DNA of 64,000 nt from Lunularia cruciata (lineage: Eukaryota > Streptophyta > Marchantiopsida > Lunulariales > Lunulariaceae): NCBI GenBank assembly GCA_948567375.1, contig OX419756.1, positions 30,580,333-30,644,332 on the forward strand. The letters run 5' to 3'. Position numbers and translations under genes: made by a program. Positions 1-64,000 of this stretch are shown piece by piece. Within the stretch, counting starts at the first letter, position 1, and the number at the start of each line of letters is the position of its first letter. The notes beneath the pieces are model-generated. The model was not told the origin of the DNA, did no database searches, and saw only the letters and a program-made list of their open reading frames with translations.

Positions 1-230
1 TTAACACATAGATGCAACACGTCCATCATTTTCCATAAGTTACAATCGGAAGTACCAAGGGTTTCTCAAATAAGGTGATCACATGTAGAAAATCCTATCC
101 AAAGCGTGAAGTAATGAATTGTGTGAAATGATGCTTGGGTAGAACTTGGACACAAAAACCCTAATGGTTTGGTGGAAGTGGATTTCATAGTCCATAAATT
201 CCATCCATCTCATTCATACTTTGATACCAA
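1..230 (-). mobile_element. Family B gypsy element, 5' leader piece
   Basis: Start of a family B element that reads leftward out of the window. The stretch matches the leader of the nested B element at about 36058-36287. Next to the LTR, positions 221-230 read on the minus strand as TTGGTATCAA, a primer-binding site for initiator tRNA-Met. Coding parts would lie left of base 1. Confidence 0.7.
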
Positions 231-650
231 TGTAAAAGACCAAGACAGAGAAATAGGAGAATGGAAGCTCACATTGGGACACTTGAATGGGGGAAAATCC
301 AAATGCCTAGCATGAGCTTTAGCTCTTGTGTTTATAGGGAGCATACAAGGCTCTTGAGAAGCTTCTCAAGAAGCTTCCTTGAGCTACTTTCTTGGAGTGC
401 AAGCCAAGTTAACCAAGAAGCTTCTCAAGAACTTTCTTTCTTGAAGCTGCCTACTTGGAGTGCAAGCTAAGCTAGTTGGAATCTTCTAGAAGCTTCCTTC
501 TAGAAACTACCTACTTGGGATGCAAGCTAAGCTAGTGGGAAGCTTCCTAAGAACCTTCTTAGATACTTCTAAAATATTCTAGGCTAATTTGTCCTATTCA
601 CTACTTTGTTAGCTTTTACTAACTTCATTACTAAACTCCATATTTTTATA
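231..650 (-). repeat. 5' LTR of the left-edge family B element
   Basis: Begins TGTAAAAGAC, like the LTRs at 31098 and 36288, and shares their GAAGCTTC-rich middle and reversed TATA region (about 330). It abuts a piece of the family D pol gene at 651, so this B element inserted into an old D copy. It has more mismatches than the nested B LTRs, and its end has decayed to an ATATTTTTATA-like string. Confidence 0.7.
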
Positions 651-2215
651 ATATTTCTCTCAATGCATATAGGAGGAGTTATTGAGGTCATAGATCCAAA
701 GAGTGGAGATAGTGGTACAATTTAGCAAGATATTCATGATGATATCTTAGTGATGGACTATCTTTGCATTGGTGTTGTGGGTAGCATAGTTGGTGCCAAA
801 GAGAAAGACCGTATTCTTCAGTGAGCTAGGCGGTTCAGATTGGAGGGCAGACACCTTATTTGTGTATGGGAGGATGGTAGAGTGTGAGTAGTACCACTTC
901 CATATAAGAGACCATACTTGAACCGTCATGCTCATAAGGAGCTAAGACAATTTGGAGTAAAGCGTACATATAGCTAACTCCAGAGTCATTATTTGTAGCG
1001 CGGTATGTAGACCAATATACAATAGTTTGTTACAAGATGTGTGGTCTGTGACCAAGTTAGAGCATCATTCAATGCTCTATGCCACAATTGCACCCATTAC
1101 CTATCATGGGATTGGGTTACAGCTGGAGTTTGGACTTTGATGGACCTTTACCGTTGATTGTGAGTCATCATTGGTATATTTTGGTGATGGTGGAACACTT
1201 ATCAAGTGGATTAAGTTGGTGACACTTCTTGACAAGTCCAATGAAGGGACAGCTTACTCATTCCTTGATCGGGTTCTCAATCATTTTGGTGCATCAGTTG
1301 AGGTTTTGACTGATCAAGGTATAGGATTCTTGGGGGAATTTCAAGTTTTGTGTGACAAGGCTTTGATTGATTAGCATACTACCTCTTGAGATCACCTTGA
1401 GGTAGATGGCTTAGCAGAGAGAGTGGTTCAAACAATGAAGAGAGGATTGCAGAAGTATGGTTTGCAAAGATGCCACTTTGGAGATTGGGATCTCGAATTA
1501 CCTTGGTTGGCCATGGGCTATCAGCTCAGCCGGCAAGCCTCCTTAGCATCCTTCTCTCCTTACTTTCTACTCTATGGATAAGATCCAAATTTACCTACAG
1601 CCATTCATCAAGATGTTATTGTATTGTTGGACTTAGATGATCTAGATGTATAGATTAGTGCATGTTCTCAACGGGCAGAGATCTTATAGAGAGTGATATC
1701 AATGGCCTTTGAGAACTTAGCGATTGCTCAACATGGGGATACCTTACATTATGCTACCATTTGAGGAGGAGGTTATAGATCCTCAATCCGTCAATATCAT
1801 CTAGGTGATTATGTATATCTATAGTAGACAACACTAATGGCACTTAATGTTTCTACATGCCACATTATCTTGAGAGTGCACAAGGTTTTTCCATCTAGAG
1901 TCCTTGTGTTGGAAGGACGTGATGGTGTTGTTTGGAAGGATCATGTGCACAATTGTGTGCCATGCCACCTCCCTAACATTGATGGTGCTATGGACACAAG
2001 CTTAGCAGTTGTGCGTATAGGCTTGCGGTGTATGTTATGTGGCTCTTCTGGTGGAGAAGCTATTATATTAGTGTGTAATAGTTGTTCAAGAGGATGGCAT
2101 ATGGCATGTATGACTCCTCCCCTCATGGTGGTTCCTTAGGGACAAGTGGTTATATCCTAGATGTACTTGACCGATAACTAGTTCATTCTTTATATGGTAT
2201 AGATTGCAGACAAGC
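651..2215 (+). pseudogene. pol remnant: integrase and C-terminal PHD finger
   Basis: Broken coding sequence, homologous to the last third of the pol block at 44645-47554. Readable pieces include the integrase core (1171-1374, containing a DQG-type second catalytic Asp region) and the linker with its DGVVWKDH string. At 2029-2113 a PHD-type finger starts in frame: Cys codons at 2029 and 2038, then Cys-x2-Cys, Trp-His and Cys. A CAG-to-TAG stop and a 1-base insertion break the last Cys pair. This copy matters because its first six zinc ligands are in one frame, which shows that the finger belongs to pol. Confidence 0.75.
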
Positions 2216-2335
2216 GACTAACGATGGGGCTCAATAGCACTCGGCCTCCTGATATTTTGCCCACCATAAGGTATACCATATATTTGGAATAAATGGCTAT
2301 TTGGAGTTAGAGGGACCTAACTGCCAGCTAGGGAG

Positions 2336-2979
2336 GCAATTACGGCACTTTAGAGTCCATGCATGACTTATGTGTGAGTTGTGCTTCTATAGTGTGTGAT
2401 GTTGACAACAATGTATGTTGTGTAGCAATGTATATACGCACAATAGCTTACACACCATTTGTAGCGTCACATCTAGATTGCTCAAACACTAGAGTAGTAG
2501 TGATAGTAGTTAGAGGTATTTTGGCAATTATTCATAGACTACTTTCCAACTGTCAGATTTTTGTTTTGGATATCGACTACATGGTGGGGCCCACCATCAA
2601 TTGCATCATTTGCATCGGGTGTGCCATCAGCAAGACCATTGGTGTGAGACCTAGATCAAAATCAGGAGTATACCTTGGGAGTGCAGCTCCAGAGAGCTCA
2701 TTTCTCTATTGTTGAGCCTTTGAGTTCCTAGCTAGAGTGGTCAGAAAGTTGACTAGCGTCACTTGGAGTCTCTTAGCTAGAGTGGATGTGATTTGACTAT
2801 ATTCAATACCTAGTTATTGGCAGATTATAGAATGACACATCAAGTACTAATCTAACTGGGTGTGATTTGAATTGTATAAATGATATGATTATTGTGACAC
2901 TTTAGAGACCATGCATGACTTATGTGTAATTGTGCTTCTATAGTGTGTGATGTTGACAACAATGTATATAAGCACAACA
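2336..2979 (+). repeat. Terminal array B1-A2-B2 of family D copy D3
   Basis: Block B (about 2336-2444), a 3-base joint, block A (about 2448-2888, with an internal deletion) and a second, shortened block B (about 2891-2979). A purine run, AGGGAGG, lies just before B1. The same order is seen at 43627-44381 in the young copy, so the array is a family trait and not a local accident. Confidence 0.7.
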
Positions 2980-5600
2980 ATGAATTGAAAGAAGAAAATA
3001 GTAATCATCATTGGTACTAATGTTTCACATAAAATCAAAGAATTTGTAATTAATGAGATGATCTAGATAATATGATAAGATATTCTATTATAAATAAATT
3101 TATGTTGGAATAGATTTTTCTCTCGGATAGGGTACCTTTTTTGGATATGGAAAGGAAAGATTTTAGGGCACTTTAAAGAAGATTGAACACTAAGTACACG
3201 TCAAATGAGAAAATCATTATCTAGTATTGTAGCTCACGAGTAAAAATGACATATAATTAGTAGAGATTTCCACCCGGAAGTAGTAATTGACAAAGTGTAG
3301 AAATAGCCTGTTCCAATTATGATCCTAAGATTAAAATAATTTAAAGAATTTTCCTAATGAACCTGACACCGAGAAATTTACACGAATATAGATGATAATT
3401 GTTGTTCTTCGTTTTATATATAAAAGAGATGGATGCATTGCATATCGTCTAAATAACTTGATCCACTTAAGTAGTCTATATATGCCAGGGTTCATGTCGA
3501 CTCCGCAATCCCTATACAAATCTCGAGACAAATATATTTAGACTTGAATATATACAATTAACATCTTTTGAGCTTAACATACTTGTCATTCATGTCATTT
3601 AATAAAAATGATCAAACTAGTCAGGATCCAGACTTCGGGACTTCGGGACCTTACTTTCTCATTATTTATACCTTGGGAATAGATCTAATAGTTTTGAAGC
3701 GAGATAACATATCCGTAGGTCTGGTTCAGTTTGCCATATACCGTCCCAAGAGTATTAAAAACGGTTCGCTTCAAGGATAATAACAATAATAAGAAATTAA
3801 TGGGTCGTGACGGTTGTCGAGGTGGAGTTATCCTCAAGAGGTCATCGTGTCGCGGCAGACCATAATAAAATTCATACACATTACATGACTTTAAAACAGG
3901 AAGAGGTAAACACATGGAGTCTTGGTCATGATACAAGTTTAAATATTGACTAACATCAGTCAAATAAGAGTTTACACCGCAGAATGCATACAATTCATAG
4001 ATTCAAGTTATCATCGATTCAAGTTTCTCTTTATAGTATACACTCATAATTTTTACCCAGCCTAATTTCGAAATCTTTTCAACCGGAAGTGATTGCCTTA
4101 AACAAGCTACATTGATGGGGTCTTGCTATTGCTTGATGTTCAAGAATATAATAATATTAAAGAGTAATTTCCATAATATAGAAAAAAATTATATTTAATA
4201 TGACAATACATATTACTATTCAAGATCCGTGATAGGAGACGATCACGGATCGTGTCCGTGTTCAAGTACCTACCAAGCTTTATGCGCTTGTCTTCTCAGG
4301 CAAAAACCTTTTGACTGAACAGCGGAGACCTGAATTTCAGAAGATTGGAACAAGTCCCGAGGAAAGATGTGTTTCTCTTAGGCGTAATCTACATTTGCAT
4401 GTCAATTACTGAAATATTTTTACGGACCTGCAAAGGATCGTAAGGCCGGAAGTGGGGGTACATTGATGGCTAAGTCGAACTTGCTTGGGCAGTTAAAAGT
4501 TAACCGTACGAAGTTCGACCACAAATTTTCGATTCTGCCGCAGCATGTTAGGTGATGGGACCAAACAGACAATTTTTTCTATTCTGTTGCATCATGTTAG
4601 GGCCCCATCCCCTAACATGATGCAACAGAATACTATTAACGACTCGGAGACTTATAACAATCTTGCAGTCACCATCCACTTGGTCGGCAAAGCGCAGAAG
4701 AGTGACAACTTGGAGCCGGTATTAGACGCAAGCAACCAATCAGAAACCGCCCTCACTACTATCCTTCGCGCGTCTTTAATCAGAAATGCAAAAGTAGTTT
4801 ATCGCAAACGTGGAAGCAGAAGAAAATTCTGCATGCAAAATCGTCACTGACAATCATCTGAAATAGATGAAGTGGAGATTCAGGACAATTTTGGCCAAGC
4901 GTTACCACACAACGATATTGAGTGGATCTTCCGGGAGAAGGTTGCATGGTTTGGAGATCCGAGGAAGAGCTGCGGGGAGACAAAGGATACCGTAGTAGAA
5001 AAGGAAGGATAGAATCGCACCGGGAAAGATTCCTCAAAGTGGATGGTCCTCGTCTGTCAGTCATTGAAACTCTTAATCGTCGATATATTTCTAGCTTAAC
5101 AAGGGTGTTGGAGGGGTGGTGATGAGAGAGAGAGGAAGAAAATGGAGAGATCGAGGAGAAATTTGGATTTTTTAGAATATATTAGTCTATATATTAGTCT
5201 ATATGAGTGAATAGTAAATTTTATTTTATTTTCAATTCTGGTTCCATTGGTATTTACATTGAAGGATATGGGGAATCTAATAGAAATATATAAAGATATT
5301 TAGGTCTTTTAGGATTTAGAATGAGTGGGAGTTGTTGGGGATTTTTAATCTAATTATTTTATTTTACTAATTTTAGTTTCGTTAGGATTTAATTTGAAAA
5401 TTATGGAAATATAAATTTTTTTTATGAGAATTTATAATATTTTAGTGTTTTGAGAATTAACATAATTAACATTGTGAGTAGGTTGTGATTTTGTAAGTAT
5501 GGAGAGCTCTTGAGAGTAGAAGTACATGTTATTATCATTATTCCTGTGCTAATTATGACTTCATTTTCCCATGTAAGGTTCTTTAGAAGGGCTCAGGATA
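2980..5600. other. Intergenic, no gene recognised
   Basis: AT-rich sequence without a convincing coding region; the longest open frames are about 100 codons and match nothing I know. A 10-bp inverted repeat around GATCCGTGAT lies near 4224-4251, and a perfect 23-bp hairpin is listed separately. Positions 5120-5160 are GA-rich. Confidence 0.5.
4580..4632. repeat. Perfect 23-bp hairpin with a direct repeat beside it
   Basis: Arms 4580-4602 and 4610-4632 are exact reverse complements around a 7-base loop. A third, imperfect copy of the arm lies directly upstream at 4533-4552 (TTCTGCCGCAGCATGTTAGG), in the same orientation as the left arm. It could be a small foldback, a miRNA-like precursor or a copy-and-invert mutation. 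No function is assigned. Confidence 0.8.
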
Positions 5601-6439
5601 CACCATACTTGATGTATCATTGACTCTTTACTTTGCAAGGGATAAAGACTCATGTGGAAAAGATGCACCAAGACTATAATTAGACTACTTGGGATGTTCA
5701 CGTGAGATTAGCAACCACATCAAGATCATTGACACTTGAGACTATAAATGCTTTGTCTAGCCTTTTGTTGACCACCCAAGGGATACAAATTCAAGTTTTG
5801 GAAGTGGTTAGCATCTAAAATGTGTTATATTTTGGGGTTATATTTGAGACCGGGCTCTCTTGTCCACACCTATTCCATAAGCTTCCATATGCATTCCTTA
5901 ATGAGGCTAGATAGGCTTTTGCTTACCACTTGATTGATTGGTTGATGATCCCATGGATGAGTTAGTGTGGTTCTTAATCCTCTTACTCCCATGATAACAT
6001 CTTTGCTATATTAGACGAGTGCATGTAAGACAAAGAGCAGTGGCAGCTAGATCTTGCAAATTCCAAAAAGGGGATTGGGCTACCCTACAAGAGGAGTCTA
6101 TATGGGCTGCACATCATAGGAGACAATTTTAAAAACAAGATATTGTGGATTTTACTCAACTATGATGCTGTAAGATATTGGTCAAGAAAAAGTGTATAAG
6201 AGAGTAGTGCGAGCATTACATCCTTTGTTTATGGCTAGTCTCATTGATGAGACTATCTCTTCCTTACACTTAATACATCTTGTTGCAAGAGAGAGAGGAC
6301 CATTAGAGGTCTTAGACTATCAACCTAAGCAGTTTTTATGTGTTGATAAACCACTTTTTTCACAAACACTATGCATTAACCCACACCGTTTGTAATAATA
6401 CATAGATAGCAAAAGAGTTAGTAGAATCAATGACGTATA
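5601..6439. other. Intergenic, unrecognised repeat-like DNA
   Basis: Stop-rich sequence with short open runs. It may be the upstream part of the reverse transcriptase remnant that follows, but I could not match any motif. Confidence 0.35.
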
Positions 6440-6800
6440 CCAAAAAGGAAATAGAACTAGCATAACTTAAGAATGTTAAGAATATCATAGAAGCATATAG
6501 GAAGCTTTAGGGAGAGAAACTTTGAGGAATCTTCTAAGGATTGAATAACTCATATGCCAAGTTGATGGTTAGCTTAACTTACACAATAAATAAATGGCTA
6601 GCTTAGCTTGCACTTTAAGAAAGAGGGCTTTGGGAAGGAATAGTCCTTGGAAGCTTCTTGAAAACTGTATACCTAAGTGGTCTATAAATGCCAAAGGCCA
6701 AAGCTCATGCTAGGCATTTAGAACTTCCCTCAATTGATAGTTTCAATGTATCTTTTGATCTTCCATTCTCTTTTTTTTCCTTGATCTTCTATACCTTTCC
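6440..6800 (+). repeat. Decayed family B LTR, sense orientation
   Basis: In reverse complement this resembles the B LTRs: a GAAGCTTC-type region, then CTATAAATG near 6682, then the CCAAAGCTCATGCTAGGCAT segment near 6697-6716. Both edges are eroded. I see no B coding sequence beside it, so a solo LTR or truncated element is likely. Confidence 0.6.
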
Positions 6801-6959
6801 TCAAAAGGTTTGTCAAGGATGGTATATAATCATCTTAAAGATTGCTTCTAGCCAAATGATCCCTCTAGTGGTTTTACTAAGCTGCTTCAAGTGTCTATAG
6901 CACTAGTGAGAGGGATATTCCTACATTAGTTAGTCAAGTGTTAGGTGCTGGTCGACTTC

Positions 6960-8245
6960 TCATGAAGGAGAAGGACATGGGGGCGTTAGATTAATTGCTA
7001 TTGGAGAGGTCATTTTGCATCTTGTTAGCTATAACACTATCCTTTAGCATCATTCTCACTTTCAACTACACCTTTTTCCATATCAGTTTGGAGTTGCTAC
7101 ATTTGGAGGTTGTAAGGTTATATCTCTAGGAATTAGAGCAGTCTTAGAGATCCACCCAAAGTCAATTCTTCCATAGGTGGATGTTGAGAATGATTTTCAG
7201 CATCTGACATGCATTTTATCTTTAGAGGGCTTAGGGAGACTGGTGGATCCTTGGTGAGTCTTGTTCCTTCTTTGTGGTCTTTTTACAATTCTTTGTTTTC
7301 CCATTATTACTAGCATAGTTTCTCATAAACGGGAGTCATTATCTTGGAGTCAATTGGTAGTACACAACAAGTGCATCCTTTAGGGGAGACCTTTATTTGT
7401 CTAGGCACACTTTAGAGCAGTCTATCTATTACTTTGGCCATGTTAAATTGTGTTTTCCCCTCATTTTTCCCAAATGATACATACATTGTGGGTCTAATAG
7501 ATCCGATTAGGTAGGCCTTTGACCATTTTAATGTTCCAAGGACAAGAGAACTCCCAAGAGAAAACATAGAAGAAGAAACACAAAGCTTCAGACTTAAAAC
7601 TCCGATGCTCCAAAGGAGCACCTTGTCTTTATTATATAGTAAAGAGGATTTCTTCAAAGGAAGCTCCACCCTTGGATCAAATACATGGATTGGTGACTTG
7701 TTAGTTAGCTCTACCTTTAGATTAGTTGCGCATGGGTAACATGTTGGTTTTTGTCCTATTTGATTGGTCAAACAAGCTTTGACTAGAGGAAATCTTTGGG
7801 GATCTTTTTGTAGGAATCTCAAAATTGCATGAGTAAGGTACCATTGGAAAGCTCTAGCCAAGATAAACAAAGGGGGAGGAAGGGCTAGCCTCTTACTCTC
7901 CCAAGGACCAAATTGGCACATTTTTGAGGCCTAATTCATCTATTTAGGCCTCTAGTATTGCTAGTATAACAACCTACCTTCTTTGCATGGTTCTCCTTTT
8001 TATGACCTTATCATATTTGAGAGCATTTGATAGAAGGATTAAAAGTGTCTTTGGTGATATAATTGGACCGAGGACATTTGAGTGTGTGACAAGGAATTTG
8101 GCACATAGTCAAACATCTCTACCAATCTTATGCGGAGGGGTAGGCTTATTATCTATGAAGGAGATGACACCTATAGCATTTTGGGGTAGTTGGGGCTCTC
8201 TTCGCACCTCTACTTTCCTCTCATTTTGTGGTTGCTAATAGGCCA
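6960..8245 (+). pseudogene. Reverse transcriptase remnant (non-LTR-like), split by a family C repeat
   Basis: Broken frames show recognisable reverse transcriptase order. Near 6987 is an RLIAIGEV-like block. Near 7085-7190 is QFGVATFGGC followed by a VDVEN-like segment. Near 7350-7400 a frame resembles QQGDPLG...PLFVLAHFRA, and near 7465-7480 is an eroded DDTY catalytic block. After the family C repeat, 8010-8220 resembles the LPIxCGGVGL...FWGSW tail of such proteins. Stops and frameshifts are frequent. The assignment rests on motif order recalled from plant non-LTR-type RT proteins. No complete element ends are visible. Confidence 0.5.
7528..7971 (+). repeat. Family C LTR-like repeat, copy 1
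   Basis: Shares the CCAAGGACAAGAG start region, the CCAAAGGAGCACC block and the TTTAGGCCTC end region with the copies at 41223-41965 and 54679-55265. The terminal part near TATTACA is shortened. It lies inside the reverse transcriptase remnant, so it is younger than that remnant. Confidence 0.7.
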
Positions 8246-9240
8246 ACCTTGGAGATATATGTGATTGAGGTGGAGCAGGGATCTTTCTTCTCTTGGGGTT
8301 ATTGTGGCAAACAAGAGATCTCATATCTTCAAATGCAGAAGAGGACCTTCCATCCTTTGCTTCTCTACCGTCCTATTGAACCAAAGGCTTGCAGTCTTCC
8401 TCGATGGATTGATAGTTTTAGCATACATGACATTCTCTCTTAGTTGATTCATCCATTCCTTGTGCTACTAGAGCATGTCTTTGCTCTTGCTCTGGCAAGG
8501 ATGCAAGCTCTTGGATCCTAGCTCAAATGTGCTTTAGTGCATTCCGACTCATACTCACTACTTTCTCTACAATGATGAGGTTTTGCACTCGGTCCGAGAT
8601 GATCAGATTACAATAGCAAATATTGTGGTTATGGACTCTACATATGATGCGATGTCGAAGGGAGTAATCACCCATCTTCTTGGATGGGTGGCAAGTAGAG
8701 CATCAATAGGCAAGGTCTCCAAGCATAGGGTATGAATAAGATCATCTCTTTGTTCCTCTAGCCTTGGAACTATATAGAGCTATGTATAAGGCATGTGACA
8801 CATTTGCCATGGATATGCAAGAGCATATCATTCTAGACGTAGAGAGTATCATTCTCACCTTCATATTTTACAATATATTTAGACAATGTGTATCCATTGC
8901 TCTACAAAGATGTGTGCAAAGATCCATAGAAGATCTATCACATTAGGTGATACTTTTCATATGCTTCAATTGTTTGTACACCATAGGACTTGCCTACTCA
9001 AATATCTTAGGTGGTGTAGAGTCTATTCCTCTTATTGCTAGTAATGGGACTTGGTCCCATTTCAATCACTATGTCTTATGTCTTGTCCTTGTACGACTTG
9101 ATGGAGTCTTGCCATCCTTCTTGTTTTCACAAGCAGTTGCCTTCTGCCTCCTATGTACACAAGAAAAAAGGCGACCGAAAAATGGAAAAATGAAGGATGG
9201 GAAGACCCCATCAAGCCGTACAAGGGAGAGACAAAAAAGG
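8246..9240. other. Intergenic, no gene recognised
   Basis: Open frames of 60-98 codons on the plus strand (for example 8947-9243) have no recognisable domain. They may be decayed transposon sequence continuing from the reverse transcriptase remnant. Confidence 0.35.
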
Positions 9241-10357
9241 TAACATGGGGCTAAACCCCAATAGAGTCTGTATGAGAAATCTACCCTACCGCACCTAAGA
9301 TACCCGAGCTATGCAAGTCTTACGGTCTACACACAACTGGAACATCCGAAGAAACATCACCTAATATGATTGCTCTCCTATGGATTGCACCAGCCACTGC
9401 CCTCTGTAGAGCAAGTGTACACAAGTGGGTGTAAAGCGCGGGATCAAAAGCGCTGCTTGTGACTGGCTGATTGGATTGGCTTGATTTTAGATTTGATTTG
9501 CCCGAAACGCAAATTTCCCAATTCACATTGTTGTTCCCAATTCATAAGGCCGATAAGTACAGTAATACACTTCCGATCGCGGGTGTAGACACGTTGGGGT
9601 GTAGACATTCTTACGCTCAGATTGCCCCGAAGTTTTGATCACTCATGGAAACACGCTGCTAGTGAGGCCCCCGCGCCTCCCTTTGCACTCGCACGTCCCC
9701 TCTCTGTCTTTATTGAAGCAAGCCGAGGGAAGAGAACGGCCGGGTATTTGGTGTTTGGCAATGTTTGCTGGTATGCATGAAAAATGAAGGCCACGTCGTC
9801 CTTTAAGCAGCATCGCTACAATACTCTAGACAACCGCACTCTTTGCCCCACAAAGCGCTCGGTCGCCAAACCTGCCCTACAAGTGGATACGCTGGCGCTC
9901 GCACTTGTTTCTTGAGCCCTCGTGACCGTCCACATATCACTTTGCGTCGCCCTTCTGTTCCAGGTAGCACGAGCATGACCCGGCTATTGCGTACGGTGGT
10001 TAACCGCAGGAAACAATCAGAACCACTGCTGCCTCCAAGCTGCAGAAACTCTTTAATATTAGGAGTTTTCTCGCGGTCGCTCACACATATTTCGGAAGTC
10101 CATCTCGTAGTGTTCGTTAATGCTTATAGCAACTATCCCGTATCTGAGAACGTCCGGTAGAGGATGAGCTACCGTAATACGAAGGACCTGTGAATACATC
10201 CTTCTAAGCCCTTTGTTTCTAAGGAATACTCATGGCAAGGAGCTCAGCAGTTTTGTCAACAAAATACGAATCACGCTCTTACACCCAATCTTAGATCCGT
10301 CTAACTTCTACATTGGATTTTAGGTACTCGTGGTCAAAGTAAACTACTACGCACCAA

Positions 10358-10418
10358 TTTTTCGGGATATTTTAAGAAGATATGCTATGAAGATATCTTC
10401 TTAAAATATCCCGAAAAA
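10358..10418. repeat. Perfect 26-bp hairpin
   Basis: Arms 10358-10383 and 10393-10418 are exact reverse complements with a 9-base loop, GCTATGAAG. It is AT-rich apart from a TTTTTCGGGATA core. It lies about 1 kb upstream of the desaturase transcription region. It could be a foldback, a small-RNA precursor or an insulator-like structure. Confidence 0.85.
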
Positions 10419-10539
10419 CTGGTAAATTGCTAAGTAAGAGCTTGTGGCAAGTCCTTTGAAGAAACATTAGGGGGTTTTATATTTGTTCCTACGGGCTGAT
10501 GGTGAATAAAAGAGTTGATTGAGTATCATAATTTTTGGA

Positions 10540-10695
10540 TGTTTGTAGATGATCATGAGTAATAACTGAGAGGATCCCAAAATTTATGTAATTTTTTCAA
10601 GAATCTTTGACATGAATAAATAAAGAATTTTACGAGTACTTGTAAATGATCATAAAAGTAATAATGGACAGAACCCACACATATTTCGAAGAATC
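10540..10695. repeat. Diverged two-copy tandem repeat
   Basis: Two units share the strings TGTA(G/A)ATGATCAT, AGTAATAA and AAGAATCTTTGAC at a spacing of about 100 bases. This is an old local duplication; no function is seen. Confidence 0.5.
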
Positions 10696-11330
10696 TTTGA
10701 CTTAATTTGGTTTTCTCCCTCAAGAAAAACAATCCACAAACGTTTCCGATCATCTCCGAAGATCACCCATAAAACCTTTTATGAGATCCCATATAACTTT
10801 TAAGGAATTCTCGTGAATACCCATGGTTGAAACCTCCTATTTTCAATATCCCCACCTGTTTTAGCAGAGAAGTTCCGAGGGAAAAGTAAGGATTTGGTCA
10901 AGTCTAGTTCCGGAGCAGCGGGTAATGAACTGTGTAAACGAAAGAGATAATTAATACATCTTGCAAGGAAACAGGGGTACTGCAGTACTCACTTGAGTCG
11001 ATCGACTTGAAGCAGGCCATCGTTTCATTTGCCTCTGACCCCACCAATACCTGAACGTCTGTCTGTCCCATTACGTCCCGTCCGTCGGTCCTGGGATGTG
11101 AGAGCACTGTAGGAAGTATGTCCGGCCAGATTCCTCTGCCCTCCAGCACATGATGCATAAATCTTGGGCCTGTTTAAAGCATGTCAGTCGCGGTGATTTC
11201 CATCACACTTCCCCCGGTTTGCCCTGCTAATCAGGCGCAGGAACAGAGAGGAAGGACAGGGCTGGTCTAAAAGACAGGCACCCCTCGGATCTGTAGTCAA
11301 TCATACAGAGAAGAGAAAGAGGGCGACGAG

Positions 11331-11462
11331 TGACTAGGCGGGCTGAGTGACACTCTCTCTCTGCAGTAGAGAGAGCGTCTGAGCTCCCAACGTCTCCACT
11401 TTTCTGCCATGTTTTGTGTTAGGGTCTGCCTTTGAACGTAGCGGCGGATGGTTTATCATCTG
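11331..11462 (+). promoter_or_regulatory. Putative 5' UTR exon 1 of the desaturase gene
   Basis: The stretch upstream of a good GT donor carries a CT-rich run (ACACTCTCTCTCTGCAG) typical of plant leader and start regions. It has two ATGs, at 11409 and 11448. The first opens an 8-codon upstream ORF. The second would cross the splice junction as a 15-codon ORF ending TAG at 11948-11950. The exact transcription start is not visible. Confidence 0.4.
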
Positions 11463-11917
11463 GTGAGTGATCTGGGCCTTTTCTTTGCTTGGCTGCATAT
11501 CGTAACCTCGTTACGCCTTATGCATTGTTATCGACTGGACATCAATCCCGAGATCCACTTTCATGGCATTTTCCTTGAGGTGAACTTATGACATTATTCA
11601 ACTCATTTAAGTGAATGCGTAAGGCGGTGGAGTCTCGCTGTCTAGCAGTTCGCACGTGCATTGAACAGGCTTGGATCATAAGTTTTATCATCCCGCTGGA
11701 CCTGGTCTTTAAGTAAAATGAACCTGAATCTCTATCATAATGTGTAAGTTCAAGATTTGTTCACTAGGCTGTTTGAGCAGGACCTCTGTAACGTAAGCTG
11801 TTTACAACTAGAAAATGGTGACATCATAAGGTAATCGGAGGACTTACGATTCATATGACAGTAACCTTGGCGATAGATTTCATTGTTTCTAACCTTTTGT
11901 TTTCTGTTGTTGTTCAG
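11463..11917 (+). other. Putative 5' UTR intron of the desaturase gene
   Basis: The donor CTG|GTGAGTG at 11463 and the acceptor TTCTGTTGTTGTTCAG|GAT at 11917 bracket about 455 bases that are T-rich toward the 3' side. The downstream exon has no ATG before the coding start. A single leader intron before an intronless coding region is the usual layout of plant FAD2 genes, and is unusual for the FAD3 type. Confidence 0.6.
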
Positions 11918-12040
11918 GATTCGAAATCTCTAATCGCGACCGTGTTTTAGACTGGCCCATTTTGACAGTTTACACGCCTGTTTCCCGATATTTTGGTTGT
12001 GACCTCCGGCGTGCTGAGATCCGAGGCGAAGACGGCCATA

Positions 12041-13198
12041 ATGACCGTAGCAATGGAGACGGAGTCCCGAGAACCGGAGAGGAGACATAAAACAGAGACG
12101 GAGAAGAAGCAGGAGGAGGACTTTGATTATTCTGCTGCCCCACCATTTACCATTGCGGACCTGCGAGCAGTCATTCCCAAGCACTGCTGGGTGAAGAGTA
12201 CGTGGAGATCAATTTCCTATCTCGTGAGAGACGTGGTGGTGGTCGCGGGCTTAGCAGCAGGTGCTGCTTACCTGAACAGCTGGATAGTATGGCCTCTATA
12301 CTGGTTTCTGCAAGGCACCATGTTCTGGGCGCTCTTCGTCGTCGGTCATGACTGCGGACACGGGAGCTTCTCCGACAATCAATCTATGAACTATTTCATT
12401 GGACATGTTACCCATTCGTTCATTCTGGTCCCGTTCCATGGCTGGAGAATCAGCCACCGAACTCACCACGCCAACCATGGTCATGTGGAGAATGACGAAA
12501 CATGGCACCCGGTCTCCGAGAGTTTATACAAGGAGCTGCCACTCATGGCTCGCCTTGGGCGCTTGACATTCCCCGTGAGTCTGTTTTCATTCCCCTTTTA
12601 CCTCTGGGTTGGCACACCCGACAAGGGAGCATCCCACTACCACCCTGACAGTGCCCTCTTTCTCCCAAAGGAGAGGGGCGATGTCCTTACCTCGACAATC
12701 TGCTGGTGCACAATGCTCGTTTTGCTCGCCAATTTGGCAATGACCATTGGACCTATGTGGGTGCTGAAGTTGTACGTGGTTCCATACTGGCTGAATGTTT
12801 TCTGGCTGGCTTTGGTGACCTACCTCCACCACCACGGGTACGAGAAAAAAGTCCCATGGTACAGAGGCAAGGAATGGAGCTACCTGAGAGGTGGATTGTC
12901 CACTATTGACAGGGACTACGGTCTGTTCAACAAGGTCCACCACGACATTGGCACCCACGTTGTGCACCACTTGTTTCCCCAAATTCCCCATTACAATCTG
13001 ATCGAAGCTACAGAGGCTATCAAGCCCGTTCTTGGTGATTACTATAGGACTCCAGAAAAATCTGGACTTATTCCCGTACATTTGATCACCACTGTTATCA
13101 AGAGTTTTTCTGAGGATCACTACGTGAGCGACGAAGGCGATGTCGTCTTTTACCAAACGGATCCTAAGGTTTCTGCTACAAAAACCAAATCCAGTTAG
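12041..13198 (+). CDS. FAD3: Omega-3 fatty acid desaturase, endoplasmic reticulum type, intronless coding region
   Basis: Predicted to convert linoleoyl to alpha-linolenoyl chains on ER phosphatidylcholine, using cytochrome b5 as electron donor. The 385-residue protein has the three histidine boxes of membrane desaturases: HDCGH at 103-107, HRTHH at 139-143 and HVVHH at 306-310. The last continues as [10 protein letters not shown], and HGHVENDE follows box 2; both are typical of omega-3 enzymes rather than the omega-6 FAD2. Hydrophobic spans flank the boxes. There is no plastid transit peptide, and the C terminus ends KTKSS, a KxKxx-type ER retrieval signal. The frame is open upstream from a TTG at 11993, but the first in-frame ATG is at 12041; a second at 12053 has a better start context. 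Known FAD3 genes usually have several coding introns, so the single exon suggests an old retrocopy or an intron-free lineage. The frame is intact and probably functional. Confidence 0.93.
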
Positions 13199-13814
13199 TT
13201 TGACCCTCAAATCCAACCCTTTCCGTTTAGTTAGTATGTCAAGCAAGATAATAACCGTCAACCACTTAGATTAGGCAGTAGAGAATCTACGAGGGATCCA
13301 TCATAGATAATAGATCCTCCATCAGAACAAGTTGAGTATCCGCGATGTCATCCTCACCAATGTGTAACTCAAATATATCGCAGTTCGCTTCTTTGAATTA
13401 CGAAAGACGAACTTTTTACATATCTCCAGGAATGATCTGACTTACAGAGTGCAAGATGGCTCACTATATCATGGCCACAAGGGCCCGGTTTCATACGATC
13501 ATCTTGACATACATGTCATTTGCTATCGTGGTGCCCTGTCTGAGAGCGCATGTGAGCTCTTATTCGTGATTGTCTTCTGTCCTCTCTCGGCCAACATGAG
13601 TGTCTTGCAGTTTCGTCCCCTACAGATTTCAACTAATGCCAATATGGGAGAGGATGTGTTCCAAATCCGCAAATGGAGGGAGAATGAAATGTTGTCCCAA
13701 ACCCAAGAGTGTGTTCTCTACAGCCTGGTTGCTTTTACTCCAGAACATCCTTGTTGTCTCCCTATCACAGACAATTGGGTTTTAGGACCGCTGACGATGC
13801 TAAACCTAAATGCA

Positions 13815-13966
13815 GTGACTGCTGGTTCGATCTAATACTATCTAGAGGGTTCTAACGCCGATCTACAATTGGGTCAAAAAGCCGTTGACGAGGTTAAAAT
13901 TGTAAACATTGACTGCTGGTTTAATCTACAACTAATTTAGAGCGTTCTAACGCTGATCTGCAGTTG
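13815..13966. repeat. Two-copy repeat, about 93-base spacing
   Basis: Units 13815-13872 and 13908-13966 share GACTGCTGGTT, the GTTCTAACGC(C/T)GATCT string and CA(A/G)TTG, with about 20% differences. This is an old local duplication in non-coding DNA. Confidence 0.65.
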
Positions 13967-15073
13967 ATCCACGCTACATCACATGGGAAAGTGACTATTT
14001 GTGTAATCAGCACCTTAGATGTAGCATCTTCTGCATTGATTAGTTGAAGAAAGAACCGAAAGGTACATTGTCTCTCGACGAGGTAAACCAACCAATCTTT
14101 GTCAATATCGAAACTTCAGTGGAGGGCTTGACATCTCAAACTGGCAGGTAGGATATCTGTGGTGAACGCTTTATGAGGTATGTAAAGGAAGTAACACTTC
14201 TTTGCACAATCATTGTTATGAGTTCACCGTAGCAATTTTCAAACATGCGATCAACGAACTTTCAGCCTGCTACAACAATTTGCAGAGAATGGTGCACAGT
14301 GTGATCTGTAGCATACTTCATCGCATGTCTAGAGAGATGTGCGCAATAGCTCCATCATACGGTACGTCTCTCCAATGACTGCGCTAACACGAGTAGCACC
14401 AACGTCACACAAATGTCGACAGCTTTTGTTGGAAAGACCGAAGGTTTTATACTTTAATAAGACCACGGAGTTTTTAAAATATAGGTTTGGCTGGCACATT
14501 TTCTTTGCCTTTTGTAATTAAAACGGAGTACACGTTGGATTTCAGAGACTAAGAGCTAGAATCTCACGTCGTTTACGATGGTCATGGTGTACGCATCAAT
14601 CTGTACCTACAATGCTGAGGACCCTGACAGTGAGGTACAGTCCTGTACCATCTGTAGACTATTACGTGTACGTCTGATAAGTACGATGACTTATGCTTTC
14701 TAACCAACCGTGGCCGCGGAGTCGTGCTCTCCTACAGTCCTGGCAAACATATTCTTGCAGGGTCTTGGATCATGTAGACTTGTGACATGGCTCATGTCGA
14801 GTTTGAAGCATGAGAGGAAACATCTGGTGCATTTGAGCTTAGAATGTCAACTTTTATGCCAACTTTAAAACGTGCAAAAATATAAAGTACTGAGTGAAAA
14901 TATTATCAAAATTGGTGTAAAGCTCTGAGTCCTCTATAAATTTATTCGATGTATCAATTACGTTACTATGCCGTCTGCATTGTCGAGGTTCTCCCGAAGC
15001 ACCAAGAATTAGATGCAACACAAACCGACCAAGCTTCTGATGATACATCGGTTACCAAAATCTATGTATATTT

Positions 15074-15250
15074 GGTTGTTGGTGTCGTTTTCTGGTCAAA
15101 TTCCGAAAAGCAAACACTGTTGGTTACTTATCAGAGCTGAAAGGCCTTTGCGGTTTTTTCTGGTTGGTTGTTGGGGTCTTTATCTGGTCAAATTTCAAAC
15201 AGCAAACACTGTTGATCACTTGTTAGAGCTGAAAGGCCTTTGCAACTTTT
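15074..15250. repeat. Tandem duplication, about 90-base unit
   Basis: Units starting at 15074 and 15164 both read GGTTGTTGG, TCTGGTCAAAT, AGCAAACACTGTTG and AGAGCTGAAAGGCCTTTGC. The duplication extends an open frame (15013-15363), which therefore looks accidental. Confidence 0.75.
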
Positions 15251-15807
15251 CCTTGTTCAACAGTATTTCTGCAAGATCTACCAATGAGACAGAGAGAAAC
15301 CGACCGAAACGCGACGAGTGCATGAAGAAGTCGCGTTTACGTGCAGGACACCTTCAAATTTGAAAGTGGTGGACAGTGAGGAGTGACTCTCACATGAGCT
15401 ATTGATTCATCGTTAATTTGTAGTGTAAATAGATGCATTTCTCAAGATAGAATAGTACAGTTTAATGCACAATAAATAAATAAAATTCAAATTCATATGT
15501 TGTATCTATAAAATGAATATATTATGGTTTATTCATCACCCAAATAATCTTTCCAGTTTTAGTACAAATAACATCATGTAGCAACTCTTTTAGATTGTTG
15601 CCATAGTTGTTTGTGGATTCATCAACCACCTGTTTTCAAGTGAAGGTACGTGCGAGTTATCAAACTCTACTCTAGAATCAAAACTAATCTACTCAACATG
15701 AAATAAAACAAGATGGATCCTTCATTGAGTTGGATAATTGAGTTTCTAGATTCCAATAGTTGGTATTTCTGAATTGCAGTAATCAGTTAGAGAAGAAGGG
15801 TTTAGGG

Positions 15808-15897
15808 TAGGACTTTGTAGGACTTTGTAGACTTTGTAGGACTTTGTAGGACTTTGTAAGACTTTGTAAGACTTTAAGAAGGACTTTGTAGACTTTC
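15808..15897. repeat. Minisatellite, 10-11 base unit
   Basis: Seven to eight imperfect units of GACTTTGTAG / GGACTTTGTAG in tandem. Confidence 0.9.
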
Positions 15898-16250
15898 TAG
15901 CGGGATAGATTGGATATTTAGGTTCACATATTCCACATTCATAGTAACCGCCTTGGATAGTTGAGTTCATTTGCTGGACATCTGATTTCCCTTGTTAAAT
16001 ATTGGACGTCAGGTATTGAACATGTAGATTTCATGGTCGGACACACTTATACCTAAATGATAGTCATCATATATGTAATACAGTGACCACATTAATAATA
16101 TGATAAATCAAATATTCTTCTAGTAAACAGTATATATGATAAAACATTGAAAATCTGAAAAATATTAAAAAGTAGTACCATATGTATAAAAAGCTAATGT
16201 ATCCAATATACATTACTTGCAATTATATGATAGAAGAGATATAGATATAT

Positions 16251-16292
<42 letters not shown>

Positions 16293-18471
16293 AATCTCAC
16301 ATGATAATAACCATTATGTTCTTAAAAAAGTAGATTTGTTAAATTAAAGCATTTATGTAAGAGTTTAGATAAGACTAATTGAAACACTTTTCTACTTATG
16401 TATTAAAAGTAAGCACGATCAAAGTATACAAAGTATTACTTATATTACTTATATTACCAAACAGTCCAAAGGATCCAATTAGACCAAGTACACCTTCCAG
16501 CATCAATTGGATAAATTATATTATGAAATGAAAATTCAGATAAATATAAATTGAATATTAAAATAAGAAAAAGTTAATTTGAAACTTGTAATTAAAAATA
16601 ATATCAACACAAAATCATGAATAAAATTAAAAATTAAGGCAAACTTTTCTGTTATTTCAAGATAAAAAGATCAACTCTAGTTTTATGGGTTTAGGGTTAA
16701 ACCCTTAACTCTAAAAGATCTCTAAATCAATGGGAATTAGTTCAAATAACAAACTAACCTAATATAGAATAGATTATTTATACTACACCAAAGAAATATT
16801 TAATTCAAATTGTAATAAAAACCTAGGATAAAGTACATAGTTTAATAAGCTTAAAATGATACTCATATCAATTTCTCTACTTAATGATATACAGATGAGG
16901 ATTTCTAAATTAAAAATTCATGAACTCAAAAATATTCAAAACCAAAGAGCTAATTGCTAAGAAATGCTAAGTACATACATATAACAATCCTAAACATCTA
17001 TATTACCATCCAAACTAAATAAGGTTGATTGGTTTTCCCTCTCTATAATGTCCATCAATTGCTTCGTTCTCTATCTTGGAAGAAATTTCAAGCAATATCT
17101 TTGCATCTCCTTTCCTTCATAGTTATCTCTTTGATTTACCTTTCTTTCCGATCTATTCATCAAAAGTAGTCCACATTAGTATAATATATATGACCTTTAT
17201 CAATGACAAAATCAATTCATATTGTCTAGGATATAGAATTTTGAAGGTAGATATATAGAAAATTTAGGTAAAATACTTATCAATGTACTCATCCTATAGA
17301 TATATTGATTTGTCAAAGTTATTGTAATGACCGTATATCATTCAAATTTGTAACAATGTGGCAAGAGCTGACTGGTCCCATGAGGATACGAGTTGGAGAT
17401 GACTAAAAATGAGACAAAAGTTCACAAAAATGATGATCTATTGTTTGTATTTAATTTCTTGTCCAAAGTTCTTCCATAAGGAGGTAATGTCACCACCTTT
17501 GGCGCACTTCTAAAAGATAAAATCATAAATAATCACACTCACTATAGATATAATCAAAAGGATTTCTAAAGGTGATGGTTCATTCATAATGAAGTTCACT
17601 TCACCTTGGAATTTCCTTGTATTCCTCTTTGCATATTTGGATTCAAGATTAAATTGTTGAGACAATCATAGACATTGAGATCTTTATTTTCATCATGGAG
17701 TTTATAGACATCCAAGTGAGTAGTGTAACATAGTTTTACAAGTAGCATCCTAGAACGCATGTATGAAGATGGAGTAGGATCTTCCATGGTCCAATCACCC
17801 TTACAACTAAGACTACAATGTAGTGAAAATCTTCTAATTACATCTAAAGTGCTTAGTGCTAATCACATCTTATCTACTTATCATATCATAATCTAAATAT
17901 AGATAGATGCAACTTATGTGGAGCAACCATCTTAGCTTCTTGTCGTGCTCACAATTTTGTCTTGTAGGTAATAGGTTAACACAAGACCTTCATTGTGTAA
18001 CCTAACTAGCTATGTACAAAGTGTGTACAAGCACAAAGAATCTTTGTCTACAACTACAAAATCTATCCTATGCTAACTAGAAGATGAGTTGTGTTCATTT
18101 TATACTAAGTTCTTAAGTGTTTGTTGTGTACAAAGTTGTTGCATATCATTTTTTATAAAGTTGCTACTCATTTGTGTTGTGCTACGGTGGCATTTGGGAT
18201 GAACTTCCTTTTCCCTTGCATTGTCAAATGAGCTTTACAAGCTCCTTTAATGGTTCATCCAAAACTAGTTGTTACTTTTTAGAACTTAATCATGGAGTGT
18301 GCTTCTAGCTTGACCACCAATACCTTGAGTTGGACATTTTTATGTCTTCCTTTCTAGTGCATCAATCTACATCTTGAGATTCTTCAACCTCATACACTAT
18401 GATTGCTTGGCTACAATTCATTCTAATTGTTCAAGGAGTTGAGTGGTAGTGTGCCCCATTGTGAAAAGTAG
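15898..18471. other. AT-rich intergenic DNA, no gene recognised
   Basis: Very AT-rich with short open frames only. It contains a (TA)n tract. At 18472-18475 it ends with the ACCT target duplication of the old family D insertion. Confidence 0.5.
16240..16290. repeat. (TA)n microsatellite
   Basis: About 50 bases of alternating TA with a few GATATA interruptions at the left edge. Confidence 0.95.
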
Positions 18472-18475
18472 ACCT

Positions 18476-19027
18476 TGTCACGCCATTTGTAGTGTCGCAT
18501 CTAGATTACTCGGACACTGGAGTTGCAGTGATAGTAGTTAGAGTTATTTCAGCAGTTTCTCAGAGACTACTTTTTGACGGTCAGATTTTGTGTTTGGGGT
18601 ATTGACTTCATGGTGGGGCCCACCATCACTTTGCACCGTTTGCACCGTCGAGTGTGCCATCAATGGGACCGTTAGGGTTTCAGACCTAGCTTGAATCTGG
18701 GGGTATACTTTTGAAGTGCAGCTCTAGAGAGCTCACTTCTCTGATGTTGAGCCTTCGAGTTCTTGGCTATGGTGGACAGAGGCTGGTGAGCGTCACTTGG
18801 ATTCTCTTAGCTAATGTGGGTGTGACTTGACTGTAATCAGTGCCCAGTTGTTGGCAATTTATAGGGTGACAGATCAAGTATTGATCTGAGTTGAGTTGAG
18901 TTGAGTTGAGTTGAGAGTGGTAAACAATCTGATTACATCAGAGAAGTGAAATCAAGGAGAAATCATGTGCAGGAACTTTGAGTGTTGGTGGTATCTCCAA
19001 GCTCGGTGGATCATTGGTAGCTCAATT
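18476..19027 (+). repeat. 5' terminal block A1 of copy D2
   Basis: Homologous to the 540-base A blocks of the young copy. It holds a GAGTT pentanucleotide run (about 18887-18914) and a reversed TATA-like TTTATAGGGTG. It ends at TAGCTCAATT and runs straight into the leader. The block B that follows A at the 3' end of the family is absent here. Confidence 0.75.
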
Positions 19028-19575
19028 GAAGTTCAGTTTTTCCCTAGTGTGCAGAAGCTCGTTGCTTGACGTAGACTTGGCAGTAAGGCAGACGGTGTGT
19101 GAAAGTGCTTGCCAATTTTTGAGCATAAAAGGAACAAATTTTGAGCAATGGTTGTGATTTTGAGCTCAAGAGGTGAAGGCAGGACCAATTTATTGCGAGT
19201 TGGGCTCATAAAGTAAAATTGAAGGTGGAGTTGGGAAGCTACTCTCATGAATTTGTAGTTAGGAGAAACTCGTGGTTTCAATTTGGCTCAAGTGAAGAGT
19301 TAGCAGGAGATTTGGTGGTCAGCTAACTTTAGGGTTTATGTCAAATTTTGTCCAAATTTGGAGGAGTTTTGCTAGTTTGGAGGACGTTTGCCAAATTTTA
19401 AAGGAGGTTCAAAGTGGCAAGAAGAAAGGCCTCATTTGGCTAAATTTTGGTGTTTAGAGGCTTCAAGGCATAGGGCTATTAGAGGCTACAAAGGCCAGCT
19501 TGTTGGCGTGAGGCTAGTTAGTTTAGAGTAGATCTTGGTCATTGGTTGGAAAAATCTACCTTTCCTGCTAGATTG

Positions 19576-19648
19576 TGCATAATAGGGTTTGACCCTTAGA
19601 TCTCTTGTTCCTAGACTGGTGCCCTAGCCAACTGGTCCACCCTCACTT
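19576..19648 (-). other. tRNA-like sequence in the family D leader (copy D2)
   Basis: On the minus strand it shows a box-A-like TTGGCTAGGGCACC and a box-B-like GGGTCAAACCC at tRNA spacing, like 52410-52482 in the young copy. It is probably a tRNA- or SINE-derived insert carried by the element, antisense to its genes. Confidence 0.45.
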
Positions 19649-20078
19649 GTTGTCCTAATGACTATGCCATTGTTATCTATACTCTTGTAGCTTTGGCTAG
19701 GAGAGGCAATTTGATCCTATTCTCGGTGATCTTGGTAGCTTAGGACTTAGATACAAACTTCTCCAAAGTCAAATGCCAAATAGTGGCAGGGTCAATCTAG
19801 TGTTGTTTTTGTTTAGATTTCTTGTGATTGGTCTCCCTCCATTCTCTACTTCCTGTTTGTGCATCACATTTGTGTGAGGTGCCCTGACTTTTGAGCGTTA
19901 GTGCTTTGGTGTGCTCTCGGTAGTGAGGCTGGAGTGATTACCAATCAGACTATCTTTGTTTCTCTTTGGTGAGGCAAGAAGTGATTACCTGCAGACCGTG
20001 AGAGTACATGTTGTGATGGTAGGTTACAGGTTGCCCTTTCCCCTAGTGTAGTTATCTTGGTTAGAGCTACATTAGTGG

Positions 20079-20874
20079 GTGGTGCTTAGTTGGTATTGGC
20101 ACTTGGTGGTGTTGGCACTTGGTAGGGTACTTGCGGTTGCAACTTATGGTTGTAGTTTGTGGTTCCCATTTATTGTTAAAGTTTGCGGTTGTAGTTATTT
20201 TGTCACGACAGAGTTCTTTGGGGATTCCAGAGGAGATAACCCTACAATGTGTAGTGGGTTTACTTGGAGTGGTACTATGTAACAGCCTGTATCTCAGGTC
20301 CCAATGAGAGAGGAGATTGACTCTGAGTTGGAGTTTGACACAAGTGTTGATTCAATTGAGAGTGCACTTGGTGTGTCAACACCATTGTGGTGGGACATGG
20401 ATGAGATTTATGGGGCCTCCAAAGGCCCTAAGCGTTATTTTGGTACAATGGGTACCATTGAGTTGGATGACTTCATCTAGGAGTTTGATGGTTGGTGTGA
20501 TCTATAGCAGATGCGGAACCTGACTTTTTTACACCTTTCATGGCATGGAAGGGGTTGTTTAAGCATCTGGAGCGTCCGTCAATGGATGACTACCATGAGT
20601 TCTAGAGAGCTCCTTTGGAGGAGATCAAGTTATGGAGACAATATTGGTCTTTAAACTACATCTTTATCACTTCAAGTTTGGTGGCCATGAGTAGATTGGC
20701 TGTACTTATGAATTCTAGCTCGAGTAGTGTTAGTGGAGCTAGTGGAGGTGCACTAGCTAGAGATAGTGCTACTACGAGTGGAGATACCGCCGTAGGAGGT
20801 GGTGTGGTACCGAGGTTTAACCCCATGATGGAGTTCTTCCAGTGTTTGAGGTAGAACTACCAAGAAGTGCGGAC
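20079..20874 (+). pseudogene. Family D gag, first part (copy D2)
   Basis: Aligns with the gag block at 50825-51949: TEFFGDSRG, the REEIDSELEFDT string, WDMDEIYG and the serine/glycine-rich linker are readable across frames. TAG stops replace CAG codons, for example near 20480 and 20506. The family A insertion ends it at 20874; the rest of gag resumes at 28684. Confidence 0.8.
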
Positions 20875-21553
20875 TGTGAGCCGGCCTGTCTCTCACTCAG
20901 GATGAACCTCTGATGGCTATTATGGTAGCGCACCATGGACTAAGAAGGCAAGGAACCCCAACTCCATCATACTCCTCCAAGGCTAACACTCCAAGACTCA
21001 AGACATTGCTCACTAGAGAACTCAATGAGAGATAGATAGTTGCAAATGAAAGGATGATGAGTACCTCCTCACTCCTTGTTTATATACTTGTGAAATAGTT
21101 ACGTACCAAAGTTACTAATTACCGTAGTAACTCAAGTTACTAGACTAAAAGTCAAGTAAAGTCAAAAAGTAGAAAGGAATATCCATTCACATGGGCATAT
21201 TCCCCTTATCTTGACCCAACCACTAAAGCAAGGATTCCTTCACATGGGCTATCCTTGGACTAAAGAAGAATCCAAAACAAAAAGGCTTGCGGGCCCAAGA
21301 GTTCTCAACTCTTTCCCCAAAGCCAAACACCTAGGAATAATACCAAGTCAACACACTAAAATCCAAAATAGTGGTGCTCATCTTTTCTACTTCCTCTAAA
21401 GTAAGGTCCCATCTATCTTAGCTATGACTAACTTTAGCTAACCATGACTAATATAGAACCATCCTTTATCTCTATATAAATAATATCTCTTAAGTACTTG
21501 TAATACCAAGCTAAATATCACAATACCACACACATGCACAAATGGGTGTTACA
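20875..21553 (-). repeat. 3' LTR of the intact family A element
   Basis: 679 bases. In element sense it starts TGTAACACCC and ends GGCTCACA. It matches 28001-28679 without a difference that I could see. Confidence 0.93.
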
Positions 21554-21562
21554 TTTACCCCC
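21554..21562 (-). other. Polypurine tract of the intact family A element
   Basis: Reads GGGGGTAAA in element sense, directly before the 3' LTR; expected to prime plus-strand DNA synthesis. Confidence 0.7.
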
Positions 21563-21601
21563 GGACTAAGTTTTCACTTTGTCCTCAAAGTGAAGGTCTC
21601 T

Positions 21602-24600
21602 CTACCTTCTATGGTACATCTTCAACTTATCATGGTTAATCCTATCAAAGTGTCTTCCTCCCAACTCCTTGAGATCATAGGTGTAATTGCCCCACACCTT
21701 CTCTACTATGAAAGGTCCAAAGTACTTAGGCAAAAACTTCTTTTGCACTCTCTTGAATCGAATGGAATCAAACAACATTACCCAATCACCTTCTTTGAAA
21801 GGCTCCACCTTCTTCTTGCCTTGCCTCTTGTCATAGCTCTCCTTTTGTTTCCTTTGGGCTTGCTCCACTCGAACCATAGCAACTGCTCTTGCCTCTTCCA
21901 ACTCCATGAGTTGATCCTTCCTTGACTTCCCTGCATCACTTCCTTGTGCTTTCTTCAATCTCCTATGAATGCTTTGGAAGGTAGGAAGATCAAAGTGAAT
22001 AGGTAAGGTAGACTCAATACCATACACCAATTGGAATGGAGAATATCCAGTGGAAGTCTTCATGGTTGTCCTATACTCCCACAAAACTGCATGAATCCTC
22101 TTGTCCCAATGATGTTTAGCCCCCTCCATTTCTGCATCTTTGGCCAACATCATGCACAAGGTCTGATTGGTTCTCTCTGCCAAGCCATTGGAATTTGGCT
22201 TATAGGATGTAGTTACTCTATGTGTGATAGAGAAATGTCGTAGCATGGCTGTAGTAATGCTTCCTGTAAACTCTCCTCCTCTATCAGAAACCAACTCCAA
22301 AGGGCATCCAAACCTAGTGATAATGCGTTCATAAAGAAATCTACCCACTTCATCTTCATTCTTGTCCCTCAATGGTCTAGCCTCAACCCACTTGGTAAGG
22401 TAATCAGTAACTACCACAATGTACCGATTGTTCCTTGGGGTTCTATTGAGAGGTCCTACAAAATCAATTCCCCACTTCTCAAAAGGTCCTAGCAATGGAA
22501 TTGATCTAAGTGGTGGAGTGGATGTAGACTTCCTAGCAAAAGCTTGACAAACATGACAAGTTTTGCAATAATCAAGACAATCCTTGAAAATCCCTCTCCA
22601 ATGGTAACCTGCATCTAGAATGTTGAAAGCAGTCACCTTTCCTGCAAAGTGTCCTCCACATACTAAACCTTCATGAAACTCCTTTATGAGTAGGATAGAC
22701 TCTTCCTTACCCACTGCTCTTCGAAGTAGACCATCTGCTCCTTGGTGAAAAAGAATATCCTCCACCATTGTGTAAGGTCTAGATCTTGCTGCAAGGGCCT
22801 TCCTCTCCCTAGCATGCATCCCTTCTGGATAGTTACCTCTTGTCACAAAATCCACAATCTCCTTGTACTCCATTGGAATCTCTTGAGTGACTGAGATTGT
22901 CATGAGCTCCTCATCCGGGAAGGAATCATCTACTGGCTCATCTCCATCATGATCATAGGCTCTAGATAACAAATCAGCATTTGCATGTTTCTTTCCTGGC
23001 CTATCCTCAATTGTGTAGTCATACTCAGACAAGAGTATCATCCACCTTGCTAGTCTCCCTTCAACATTAGGCTTGTTGAAGATGTACTTCAAAGCCTTGT
23101 GATCCGTGACAATTGTGGCTTTCCCTCCAATCAAGTAGTGTCTAAACTTCTTGAGACCAAAGATCACTGCCAACCCTTCTCTCTCTGTGACAGAGTAGTT
23201 CTTCTCTGCTGAAACCATCTGCCTACTAGCATAAGCTATTGGATGATCATGCCCATCTTGGTCTAATTGACTAAGAGTGCATCCTATAGCTACATTAGAA
23301 GCATCAGTGTAGAGGATGAAAGGCTTACTCCAATCAGGTTTAGCAAGAATTGGAGCTACAACAAGGGATTGCTTGAGCTCCTCAAAAGCTTTGAGAGCCT
23401 CCTTGTCTTCCAAAATCACCATGTAATCTACACCCTTCTTCATGTAGATGGTCAATGCATAAGCCTTGTTGGAAAATGAGAAGATGAACCTCCTATAGTA
23501 CCCAACCATTCCCAAGAATTGGCGTAACTTTGTCAAGCTTGAAGGGAATGGAAGGTCTGAGATTTTCCTCACCTTCTCAGGATCAACTGCTATTCCATCC
23601 TTGGAGATGATGTGCCCCAAAAGTAGACCTTCTTCACATCCAAAAATGCACTTCTCTGGGTTGAGTGATGCATTTGCCTCATCCAAGCGTTGCAAGACTT
23701 TGATTAGGTGCTCAAAGTGCTCCTCCTTGCTCCCATAGACACAAAAGTCATCAATGAAATCTCTCACAAATTTCCCAATGAAAGGTTCAAATACCTTGTT
23801 CATGAACCGTTGGAATGTGGCTGGAGCATTGCAAAGCCCAAAAGGCATGACCTTGAAAGCGTAAGTTCCCCAAGGTGTGGTGAATGTGGTGAGTTGTTGA
23901 TGCTCTGGTGCAATCTTTATTTGGTTATATCCACTATAACCATCTCCAAAACTGTACCTCTCATGACCTGCAACCTCCTCCAAGATCTCATCAATGAATG
24001 GCAATGGGTAGTAGTCCTTCTTGGTAACAGCATTAAGCTTCTTGTAATCCACACATACCCGAAGCTTGCCATTCTTTTTCTTCACAATGACAATTGGAGA
24101 CACCCATTCTGAATTCTCCACCTCAAAGATAAATCCAGCCTCCTTGAGCTTATCAATCTCCTCCTTCACAACCAAAGATATTGGTGGGCTAATGCGACGT
24201 TGCTTTTGGCGGATTGGTCTTGCATGTGACTCCACCTCTATCTTGTGCTCCTCCAAGGTGACTTCCTTCAAATCCTTGTAACTAAAAGCAAACACATGGA
24301 TGAACTTGCGGAAAATCTCCTCAAATCTCACCTTCTCCTCCTTGGTAACATTTGGGCCATACTTGAGGGTAGATAACCTTCTCTCTACCTCCTCAAGTGT
24401 CAATGGTGATTTATCTGGGTCCTTCAAAACCTCTGGCTTAGGTGCAAAATCCATAGCACACAAGGGATACACATCTGAATCAGATTCAGATTCATCCTCC
24501 TCCGTGGAAGTCTCCTCTTCCATGCTTGTGTCCACACCTGAAGCTCCTTCTTCAGAATCTGATTCCCAATAATCAGAAGATGGGGTATCTGAATGTGAAG

Positions 24601-26428
24601 TGTTGGTGGTGTTAGTCACAGGAACAGTGACTCTATGGTTTGATGGCCCAATCCTTAAGTACCCTTTGTGCCATCGATCAGTTGTGCGTGCTGCTCTCAA
24701 CCATGGCCTCCCAAGAAGTAAGTCATAGCTTGAATCCTTCAAGACTTGGAAAGTCATGAGATTTTGAACTCCCATAACTGAAACTACCACCTTATCCATC
24801 ACTCCTACTGGTCGAACTTGTTGCTTGTTTGCCATGCTCACCACAAATGTTGAAGCTCTTGAGGGTATCATACCCAACTTCTTCATCAACCTTTCTGACA
24901 TGGCATTCACTGCTGATCCTCCATCAACCAATGCATCCTTGATGTTGTGACCATTCACTCTCACATCAATCTTGGAGGCATATTCACAAGCTTCCCATGG
25001 TGCTGGCTTGGCATCCACCACCCCCATTGATATTGGAACTTTTGCCTTCTTCTTCTTCTTGCTCCTTGTAGAACTCAAACCACCTCTAAGCTCCTTTCTC
25101 AAGGTAGGGTTCAAAGCAATTAATTGGCCCACTGTGATGTTAGCCTTGTGACTACCAACATCCTCCAACACATTGTAGTTCCATTGTTGCTTGGAGATCA
25201 AGAAGTCCTCCATCCCCAACTTCTTCCTTGGAGTCTTTGTTGTTGATGGTGTTGAGGTGCGAGTGCTCCTAGTAGACATAGGAGTATCCTTGCTTGAAGT
25301 AAATCCTTGAGAAGAGTGAACATCCTCTGCAAAACGAGCTCTCTTCTTCTCTTGTGCCAAAAGCTCCAAATTAGGACCCTTGGAGTTTGAGCACTCTCCC
25401 TTCTCATACTTGCTCTCAACCACATCTATAGATGCTATCCCCTTACCTTTGTTGGGATTAGGAGCCACTTGGGTTTCACTACCTCCCTCTTTCCCTCTAT
25501 TGGCTCCCTCATAACCCCTTCCTCCATGGTAAGTGGAATTTGGGCAATTCCTTTGGATATGGCCTCTTCCCCCACAACCAAAACAATTTCTATCATTGAA
25601 ATTGTTGGCTGGTTGGCCTCCTCTATATGGATGGTTTCCATAACTCCTAGGCCCTCTCCCTACATTCTGATCCACCTCTCTCTTCTCCCATAATTGCACC
25701 ACATTGATCTTGAGATCCGCAAGTTGTTCTGTGATGGTTTGGAGTGGATCTTTTGGTGGAGGTGCAAGAACTAGAGCAACTACTACTTGTGGTGCAACCC
25801 TTGTCACCAAAGTATCAGAAGTTCCACCATACTTGTAGCCTTGAGGAGGATGCACAACCTCCTTCACCACCAAATCACTCTCATCCCCTTCCAAACTCTC
25901 CTCCATACGAATTGCGATCTTGATAGCTTCAACCTTGGAAGAAGGTTTCTCATATCTCACCTTGCTTCTAATTTGTGGTCTCAATCCTCCCACAAAATTC
26001 TTGGTGAGCATGGCCCCTATGCCAATCATTGTAGTCTCCATATCATCCCCACCCTTCCTCAACACTATGCGAAATCTGGACTCCAATTTTTCCACTCTTT
26101 CCACATAGACTCTCACTTTCTCTCCATCTCCTTGCTTGAGAAATGTAACCTCACTCATCAATCTCTCATAACTCTCATCAGGAAGAAAGTTCTCAATGAG
26201 TGCTGAAGTCAAAGTCTCCCAAGACTCCTCTTCCCCCTCTCTCCTCTCTCTCTTTTGGTATTTTGACTCATACCATGTAAGTGCTGCATCCTCAAAGAAA
26301 TCTGGTAATAATGAGGCCCACTCATTCTTCCTCCTCTCATTGTTTCCTATGCAAGCTCTCTTGAAGTCTCTCACAAAGGCCTCCACATCTTCTCCATCCT
26401 TGCCAAAGAAAACCGGAAGTTTCCCCAT
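21602..26428 (-). CDS. Gag-Pol polyprotein of the family A Ty3/gypsy element
   Basis: One uninterrupted frame of 1608 residues from a true ATG. Order: Gag capsid region (about 1-230); one CCHC knuckle from Cys282 (CFGCGGRGHIQRNC); retropepsin-like protease with VDGGSAVN around Asp502; reverse transcriptase with FIDD at 891-894 in place of the usual YxDD; RNase H; integrase with an HHCC finger and WGIDFVGP at Asp1322; then a short tail ending KMYHRR. There is no chromodomain. GYSGYNQI in the RT and the tRNA-Asp-like primer site fit the non-chromodomain Tat/Athila side of plant Ty3/gypsy elements; that clade call is an inference. Gag and Pol are fused without frameshift or stop, so their ratio must be set some other way. 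Confidence 0.93.
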   Translation of the reverse strand: MGKLPVFFGKDGEDVEAFVRDFKRACIGNNERRKNEWASLLPDFFEDAALTWYESKYQKRERREGEEESWETLTSALIENFLPDESYERLMSEVTFLKQGDGEKVRVYVERVEKLESRFRIVLRKGGDDMETTMIGIGAMLTKNFVGGLRPQIRSKVRYEKPSSKVEAIKIAIRMEESLEGDESDLVVKEVVHPPQGYKYGGTSDTLVTRVAPQVVVALVLAPPPKDPLQTITEQLADLKINVVQLWEKREVDQNVGRGPRSYGNHPYRGGQPANNFNDRNCFGCGGRGHIQRNCPNSTYHGGRGYEGANRGKEGGSETQVAPNPNKGKGIASIDVVESKYEKGECSNSKGPNLELLAQEKKRARFAEDVHSSQGFTSSKDTPMSTRSTRTSTPSTTKTPRKKLGMEDFLISKQQWNYNVLEDVGSHKANITVGQLIALNPTLRKELRGGLSSTRSKKKKKAKVPISMGVVDAKPAPWEACEYASKIDVRVNGHNIKDALVDGGSAVNAMSERLMKKLGMIPSRASTFVVSMANKQQVRPVGVMDKVVVSVMGVQNLMTFQVLKDSSYDLLLGRPWLRAARTTDRWHKGYLRIGPSNHRVTVPVTNTTNTSHSDTPSSDYWESDSEEGASGVDTSMEEETSTEEDESESDSDVYPLCAMDFAPKPEVLKDPDKSPLTLEEVERRLSTLKYGPNVTKEEKVRFEEIFRKFIHVFAFSYKDLKEVTLEEHKIEVESHARPIRQKQRRISPPISLVVKEEIDKLKEAGFIFEVENSEWVSPIVIVKKKNGKLRVCVDYKKLNAVTKKDYYPLPFIDEILEEVAGHERYSFGDGYSGYNQIKIAPEHQQLTTFTTPWGTYAFKVMPFGLCNAPATFQRFMNKVFEPFIGKFVRDFIDDFCVYGSKEEHFEHLIKVLQRLDEANASLNPEKCIFGCEEGLLLGHIISKDGIAVDPEKVRKISDLPFPSSLTKLRQFLGMVGYYRRFIFSFSNKAYALTIYMKKGVDYMVILEDKEALKAFEELKQSLVVAPILAKPDWSKPFILYTDASNVAIGCTLSQLDQDGHDHPIAYASRQMVSAEKNYSVTEREGLAVIFGLKKFRHYLIGGKATIVTDHKALKYIFNKPNVEGRLARWMILLSEYDYTIEDRPGKKHANADLLSRAYDHDGDEPVDDSFPDEELMTISVTQEIPMEYKEIVDFVTRGNYPEGMHARERKALAARSRPYTMVEDILFHQGADGLLRRAVGKEESILLIKEFHEGLVCGGHFAGKVTAFNILDAGYHWRGIFKDCLDYCKTCHVCQAFARKSTSTPPLRSIPLLGPFEKWGIDFVGPLNRTPRNNRYIVVVTDYLTKWVEARPLRDKNEDEVGRFLYERIITRFGCPLELVSDRGGEFTGSITTAMLRHFSITHRVTTSYKPNSNGLAERTNQTLCMMLAKDAEMEGAKHHWDKRIHAVLWEYRTTMKTSTGYSPFQLVYGIESTLPIHFDLPTFQSIHRRLKKAQGSDAGKSRKDQLMELEEARAVAMVRVEQAQRKQKESYDKRQGKKKVEPFKEGDWVMLFDSIRFKRVQKKFLPKYFGPFIVEKVWGNYTYDLKELGGRHFDRINHDKLKMYHRR

Positions 26429-26666
26429 CTTAACCTCTCACTATCTTTCTTTTCTCTCAAATTTTTTTTTTTCCTCTTTTCTTTTCTCTCACTCTATTAC
26501 TAATAGAGTATATACATGACTAACACCATCTGAGAATAATCCACTCTAGGGAACACAAAAGGTTCAGGTTGCTCCAAGATTTCTATAGCAACATCAAATC
26601 CTAGAGTGCATATTAATCTAACTCTCATGGATAGTTTATCCATAAGTTGAAAAATTATCTCCATCA

Positions 26667-27164
26667 CTAATCTTGAGAACTAGCTGATGAAGGTGGTAGT
26701 ATTTCTGTAGCTGTACTAAGACTCTCTCCAAGATCCTTCACCAAAGTTTCCAAAAGTGCTTTTACTCCACTACACTCATGTCCTTTTGGAAGTCCTTCAA
26801 CTCCACAAACCTCACACAACTCTTTGGTCTTAGATCTTCTCCCTCCCAATCTTGGTGAAGAAGGTCCAACATGCAAACCCAAGTCAAGTAAGCCTCTCCT
26901 TTCCCTCAATCTCTTGCTCTCAAAGGTCAATGGACATGAACTTGCCTTATGTCCCTTCTCTCCACATAGAAAGCACTTAGACTCACTCTTTCCTCCAAGT
27001 GGTGTAGGTTTTTGGATCCTCTCAACACTCTCTTCAAATTCTATTGTAAACTCTCTTTTCCTCAAATCCACCCCTACAATCACCTCAAACCCTTGGGGAA
27101 CCTTGCATAATCTCAATTTCCACTCTTGATGACTCTCCATGTTCCCCAAGATGAATCTAAACAC
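26667..27164 (-). CDS. Leader zinc-knuckle ORF of family A (165 residues)
   Basis: Lies between the 5' LTR and gag-pol and ends about 240 bases before the gag-pol ATG. It encodes a classic CX2CX4HX4C knuckle (CFLCGEKGHKASSC, about residues 64-77) and a second Cys-rich motif (CEVCGVEGLPKGHEC). The N-terminal part, with WKLRLCKVPQGFEV, resembles no capsid I know. The same ORF is present, with the same length and almost the same sequence, in the second A copy at 61793-62290, so it is a family feature. It may be an accessory nucleic-acid-binding protein, a host fragment or a remnant of an older gag. Confidence 0.6.
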   Translation of the reverse strand: MFRFILGNMESHQEWKLRLCKVPQGFEVIVGVDLRKREFTIEFEESVERIQKPTPLGGKSESKCFLCGEKGHKASSCPLTFESKRLRERRGLLDLGLHVGPSSPRLGGRRSKTKELCEVCGVEGLPKGHECSGVKALLETLVKDLGESLSTATEILPPSSASSQD

Positions 27165-27977
27165 TCAAACATGCTTTTTGTTGATCTCAAGCTTCTCATG
27201 CATGAGATCTCCACTCTGCAGAATTGACCCTTCCTCACAATGTCATTCAAATCTCCCAACCAATACGTCACAGTCCTCTGAAATTTTGCACACTTGATCA
27301 CAACTCCAGGGCGTCCCTCCCTGCAAAATTTCAGATCTTTTCATTGAGCCATTTGGCCTAGACACCTTTCTATTCAGCACCCATATTTCAGATTTGGTCT
27401 GAAAACCACCCCCCTCACTTCAAAAACTCATCACGCCCTGCGCAAAAACGATCTCTCTCTAATTTTTGTGGCAGCAGGTAGGATACAATGCACTAAATTT
27501 TCTTGGAAATTTTCAGGACAATTCACTGAAAATTGAAGAAATGGCAGACTCTGTACAATTTTCCAGAGAGCATGCAGTTGCGGGAGCACTTTACCCTATC
27601 AACTTTCAAAAATTCTAGCCCAGTGCGCATAGAAGCTCTCTCAATAATTTCAAGTGTGCTAACTGAAAGATAACCCAAGCTATCATGTGTAGAAATCTCA
27701 AGTCCAGATCTCAAACTTGAGATTTTGCCCAAAATCACCTTAATCCCCAAAATCTGCAATCCACCTCACACAATCTCTCCAATTCCTCTCATGTGTACAA
27801 GATGTACAAAATCACCTCAAAGACATCATAATGAACTACAGGGTATACAAATGGATCTTGGTTCTCTAACATAAGTTCAGCCCTCTCCTCTCCTAATGTT
27901 CTCTCCAAGTGAGCTCTCATAGCCTCCTTCTGCCTAATGTAGAATTGGACGCGGAACATTATCTTGCCTTCTAGAGA

Positions 27978-27996
27978 GGTCCCGGCAACGGAACCA
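27978..27996 (-). other. Primer-binding site of the intact family A element
   Basis: Reads TGGTTCCGTTGCCGGGACC in element sense, four bases inside the 5' LTR. It resembles the tRNA-Asp site of plant gypsy elements (TGGCGCCGTTGCC...), with differences in the acceptor end. Confidence 0.65.
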
Positions 27997-28000
27997 AAAA

Positions 28001-28679
28001 TGTGAGCCGGCCTGTCTCTCACTCAGGATGAACCTCTGATGGCTATTATGGTAGCGCACCATGGACTAAGAAGGCAAGGAACCCCAACTCCATCATACTC
28101 CTCCAAGGCTAACACTCCAAGACTCAAGACATTGCTCACTAGAGAACTCAATGAGAGATAGATAGTTGCAAATGAAAGGATGATGAGTACCTCCTCACTC
28201 CTTGTTTATATACTTGTGAAATAGTTACGTACCAAAGTTACTAATTACCGTAGTAACTCAAGTTACTAGACTAAAAGTCAAGTAAAGTCAAAAAGTAGAA
28301 AGGAATATCCATTCACATGGGCATATTCCCCTTATCTTGACCCAACCACTAAAGCAAGGATTCCTTCACATGGGCTATCCTTGGACTAAAGAAGAATCCA
28401 AAACAAAAAGGCTTGCGGGCCCAAGAGTTCTCAACTCTTTCCCCAAAGCCAAACACCTAGGAATAATACCAAGTCAACACACTAAAATCCAAAATAGTGG
28501 TGCTCATCTTTTCTACTTCCTCTAAAGTAAGGTCCCATCTATCTTAGCTATGACTAACTTTAGCTAACCATGACTAATATAGAACCATCCTTTATCTCTA
28601 TATAAATAATATCTCTTAAGTACTTGTAATACCAAGCTAAATATCACAATACCACACACATGCACAAATGGGTGTTACA
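28001..28679 (-). repeat. 5' LTR of the intact family A element
   Basis: 679 bases. Contains a TATATAAA box in element sense, in the same relative place as 60745-60752 of the second copy. It is followed by the primer site on its inner side. Confidence 0.93.
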
Positions 28680-28683
28680 GGAC

Positions 28684-31092
28684 TGACAAGCTAAGGAGCT
28701 TGCAAGAGTTCCAACAAAAGGCTAGAGAGAGCCTACGTGAAGCATAGACTTGCATGAAGCGGCTGATCAGTTTCACTCAGGGAGTTATTGAGGCCCAAAC
28801 AGTCTAGTTTTGGTATGGGATACTAGACAAGGAGTTGTGACGTAGAGTTTGTGATGCTATATTGTTACAGGCTACTTTGCCTACTTTGGCAATAGTCTTT
28901 GGTTTGGCTGAGCGTATTGAGCTCAACATGGTGGAGTAGAGAATGGTGACTTCTGGATTTGGTAGAGAGACCTCATCCACGGCTGTGACTTCTTGTAGAG
29001 TGCACCATGCCAAGTTGGTTTTTGAGGACAGGGTGGACAGCCCAAATCTCATGGAGCGAGTGGAAGGCCTAGTAGAGTTAGACCCTTACCTTCATTTTTA
29101 GGTCAACAACAACTAGTGAGTGGTGGTGTTGCTTGTTGGACTTGTGGTCGACCTCACCGTCAGAGAGAGTGTACTCAAGGCAGTGGACCTGATACCTCAG
29201 GTGCATCATAGCCAGCACAAAGGCAGTGTGAGCATTTCTACCAATTTGGTCACACTAGTGACTGATGTTTTGACCTACACTAGGAGTTACGGAGTGGTAA
29301 GGCTACTATGGCAAGTAGAAGAAGAGCTCTAGTTCATGGAGGATGAGGTGGTAGAGGTGGTGGTAGAGGATCTACATCTAGTAGGGGTGCAGTACTTGCC
29401 CTTATTTCTGATATAGCTATGGCTACTTGGATTGAGCAGTTGGAGCAAAGATTGGCTAGTATGGCCATTGCTCAAAGGAGATCAGATTCAGGTGCTGAGG
29501 CTTCCACTTCATATGTTGGTGATAGAGATGCTTTGGACTTCATGTGCGGAGCAGCTCAAGTGGATGCATCTACAATAGTGACTAGGAGTGCAGTACGTGC
29601 TCGAGAGCCTAGAGGAGCATCAGTGGAGTTGGACCCATAGAGAGGAGAGGTTGGGAGACAAGTCAGACTTCCCTAGTCTTTCACACTATTTGAGGCATTG
29701 CAGACAACATCCATGGCTCCTAGATGTCCCAATGCAAGTGTGGTAAGTAATGATGGAGTGCATGATAGACTAATTGCTAGTCAGCCACCTACTACTACTA
29801 CACAAATTGAGTCTAGCAGGATGTTGGAGGAGGCTCAGCTGGTCATGCGGCGTCCTTTGTTTTTGGCTAGTGATATGTTTACAATAATAGTTGACCTTAG
29901 TGTTTTGGTTGGGTGCCATGTTATGTGAGAGTAGGGATGATGCGGTTTCTACTATTAGAGCAAGGGTGGTTGATAGAGGAGCTTACTTGAGGTTGAGGAG
30001 CATGAGATCCTTTCAGTGACCAGTGGTTTATGGCAAGCATGAGCAGCTAGACTGGAGGAGTTGCCAACTAGACTGGCCTTTGAGAGAGCATGGTTCACAC
30101 CTGGTGTTGTCCTATTGGATAACTAGAGGGGGATTTTCCATTTGGTAGGACCTTTAGGGAAGGTCTATACACCACAAAGAGTCTTGTTAGACTCTGGTGC
30201 GCAACCTTTTATGTTGGGAAAGGCTGTAGTTGTTGGTTTGGAGTTACAGAAGACTGATGTGGAGAGGTGTCCATTTCAGATCCAAACATCTCTGGGTGGT
30301 GGTTCAACACAGTACATCACATGTGGGGAGCTTGTTGTCCAGGTTCAGCCTGGTCATCTGACTGATAGCTCGGTGGTAAGAGCTCAGGCTATTGCAACAA
30401 TAGCTGAGTCATATGATGTGCTAGTTGGAGGAGCAATGTTATATTGCATGGGTTTCAGCATTGACTATTGGGAGGAGACAGCCTCCTATAGACCAGGTTG
30501 GCAGTTTGGTGAGGGACGGGTATGTTGCCTACTAGTATGCTTCAGTAGTGGCAGTCTTGGCTCACTACAGACCGGGACCATGACAACATCAGCTTTAGCT
30601 TTTAGTGGTGCAATTACTTGGCCTGTTGACTTGTTGGAGGGGAACGCTCATGCAGAGGATACTCCAATACAAGAGGAGATCACTCGGATTTGGAGTATGA
30701 GTGGGATTGTTCCATCCACCTTGGATGTTCCATTGTGGAGTTCAAAGGAGGCATTGTAGCAGCATGCAGATCAGTTGGTGCAATAGGCTTGGAGTGGAGC
30801 CTTCGTACCATCAGGAGATGAGTGTGAGGATGAGCCTCCAGAGTCAATTACTTTGACAACTCTGGATACCACACTCATTGCTTGGTAGTATCCAACAAAG
30901 GAGATATGTCTATTGGAGTTGTTTGGTGGGATTAGCACCGGACTAGCTACGATATTACAAGCGGTATATGAGTACAAAGGTACTTGTATGTAGAGAGAGA
31001 TGAGACTGCTAGGTGAGTCTCTCTACATCATGTGGCACACTTGGCCTATCGGTATCTGGAGTTATTACCAATGTCAGTTTTTAGAGGTTACC
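28684..31092 (+). pseudogene. Family D gag end, zinc knuckles, protease and start of methyltransferase (copy D2)
   Basis: Continues the broken gag, then the TGA found at the same place as in the young copy, then an open stretch with the CWTC zinc knuckle (near 29134). A long readable run (30142-30759) covers the protease with its DSG triad (VLLDSGAQP) and the linker to the methyltransferase. Near 30908 the AdoMet-binding motif LLELFGGISTGLA is still readable. At the first inter-block position, where the young copy has TAG CAG CCA, this copy reads CAA CAA CTA. Confidence 0.8.
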
Positions 31093-31201
31093 AGAAGTGT
31101 AAAAGACCAAATCCAAAGAGAGAAATAGGAGAATGGAAACTCACATTGGGACACTTGAATGAGGGAAAACTCCAAATGCCTAGCATGAGCTTTGGCTTTG
31201 G

Positions 31202-31209
31202 TATTTATA
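31202..31209 (-). promoter_or_regulatory. TATA box of the family B LTR
   Basis: Reads TATAAATA in element sense, about 20-170 bases downstream of the heat-shock-element clusters. It is conserved at 36392-36399 in the other LTR. Confidence 0.65.
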
Positions 31210-31229
31210 GATAGCATACAAGGCCCTTG

Positions 31230-31380
31230 AGAAGCTTCTCAAGAAGCTTCCTTGAGCCACTTTCTTAGAGTGCAAGCCAAGTTAACTAGGAAGCTTCTCA
31301 AGAAACTTCCTTCTAGAAGTCGTCTACTTGGTGTGCAAGCTAAGCTAGTTAGAAGCTTCTAGAAGCTTCCTTCTAGAAGC
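31230..31380 (-). promoter_or_regulatory. Clustered heat-shock elements in the family B LTR
   Basis: At 31351-31370 four pentamers alternate perfectly (aGAAg cTTCt aGAAg cTTCc), followed by TTCTAGAA at 31371-31378. At 31230-31250 and about 31289-31318 there are further GAAGCTTC/TTCTAGAAG groups. This is the nGAAnnTTCn arrangement bound by heat-shock factors. It sits upstream of the TATA box in element sense. Confidence 0.6.
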
Positions 31381-31539
31381 TACCTACTTGGGGTGCAAGC
31401 TAACTAGTTGGGAAGCTTCCCAAGAAACTTCCTAGATTCTTTCGGAATATTCTAGGCTAATTTGGCTTATTCCCTACTTTGTTAGCCTTACTAGCTATGT
31501 CGCTAAACTCCATATTGTTACATAATCTTCCACCGCTAG

Positions 31540-31770
31540 TTGGTAACGTCCTCGTTGCCATTGAAGCTTCATACTCCTGGATGGCTGTCTGTGCATTCTA
31601 GTGGTGAGAAAGAGGTTCCCATGTGGCATCATGAAGGGGATACCCTTTCCAAAGGACCTTGTACTCCATATGTTAGCGACGTCCTTGTTGGATGTGCCGA
31701 TGTGCAAGGATACAATCAACTTTGTACTCCTCATGATCATTTATAGAGATTGGGGGAGGAGGAGGTTGGA
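31540..31770 (-). pseudogene. Chromodomain end of family B pol
   Basis: Minus-strand frame shows the chromodomain core: EYKVLWKGYPLHDATWEP followed by an AIQEYEAS helix, with TAA and TAG stops at likely former CAA/CAG codons. It is expected to guide integration to chromatin marks. Confidence 0.75.
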
Positions 31771-31873
31771 CTCAAGAGGAGAAAGAAGAGGGATTATGGA
31801 CAAAGGGTTTCAACTCAACATGTTTGGAAACATGAAAGATAAGATAGATGCGCATATGAGAAGGTAAAGCAAG

Positions 31874-33000
31874 TCAATAAGCAATAGGAGAAACAATTCG
31901 GGTGACATCAAAAGGTCCTATCCAATTAGGGGAAAGTTTACAAACTTGGGTATCAAGTGGGAGAGGTAGAAAACTAGAGGATAACATAACTTTATCACCA
32001 ACTTCAAAGGTGAGATCACGACGATGATGGTCCGCATATTGTTTTTGACGATTCTGAGCAACAAGGAGGTGAGATTTGGCTTGTTGGAGAGATTTGGAGA
32101 TGGTGGTCAAGAAGGTTGAAGTATGAGGGACTTGAGACGGAGGAGGAGCAAGAAGAGAATCTGGGACAAGCGGATCTTGGCCAAAATTGAGAAAGGAGAG
32201 AATCCGGTGCTTGCCTGTTTAGAATTATTGTATGCAAACTCCGTAGCTGCAAGACATTGATCCTAATTGGTATGGTGAATGTTGACAAAGGCACGAAGCA
32301 TGTCTTCCAAGTTTCAATTTACACATCTAGTTTGTCCATCATTTTGAGGATGATAGGCTGAGGACAAAGCAAGCTTGGTGCCAAGTAGCTGGTAGAGTGC
32401 TTGCCAAAACTTTCCGGTGAAGCAAGGATCACGGTCAGAGATAAATACACGTGGCATCCCATGATGTTTGAAGACATTATCGAAGTAGAGTTGCGCCAAG
32501 GTTAGAGCATCCACAATATCAACCATTGGTGCCAAATGGATTTTCTTACTAAGCTTATCCACAAATACCAAAATTGTTGTGTGACCTTGTTGGGTCTTGG
32601 GTAAGGAAGATGAGATGAGATCTAAGCTCACATGTTCCCAATGAGTAGTTGGAATGGGAAGTGGCTGAAGGAGTCCACTCGGCTTTTGGTTACTGGCCTT
32701 GTTACGTAGACAACTCTCACACAATTGGACAAAGTCTCGGACATCTCGTGTCATGTTGGGCCACCACCATTGGCATTGGAGGGTGTCCAAGGTCTTGTCC
32801 AATCCCATGTGACCAACTACTGGTAAATCATGGGCTTCTTGAAGTCACGCAAGTCAAAGATCACCTTTGGCTGGAACATAGATTTGGTCCACATGGAATA
32901 GAAGGCCTTCCTTGAAGGAGAAGGTGTTGTACTCCTTGTTGCATGCTGTCAGACAACCATGTACTATTTGGAAGAAGGGATCTTGTTGTAGAGCTGATCA
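31874..33000 (-). pseudogene. Family B integrase, broken
   Basis: Readable blocks: WWWPNMTRDV...CESCLRNK (zinc-binding half), WEHVSLDLI, a DRDPCFTGKFW catalytic block and YHPQNDGQT. The C-terminal GPF-type module is at 31874-32110. Frameshifts separate the blocks. Confidence 0.8.
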
Positions 33001-33169
33001 AAACTTTTTATGGACCTCAGGGTCAATTGACACCATCATAATTGCCGCCGTGATGAGAGGAAGAGCCTTCAAATCAGGTCATTGTGATAGAGCATCAGGG
33101 ATGACATGGAACCAACCTGGTTTGTATTCAAGTTTGATGTTAAACAATTGGAGTTGCTCTTCCCATCAA

Positions 33170-33700
33170 TGATGTTGACTCTTCATGTGCTCCAAATGTA
33201 GGGTCTGCTACAATGGCTTGTGATCAGTTTGCATGATCACTTGTTTCCCCAAGAGATAATGCCTCCATACCTTGGTGGCATATACCATTTGCAAGTTGTT
33301 CCCAATCTTGAGTAGAGTAATTTTTTTAGCTATATTTAGTTGGCAAGACACAAAGGCAATGGGATGTAGTCCATCTGGGATTTCCTGTTGCAACACAGCT
33401 CCAATTGAAAAGGTAGAAGCATCAAAATCAACCACACAAGGTAGTTGATGATCATATGGTTGAAGAATGGGTCTTGAAGACACCATATGCTTTAACTTCT
33501 GGAATGCTTCTTCATGCTTGGTGGTCCACTGGAAGCTCAAGTTCTTTCCTACGAGGTCAGTCAATGGTGCAACCACATGAGCATAATAGTAGATGAACCG
33601 TCGGTAAAAAATGGCCAATCCATTGAAACTTGATCTTCTCTTCTTCCATCTTGATCCCTCTGATGAGATCTTATGACCCAAGAAGGTAACCTCCTTCTGC
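33170..33700 (-). pseudogene. Family B RNase H region, broken
   Basis: The frame at 33208-33681 carries the RT thumb and RNase H core: GLAIFYRRFI, then FDASTFSIGAVLQQ, then HYLLGKQVIMQTDHKPL. Confidence 0.8.
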
Positions 33701-33867
33701 CAAAAGGCACACTTTGACTTCTTGTAGTAAAATTTCCATTATTGTAGTCGTCTTAGGACTTCTCGCACATGATTCATGTGTTCTACCTCTATCTTGCTAT
33801 AGATTAAGATATCATCCAAGACCACCACCACGGACCGATCCAATATTCCATCCAACACCCGATGCAT

Positions 33868-34990
33868 CTAATCCATGAAGACTACTGGAGCATTAGTGAG
33901 TCCAAAAGGTAGAACTCTCCACTCAAAATGCCCATACCTTGTGCAAAAGGTAGTCTTTTGCACATACTCTCTATCAATAGGAATTTGCCAATAGCCGCTA
34001 CAAAGATCCAACTTGGAAAAATAGCTTGCTCCACTTAGTTGATCAAGCAAGTCATCAATCCAAGGCAAGGGATATGCATTCTTCACGGTTTGCTTATTAA
34101 GCCCGCAATAATCAATACAAAAATGAAGTCTTCTATCCTTCTTTGGAACAAATTGTACCGGTGCTCCCCAAGGAGAGGTACTATGTCGTATGAAGTCCTT
34201 CTCCAACAACTTTGTAAGTGTTGTTTGCAACTCCTCCAACTCTTTTGGTGAGAGCCAATAGATTGGTCTACTTACTGGAGTACTCCTTGGCAATAACTCA
34301 ATCTTGAAGAGCATACCTCGATAGGAGAGTAATCCCTTTGGCAGATCATCCAAAAAGACATCTGCAAAATCCTTAACTATCCGATCAACCATTGCTTGAT
34401 GAAGCTCTTGGCCCTCCATAGATTGTTCTTGTGCAATCGGCTTGATCCACACCGTGAATACAAACTTATCTTCCTCCAAAGCTTGCTCTATAGCTGCTTT
34501 ACTAACAAACTTCCCTTCTAGGGACTCATCTCTCTTCCAAGCTTGATCCTTGGTTGCCTTCTTGGCAAACTTCCCATCTTGGGACTCATCTCCTTTCCAG
34601 GTTTGCTCTATGGCTACCTTCTTGACAAACTTCCCATTTTGGGACTGACTATTCTTAGGTGTCTTACTCAGAGGTTCCAGACAACCTAATTGGAAATTCC
34701 TACCTTGGTGTTGTACTTGAATTTGGCGTCGGGTCCAATCAAATTGAACCTTATGATTTTCAAGCCAAAGTAGACCCAAAATGATATCATAGTGTAGAGG
34801 TGCCACTACAAACCTCATACACTCCAAATACTCCTTCCCAATCTTGAAGGTAATAGTATGCAAGGTGCGGAATGCAAAACCCTTTCTACCATCCGCCATC
34901 ATCAAACTACTTCCAATCATTGGCTTGATAGGAATACCCAATTCTTTTGCTACTTGCATAGACATGCAATTCTTTGAACTTCAAAAATCA
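33868..34990 (-). pseudogene. Family B protease and reverse transcriptase, broken
   Basis: A 365-codon open stretch. It covers the protease flap region ([12 protein letters not shown]), a connector with an imperfect internal repeat (GKFVKKAxxxQAW..., three units), and the RT fingers and palm with [30 protein letters not shown] and LPFGLTNAP. The YxDD part lies beyond a stop, near 33820. Confidence 0.85.
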
Positions 34991-35089
34991 TTATTCCATA
35001 ACCCCGATTAGATATCATACCTTGCAAGTGAAGCAAACTTGCATAGGTTGAGCCTTCAATCCCATTGGAACTAATCAAGCTCCCAATAG

Positions 35090-36010
35090 GCGACTCAAAA
35101 TCTCCTACTAGGATTCCTTGTTTCCCTGATCATTCTGCTCCACAACCTCCACCTGGGCAACTTGTTGAGGTTGTCTATTCTTGAGTGGACATTCAGCAAT
35201 GCGATGCCCCAATTGGCAACAATAAAAACAACCACCATTTTGTCGCAATTTCTCTCTATTTGCCATGCAAAGTGGTCTTCATTGAATGGCATCAATATCC
35301 ATTGGTGTTGGCTCCTCCACTTGTGTGTAGTGTATTGGTAGGCTTTGTGGAGGTTGAGGTTGAGGTCAAGACCAAGTTGTTGCCACCAAGGAATCAAAAT
35401 GTTTGGTCAACCACATGGCTTCCTCCAAGTGTTGTAGCTCTTGCATGGTTACCTTTAATTTGGTTCTTGCCTTCAAGCTCCTCACAAATTGATCCAAAGC
35501 TTCACCTTCCAATATATCTGGAATTTGCATGATGGTGTTTTGGAACTGCGTGATGTAACTTCTTACAGAGCCAATCTGTTTCAACTCTGCCAACTTATCC
35601 CATGTAGCTCGTGTGGCATTTATAGCTTAGAACCAATTATTTATTGTGCTCTTGAATTCTGCCCATGTCAATATTGGTACAAAAATTTGTCATTCAGCTT
35701 GGTCCACTTGGAATCTCCACCATAGCTTTGCTACTCCATCCAATTGGCTAGAAGCCAAGAGAATCTATTTTTGCTTGTCTTGTAGATTGGTAGCTTCAAA
35801 ATAACATTCACAATCAAACACAAAATTCTCCACTGCACCTAGAAGATTCTTGCCTTCAAATACCTTGGGTTTAGGGAATCTGATCCAATCTTCTCCTTCT
35901 TGAATTAGTACTCTCTCCACTTGCTCTTGTTGTCAAAGATCTTGTTCATCCAACAATCGAGTAAGGTGCTTGATTTGTTGCTGTATAGCAAGGATAACAT
36001 CGGGTATTGC
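35090..36010 (-). pseudogene. Family B gag with CCHC knuckle, broken
   Basis: The 35366-35593 frame resembles a retrotransposon Gag (QIGSVRSYITQFQNTI...EGEALDQFVRSLK). A CCHC knuckle (C-x2-C...GHRIAEC) is readable near 35190-35235. Confidence 0.75.
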
Positions 36011-36271
36011 CGCCATGGTTGTTACTCTATCACACCACTCCCAATCTATCTAATTTATTAACACATAGAAATAACATGTCCATCATTCTCCATAAGTTAC
36101 ACCCGGAAGCACCAAGGGTTCCTCAGATATGGTGATCATATGCATAAAATCCTGTCCAAAGGGCAAGGTGATGAATTTTGTGAAACAATGCTTGGGTAGT
36201 ACTTGGATGCAAAAATCCCAATGGTTTGGTGGAAGTAGATTTGGTGGTCCATAAATTCCATCCATCCCATT

Positions 36272-36287
36272 CCTGCTCTGATATCAA
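36272..36287 (-). other. Primer-binding site of the nested family B element
   Basis: Reads TTGATATCAGAGCAGG in element sense, directly inside the 5' LTR. It matches initiator tRNA-Met except for one G-to-A change. Confidence 0.85.
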
Positions 36288-36698
36288 TGTAAAAGACCAA
36301 ATCCGAGGAGAGAAATAGGAGAATGGAAATTCACATTGGGACACTTGAATGAGGGAAAGCTCCAAATATCTAGCATGAGCTTTGGCTTTGGTATTTATAG
36401 GTAGCATACAAGGCCCTTGAGAAGCTTCTCAAGTAGCTTCCTTTAGCCACTTTCTTAGAGTGCAAGCCAAGTTAACTAGGAAGCTTCTCAAGAAGCTTCC
36501 TTCTAGAAGCCGCCTACTTGGCATGCAAGCTAAGCTAATTAGAAGCTTCTAGAAGCTACCTACTTAGGGTGCAAGTTAACTAGTTGGGAAGCTTCCCAAG
36601 AACCTTCCTAGATGCTTTTGGAATATTCTAGGCTAATTTGGCTTATTCTTTACTTTGTTAGCCTTACTAGCTACGTCGCTAAACTCCATATTGTTACA
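36288..36698 (-). repeat. 5' LTR of the nested family B element
   Basis: 411 bases. Reversed TATA at 36392-36399; GAAGCTTC clusters at about 36420-36442, 36480-36510 and 36541-36557. Some pentamers are lost compared with the 3' LTR. Confidence 0.9.
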
Positions 36699-36703
36699 AG
36701 AAG

Positions 36704-37776
36704 GTCCTACCAGCAAACATTCCTTACTGGGGGTGCATGATCTGGAGAGACATGGGCCTATTCACTTGGTGATATCTGGATGGCTATGTTAGGGACATAC
36801 ATGTATGGGCCACAGTTTGGGTCTTTAGGATCCTTGTTCTAGTGTGTTTTGGGAGATGTTACGGATACTACAACATCTCCAGGTTCATCAGTTTGTTTCT
36901 CTAGCTTACCTTTTGGAGAACGTTCCTTTGATGGGTGATTCTCGCACCGGAGTGGTGGCAAGTACACATCAGGTCCATTCTTGGATGGGACCTACTGTAT
37001 TGTTAGATGCAACCAAAGTGGGATCACGTGCTCATTGTCTTTGTCTTTGGAAGACAAACCTCTTACCCAAAGAGGTTCTATAGCGTGCTTATGATGGGAT
37101 TCAACGACTTGACCACATCCTTGTTGATGATATCTTGGATGTTGGGCATAGTCTCAAACAATGGTAGTGGCTGATAGGTCACCTATGGCAATGGTGAACC
37201 TAATTGGACAGCCTAGAGCTGCATTTCCCACACTCATGAGTTTCCTAGGCTCTCATGCTTTTTGAGAGGGAGGACCTGGACTTGTTTGGGACTCACAATT
37301 ATAGCAGTTGGTGGAGCTTAACGTTGATGAGAGAGAGCGGGCAATGAGTTTTCGCACCGGTATTACCGCTGTTCCAGCAATGTTAGAGGCATCCATGCAT
37401 CAGGTGTTAGGTTAGGCTATGGACCTGAATTTTTTGATCTAGATTGTGAGCCTTGGCTTGGTAGATCAGCGTAGGATGCACTTGATATGCATCACCACTC
37501 GAACACTTGTGAGCCATGTGCCTATCGAGACAATTCAAGCACATGCTAGGGGCAATGGACTGAGTGTACATGGTATTCTTGGCACACAACCAGTAGCTAC
37601 TAGGGAGAGTGGTCTACTTGGAGTCCATCTAGGTGAGCGTGGGCTACTTGGATTACATCCTTGGTCCACTTGGGATGCAGCTAGAGGACATGTGGAGCTT
37701 GCAGCTAGAGTGGAGGGAGTTTTTCACACAAAGGTTGGGAGAGCATGACACTATTGCTCCCAAGGGCCTAGTGTAG
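36704..37776 (+). pseudogene. Family D methyltransferase, second half (copy D2)
   Basis: Resumes after the family B insertion. The catalytic Pro-Cys has become Leu-Cys followed by a TAG stop (near 36784-36793). The motif VI string LLENVPLMG (near 36916) and later blocks survive in pieces. The coding block ends at TAG CAG CCA (37774-37782), exactly as in the young copy. Confidence 0.8.
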
Positions 37777-38356
37777 CAGCCAGTCAGTATGTCTTCCACT
37801 CCTACTACAGTTACAACAAATACTTGGGAGCCAGATCTTGGACCCAAGCTTATTGGAGAGGAAAGACGGAGTGTTTGGAGGTTCTTGAGGAGCCACATGA
37901 GTTGTTTTGCCTTCAGTATGAAGGATTTGGGTGCACTACTATGGAGGAGCATGAGAGATAGTTGTTGGAGGTGTTTGAGAGGTTGAGATCTCATGGACTC
38001 AAATTACATCCTAGGAAGTGTAGGTTCTTCCACAAGCAGGTTGAGTATTTGGGTCACAATATCTACCCTTGAGGACTTGGTGTTCAGCAGACCAAGGTGG
38101 AGGCTATTGCACAAATTCCTTGGCCTACGGATGTGAGCAAAGTGTGAGCATTCCTTGGGTTGGTGAACTTCTATCACCGCTATGTTAGAGGATTTAGTGC
38201 CATTGCCAAGGCCTTGACAAAGCTGACCAAGCTTACAAATGAGTGGTGTTGGGGAGATGAGTAGGAGAGAGCTTTTGCACAGCTCAAGGAGAGGTTGACA
38301 TCTACTCCTATTTTGAGGAGACCAATCAGAGGAAGACCATTTTAGGTTCATATTTC
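37777..38356 (+). pseudogene. Family D pol fragments (copy D2)
   Basis: The N-terminal pol (CFAFSMKDLGA) is joined by a deletion near 37934 to the late RT palm and connection (HPRKCRFFHKQVEYLGH and onward). It ends inside RNase H, where a second deletion joins it to the A block at about 38356. Confidence 0.75.
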
Positions 38357-38706
38357 AGACCTAGCTCAAGTCTAGGGGTATACTTTCAAAATGCAGCTCT
38401 AGAGAGCTCACTTCTCTAATGTTGAGCCTTTGAGTTCTTGGCTATGGTGGACAAAGGCTGATGAGTGTCACCTGGATTCTCTTAGCTAGAGTGGGTGTGG
38501 CTTGACTGTAATCAGTGTCTAGTTGTTAGAAGTTTATAGAGTGACAAATCAAGTACTGATCTGAGTTGAGTTGAGTTGAGAGTGGTAAACAATCTGAGTA
38601 TTGTGGCACTTTAGACCCTTTGTATGACTTATGTGTGAGTTTTGCTTCTATAGTGTATGATGTTGACAATGATGTATGTTGTGTAGCAATGTCTATACAC
38701 ACGACA
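38357..38706 (+). repeat. 3' terminal A2 (partial) and B2 of copy D2
   Basis: The last part of block A (to about 38599) is followed by block B (about 38600-38706), which ends CACGACA before the ACCT target duplication. B1 and the start of A2 were lost in the deletion. Confidence 0.75.
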
Positions 38707-38710
38707 ACCT

Positions 38711-40583
38711 GCTTGTTTGTTCACCAGGGTTGTGCGCTCTCTTTGAAGTTCCTTTGTCCTTTTGTTATGAATCTTGGTCATCAATTTATCCATTTGGCAT
38801 TAAAGGTTCCTAGTGAGTTCCTACAAATAATGATCAATAACAAAATTCAACTACAATTGTCTTGATTCTGGCTTCCTCCAAATATGTTTGTAGAGCAATC
38901 ACCTCTTTGTCACATACCCATATTTGATCTTCATGTTGGGCTCATTTTTTGGAGAATTTATTCTCATGGGTAGTGATTTCTACTTGCAAGTATTTTAGGA
39001 CCACTTTGTGTTGCTCACATCATGCAAGTTCTTCCTTCTAAAAGATCTCCAACATATAGTCCTTCTCTTTACAATCCTCTTCTTTCATCACGAGCTCTCA
39101 TTTGATTTGATCAACCTTACTACAAAGTAGAGCCTTATCTTTTGCTGTCACTTGAGTAAGCTTGTGCATGTGTTGTACAAGTGTTGTTGTTGGGTGATCA
39201 ACAAGAGGATCAAGTTCTTGCTAGAGTGGCAAGAATTCCTCCAAGGTCTCCATGGTGGGTGTAAAATGTTGCTAGTGTATATTACCACCAACCACAAGAG
39301 AAACTTACCTTTTCATTTCATAAATAGGATGTCCAAAGTCATATTAGTGTTTTTGTTTATGATCATGTTAGCTAGCCATGCATTTGTAGATGGATTCTAA
39401 TGGTCTTGTCTCTTTTATTTTCTTGTGTTTGTATCATGTATCATAGTCCTCCTTTGCCATCTATTCATCATGCAATGGTCCTCTAGTGGATTCTTCCTCT
39501 TTAATTTTGAGGATATTGGCCTTGGTGAGTGGCTCAATACCTGGACAACTTTATACCCTAGCCAGTCCTTGATTCTTACGTAATGTTTTTCATCTTTCTT
39601 TATTCTTGATGACCCAAATTCATTGTTTGATATTGAAGATCAACCCAAGATAAGGTTGATGAAGGTTAATAACTCCACTTGTGTCTTAGTTAGCTTGGAA
39701 ATAGGGATTTTATGTCTTCTTCTTTTGCCTACTTTCCTTTTGCCAAAAATATCCCATGTACACATCCTCATTTGGTATTGTGAACAACTACACTTTATCT
39801 TTACCCACCTTGTCATTTTATGAAGGTGACAAAATCTGAGTGACCATCACTTCCTAGTCTTGTGTTGTCTAACAAGGCTGCTTTCCCTTGGTCATTGCAT
39901 GTTTGTGATGGAGATTGATAAAATTTTCCCATTGTGTCATCTTTCACTTCATTTCCAAGGGCTTCTTTTCTTCCACTTTACTAGACAACAAGTCCAATTA
40001 TTTGAACAGTTTTTTTTTATTTCTTAGAGACCTAAAATTTAGGTCTCACTATGAATACCTTCTTGCAAGTATATATCATACTGTAGATCTCATTGGCAAA
40101 TAAAAACTTCTTTGTTCTAGCATATTATTTGTCTACTTCATGGTATTTAGTTATTTCCTTGGGTAGGTCTGGTTGCCCATTGAAATATCATGGATGGTGG
40201 AAGTGGTTAGGATATTTTTCCATCTCTTTATATGTGAAAAATTCCATTGTTATGTAAAAATGCAACCCATGGGTAAGGATGCTATGGTTTTAATGCCTCT
40301 TTTTGTCATATCTTCCAATAGCTCACTTGCTCATTCTCAAAACTTTTTTGCTCAACTTACTAGTTCTCTTTGTGTAGAACCTGGAAGAAGATTGCTTGGT
40401 TCAAGTTCACATAGTCTATTCATTTTGATCTGAAGGGTTTCATGATGGTTTTTGGTGATGACTTGTCTAGTAGGATCTTTTAAGTCCTCTATTTGGTATG
40501 CATTTGTTGGTCTCTTGTCAAAAAATGAGTCTTCTATTTTGGCTTTGAGGCCCTTACTTGGATGACCATGCTAAGTATCTATG
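38711..40583. other. Intergenic, no gene recognised
   Basis: AT-rich with scattered open frames of 60-86 codons, none with a known motif. Confidence 0.4.
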
Positions 40584-41218
40584 TGTAATACCAATAGCTA
40601 GACATATCATCTAGAGTTAAAAATTGGCTTGGTAACATCTAGAAGGATGTTATGTATGATGGGCTAAGTAGATCAGATAGAGGTATCACCAAAAGAGTAC
40701 TTCTACTAATAGAGTAAGAGCCAAAAATAGCTTGAATTTGTAATACCAAAAGCTAGACATATTATCTAAAGGTGGAAATTGGCTTTGTAACATCTGGAAG
40801 GATGTTATGCATGATGAGCTAGGTAGTTCAGATAGATGTGTGACCAAAAGAGGTCTTTTACTAGTAGGGCAAGAGCCAAAACTAGCCAAAACTTCAGAGC
40901 CAATTTTGGAGGCCTGAATGGATGAATTAGGCCTAAAAATGCAAACAATGTTCCCCATTGAAGGGAAGGCTAGCCTTCCCTCTCCTCCTAAGTTTGTCTC
41001 ATTGAGAGCTTTCCAACTGTACCTCACTCATGCAATTTGGAGATTCTTATAGGAAGATTCCCTAAATATTCCCTTTGGTCAAAGATGATTTGAGCAACCA
41101 GATAAGATCAGAACCGATATGTCGCCCATGCATGCAACCCGTCAAAGTGCAGAGCTTGCTTATAGGTCACCGATCCATATATCGGATCCAAGGGTGTAGC
41201 TTCCTTTGCTATATAATA
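40584..41218 (-). repeat. Family C repeat, left arm of an inverted pair
   Basis: Starts TGTAATACCAATAGC and matches, in reverse complement, the copy that follows at 41223-41965. Positions 40584-40740 and 40741-40930 repeat the same terminal segment. Its far end is cut at TATATAATA near 41218. Confidence 0.75.
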
Positions 41219-41222
41219 CAAT

Positions 41223-41965
41223 TGTAATACTCCAAGGACAAGAGGAGAGAGAAAACACAGATTGCACACTCAAGCATTTGATGCCCCAAAGGAGCACCTT
41301 CTCTTTATTATATAGACAAAGAGGATCTCTTCCAAGGAAGCTCCACCATAGGATTAGGGACATAGATAGGTGACATGTCAGCAAGCTCCACCCTTGGATT
41401 ACTTACTTGGATGTGTGACATGTCTGGTCTAGGTCCTATCTGGTTGGTCAAACAAGCTTTGACCAGAGGGAATCTTTTAGGGAATCTTCCTGTAAGAATC
41501 TCAGAATCATGTGAGTAAGGTACTATTGGAAAGCTCTTGACAAGACAAAGCAGAGGGGAGGAAAGGACAGCCTTCTTTCTGTTAGGAGAGGGAGGAATCT
41601 GCACATTTTTTAGGCCTAATTCATCCGTTTAGGCCTCCAAAATTGCCTTCAAAGATTTCAGGCATATTTCGGTTCCTACTCTATAAGTAGAAGTCCCCTT
41701 TTGGTGATACGTCTTTCTGATCTGTTTAGTCCATCATGTGTAACATCCTTCCAGAAATTACCAAACCAATTCTCATCTTTAAATCATATGTCTAGCTATT
41801 GGTTCTAAGGTTCTCAAGTCTATATCGGTTTCTGCCATATTAGTAGAAGTACTCTTTTGGTGATACTTCTATCTTATCTATTTTGACCATCATGTATAAC
41901 ATTATTCTAGATGTTACCAAGCCAAATTTCACATCTAGATCATAGGGCTAGCTCTTGGTATTACA
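41223..41965 (+). repeat. Family C repeat, right arm of an inverted pair
   Basis: Begins TGTAATACTCC and ends GGTATTACA (TG...CA with short inverted ends), like an LTR. Contains the CCAAAGGAGCACC block and a duplicated end segment (about 41640-41805 and 41806-41965). Confidence 0.75.
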
Positions 41966-43622
41966 ACAATTAAGTTGCTCCTTTGGAGCATCAAAGGTTG
42001 AATGTGAATTGTATGTTTCTTCTTGTGTGTTTCTCTTCAGGTCTCCTATCCTCAGAAGCTTACACTATGTAAATTTGGCCAAAGCGCAAGCATTTCTATC
42101 CCAACACTTGTTTCCAATGGTCTTCTCAAAGTTTTGTCACTCATATGAGTATTATTACAAATCTCCATTAGTAAGGATGTGTTTGATAGACTCTAATCCC
42201 ACGACTAAATCTCTAGTTTCCTACTTTTATGCAATCAGATCTCCAATATAGTCCCACTTGGAATTTGGAAGGTTTGCTTTCAATCTCTCTAGATCACTTT
42301 ATCTCACCTTGTCTCTCACCTCTAAGGTCTATTTTACCATAGTTGAATATTATAATTCAAAAACCTACTTTATCACCAACAATCTCTTGCACAAACTCTT
42401 GAGTTTTGGCACTTTGCTAACAAAAGTAAATCCCATCAAGAGAAAAGATGAATTCTTGCACAAAAAGACTTTGAGAATGGAAAAAGTAAAAAGTAAAAAG
42501 TTCTTCCTTTTGGGATGAGGACATCATTGTATAGTTATATCATTGCAAAAGGTTGAATGAATACCTCATGAAACAAGGCTTCGGAATACAATGAATTTCT
42601 GCTGCTACAAAGTTTTGCCATTATGAAGATGTGTTTTTGCAAAGTTATACAATCAAACAGGTCACCATCAAACTCATGCACCCCACATAAAAGCATTGCT
42701 AAAGAATGTACTTCTAACTATTTGGCTCAAAAGTGACGTGTGTTTGGAACACAACGGGGCCCTTCACCAACCACCACAACAATTGAAGGATGGACCAATT
42801 TGGATATAACTATAAAATGCTGTCCCAATGATAGGTATTCATTTAAATACTAACACCATTTGTTCATCTTTGTTCCCAACCTTTTGCATTACTTTGTATT
42901 AACAACTACTAACCTAGAGAAAAAGAAATTTTACTCATGTGAAGGAAAGGTATGCACCATAGTTATGATAGTATCAAATCATACATTAATTAAAATAATA
43001 GAAAATTAAATCAGAAATTTTAATAAAAAAATAGTATTAAATTTATTGAACAAAAATTTCAATCAAATTTCATATTATTTTTTTAGAGTTTGTGAAGTTA
43101 ATCTTAAATAAATTTTAATCTATATTTTTATTTACTATAGGAAGTTACTAATTTCTATCAAGAGTAAGATATCTTGTATCCAAACCTTCTCCTATTTTGT
43201 AAATTAAGAAAAATTCAAGATAGATTATATGAAATAAAAAAATTAATTGCTGCTTGAAAGTAGAATTTTAAAATTGCACTTTTGAGCAACTTCCATTACT
43301 AACAAAAAGAATAAAATTTTAAATACATTACATTATCATTTAAGGTAAAATTGATAAATAAATTTAATATTGTATTATACTATAATATTTGAAGATAAAA
43401 AATAATATTTAGTCTAGATTGATAAAACCAACATTTTTAATTGGAAGAACTTTGTTTAGTTGAAACTACTAGTAGAATAATTTTAATTTATAACCTATTA
43501 CTATAAGCTTGAATGTCACAACAAGATAACTGTCTATTATTTATAAATAATCCTTGACATAAAGATTTTTTTAAGAATTTCATTTCATATTAAAGATACA
43601 TTAAGCTTCTTTGGTCTTGTTC
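41966..43622. other. AT-rich intergenic DNA, no gene recognised
   Basis: Stop-rich; frames of up to 98 codons without motifs. The stretch 42950-43600 is extremely AT-rich. It ends at TCCT (43623-43626), the target duplication of the young family D element. Confidence 0.45.
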
Positions 43623-43626
43623 TCCT

Positions 43627-43735
43627 TGTCGTGCGTATATACATCGCTACACAACATACATCGCTGTCAACATCATACACTATAAAAGCACAACTCACAC
43701 ATAAGTCATACATAGACTCTAAAGTGCCACAATCG
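43627..43735 (-). repeat. Terminal block B2 of copy D1
   Basis: 109 bases, the 3' terminus of the element, ending GCACGACA in element sense. It matches B1 at 44274-44381 base for base as far as I can see. Contains TTTTATAGTG, a weak TATA-like string. Confidence 0.88.
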
Positions 43736-44270
43736 AGCTACCACGATCCACCGAGCTTGGAGATACCACCAACACTCAACGTTCCTGCACCCGATTTCCC
43801 CCTGACTTCACTTCTCTGATGTAATCAGATTGCTTAACATTCTCAACTCAACTCAACTCAGATCAATACTTGATCTGTCACTCTATAAACTGCCAACAAC
43901 TGGGCACTGATTACAGTCAAGCCACACCCACTCAAGCATAGAGAATCCAGGTGACGCTCGCCGGCCTCTGTCCACCATAGCCAGGAACTCGAAGGCTCAA
44001 CATCAGAGAAGTGAGCTCTCTGGAGCTCACTTCGAAACTATACCCCCTGGACTCGAGCTAGCCCTGAAACCCTAACGGTCCCGCTGACGGCACACTCGAC
44101 GGTGCAAACGGTGCAAAGTGACGGTGGGCCCCACCGTGAAGTCAGTACCCTGAACACGAAATCTAACCGTCGGAAAGTAGTCCCTGAGAAACAGCTAGAA
44201 TAACTCTAACTACTATCACTGGAACTCCAGTGTCCGAGCATCTAGATGCGGAACTACAAATGGCGTGACA
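43731..44270 (-). repeat. Terminal block A2 of copy D1
   Basis: 540 bases, TGTCACGCC...TAGCTCGATT in element sense. It overlaps B2 by the shared AATCG. It differs from A1 (53133-53672) at three transitions. Confidence 0.88.
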
Positions 44271-44273
44271 GCT

Positions 44274-44381
44274 GTCGTGCGTATATACATCGCTACACAA
44301 CATACATCGCTGTCAACATCATACACTATAAAAGCACAACTCACACATAAGTCATACATAGACTCTAAAGTGCCACAATCG
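44274..44381 (-). repeat. Block B1 of copy D1, before A2
   Basis: 108 bases, a copy of B2 placed internally just after the polypurine tract. The joint to A2 reads GCACGACA-GC-TGTCACG in element sense and contains the 10-bp palindrome GACAGCTGTC. Confidence 0.88.
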
Positions 44382-44390
44382 CCCCCCTAG
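44382..44390 (-). other. Polypurine tract of copy D1
   Basis: Reads CTAGGGGGG in element sense, directly upstream of B1. Plus-strand synthesis would therefore be expected to begin at B1, not at A2. Confidence 0.65.
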
Positions 44391-44546
44391 CTGGCGGTTA
44401 GGTCCCTCTAACTCCAGATAGCCATCTACTCTAAGTATATGGTATACCCTCTAATGGGCAAAGATCAGGAGGCCGGGTGCTATGGAGCCCCATCGTTAGT
44501 CGCCTGTCTGCAATCTATACCATATAAAGAATGAACTAGCTATAGG

Positions 44547-44697
44547 TCAAGTACATCTAGGACATAACCACTGTCCCTGAGGAACCACCGTGAGGGGAGG
44601 AGTCATACATGCCATATGCCATCCTCTCGAACAGCTATCACACACTAACATAGTAGCAGCTCCACCAGAAGAGAGCCACATAACATACACCTCAAGC
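44547..44697 (-). pseudogene. C-terminal PHD finger of family D pol, frameshifted in this copy
   Basis: The first Cys pair (codons at 44689 and 44680) is in the pol frame. An extra AG within 44669-44674 shifts the frame. In the shifted frame follow Cys 44642, Cys 44633, His 44618, Cys 44609, Cys 44564 and Cys 44555, then TGA at 44547-44549. Spacing is C-x2-C...C-x2-C-x4-H-x2-C-x14-C-x2-C, with Trp before the last pair, which is the C4HC3 pattern of PHD fingers. PHD fingers read histone H3 tails. The D3 copy (2029-2113) has the first six ligands in one frame, so the shift is specific to this copy. Confidence 0.82.
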
Positions 44698-47554
44698 CTG
44701 CACGTACAAGTGCCAAGCTTGGGTCCATAGTACCATCAATGTTTGGAAGGTGGCATGGCGCACAATTGCGCACATGATCCTTCCAAACAACACCATCACG
44801 TCCTTCTAACACAAGGACTCCAGATGGCAAAACCTCGCGCACTCTCAAGATAGTGCGGCCTATAGAAACATCAAGTGTCGTCGGTGCTGTCTGCTGTAGA
44901 TATACATAGTCGCCTGGATGAAATCGACGGATCGAGGGTCTATAACCTCCTCCTCGAATGGTAGCATAGCGTAAAGTATCTCTATGCTGAGCAATTGCCA
45001 AGTTCTCGAAGGCCATCGGCATCACTCTCTGAAAGATCTCTGCCCGCTGAGAACATGCGCTCATCCATACATCAGGGTCATCCAAGTCCAAAACTACAGT
45101 AGCATCTCGACAAATGGCTGCAGGTAAATCTGGATCTCGTCCATAGAGTAGAAAGTATGGAGAGAAGGATGCTAAGGAGGCTTGCCGGCTGAACCGATAG
45201 CCCATGGCCAACCAAGGTAACTGGAGATCCCAATCTCCCAAGTGGCCTCTCTGCAAACCATACTTTCGCAATCCTCTCTTCACCGTCTGAACCACTCTCT
45301 CTGCTAAGCCATCTGCCTCAGGGTGATGTCGGGATGTAGTACGATGATCAATCAAAGCCTTGTCACACAAGACCTGAAACTCTCCCAAGAACTCTGTACC
45401 CTGATCAGTCAAAACCTCAGCTGGTGCACCAAAATGACTAAGAACTCGATCCAGGAACGAGTAAGCTGTCCCTTCACTAGACCTGTCAGGAAGTGCCACC
45501 AACTCAATCCACTTGGAGAAGTGCTCCACCATCACCAAAACATACCGATGATGTCTCACAGTCAGCGGTAAAGGTCCGGCAAAGTCCAAACTCCAACGGT
45601 AACCCAATCCCATGATAGGTAATGGGTGTAACTGTGGCGTAGGAGCATTGAATGATGCTCTAACTCGGTCACAAACCACACATCTGGCAACAAACTGCTG
45701 TACCTCGGTCTGCATACCGCGCCACCAATAATGACTCTGGAGTAAGCTATATGTACGCTTTACTCCAAAATGTCCTAGCTCCTCATGAGCATGACGGACC
45801 AACTGTGGTCTCTGTGATGGAAGTGGTACTACTCGCACTCTACCATCCTCCCATACACGCAAAAGGTGTCTACCCTCCAATCTGAACCGTCTGGCTCGCT
45901 GAAGAACACGGTCTCTCTCCTTGGCCCCAACTGTGCCACCCACAACACCAGTGCGAAGATAGTCCATCACTAAGACATCATCATGAATGTCTCGCTGAAC
46001 TGTACCAATATCTTCACTCTCTGGATCTGTGACCTCAATAACTCCTCCTGTATGCGCTGAGAGAGATACCACCAAAGTCTTTGCAAATATACACAGAAAG
46101 GCCGATGCATGCCAACCTGGCACCATCTCCTCATCTGTCTCACCATGCCAACGTGCTCCGGTCTGATCCTGCTGGCTGGGACATGGGTTTCTACTCAACC
46201 CATCTGCATCACGGTTCACCACTCCAGGTCTGTGAACAACCGTGAAATCATACTCCTGTAAAATCAGAGCCCATCGTGCAAGCTTCCCTGAAAGCTTGTC
46301 GGACTCCATCAACCACTTCAGCGGCTGATGATCAGTGATGAGAGTGAAGGGGTTACCAAATAGGTAACATCGGAAATGTGCTACTGCCCAAACTGCTGCC
46401 AAGCACTCTCCCTCATATGAACTATACTTCGCCTCCGCTGAATTGTTGGAGCGACTAGCATAGGCCACCACAAACTCCTTCTCCTCATCATCATGCTGGG
46501 TGAGCACCGCTCCAAGCCCCAACATACTCCAATCAGTGTGAACCTGAAATGGTCGTCCCCTGATCGGTCTCCTCAAAATAGGAGCAGATGTCAACCTCTC
46601 CTTGAGCTCTACAAAAGCTCTCTCCTGCTCATCTCCCCAACACCACTCATGTGTAAGCTTGGTCAGCTTCGTCAAGGCCTTGGCAATGGCACTAAATCCT
46701 CTAACATATTGGCGATAGAAGTTTGCCAACCCAAGGAATGCTCGCACTCTGCTCACATCCGTAGGCCGAGGAATACGTGCAATAGCCTCCACCTTGGTCT
46801 GCTGAACACCAAGTCCTCCGGGGTAGATAGTGTGACCCAAATACTCAACCTGCTCATGGAAGAACCTACACTTCCCAGGATGTAATTTGAGTCCATGAGA
46901 TCTCAACCTCTCAAACACCTCCAACAACTGTCTCTCATGCTCCTCCACAGTAGTGCTATACACCAAAATGTCATCAATATAGCACCGAGCAAAATCCAGT
47001 CCAGCTAGGATCCTATCCATGACCCTCTGGAACTCAGCAGGAGCATTCTTCAACCCAAATGGTAAGAATCTCCACTGATATAACACATCCTTGCCGTGAG
47101 GATCAATAGCCCAAAATGCTATCTTGGACTTATCTTCCTCCCTGATCGGCAACTGATGATATCCCGCTCGAAGATCCAAAGTACTGAAGACCTTTGCATG
47201 CCCAATCGCATCAAAAATCTCCTCCGGTGTAGGCATGGCATACCGATCAGCCCTGGTCTGTCGGTTGATAGGACGGTAATCTCCACACATCCGCCTATCC
47301 GTATAGTTGCCATGCATATCCTTCTTGGCTGGCATCACTGTCGCTGATGCATACTCTCCATGTGAAATCTCCACCAAACCAGCCTCAAAAAGGTCACTAC
47401 TCCGGCTCTGAATCAATGTCCTCTCCATCTCACTATATCGATAAGGACGTCGGAAAATAGGTGTGTCGCTAGTCAGCTCAATCCGTATACCAGGTCCCTT
47501 CAGAGCACCCAAATCCTTCATACTGAAGGCAAAACAACTCGTGTGACTCCTCAA
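44645..47554 (-). CDS. Family D Pol block: reverse transcriptase, RNase H, integrase
   Basis: An open frame of 969 codons in the same frame as the methyltransferase block upstream. It begins with a TTG, not an ATG, 36 codons after a TAG, so it is more likely reached by readthrough than by its own start. Order: RT with FSTLDLRAGYHQL and YIDD at residues 192-195; RNase H with VHTDWSMLGLGAVLTQ and ITDHQPLKWL; integrase with an HHCC finger (HFGVKRTY...CVVCDR), LDFAGPL with Asp657, the DQGTEF block and HPEADGLAE; a linker with DGVVWKDHV; and the first Cys pair of a PHD finger at 956 and 959. The last residues (LLVELLLC) are out-of-frame sequence after a 2-base insertion. Its sequence resembles Ty3/gypsy Pol without a chromodomain. 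Confidence 0.9.
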   Translation of the reverse strand: MRSHTSCFAFSMKDLGALKGPGIRIELTSDTPIFRRPYRYSEMERTLIQSRSSDLFEAGLVEISHGEYASATVMPAKKDMHGNYTDRRMCGDYRPINRQTRADRYAMPTPEEIFDAIGHAKVFSTLDLRAGYHQLPIREEDKSKIAFWAIDPHGKDVLYQWRFLPFGLKNAPAEFQRVMDRILAGLDFARCYIDDILVYSTTVEEHERQLLEVFERLRSHGLKLHPGKCRFFHEQVEYLGHTIYPGGLGVQQTKVEAIARIPRPTDVSRVRAFLGLANFYRQYVRGFSAIAKALTKLTKLTHEWCWGDEQERAFVELKERLTSAPILRRPIRGRPFQVHTDWSMLGLGAVLTQHDDEEKEFVVAYASRSNNSAEAKYSSYEGECLAAVWAVAHFRCYLFGNPFTLITDHQPLKWLMESDKLSGKLARWALILQEYDFTVVHRPGVVNRDADGLSRNPCPSQQDQTGARWHGETDEEMVPGWHASAFLCIFAKTLVVSLSAHTGGVIEVTDPESEDIGTVQRDIHDDVLVMDYLRTGVVGGTVGAKERDRVLQRARRFRLEGRHLLRVWEDGRVRVVPLPSQRPQLVRHAHEELGHFGVKRTYSLLQSHYWWRGMQTEVQQFVARCVVCDRVRASFNAPTPQLHPLPIMGLGYRWSLDFAGPLPLTVRHHRYVLVMVEHFSKWIELVALPDRSSEGTAYSFLDRVLSHFGAPAEVLTDQGTEFLGEFQVLCDKALIDHRTTSRHHPEADGLAERVVQTVKRGLRKYGLQRGHLGDWDLQLPWLAMGYRFSRQASLASFSPYFLLYGRDPDLPAAICRDATVVLDLDDPDVWMSACSQRAEIFQRVMPMAFENLAIAQHRDTLRYATIRGGGYRPSIRRFHPGDYVYLQQTAPTTLDVSIGRTILRVREVLPSGVLVLEGRDGVVWKDHVRNCAPCHLPNIDGTMDPSLALVRAGLRCMLCGSLLVELLLC

Positions 47555-47656
47555 GAACCTCCAAACCCTCCGTCTTTCCTCTCCAGTAAGCTTGGGTCCA
47601 AGATCTGGCTCCCAAGTATCCTCTGTAACTGTAGTAGGAGTGGAAGACGTACTGAC

Positions 47657-47665
47657 TGGCTGCTA
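47657..47665 (-). promoter_or_regulatory. Candidate stop-codon readthrough site between methyltransferase and Pol
   Basis: TAG CAG CCA in element sense, with no frame change on either side. This fits the UAG-CAR-YYA context known for tobamovirus-type readthrough. It is conserved at 37774-37782 in the decayed copy D2, although the flanking codons changed. Confidence 0.55.
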
Positions 47666-50600
47666 TACTGGGCCCTTGGGAGCAATGGTGTCATGCTCCC
47701 GACCACTAGAGGTCCCAACCTCTGTGTGAAAAACTCCCTCCACTCTGGCTGCAAGCTCCATACGTCCTCTGGCTGCATCCCATGTGGACCAAGGGTGTAA
47801 TCCAAGTAGCCCACGCTCACCTGGATGGACTCCAAGTAGACCACTCTCCCTAGTAGCTACTAGATGTGTCCCAAGAATACCATGTCCACTCGGTCCATCG
47901 CCCCCAGCATGTGCCTGAATTGTCTCGATAGGCACAGGGCTCACAAGTGTCCGAGTGGTGATGCCTATCAAGCGCATCCTACGCTGCTCTGCCAAACCAA
48001 GGCTCACAATCCAGGTCAAACAGTTCAGGTCCATAGCCTGACCTAACACTTGACGCCTGGATGCCTCTGACACTGTTGGAACAGCGGTAATACCGGTGCA
48101 AAAACCCATCGCCCGCTCTCTCTCATCAGCATTGGGCTCCACCAACTGCTGTAACTGTGAGTCCCAAACAAGTCCAGGTCCTCCCTCTCGAAAAGCATGA
48201 GAGCCTGGGAAACTCATGAGTGTGGGAAATGCAGCTCTAGGCTGTCCAACTAGGTTCACCACTGCCATGGGTGACCTATCAGCCACTACCACTGTCTGAG
48301 ACTGACGCCCAACATCCAAGATATCATCAACAAGAATGTGGTCCAGTCGCTGAATCCCATCATAAGCACGCTGTAGAACCTCTCTGGGTAAGAGGTTTGT
48401 CCACCAAAGACGAAGACGATGAGCCCGTGATCCCACTCTGGCTGCATCTAACAATACAACAGGTCCCATCCATGAATGGACCTGATGTGTACTCGCCACC
48501 ACTCTAGTGCGAGAATCACCCATCAATGGAACGTTCTCCAAAAGGTAAGCTGGAGAAACAGACTGATGAACCTGGAGATGTCGTAGTATCCGTAACATCT
48601 CCCAAAACACACCAGAACAAGGATCCTGAAGACCCAAACCGCGGCCCGCACGTGTATGTCCCTGACATGGCCATCCAGAAATCACTAAGTGAACATGCCC
48701 ATGTCTCTCTAGGTCATGCGCCCCCAGTAAGGAAATGTCTCCTGGTAAGGCCTTCTGGTAACCTCTGACTGCTGACATCGGTAATAACTCCGGATACCGA
48801 TAGGCCAAGTGTGCCACATGATGTAGAGAGACTCGCCTAGCAGTCTCATCTCTCTCTACATACAAGTACCTCTGTACTCGGATACCCGCCTGTAATACCG
48901 CAGCTAGTCCGGTGCTGATCCCACCAAACAACTCCAATAGGCATATGCCCTCTACTGGATACTGCCAAGCAATGAGTGTGGTATCCAGAGGTGTCAAAGC
49001 AATCGCCTCTGGAGGCTCATCCTCACACTCATCCCCTGATGGTACAAAGGCTCCACTCCAAGCCTGCTGCACCAACTGATCTGCATGCTGCTGCAATGCC
49101 TCCTCTGAACTCCACAATGGAACATCCAAGGTGGATGGAACAATCCCACTCGTACTCCATAGCCGAGTGATCTCCTCTGGTATTGGAGTATCCTCTGCAT
49201 GGGCGTTCACCTCCAACAAGTCACCAGGCCAAGTAACTGCACCGCTGAAAGCCAAAACTGATGCTGCCATGGTCCCGGACTGTAGTGAGCCAAGACTGCC
49301 ACTACTGAAGCGTACTGGTAGACGACATACCCGTCCCTCACCAGACTGCCAACCAGGTCTATAAGAGGCTGTCTCCTCCCAATAGTCAATACTGAAACCC
49401 ATAGGGTATAACACTGCTCCCCCAACTAGCACATCATAGGACTCAGCTATCGTCGCAATAGCCTGAGCTCTCACCACCGAGCTATCAGTGGGATGACCAG
49501 GCTGAACCTGGACAACAAGCTCTCCACGCGTGATGTACTGTGTCGAACCACCACCAAGAGATGTCTGGATCTGAAATGGACACCTCTCCACATCGGTCTT
49601 TCGTAACTCCAGACCAACAACTGCAGCCTTCCCCAACATAAGGGGCTGCGCACTAGAGTCTAACAAGACTCTCTGTGGTGTATAGACCTTCCCTGAAGGT
49701 CCTACCAAACGAAAGATCCCCCTTTGGTTATCCAATAGGACAACACCAGGTGTAAACCGCGCTCTCTCAAAGGCCGGTCTAGCTGGCAACTCCTCCAGTC
49801 TAGCCGCTGCTGCCTGCCATAAACCACTGGTCGCTGAACGGATCCCATGCTCCTCAACCAAGTCAGCTCCACTACCAACCACCTCTGCTCTAGTAGTAGG
49901 AACTGCACCATCCCTACTCTCACACAACATGGCAGCCAACCGGAACACTGGGGCTGGGTCCACTCCCAATGTAAACATGTCACTGGCTGAAAATAAAGGA
50001 TGCCGCATAATCAGCTGAGCTGCCCCCAACATCATGCTAGACTCAGTCTGTGTAGTAGCAAGTGGCTGACTAGCAGGTACTCCATCAAGTACTCCATCAC
50101 CACCTACCACACCTGCACTGGGACGTCTAGGAACCATGGATGTTGTCTGCAATGCCTCAGATAGCGTGAAAGATTGGGGAAGTCTGACCTGTCTCCCAAC
50201 CTCTCCTCTCTGTGGGTCCAACTCCACTGATGCTCCTCTAGGCTCTGGAGCACGTACTGCACTCCTAGTCACTGCTGCAGATGCATCCACCTGTGCTGCT
50301 CCGCACATGAAGTCCAAAGCATCTCTATCACCAGCATATGAGGTGGAAGCCTCAGCACCCGAATCTGATCTCCTATGAGCAATAGCCATACTAGCCAATC
50401 TCTGCTCCAACTGCTCAATCCGAGTAGCCATAGCTGTGTCAGAAGTAAGGGCAGGTACTGCACCCCTACTAGGTGTAGATCCTCTACCACCACCTCTACC
50501 ACCTCGTCCTCCATGAATTGGAGCTCCTCTACTACCTGCCATAGCAGCCCTACCACTCCGTAACTCCGGGTGTAGGTCAAAACACCGGTCACTAGTATGA

Positions 50601-50734
50601 CCAAATCTATGGCAGTGCTCACACTGCCTCTGTGCTGGCTGTGATGCACCAGAGGTATCAGGTCCGCTGCCCTGAGTACACTCTCTCCTATGGTGAGGTC
50701 CACCACAAGTCCAACAAGCAACACCACCACTCAC
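47663..50734 (-). CDS. Family D block 2: zinc knuckles, retropepsin and DNMT3-like cytosine-5 DNA methyltransferase
   Basis: An open frame of 1023 codons that starts with GTG right after TAG CAG CCA and lies in frame with gag, so it is probably part of a Gag-Pol polyprotein. Residues 7-19 and 38-51 form zinc knuckles; the second is a perfect CX2CX4HX4C. A protease core lies at 356-366 with Asp359, but this copy reads DSS where D2 reads DSG. The methyltransferase covers about 590-920: motif I LELFGGISTGL (about 600), catalytic Pro-Cys in SGWPCQGH with Cys690, ENV at 733-735, an Arg-rich RAHRLRLWW motif VIII, PTLMSF before the last part, and motif X QVLGQAMD near Gly898. The motif order is unpermuted, so it is not DRM-like. 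The spacing, GIxTGL...GIxVxRY and the lack of BAH or chromodomains point to DNMT3. It would transfer methyl groups to DNA cytosine C5. All catalytic motifs are present. Confidence 0.88.
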   Translation of the reverse strand: MSGGVACWTCGGPHHRRECTQGSGPDTSGASQPAQRQCEHCHRFGHTSDRCFDLHPELRSGRAAMAGSRGAPIHGGRGGRGGGRGSTPSRGAVPALTSDTAMATRIEQLEQRLASMAIAHRRSDSGAEASTSYAGDRDALDFMCGAAQVDASAAVTRSAVRAPEPRGASVELDPQRGEVGRQVRLPQSFTLSEALQTTSMVPRRPSAGVVGGDGVLDGVPASQPLATTQTESSMMLGAAQLIMRHPLFSASDMFTLGVDPAPVFRLAAMLCESRDGAVPTTRAEVVGSGADLVEEHGIRSATSGLWQAAAARLEELPARPAFERARFTPGVVLLDNQRGIFRLVGPSGKVYTPQRVLLDSSAQPLMLGKAAVVGLELRKTDVERCPFQIQTSLGGGSTQYITRGELVVQVQPGHPTDSSVVRAQAIATIAESYDVLVGGAVLYPMGFSIDYWEETASYRPGWQSGEGRVCRLPVRFSSGSLGSLQSGTMAASVLAFSGAVTWPGDLLEVNAHAEDTPIPEEITRLWSTSGIVPSTLDVPLWSSEEALQQHADQLVQQAWSGAFVPSGDECEDEPPEAIALTPLDTTLIAWQYPVEGICLLELFGGISTGLAAVLQAGIRVQRYLYVERDETARRVSLHHVAHLAYRYPELLPMSAVRGYQKALPGDISLLGAHDLERHGHVHLVISGWPCQGHTRAGRGLGLQDPCSGVFWEMLRILRHLQVHQSVSPAYLLENVPLMGDSRTRVVASTHQVHSWMGPVVLLDAARVGSRAHRLRLWWTNLLPREVLQRAYDGIQRLDHILVDDILDVGRQSQTVVVADRSPMAVVNLVGQPRAAFPTLMSFPGSHAFREGGPGLVWDSQLQQLVEPNADERERAMGFCTGITAVPTVSEASRRQVLGQAMDLNCLTWIVSLGLAEQRRMRLIGITTRTLVSPVPIETIQAHAGGDGPSGHGILGTHLVATRESGLLGVHPGERGLLGLHPWSTWDAARGRMELAARVEGVFHTEVGTSSGREHDTIAPKGPV

Positions 50735-50743
50735 TGGCTGCTA
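50735..50743 (-). promoter_or_regulatory. TAG CAG CCA context before the zinc-knuckle block
   Basis: The same nine bases as at 47657-47665, again in frame. In copy D2 the matching codons are CAA CAA CTA, so here the stop may be a CAG-to-TAG mutation and not an ancestral site. Confidence 0.35.
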
Positions 50744-50824
50744 CTGCCCCGAAAATGAGGGTAAGGGTCTAACTCCACTAGGCCCTCCACTCGCTCCATA
50801 GGATCTGGGCTGTCCACCCTGTCC

Positions 50825-51949
50825 TCAAAAACCAACTGGGCGTGGTGCACTCTGCTGCATTCTAGAAGAAGTCACAACCGTGGATGAGGTCTCTCTACCA
50901 AATCCAGATGTCACCACTCTCTTCTCCACCATGTTGAGCTCAATACGCTCAGCCAAACCAAAGACTACTGCCAAAGTGGGCGAAGTAGCCTGCAACAACG
51001 TAGCATCACGAACTCTACGTCGCAACTCCCTGTCCAGTATCCCATACCAAAACTGGACTGCCTGGGCCTCAGTAACTCCCTGAGTGAAACTGATCAGCCG
51101 CCTCATGCGAGTGTATGCCTCGCGTAGGCTCTCTCCAGCCTTCCGCTGGAACTCCTGCAAGCTCCTCAGCTTGTCAGTCCGCACTCCCTGGTAGTTCTGC
51201 CTCAAACATAGGAAGAACTCAACCATGGGGTTAAACCCCGGTACCACACCACCTCCTGCAGCGGTACCTCCACTCGTAGTAGCACTATCTCCAGCTAGTG
51301 CACCTCCACTAGCTCCACCAACACTACTCGAGCTAGAACTCGTAGGTACAGCCGACCTACTCCTGGCCACCGAACCTGAAGTGATGGAGACATAGTGTGG
51401 AGACCAATACTGTCTCCATAACTCAATCTCCTCCAAATGAGCTCTCCTGAACTCATGGTAGTCATCCATCGGTGGACCTTCCAAGTGCTGAAACAACCCC
51501 TTCCATGCCATGAAGGGTGTGAACAAAGTCGGGTTCCGCATCTGCTGCAGATCACACCAACTATCAAACTCCTGGATGAAGTCATCCAACTCAATGGTAC
51601 CCACTGTACCAGAGTAACGCCTAGGGCCTTTGGAGTCCCCATAAATCTCGTCCATGTCCCACAACAACGGTGCGGACACACCAAGTGCACTCTCAACTGA
51701 ATCAGCTCCTGTGTCGAACTCCAACTCAGAGTCAATCTCCTCCCTCACTGGGACCTGAGATACAGGCTGATACCGAGCACCACTCCGAGTAAACCCACTA
51801 CGTACTGCAGGGCTAACTCCTCTGGAATCTCCAAAGAACTCCGTCGTGACAAAGTAACCACACCAACAAACCCGAACCACCAACTGCAACAGCAAGTCGC
51901 AACCGCAAGTGCCCCACCAAGTGCCAACACCACCGCGTGCCAACACCAA
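50825..51949 (-). CDS. Family D Gag block
   Basis: A 374-codon open stretch with a retrotransposon Gag core. LDDFIQEFDSWCDLQQM through FMAWKGLFQHLEG and the RSLQEFQRKAGESLREAYTRMRRL region resemble Gag capsid helices; a Ser/Gly-rich linker lies between. It opens with a TTG just after an in-frame TAG; the first ATG is Met99 (51655). Copy D2 shares recognisable sequence upstream of that ATG, so a non-AUG start or a spliced leader is possible. It ends with TGA GGA (50825-50827), shared with copy D2. The following 27 codons are open and lead in frame to the zinc knuckles. Confidence 0.8.
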   Translation of the reverse strand: MVLARGGVGTWWGTCGCDLLLQLVVRVCWCGYFVTTEFFGDSRGVSPAVRSGFTRSGARYQPVSQVPVREEIDSELEFDTGADSVESALGVSAPLLWDMDEIYGDSKGPRRYSGTVGTIELDDFIQEFDSWCDLQQMRNPTLFTPFMAWKGLFQHLEGPPMDDYHEFRRAHLEEIELWRQYWSPHYVSITSGSVARSRSAVPTSSSSSSVGGASGGALAGDSATTSGGTAAGGGVVPGFNPMVEFFLCLRQNYQGVRTDKLRSLQEFQRKAGESLREAYTRMRRLISFTQGVTEAQAVQFWYGILDRELRRRVRDATLLQATSPTLAVVFGLAERIELNMVEKRVVTSGFGRETSSTVVTSSRMQQSAPRPVGF

Positions 51950-53132
51950 CTAAAACACCACCCACTAATGTAACTCTAACCGAGATAACTACACTAGGGG
52001 AAGGGCAACCTGTAACCTGCCATCATAACACGCACTCTCACGGTCTGCAGGTCATCACTTCCTGCCTCACCGGAGAGAAACAAAGGTAGTCTGACTGGTC
52101 ATCACTCCAGCCTCACCACCGAGAGCACACCAGAGCACCAACGCTCAAAAGTCAAGGCACCTCACACAAACGTGGTGCACAAACAGGAAGTAGAGAATGG
52201 AGGGGATCCAATCACAAGAAATCTAAACGAAAACCCTCCATCTCATAACACAACACGGGACTGACTCTGCCACCATTTGGCATTTGACATAAGAGTAGTT
52301 CGTATCTAAGTCCTAAGCTACTAGGATCACCAAGAATGGGATCAAACTGCCTCTCCTAGCCAAAGCTACATGTGTATAGATAACAGTGGCACAGTCACTA
52401 TGACAACAAGTGAGGGTGGACCAGTTGGCTAGGGCACCAGTCTAGGAACAAGAGATCTAGGGGTCAAACCCTGTTGCGCACAATCTAGCAAGAAAGGCAG
52501 ATTTTGCCAACCAATGACCAAGATCTACACTAAACTAGCTAGCCTCACGCCAACAAGCTGGCTTGCTGGCCCTTTTGGCCCTTCTAGGCCTTCGTAGCCT
52601 CTCATAGCCCACAGCCCTATGCCTCGAAGCCTCGAAACGCCGAAATTCAGCCAAATGAGGCCTTTCTTGTTGCCACTTCGAACCTCCTCCAAAATTGGCG
52701 AAACTTCTCCAAATCTGCGAAACTCCTCCAAACTAGCGAAACTTCTTCAAATCTGGCCAAACAGCGAAACTCCTCCAATTCTGGCCCAAAATCTGACATA
52801 AATTTGACGTAAAATCTGACGTAAACCCTAAAGATGGATGTCCGCCAAATCCCCCGCTAACTTTCCACTCGAGCCAAATTGACAAAACGGGTTTTTCCAA
52901 ATCACAATTTCATGAGAAGAGCTTTCCAACTCCACCTTCAATTTCACTTTCTGAGCCCAACTCGCAGCAAATTGGTCCTGCCTTCACCTCCTGAGCTCAA
53001 AATCACAACATTGCTCAAAAATTGCTCCTTCTTTGCTCAAAATTTGGCCAGCGCTTCCGCACACCGTCTGCCTAACTGCCAAATTTGCATCAACTACACG
53101 AGCTTCTGCACACTAGGGAAACATAGAACCTG
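51950..53132 (-). other. Leader of family D copy D1
   Basis: Non-coding stretch between A1 and gag, also present in D2 (19028-20078). On the plus strand it has runs of C(C/G)AAA-type repeats (52660-52790) and the tRNA-like insert. No standard TGG primer site follows A1 directly; TGGTAGCTCGATT inside the end of A1 is the nearest candidate. Confidence 0.55.
52410..52482 (+). other. tRNA-like / SINE-head-like sequence in the family D leader
   Basis: Box-A-like TTGGCTAGGGCACC (about 52425-52438) and box-B-like GGGGTCAAACCCT (about 52460-52472) at tRNA spacing, with a possible stem TCTAG/CTAGG between them. The anticodon loop is too long for a working tRNA. It runs antisense to the element and is also found in copy D2. 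Confidence 0.5.
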
Positions 53133-53672
53133 AATCGAGCTACCACGATCCACCGAGCTTGGAGATACCACCAACACTCAACGTTCCTGCACCCGATTTC
53201 CCCCTGACTTCACTTCTCTGATGTAATCAGATTGCTTAACATTCTCAACTCAACTCAACTCAGATCAATACTTGATCTGTCACTCTATAAACTGCCAACA
53301 ACTGGGCACTGATTACAGTCAAGCCACACCCACTCAAGCATAGAGAATCCAGGTGACGCTCGCCGGCCTCTGTCCACCATAGCCAGGAACTCGAAGGCTC
53401 AACATCAGAGAAGTGAGCTCTCTGGAGCTCACTTCGAAACTATACCCCCTGGACTCGAGCTAGCCCTGAAACCCTAACGGTCCCGCTGACGGCACACTCG
53501 ACGGTGCAAACGGTGCAAAGTGACGGTGGGCCCCACCGTGAAGTCAGTACCCCGAACACAAAATCTAACCGTCGGAAAGTAGTCCCTGAGAAACAGCTAG
53601 AATAACTCTAACTACCATCACTGGAACTCCAGTGTCCGAGCATCTAGATGCGGAACTACAAATGGCGTGACA
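53133..53672 (-). repeat. 5' terminal block A1 of copy D1
   Basis: 540 bases starting TGTCACGCC in element sense. It leads directly into the leader (TTCAGGTTC) with no block B behind it, unlike A2. Confidence 0.9.
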
Positions 53673-53676
53673 TCCT

Positions 53677-54678
53677 TCTAATTTCTAACCAATCACAAAA
53701 GAAGATTCAATATCCATTCCATGAGGTAAACTCTATTATTCATGAGTCTCTTTCTCACCTCTTAAATAAGACTTTTATCCTTTTTATTCCACCCCTTTAT
53801 ATCACTTTTATTGTGGTTGTTAGTATCACTCATATAATTAGTACTAGGATGTACTCTTAGAACCTAGATATAATTTATACAATTGGAGAAAGTAATGTTT
53901 TTATTCATTTTTTTTATCAATGTCTATGAATAGTGCAACCTTAAAATCAATAGTTATATTTGGTCCAAAGATTGGTAATCAAATAGCTATTGAGCTAATG
54001 AATCTTACAAATTGGAAAGTGGTGTATAAAACACTTCTTTACCTAATTTCACTCATATCTAATGATTTCTTTTAGCCCAAGCTTAACCTATAACTTGAGG
54101 TCTAGCTAGACATGTTATCTTTTGGATGTACTCCATATAATTATACATATGAAGACACTTTGCTTATATCTAATAAAATATTCTAGATATAAAGAATATT
54201 TTTTAGCTTTTGAGTCTATATCATCTTTATTATTAATATCTTGCAAAATAATCATGTGATTTTTGGGATGTGAAAGTATTTGCATGGCTTTCGGATGAAC
54301 ATCAATCATATAAGCTCACCCATTGTTTACATATGGATTTTTGTGCTCCGAATATATTGAACATGGGAAGGGAGCAATGGCATGTTAAAATTGTCTCTTT
54401 TTTGACTAATAAGAATGTTACTTCTTAAGTTAAATGGAAATGTCATTGGTTTAGATTGACTTTAGATCTTTAGTTTAAAATGAGTATATGACTTAAAATC
54501 TCTTTAATAAAGGTTCACATATCATCATCTTTAGATTGTAGATCTGAATCATAAGTTGCATTATAAGAGTCATATCCTTACTTGTTGAACTTCAATGGAT
54601 TTTAAAAAATAAGGTTTTTAAATTAGTATATTATGGTTTTTTATAGAATTTTATTAGATTTTGTGAGTTCTCAGATAG
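53677..54678. other. AT-rich intergenic DNA, no gene recognised
   Basis: Stop-rich on both strands. It continues the pre-insertion sequence interrupted by the young family D element. Confidence 0.45.
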
Positions 54679-55265
54679 TGTAATGTTATGAGGATAAGAG
54701 AAACCCCCAACAGAAGTACAAGGCTTAATCCCTCGATACTCCAATGCCCCAAAGGAGCACCTTTTCTTTATTATATAACAAAGAGGATCCACTCAAAAGG
54801 AGCTCCAACCTTGGATCAAATACATGGATTGGTGATATGTAAGCAAGATCCACCCTTAGATTAGTTGCATGTATTGGTGATATGTTGATCCTTGTTCTAT
54901 CTGGTTGGTGAAACAAGTTTTACCAGAGGGAATCTTTGGGGAATCTTCTTATAGGAAGCTTGGAACAACATGGATGAGGTATAGTTGGAAATTTCTTAAT
55001 GAGACAAATAGTGGGAGAAGGCAACAACATTAATCTTTCCTTGTAGGAGAGTAAATATTTTGTTTATAAGGTCTAATTCATTTGTTTAGACTTCCAAAAT
55101 TGGCTTTGAGTTTTTTAAGGTATTTTTGACTTCTATCCTATTAATAGAACTACTCTCTTGATGACACTTCTGTTTGATCTATTTAGTCCATTATATGTAA
55201 ATCCTTCCAGATATTATCAAGCCAATTTTCACCTCTAGATATTATATCTAGCTAATAGTATTACA
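54679..55265 (+). repeat. Family C LTR-like repeat, copy 4
   Basis: TGTAATG start, CCCCAAAGGAGCACC block at about 54745, and AGTATTACA end. Diverged from the pair at 40584-41965. Confidence 0.7.
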
Positions 55266-55771
55266 CATAGTCTATGGATCATGATTATAATATTTTAGTA
55301 TATATAAATGACTTTATAGACCTATTGAATTGAACAAATAATTTTATTTATTTGTTGCACAATTAATATTTATGAGTGGTCACTCTATTCATATAGCAAT
55401 TCCATAAGTTCATAGACATAAACATTCTAATAGACGAATGATCTTAGAGGGATCAATAACCAACAATAAGGCATGCTATTTGACTAGTTTTGAAAATAGC
55501 TCCAATATAGCTCAAGAAATAACATGATATAAACCAAAAAAATTTTAATCTTTTTCCAAGGTGAATAGGAAAGTTTCAAGGAAATAATTAAATTTATTAC
55601 ACCTCAAGGTTGACCTTTAAGAAGCTTCAACGTCATCTTTGCTAACATTGCTTGCAATTCTACACAATGTTTACATATCAATATGCACATCTCTAGAAGG
55701 ATTCCTCAAAAGACTCATTGAGTAAAATCTGATGAATCCTATTTTTATTACAAAGAAAAATAAATAAATAA

Positions 55772-55797
55772 ATATATATATATATATATATATATAT
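55772..55797. repeat. (TA)n microsatellite
   Basis: An AATA run passing into about 26 bases of alternating AT. Confidence 0.9.
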
Positions 55798-55849
55798 TTA
55801 TCATTAAATCTATTTTATTATAAGGAGTTCATGATCTAAAACCAATCAA

Positions 55850-56040
55850 ATTTTTTTGAAGCTTAACATTTATCAAAATCTAAAAGTAAAATCAGTATTG
55901 CAAATAAAAATTGTGCAAAGTTTTTCTCTTACTCAATGTAATATAGTTTTTTGAGGCTTAATATTTATAAAATATTTAAAAATTAAATTAGTGTTGCAAA
56001 TAGAAATTTTGTAAAGTTTGTCTCTTACTCAAAGGATATC
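55850..56040. repeat. Two-copy tandem repeat, about 100-base unit
   Basis: Both units read TTTTTTGA(A/G)GCTTAA, GT(A/G)TTGCAAATA and TCTCTTACTCAA at matching positions. Confidence 0.65.
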
Positions 56041-56774
56041 TCTAGCGACACTCTTTGTAAGCACCATGTAATAGAAAGAAGAAAAATTTTGTATTGAGCA
56101 CTATGAAGGATGAAAAACTCAAAAAGAATTCTTTCATTCACTCTCCAGATCTCCCATTCTGTCCTCAAGTCACTCATTCCTTTTCTTATGCCAAAGTTCT
56201 TCCAAAATAGCCCAAATAGGAAGACTTTACCAATGTCAACATAGAATATCCTTCTCTCACACTCACAAAAAGATACTCTAGCGATAGAGGTTCCTCCAAG
56301 GTCAATACCATAATAGAAACTCTTTTATTTGAAAAAAATTCTCTCATTACCTAGCAAATATGGGCATTACTCACAAAGCCTCATTCTTCTCTCTCACTCC
56401 ATGCTCCAAGCTCACAAATGGATGTCTTTTACCTCATAAGCCCTCCCTTATGTACTCAATAACATTACCACAATAAGAGCCTTTGTAGGTCAGTAAAATC
56501 AGTACTTTACCCAAATTATCTTAAATAATGAATTTGAGGTCAATGTGTACTTGCATGGATTTTTGGCCTCACATGCTTCCCGTGGGAAAAGCGGGAAGCT
56601 TTTAGATATGTTCCTTGATATAGGAGCTTTTTTTTCAATAAAATTACATATATTCCAAATTCAATTAAGTCTACCAAATTTGACCAGCCTCTACTACTAC
56701 AAGTCACTTAGTAAAGCCAATAGAAATTTTGATATAATCTATATACCAAATCAATTTGACTATGCAAAATCCAA

Positions 56775-59278
56775 AAACCAATTGCAAAAGGTAGCCAAGT
56801 CTAGTGATGATGTATTCATATAAAATCTACCATGTTTATCTTCATTCTTGTCTCTTGGTGGTGTACCCTCAGCCACTTGGTAAGGTGATTAATAGCTACC
56901 ATCATATACAAATTGTTTCATAGAGTTTTATTTAGAGGACACACAAAGTTAAGTCTCCACTTCTCAAATGGCCTCAACAATGAAATTGACTTATAAGTAT
57001 GGAAGTGGACTTACTAGCAAAATCTTAGTGAATATTATATGTTATCAAATCATGAAAACAGTCCTTAAAATTCCTCCTTGCAATAATACCAACATCTATA
57101 ATTTTGAAAGCAATCACCTTTCTTGCAAATGACTTTCACATACCAAGCCATCATGAACTCAATGAGTTGGATAAAGAATTACTTATCTACTTCTATTTGC
57201 AATAGACCATTTTATCCATTGTGAAAATAATATCTGCTACCATTATATAAGGTCTAGATCTTGATGGAAGTGCACTCTTCTCCCTAATATACATCATATA
57301 TGGATAGTTATCACTTGTTACAAAGTCAATATTTCGTAAACTCCATTTGAACATCTTGAGTGACCACAATAGTTATGAACTTCTTATTCAGAAACAAATT
57401 ATCTATTTGCTAATGTATATGATGGTCTTAGGCCCTAGATAAAAAATTAACATTTTTTTGTTTCTTTTTCAGCCTATCTTCAATTGTGTAATCATAGCTA
57501 ATTAAGATTATGATCCACCTAGCTAGCCATATAGGGATTTTTGAAAATATACATCAATAGCTTATGATCTATGACAATTTTGGCCTTCCTTCCAATCAAG
57601 TATAGTCAAAACTTCTTGAGACTAAATTAACTACCATCCTTTTCTATTACCAATAGTTACTCTTTCTTGAAATCATTTATTTACTTGCATAAGCTTTTGA
57701 ATGATATGTCCATACTGATCTAACTGCTTCATGATCATGCTAATATTTGTTTAAGAGTGCAATCCATAACTACTTTGGAAGCACTTATGTAAATCATAAA
57801 AGACTCATTCCAATTAGGATTGGAAAAAATTAGAGTCACACAAGAGATTGATTGTTTGAGCTACTCAAAATCTTTGAAGGAATTCTTATCTTCCAAAATC
57901 ACCATGTATTATAAACTCTTCTTCATGTAAGGACTTAATGTGTAAGCCTTGCTAGAAATTGAAAAGATGAATCCACTATAATATCCAACCAATCTCAAAA
58001 ATTGGTGCAACTTTGCAAAGCTTGTAAGGGACAGAATATCTAGGATTTTCCTCATCTTTTCTTGATCATCTACTCTGTTATAATTGGAAATGATATGCCC
58101 TAAAAGTACACATTCTTCACAACAAAAATGCATTTATCTGGTTTGAGTAATGCATATCCTTCATCAAAATCAAGTGCTCAAAATGTTTATCCTTGCTCCG
58201 ATAAAAGGTATCACTCAAATCTCATATAAATTTTCCTAAAATGTTTTAACACTTTATTAATAAATTGTTGAAATGTGGTTGGAAAAGTACAAAGCCTTAA
58301 GAACATGATCTTGTAAGTGTAAGTACTCCAAATTATGTTGAATGTGGTGAGTACTTAATAATTTGATGCAATCTTGACTTAGTTATAAACACTATAATCA
58401 TCTCCAAATTACATCTTTTATGACCCAAAATCTCCTATAATGAATGATAAAATATAGTAGTCCTTCCTTGGTTATAGCATTATGCTTCTTGTAATCCACA
58501 TATACTTGGAATTCACTATTCATTTTCTTCATAATTATAATTGCAACCATCTATTCTGAATTGTACACCCCAAAGATAAATTTTACTTCCTTGAGCTCAT
58601 CAATCTCCTCCTACAAAATAATAACTATTGGTGGAATAATGTGATGTTGCTTTTGGAAAATAGCTCTTAAATGAGATTATACTTCTATATGATACCTATC
58701 AAGGTGAATTCCTTGAGATCAATTCAATCAAAATAAAATGCATGGTCATACCATCAAAAAACATTCTTAAAAGCTTACATTCTATTCCTTTAGTATATTT
58801 TGACCATACTTGAGTGTAGATAATCTAATTTCTGTGTTTTCAAGTGTCATTGATGATATTTCAAGGTCTTTTTTAATCTCTAGCTTAAACCACAAATCTA
58901 TAGCATACAAGAGATGTATATTTGAGTGCAACATATTGTCATCCTTATCCAAAGAGGTCTTCTTCCTTGCTTAAAACTTTGTGTTCTTGATCTGAATATG
59001 AAATGCATTGAAGATTATTGACTAGCAATATTACTTAAAAGTTTGATGACCAAATAATCATTGTGCCAATTGTATAATTGATTTAATGTTAAGTTGCTCT
59101 CATGGCTTCTTGAGTAGCAAAGCATTGCTTGAATCCTTCAAGACTTGTATATTAATGAGATTTTAAACTCCTATAGCCAAAACTACCACCTTGTCCATCA
59201 CACCCATTGGTTGAACTAGTTACTTGTTTCCGTGCTCATCATAAATGCTTAAGGTGTAGAAGGTACACTACTTAACTT
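56775..59278 (-). pseudogene. Heavily decayed family A pol
   Basis: Aligns with the intact gag-pol from the integrase back to the protease region (compare 22260-24850). The frame 57909-58133 still reads LLGHIIS, RQFL-like and VGYYSGFIFS blocks of the RT connection. It is full of stops and small indels, has no LTRs nearby, and is cut on the right by a family B fragment. Confidence 0.75.
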
Positions 59279-60264
59279 CCAATGATTGAAACTCTAAATG
59301 CCTTGCATGAGCTTGGGCTTTAGTATTAAAGAAAATCTAAGTACAAGACCCAAGAAGTTTCCAAGGAAGTTTCCTTCTAGAAGCTATCTTTTTGGGAGTG
59401 CAAGCCAAGCTAACAATTTATTTGGCATACAAGTTAAGCTAACTGTTTACTTAACATATAAGTTACTCCATTATTAGGAAGTTCTTAGAAGCTTCTCACC
59501 AATAACCTTTATAGATTCTTTCAGAATGTTTGACAAAGAAGCTTCATAGACGTGTCTAGAATATTTTAGGAAATTATACCTCCTTTTTGCTATATTTAGC
59601 TTTTTTAACTCAATATTATCATATATTCTTCCACTCCTAGTTGGTAGTGTCATTGATACCATAGAATCTTCAAAATTTTGTATGGCCCGTTGAGCATTTT
59701 GGAGATGAGAAAGAGGTCCCTATGTGTATCATGAAGGAGATATCCTTTCTAAAGGATCTTATACTAGATTTGTCATTGGAGTCCATGTAAGATGTATCTA
59801 TGCAAGAATAGGGTTGCTTTTGTATTCTTCATGATCATTAATAGGGGATTGGAAGAGTAGGAGGTTGGATTTGAGTAGGGAAGGAACATGAGTTAGAAAC
59901 AAAGGGTTTTAACATTGAAACATGGAAGATAGAATGGATACTCATATGACTAGGAGTGCAAGTTTGTAGGCAACAAGAGAAATGATTTGAGTAATATCAC
60001 GTGGACTTATCTAATTGGAAGTACGTTTACAAACTTGGGTGTCAAGAATGATAGAGATGTTACTAGAGGAAAAATTTTCTAGATCATAAACTTGAAAGGT
60101 TAGATCATGATGATGTCTATCAACATATTGCTTCTGTCAAATTTTCACAACAAGAAGATGAGATCTGGTGTAAGATGAAGATAATATGATCAAGAAGGTA
60201 AAAGTATGAGGAACATAAGATAACCATAGAGTAAGAAAGAATTGGGAACAAGTGGATCTTGTCC
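59279..60264 (-). mobile_element. Family B fragment: truncated 3' LTR and end of pol
   Basis: Positions 59279-59620 match the GAAGCTTC-containing part of the B LTRs (eroded). Positions 59621-60264 match the chromodomain and integrase end (31523-32180). It is interrupted at 60264 by the family A insertion. Confidence 0.65.
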
Positions 60265-60956
60265 TGTAACACCCATTTGTGCATGTGTGTGGTATTGTGA
60301 TATTTAGCTTGGTATTACAAGTACTTAAGAGATATTATTTATATAGAGATAAAGGATGGTTCTATATTAGTCATGGTTAGCTAAAGTTAGTCATAGCTAA
60401 GATAGATGGGACCTTACTTTAGAGGAAGTAGAAAAGATGAGCACCACTATTTTGGATTTTAGTGTGTTGACTTGGTATTATTCCTAGGTGTTTGGCTTTG
60501 GGGAAAGAGTTGAGAACTCTTGGGCCCGCAAGCCTTTTTGTTTTGGATTCTTCTTTAGTCCAAGGATAGCCCATGTGAAGGAATCCTTGCTTTAGTGGTT
60601 GGGTCAAGATAAGACCACATGCTTAGGGGAATATGCCCATGTGAATGGATATTCCTTTCTACTTTTTGACTTTACTTGACTTTTAGTCTAGTAACTTGAG
60701 TTACTACGGTAATTAGTAACTTTGGTACGTAACTATTTCACAAGTATATAAACAAGGAGTGAGGAGGTACTCATCATCCTTTCATTTGCAACTATCTCTC
60801 TCTCATTGAGTTCTCTAGTGAGCAATGTCTTGAGTCTTGGAGTGTTAGCCTTGGAGGAGTATGATGGAGTTGGGGTTCCTTGCCTTCTTAGTCCATGGTG
60901 CGCTACCATAATAGCCATCAGAGGTTCATCCTGAGTGAGAGACAGGCCGGCTCACA
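60265..60956 (+). repeat. 5' LTR of the second family A element
   Basis: 692 bases, 13 longer than the LTRs of the other copy because of an extra ACCACATGCTTAG near 60613-60625. Otherwise almost identical. Confidence 0.93.
60745..60752 (+). promoter_or_regulatory. TATA box of the family A LTR
   Basis: TATATAAA in AAGTATATAAACAAGG, about 210 bases before the LTR end; a reasonable core promoter for the genomic RNA. Confidence 0.6.
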
Positions 60957-60960
60957 TTTT

Positions 60961-60979
60961 TGGTTCCGTTGCCGGGACC
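60961..60979 (+). other. Primer-binding site of the second family A element
   Basis: TGGTTCCGTTGCCGGGACC, identical to 27978-27996; tRNA-Asp-like. Confidence 0.65.
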
Positions 60980-61792
60980 TCTCTAGAAGGCAAGATAATG
61001 TTCCGCGTCCAATTCTACATTAGGCAGAAGGAGGCTATGAGAGCTCACTTGGAGAGAACATTAGGAGAGGAGAGGGCTGAACTTATGTTAGAGAACCAAG
61101 ATCCATTTGTATACCTTGTAGTTCATTATGATGTCTTTGAGGTGATTTTGTACATCTTGTACACATGAGAGGAATTGGAGAGATTGTGTGAGGTGGATTG
61201 CAGATTTTGGGGATTAAGGTGATTTTGGGCAAAATCTCAAGTTTGAGATCTGGACTTGAGATTTCTACACATGATAGCTTGGGTTATCTTTCAGTTAGCA
61301 CACTTGAAATTATTGAGAGAGCTTCTATGCGCACTGGGCTAGAATTTTTGAAAGTTGATAGGGTAAAGTGCTCCCGCAACTGCATGCTCTCTGGAAAATT
61401 GTACAGAGTCTGCCATTTCTTCAATTTTCAGTAAATTGTCCTGAAAATTTCCAAGAAAATTCAGTGCATTGTATCCTACCTGCTGCCACAAAAATTAGAG
61501 AGAGATCGTTTTTGCGCAGGGCGTGATGAGTTTTTGAAGTGAGGGGGGTGGTTTTCAGACCAAATCTGAAATATGGGTGCTGAATAGAAAGGTGTCTAGG
61601 CCAAATGGCTCAATGAAAAGATCTGAAATTTTGCAGGGAGGGACGCCCTGGAGTTGTGATCAAGTGTGCAAAATTTCAGAGGACTGTGACGTATTGGTTG
61701 GGAGATTTGAATGACATTGTGAGGAAGGGTCAATTCTGCAGAGTGGAGATCTCATGCATGAGAAGTTTGAGATCAACAAAAAGCATGTTTGA

Positions 61793-62290
61793 GTGTTTAG
61801 ATTCATCTTGGGGAACATGGAGAGTCATCAAGAGTGGAAATTGAGATTATGCAAGGTTCCCCAAGGGTTTGAGGTGATTGTAGGGGTGGATTTGAGGAAA
61901 AGAGAGTTTACAATAGAATTTGAAGAGAGTGTTGAGAGGATCCAAAAACCTACACCACTTGGAGGAAAGAGTGAGTCTAAGTGCTTTCTATGTGGAGAGA
62001 AGGGACATAAGGCAAGTTCATGTCCATTGACCTTTGAGAGCAAGAGATTGAGGGAAAGGAGAGGCTTACTTGACTTGGGTTTGCATGTTGGACCTTCTTC
62101 ACCAAGATTGGGAGGGAGAAGATCTAAGACCAAAGAGTTGTGTGAGGTTTGTGGAGTTGAAGGACTTCCAAAAGGACATGAGTGTAGTGGAGTAAAAGCA
62201 CTTTTGGAAACTTTGGTGAAGGATCTTGGAGAGAGTCTTAGTACAGCTACAGAAATACTACCACCTTCATCAGCTAGTTCTCAAGATTAG
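61793..62290 (+). CDS. Leader zinc-knuckle ORF of the second family A element
   Basis: A 165-residue twin of 26667-27164 with the same start, stop and CFLCGEKGHKASSC knuckle. Its preservation in two copies with independent insertion sites supports it as a family feature, though both copies are so young that this is weak proof of selection. Confidence 0.6.
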   Translation: MFRFILGNMESHQEWKLRLCKVPQGFEVIVGVDLRKREFTIEFEESVERIQKPTPLGGKSESKCFLCGEKGHKASSCPLTFESKRLRERRGLLDLGLHVGPSSPRLGGRRSKTKELCEVCGVEGLPKGHECSGVKALLETLVKDLGESLSTATEILPPSSASSQD

Positions 62291-62530
62291 TGATGGAGAT
62301 AATCTTTCAACTTATGGATAAACTATCCATGAGAGTTAGATTAATATGCACTCTAGGATTTGATGTTGCTATAGAAATCTTGGAGCAACCTGAACCTTTT
62401 GTGTTCCCTAGAGTGGATTATTCTCAGATGGTGTTAGTCATGTATATACTCTATTAATAATAGAGTGAGAGAAAAGAAAAGAGGAAAAAAAAAAAAATTT
62501 GAGAGAAAAGAAAGATAGTGAGGGGTTAAG

Positions 62531-64000
62531 ATGGGGAAACTTCCGGTTTTCTTTGGCAAGGATGGAGAAGATGTGGAGGCCTTTGTGAGAGACTTCAAGA
62601 GAGCTTGCATAGGAAACAATGAGAGGAGGAAGAATGAGTGGGCCTCATTATTACCAGATTTCTTTGAGGATGCAGCACTTACATGGTATGAGTCAGAATA
62701 CCAAAAGAGAGAGAGGAGAGAGGGGGGAGAGGAGTCTTGGGAGACTTTGACTTCAGCACTCATTGAGAACTTTCTTCCTGATGAGAGTTATGAGAGATTG
62801 ATGAGTGAGGTTACATTTCTCAAGCAAGGAGATGGAGAGAAAGTGAGAGTCTATGTGGAAAGAGTGGAAAAATTGGAGTCCAGATTTCGCATAGTGTTGA
62901 GGAAGGGTGGGGATGATGTGGAGACTACAATGATTGGCATAGGGGCCATGCTCACCAAGAATTTTGTGGGAGGATTGAGACCACAAATTAGAAGCAAGGT
63001 GAGATATGAGAAACCTTCTTCCAAGGTTGAAGCTATCAAGATCGCAATTCGTATGGAGGAGAGTTTGGAAGGGGATGAAAGTGATTTGGTGGTGAAGGAG
63101 GTTGTGCATCCTCCTCAAGGCTACAAGTATGGTGGAACTTCTGATACTTTGGTGACAAGGGTTGCACCACAAGTAGTAGTTGCTCCAGTTCTTGCACCTC
63201 CACCAAAAGATCCACTCCAAACCATCACAGAACAACTTGCGGATCTCAAGATCAATGTGGTGCAATTATGGGAGAAGAGAGAGGTGGATCAGAATGTAGG
63301 GAGAGGGCCTAGGAGTTATGGAAACCATCCATATAGAGGAGGCCAACCAGCCAACAATTTCAATGATAGAAATTGTTTTGGTTGTGGGGGAAGAGGCCAT
63401 ATCCAAAGGAATTGCCCAAATTCCACTTACCATGGAGGAAGGGGTTATGAGGGAGCCAATAGAGGGAAAGAGGGAGGTAGTGAAACCCAAGTGGCTCCTA
63501 ATCCCAACAAAGGTAAGGGGATAGCATCCATAGATGTGGTTGAGAGCAAGTATGAGAAGGGAGAGTGCTCAAACTCCAAGGGTCCTAATTTGGAGCTTTT
63601 GGCACAAGAGAAGAAGAGAGCTCGTTTTGTAGAGGATGTTCACTCTTCTCAAGGATTTACTTCAAGCAAGGATACTCCTATGTCTACTAGGAGCACTCGC
63701 ACCTCAACACCATCAACAACAAAGACTCCAAGGAAGAAGTTGGGGATGGAGGACTTCTTGATCTCCAAGCAACAATGGAACTACAATGTGTTGGAGGATG
63801 TTGGTAGTCACAAGGCTAACATCACAGTGGGCCAATTAATTGCTTTGAACCCTACCTTGAGAAAGGAGCTTAGAGGTGGTTTGAGTTCTACAAGGAGCAA
63901 GAAGAAGAAGAAGGCAAAAGTTCCAATATCAATGGGGGTGGTGGATGCCAAGCCAGCACCATGGGAAGCTTGTGAATATGCCTCCAAGATTGATGTGAGA
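62531..64000 (+). CDS. Gag-Pol of the second family A element, 5' part
   Basis: Starts ATGGGGAAACTTCC like the intact copy and stays in frame to the window end (490 codons, no stop seen). Covers Gag, the CCHC knuckle (CFGCGGRGHIQRNC) and the linker up to just before the protease. A few substitutions separate it from the other copy, such as GDDVETT for GDDMETT. Confidence 0.9.
   Translation, partial: MGKLPVFFGKDGEDVEAFVRDFKRACIGNNERRKNEWASLLPDFFEDAALTWYESEYQKRERREGGEESWETLTSALIENFLPDESYERLMSEVTFLKQGDGEKVRVYVERVEKLESRFRIVLRKGGDDVETTMIGIGAMLTKNFVGGLRPQIRSKVRYEKPSSKVEAIKIAIRMEESLEGDESDLVVKEVVHPPQGYKYGGTSDTLVTRVAPQVVVAPVLAPPPKDPLQTITEQLADLKINVVQLWEKREVDQNVGRGPRSYGNHPYRGGQPANNFNDRNCFGCGGRGHIQRNCPNSTYHGGRGYEGANRGKEGGSETQVAPNPNKGKGIASIDVVESKYEKGECSNSKGPNLELLAQEKKRARFVEDVHSSQGFTSSKDTPMSTRSTRTSTPSTTKTPRKKLGMEDFLISKQQWNYNVLEDVGSHKANITVGQLIALNPTLRKELRGGLSSTRSKKKKKAKVPISMGVVDAKPAPWEACEYASKIDVR

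Follow-up and report, generated by a model that had tools for sequence, protein, structure and literature searches.

Why does a retrotransposon in a liverwort carry a DNA methyltransferase gene, and what would the enzyme do for it? The question was raised by a 64,000-nucleotide stretch of contig OX419756.1 of Lunularia cruciata (positions 30,580,333 to 30,644,332; hereafter the window), in which an earlier note, made from the letters alone, had described a Ty3/gypsy element with a DNMT3-like enzyme of its own. The answer favored here, with moderate confidence, is that the element is a Ty3/gypsy retrotransposon of the KnitGypsy-Dnmt3 lineage whose enzyme would be packaged with Gag and would methylate the element's own cDNA, after which the host would silence the copies.

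The ORF in question (47663..50734, minus strand) comprises 1023 open codons. Methyltransferase motifs start at residues 600 (LELFGGISTGL), 686 (SGWPCQGH), 770 (RAHRLRLWW) and 895 (QVLGQAMD), with ENV at 733-735, exactly as the earlier note had numbered them; they represent motifs I, IV, VI, VIII and X of C5-cytosine methyltransferases, in order and with the Cys and Glu present. The domain spans residues 597-920 (47975..48946, minus strand), with the catalytic Cys690 at 48665-48667. Pfam DNA_methylase matched it at 27.1 bits (cut-off 22), the closest solved structures were those of DNMT3A (E = 1e-7 for the protein by itself, 9e-21 for a nine-sequence family profile), and the nearest profile and fold were those of DNMT3A/B, ahead of DRM, bacterial enzymes and DNMT1. 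The motif order is conventional, as in DNMT3; that of the host DRM (L091) is rearranged. In the profile search the domain does group with a C5 methyltransferase family, namely DNMT3, and it is classed here as a DNMT3-like C5-methyltransferase with predicted activity.

The ORF lies within an element, copy 1, that occupies 43627..53672 on the minus strand, as delimited by the repeats A1, B1, A2 and B2 and by a 4-bp target-site duplication, AGGA (53673..53676 on the 5' side and 43623..43626 on the 3' side). Its order is A1, leader, Gag, zinc knuckles/protease/methyltransferase, TAG, RT/RNaseH/integrase, PHD finger, polypurine tract, B1, A2, B2. The Gag ORF (50825..51949, minus strand) matched Pfam Retrotrans_gag weakly and under the cut-off (E 0.009), and it is terminated in copy 1 by a stop that is rare among the other copies. 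In the ORF 47663..50734, two zinc-knuckle motifs, recognized by eye, and a retropepsin region (residues 330-475; 49310..49747, minus strand), whose core VLLDSSAQPLMLG is located at residue 356, accompany the methyltransferase. The active-site triad of the retropepsin is DSS in copy 1 versus DSG in 27 of 29 aligned copies.

ORF2 (44645..47554, minus strand) encodes RT, RNaseH, H2C2 and a DDE integrase (Pfam RVT_1 3e-31, RT_RNaseH 2e-36, Integrase_H2C2 1e-18, rve 1e-13). The Ty3/gypsy order PR-RT-RH-IN and the rve match of the integrase bear out the original assignment, and the Pfam matches of copy 1, taken over its three ORFs, included no tyrosine recombinase. Protease, methyltransferase and RT had also been placed within one reading frame; protease and methyltransferase do share an ORF, but RT, RNaseH and integrase are encoded in the next one, in the same frame, past a TAG. 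Downstream of the integrase, a PHD finger (44550..44672, minus strand; Pfam PHD 2.9e-10) lies outside the ORF2 frame in copy 1. The PHD motif was whole in a single frame in 6 of 10 copies, as counted by a pattern match that may miss variants.

With such damage in copy 1, whose reading frames hold stops and whose PHD finger is out of frame, a chance association might be considered, in which a host gene fragment was inserted once in an element. A search of the whole genome (566 Mb, 74 contigs) upheld the earlier proposal that the methyltransferase is a family trait. Forty-five copies, the only ones scored from 21,230 first-look candidates, carry the enzyme, with 97-100% identity across the whole or almost the whole of the 1023 residues. 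The 30 best-scoring copies (not a random sample) were taken as loci for comparison, and 29 of equal length were aligned; the ORF is free of any stop in 15 of these 29. Two more in-frame stops in the Gag-to-protease part of copy 1 are absent from 27/28 and 26/28 of the other aligned copies. The identity of the scored copies, the uninterrupted ORFs and the order protease-enzyme-RT, which is common to proteins of Marchantia, Sphagnum, Closterium and Klebsormidium, all argue against chance, and this explanation is barely credible. By these counts the element is a young, multi-copy family. The dispersal of the 45 copies also rules against a bacterial contaminant.

Read from its sequence, the element thus comprises Gag, protease and a DNMT3-type enzyme in one frame, a TAG, then RT, RNaseH, a DDE integrase and a PHD finger, in an A-int-B-A-B arrangement with 4-bp duplications. 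The stop at the methyltransferase/RT boundary is part of TAG CAG CCA (47657..47665, minus strand; TAG at 47663-47665), beyond which the frame continues, RT lying in it as well. In 29/29 aligned copies the TAG is followed by CAGCCA, and the equivalent in the relative L015 is TAG CAA TCA. Both contexts match CARYYA, a hexanucleotide that promotes readthrough when it follows a stop, notably in plant viruses (PMC4132726). From this context and its conservation we infer readthrough of the TAG. If the stop is leaky, the enzyme would be produced along with Gag, and the position of the stop predicts enzyme at the level of Gag. Other elements with the enzyme upstream of RT, here termed type I (e.g., P0125, P0132, P0152), have enzyme and RT within one open frame, so the stop layout is limited to the subgroup of the window element.

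The origin of the enzyme was approached through its relatives. A protein search with residues 590-920 returned 53 matches, many of them from Marchantia polymorpha and others from Calypogeia, Sphagnum, Closterium and environmental contigs; a profile search returned 88, Riccia included. Both searches scored the best 8000 candidates by shared words, and no host DNMT3 genes were recognized among their matches. The best 120 of 1784 matches to ORF2 include Klebsormidium nitens and an entry labeled Tetstr1, which we take to be Tetraselmis and whose enzyme is a 12-bit remnant at most. Among the matches listed, the nearest named ones to ORF2 were all from liverworts: Riccia with 83% over 54%, Calypogeia with 78% over 78% and Marchantia with 77% over 44%. 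A viral origin was rejected: 14 viral_contigs loci (L001-L014) match parts of the domain only, at 26-47%, and a scan of viral_contigs with the ORF2 alignment confirmed 0 of 32 candidate stretches.

Domain mapping of 227 proteins separated type I from type II, in which the enzyme lies between RNaseH and integrase; the full type II form, RT-RH-DNMT-IN-PHD, was found in 26 proteins. Trees were built from the window element plus the 36 homologous proteins, out of 224, in which DNMT, RT and RNaseH were sufficiently covered. Across these 37 elements, type II forms one group in both the RT-RNaseH tree (SH-aLRT 99) and the DNMT tree (93), and Klebsormidium falls inside the ingroup of the RT tree (one outgroup row). 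When L015-L018 were added, the three enzyme-less ones, L016-L018, nested in the type II group (100/99), so the enzyme was most likely lost there. For L016, which starts shortly before RT, the absence covers the stretch after RT only, and the enzyme-less sisters were counted among the best 120 of 1784 RT/integrase matches, so that more may exist. L017 and L018, which persist without the enzyme, are identical to each other in the RT region. L015 is a 9.3 kb contig, assigned to a cyanobacterial bin, whose ORF2 is 65% identical; the contig's end repeats its first 127 bases (circle 9158 bp); this circularity is taken as what an assembler makes from a repeat family.

The earlier note had spoken of a capture of the enzyme by the element. 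This stands as a family trait, but the source was very probably not the host's own DNMT3 genes. The genome search yielded at least two host DNMT3-type genes, both multi-exon (L090 and L093), from which the enzyme might have been captured recently and separately. In the phylogeny, which had been suggested as a check and was run with the two host DNMT3 genes, the host DRM and human DNMT3A, all 37 retroelement enzymes, Klebsormidium included, group as a single clade with support of 100/100, which a long branch separates from L090, L093 and human DNMT3A. The host genes thus fall outside, type II elements group alike in the RT and DNMT trees, and a recent host capture is very improbable. The retroelement clade is sister to host DNMT3 at only 91/39, with four reference rows and long branches. 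The simplest reading would be that an ancestor of these green-lineage elements captured the enzyme once, with one relocation and at least one loss.

Conservation of the enzyme and of RT track each other across the elements (r 0.79, 666 pairs), and an enzyme conserved about like RT presumably does something for the element. A piN/piS of 0.56 is moderate and not below that of Gag. Between copies 1 and 2, pairwise dN/dS came to 0.31 for one methyltransferase piece and 0.63 for the other, values that are blurred by the decay of copy 2 and are no proof of selection.

According to the explanation favored above, most ribosomes would halt at the TAG, so that the methyltransferase would be made together with Gag, and RT and integrase would come in a less abundant Gag-Pol fusion; both would go into the particle. 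There the methyltransferase would modify new cDNA, chiefly its CG sites, either ahead of integration or while it takes place, and new copies would thus land pre-methylated. The integrase would join the start of A and the end of B, the ends that are fused around GC at the B1-A2 junction, with the PHD finger guiding integration via a histone tail. The host would then maintain this methylation and add more at CG and CHG, silencing the copies. Packaging with Gag and action on cDNA fit the position of the enzyme, and SymbioDIRS enzymes are capable of de novo CG methylation (PMC5890265). Counted against the same explanation were the one-frame type I elements, the piN/piS value, the enzyme-less L017/L018 and, as described below, the A1/A2 divergence and the lack of a clear primer binding site. 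With the Klebsormidium enzyme, the nearest in type, no methylation was seen in yeast, a result deemed inconclusive by the authors as human DNMT3B failed too (PMC5890265); this null also counts against the proposed methylation of cDNA.

The yeast result bears as well on another possibility, namely that the domain has no DNA target now and is retained for some other role, such as RNA methylation or particle structure. In type II relatives the motif IV proline has mostly given way to glutamate (25 E among the 33 rows with no gap at this position), which would agree with such a role. In the window family, however, PCQ, ENV and AHRxR are kept in 28-29 of the 29 aligned copies (28, 29 and, as AHRLR, 28, respectively), on a DNMT3 fold, and a role away from DNA is accordingly rated as unlikely. 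Slightly less doubtful, although still improbable, is a methyltransferase directed at host chromatin, either at the insertion site or in its surroundings, with the integrase brought there by the PHD finger; silencing of the site would limit the damage to the host. Of 132 integrase-bearing mapped proteins, 91 have a PHD finger downstream of the integrase, as does DNMT-less L018, which makes chromatin reading an old part of the lineage, and reader and writer are present in one element. Against this, the stop parts enzyme from integrase in the window group, and most of the enzyme would therefore not be joined to the integrase.

The second, decayed copy with the same gene that had been reported is indeed present, on the plus strand and in three pieces: 18476..20876 (A1, leader, gag; target duplication ACCT), 28680..31097 (gag end, protease, methyltransferase start) and 36693..38707 (remaining methyltransferase, parts of RT and A2, B2). 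It is about 87-93% like copy 1 and is split by two nested insertions. A third copy is represented by a decayed 3' part at 652..2979 (plus strand; RNaseH, integrase, B1, A2, B2).

With copy 1 taken as a stand-in for the ancestor, C-to-T changes on either strand in copies 2 and 3 affected 29-38% of CG, 23-33% of CHG and 4-9% of CHH sites in four comparisons, each with 70-169 C-to-T changes versus 16-38 in reverse. Such a pattern is what methylation at CG and CHG leaves behind. In plants, CHG is a chromomethylase context, and a host CMT-like exon (L092) was recognized by eye; decay at CG and CHG thus indicates that host silencing reached copies 2 and 3. For these older copies, the suggestion that the enzyme lets the element escape stronger silencing is countered. 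Other elements in the window offered a decay control too small for comparison, with 15 substitutions in one pair and at most 8 CG and 2 CHG sites in two repeat pairs (23 and 52). Within copy 1, A1 and A2 differ at three positions, likewise all by transitions.

The ends of the element are split direct repeats, A-int-B-A-B, with A only at the 5' end and B-A-B at the 3' end; two complete LTRs, one per end, are absent. In copy 1, A1 (53133..53672, minus strand) starts with TGTCACG, is not followed by B and is 99.4% identical to A2 (43731..44270, minus strand) over 540 bases. B1 (44273..44381, minus strand) and B2 (43627..43735, minus strand) are 100% identical, and B2 terminates in CACGACA and has 5 bases in common with the end of A2. 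At the B1/A2 junction (44264..44279, minus strand) both element ends stand back to back, CACGACA and TGTCACG around GC. Of the 9 copies with an A2, 8 have only the initial 448-449 bases of A in it, and the window copy has 540. No clear tRNA primer binding site was seen by eye after the 5' repeat.

The arrangement recurs across the family. Thirty 5' ends comprised 28 with a whole A, one with a fragment and one with none; a same-orientation B was absent from all 30 stretches, one of which has an inverted B fragment beside A. Among ten 3' ends, eight were B1-A2-B2, one had B only and one was cut off within A2. TG..CA ends and a short target duplication are present, the latter exact at 4 bp in 8 of 10 copies by eye (AGGA, GTGC, AAGG, TAGA, ACTT, CACT, AAGG, TTGC); of the remaining two, one matched at 3 of 4 positions and one was without a 3' end. 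By these features the element unites PAT-type split direct repeats with target duplications of the kind that a DDE integrase leaves. The pairing of such an integrase with the repeats of tyrosine-recombinase elements is a replication puzzle in itself.

A circle model was considered, in which reverse transcription yields [B-A]-int-[B-A], the ends join into a circle and the integrase cuts at B|A. A polypurine tract, AGGGGGG (44382..44388, minus strand; identical in 9 of 10 copies, the tenth having one extra G), adjoins B1 directly on its upstream side, and the A2|B2 joint is AATCTGATT|ATTGTGG in most copies read; both would fit. Random cutting, however, should leave about half of the copies as A-B-A-int-B, and B stood directly before A in 0 of the 28 whole-A 5' ends. 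A1/A2 divergence within a copy averaged 1.1% versus 1.6% between copies, a difference so small that the data fall short of showing regeneration of the repeats in each cycle. Copy 5 is A-int-B with a target duplication, which fits a one-repeat circle and equally plain B1 x B2 recombination.

The junction CACGACAGCTGTCACG holds one CG per arm and recurs as the same 16-mer at 7048-7063 of L015, unchanged in that relative with its 65% identical ORF2. An A-int-B-A-B copy keeps its own ends fused internally, and the integrase should be able to cut there. It is conceivable, if quite speculative, that CG methylation at the B1-A2 junction shields this internal site or licenses the real ends. The enzyme would then serve integration itself rather than escape from silencing, and the recurrence of methyltransferases in unrelated split-repeat lineages, adenine-type in DIRS/PAT and DNMT3 in SymbioDIRS and the Gypsy lineage, would be explained.

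In comparison with known systems, the closest is KnitGypsy-Dnmt3 of Klebsormidium nitens, described in 2018 (de Mendoza, PMC5890265), which likewise has Gypsy RT and integrase, a Dnmt3-type enzyme in the Pol frame and DIRS-type repeats. The same paper bears out the earlier note's mention of retrotransposon-borne enzymes in dinoflagellates and a charophyte. A K. nitens protein, P0159, shares the order PR-DNMT-RT-RH-IN and matches ORF2 of the window at 48% over 94%. Layout, the RT tree and the DNMT clade (100/100) place the window element in the KnitGypsy-Dnmt3 lineage. It differs in being of a liverwort-type family, in the stop between enzyme and RT, in its counted 4-bp duplications, in its 45 scored copies at 97-100%, and in a PHD finger that goes unmentioned in the main text, figures aside, of PMC5890265; the K. 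nitens protein P0184 does bear a PHD finger. DIRS-like repeats had already been noted for the Klebsormidium element (PMC5890265); what the present analysis adds is the target duplications and the conservation of the junction.

SymbioDIRS-Dnmt3 of Symbiodinium also has a Dnmt3-type enzyme in Pol and A-coding-B-A-B repeats, but it carries a tyrosine recombinase and no DDE integrase, and it belongs to an unrelated element class (PMC5890265). PAT/DIRS elements share the split direct repeats, and DIRS also a putative methyltransferase domain (PMC4157794); they differ in their tyrosine recombinase and in the adenine type of the DIRS methyltransferase (PMC5890265). The host genes L090/L093 have the DNMT3 type and conventional motif order in common with the element enzyme, but are multi-exon and form a separate clade. 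DIRS/PAT elements are not known to produce target-site duplications, in contrast to the 4-bp duplications of the window element. Chromoviruses carry a chromatin-reading chromodomain at the integrase C-terminus; a chromatin reader stands there in both, a PHD finger taking that place in the window element.

DNMT3 was reported in 2025 from LTR Copia and DIRS elements of streptophytes and dinoflagellates, the text seen mentioning no bryophyte (PMC12344493), and the portions consulted of a Marchantia review (PMC9516144) and of a Physcomitrium DNMT3 paper (PMC6453930) hold nothing on DNMT retroelements. PHD fingers can be carried by Ginger transposases (PMC2836005). Within the text of the 5.39 million PMC papers searched, no report was found of bryophyte DNMT retrotransposons or of a Gypsy integrase bearing a PHD finger. 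Elements of this kind have thus been known since 2018, and as far as the searches go, the young, many-copy liverwort-type family, the readthrough layout, the PHD finger, the target duplications and the Klebsormidium-to-liverwort lineage are new. Methyltransferase retrotransposons, so far those of dinoflagellates and one charophyte, are here extended to a land plant, and since the family is young and multi-copy with relatives in the genetic model Marchantia, the use of the enzyme to the element becomes testable in a plant.

The decayed plus-strand copy 2 was found to carry two nested insertions. The first, a second Ty3/gypsy element at 20875-28679, was delimited by end repeats of 679 bp each, 100% identical to one another, and contained an intact Gag-Pol ORF of 1608 aa; this element is a very recent insertion into copy 2. 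A stretch 99.2% identical to it was observed at 60261-64000 of the window. The second, an LTR-type element at 31098-36698 (repeats 31098-31522 and 36288-36698), interrupts the methyltransferase of copy 2, and a related repeat was present at 1-648.

An open frame of 401 aa was also observed at 11993-13198. Its HDCGH, HRTHH and HVVHH boxes, recognised by eye, give it a likeness to a membrane fatty-acid desaturase.

The related element contigs L016-L019 gave no match to the enzyme, and the PHD finger was present in all four by tblastn and in 3 of the 3 tested by HMM. These contigs were assigned to bacterial and archaeal sediment bins and probably represent eukaryotic contamination of public bins. 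The self-closing element contig L015 (9158 bp) was assigned to a cyanobacterial bin, probably likewise through contamination.

In the host genome, loci were found for two DNMT3-type genes (L090 and L093), a DRM (L091) and a CMT-like exon (L092), the latter recognised by eye. In most type II enzymes, including the proteins P0037 and P0038, ECQ takes the place of PCQ in motif IV, with glutamate in 25 of the 33 type II rows carrying a letter at that position.
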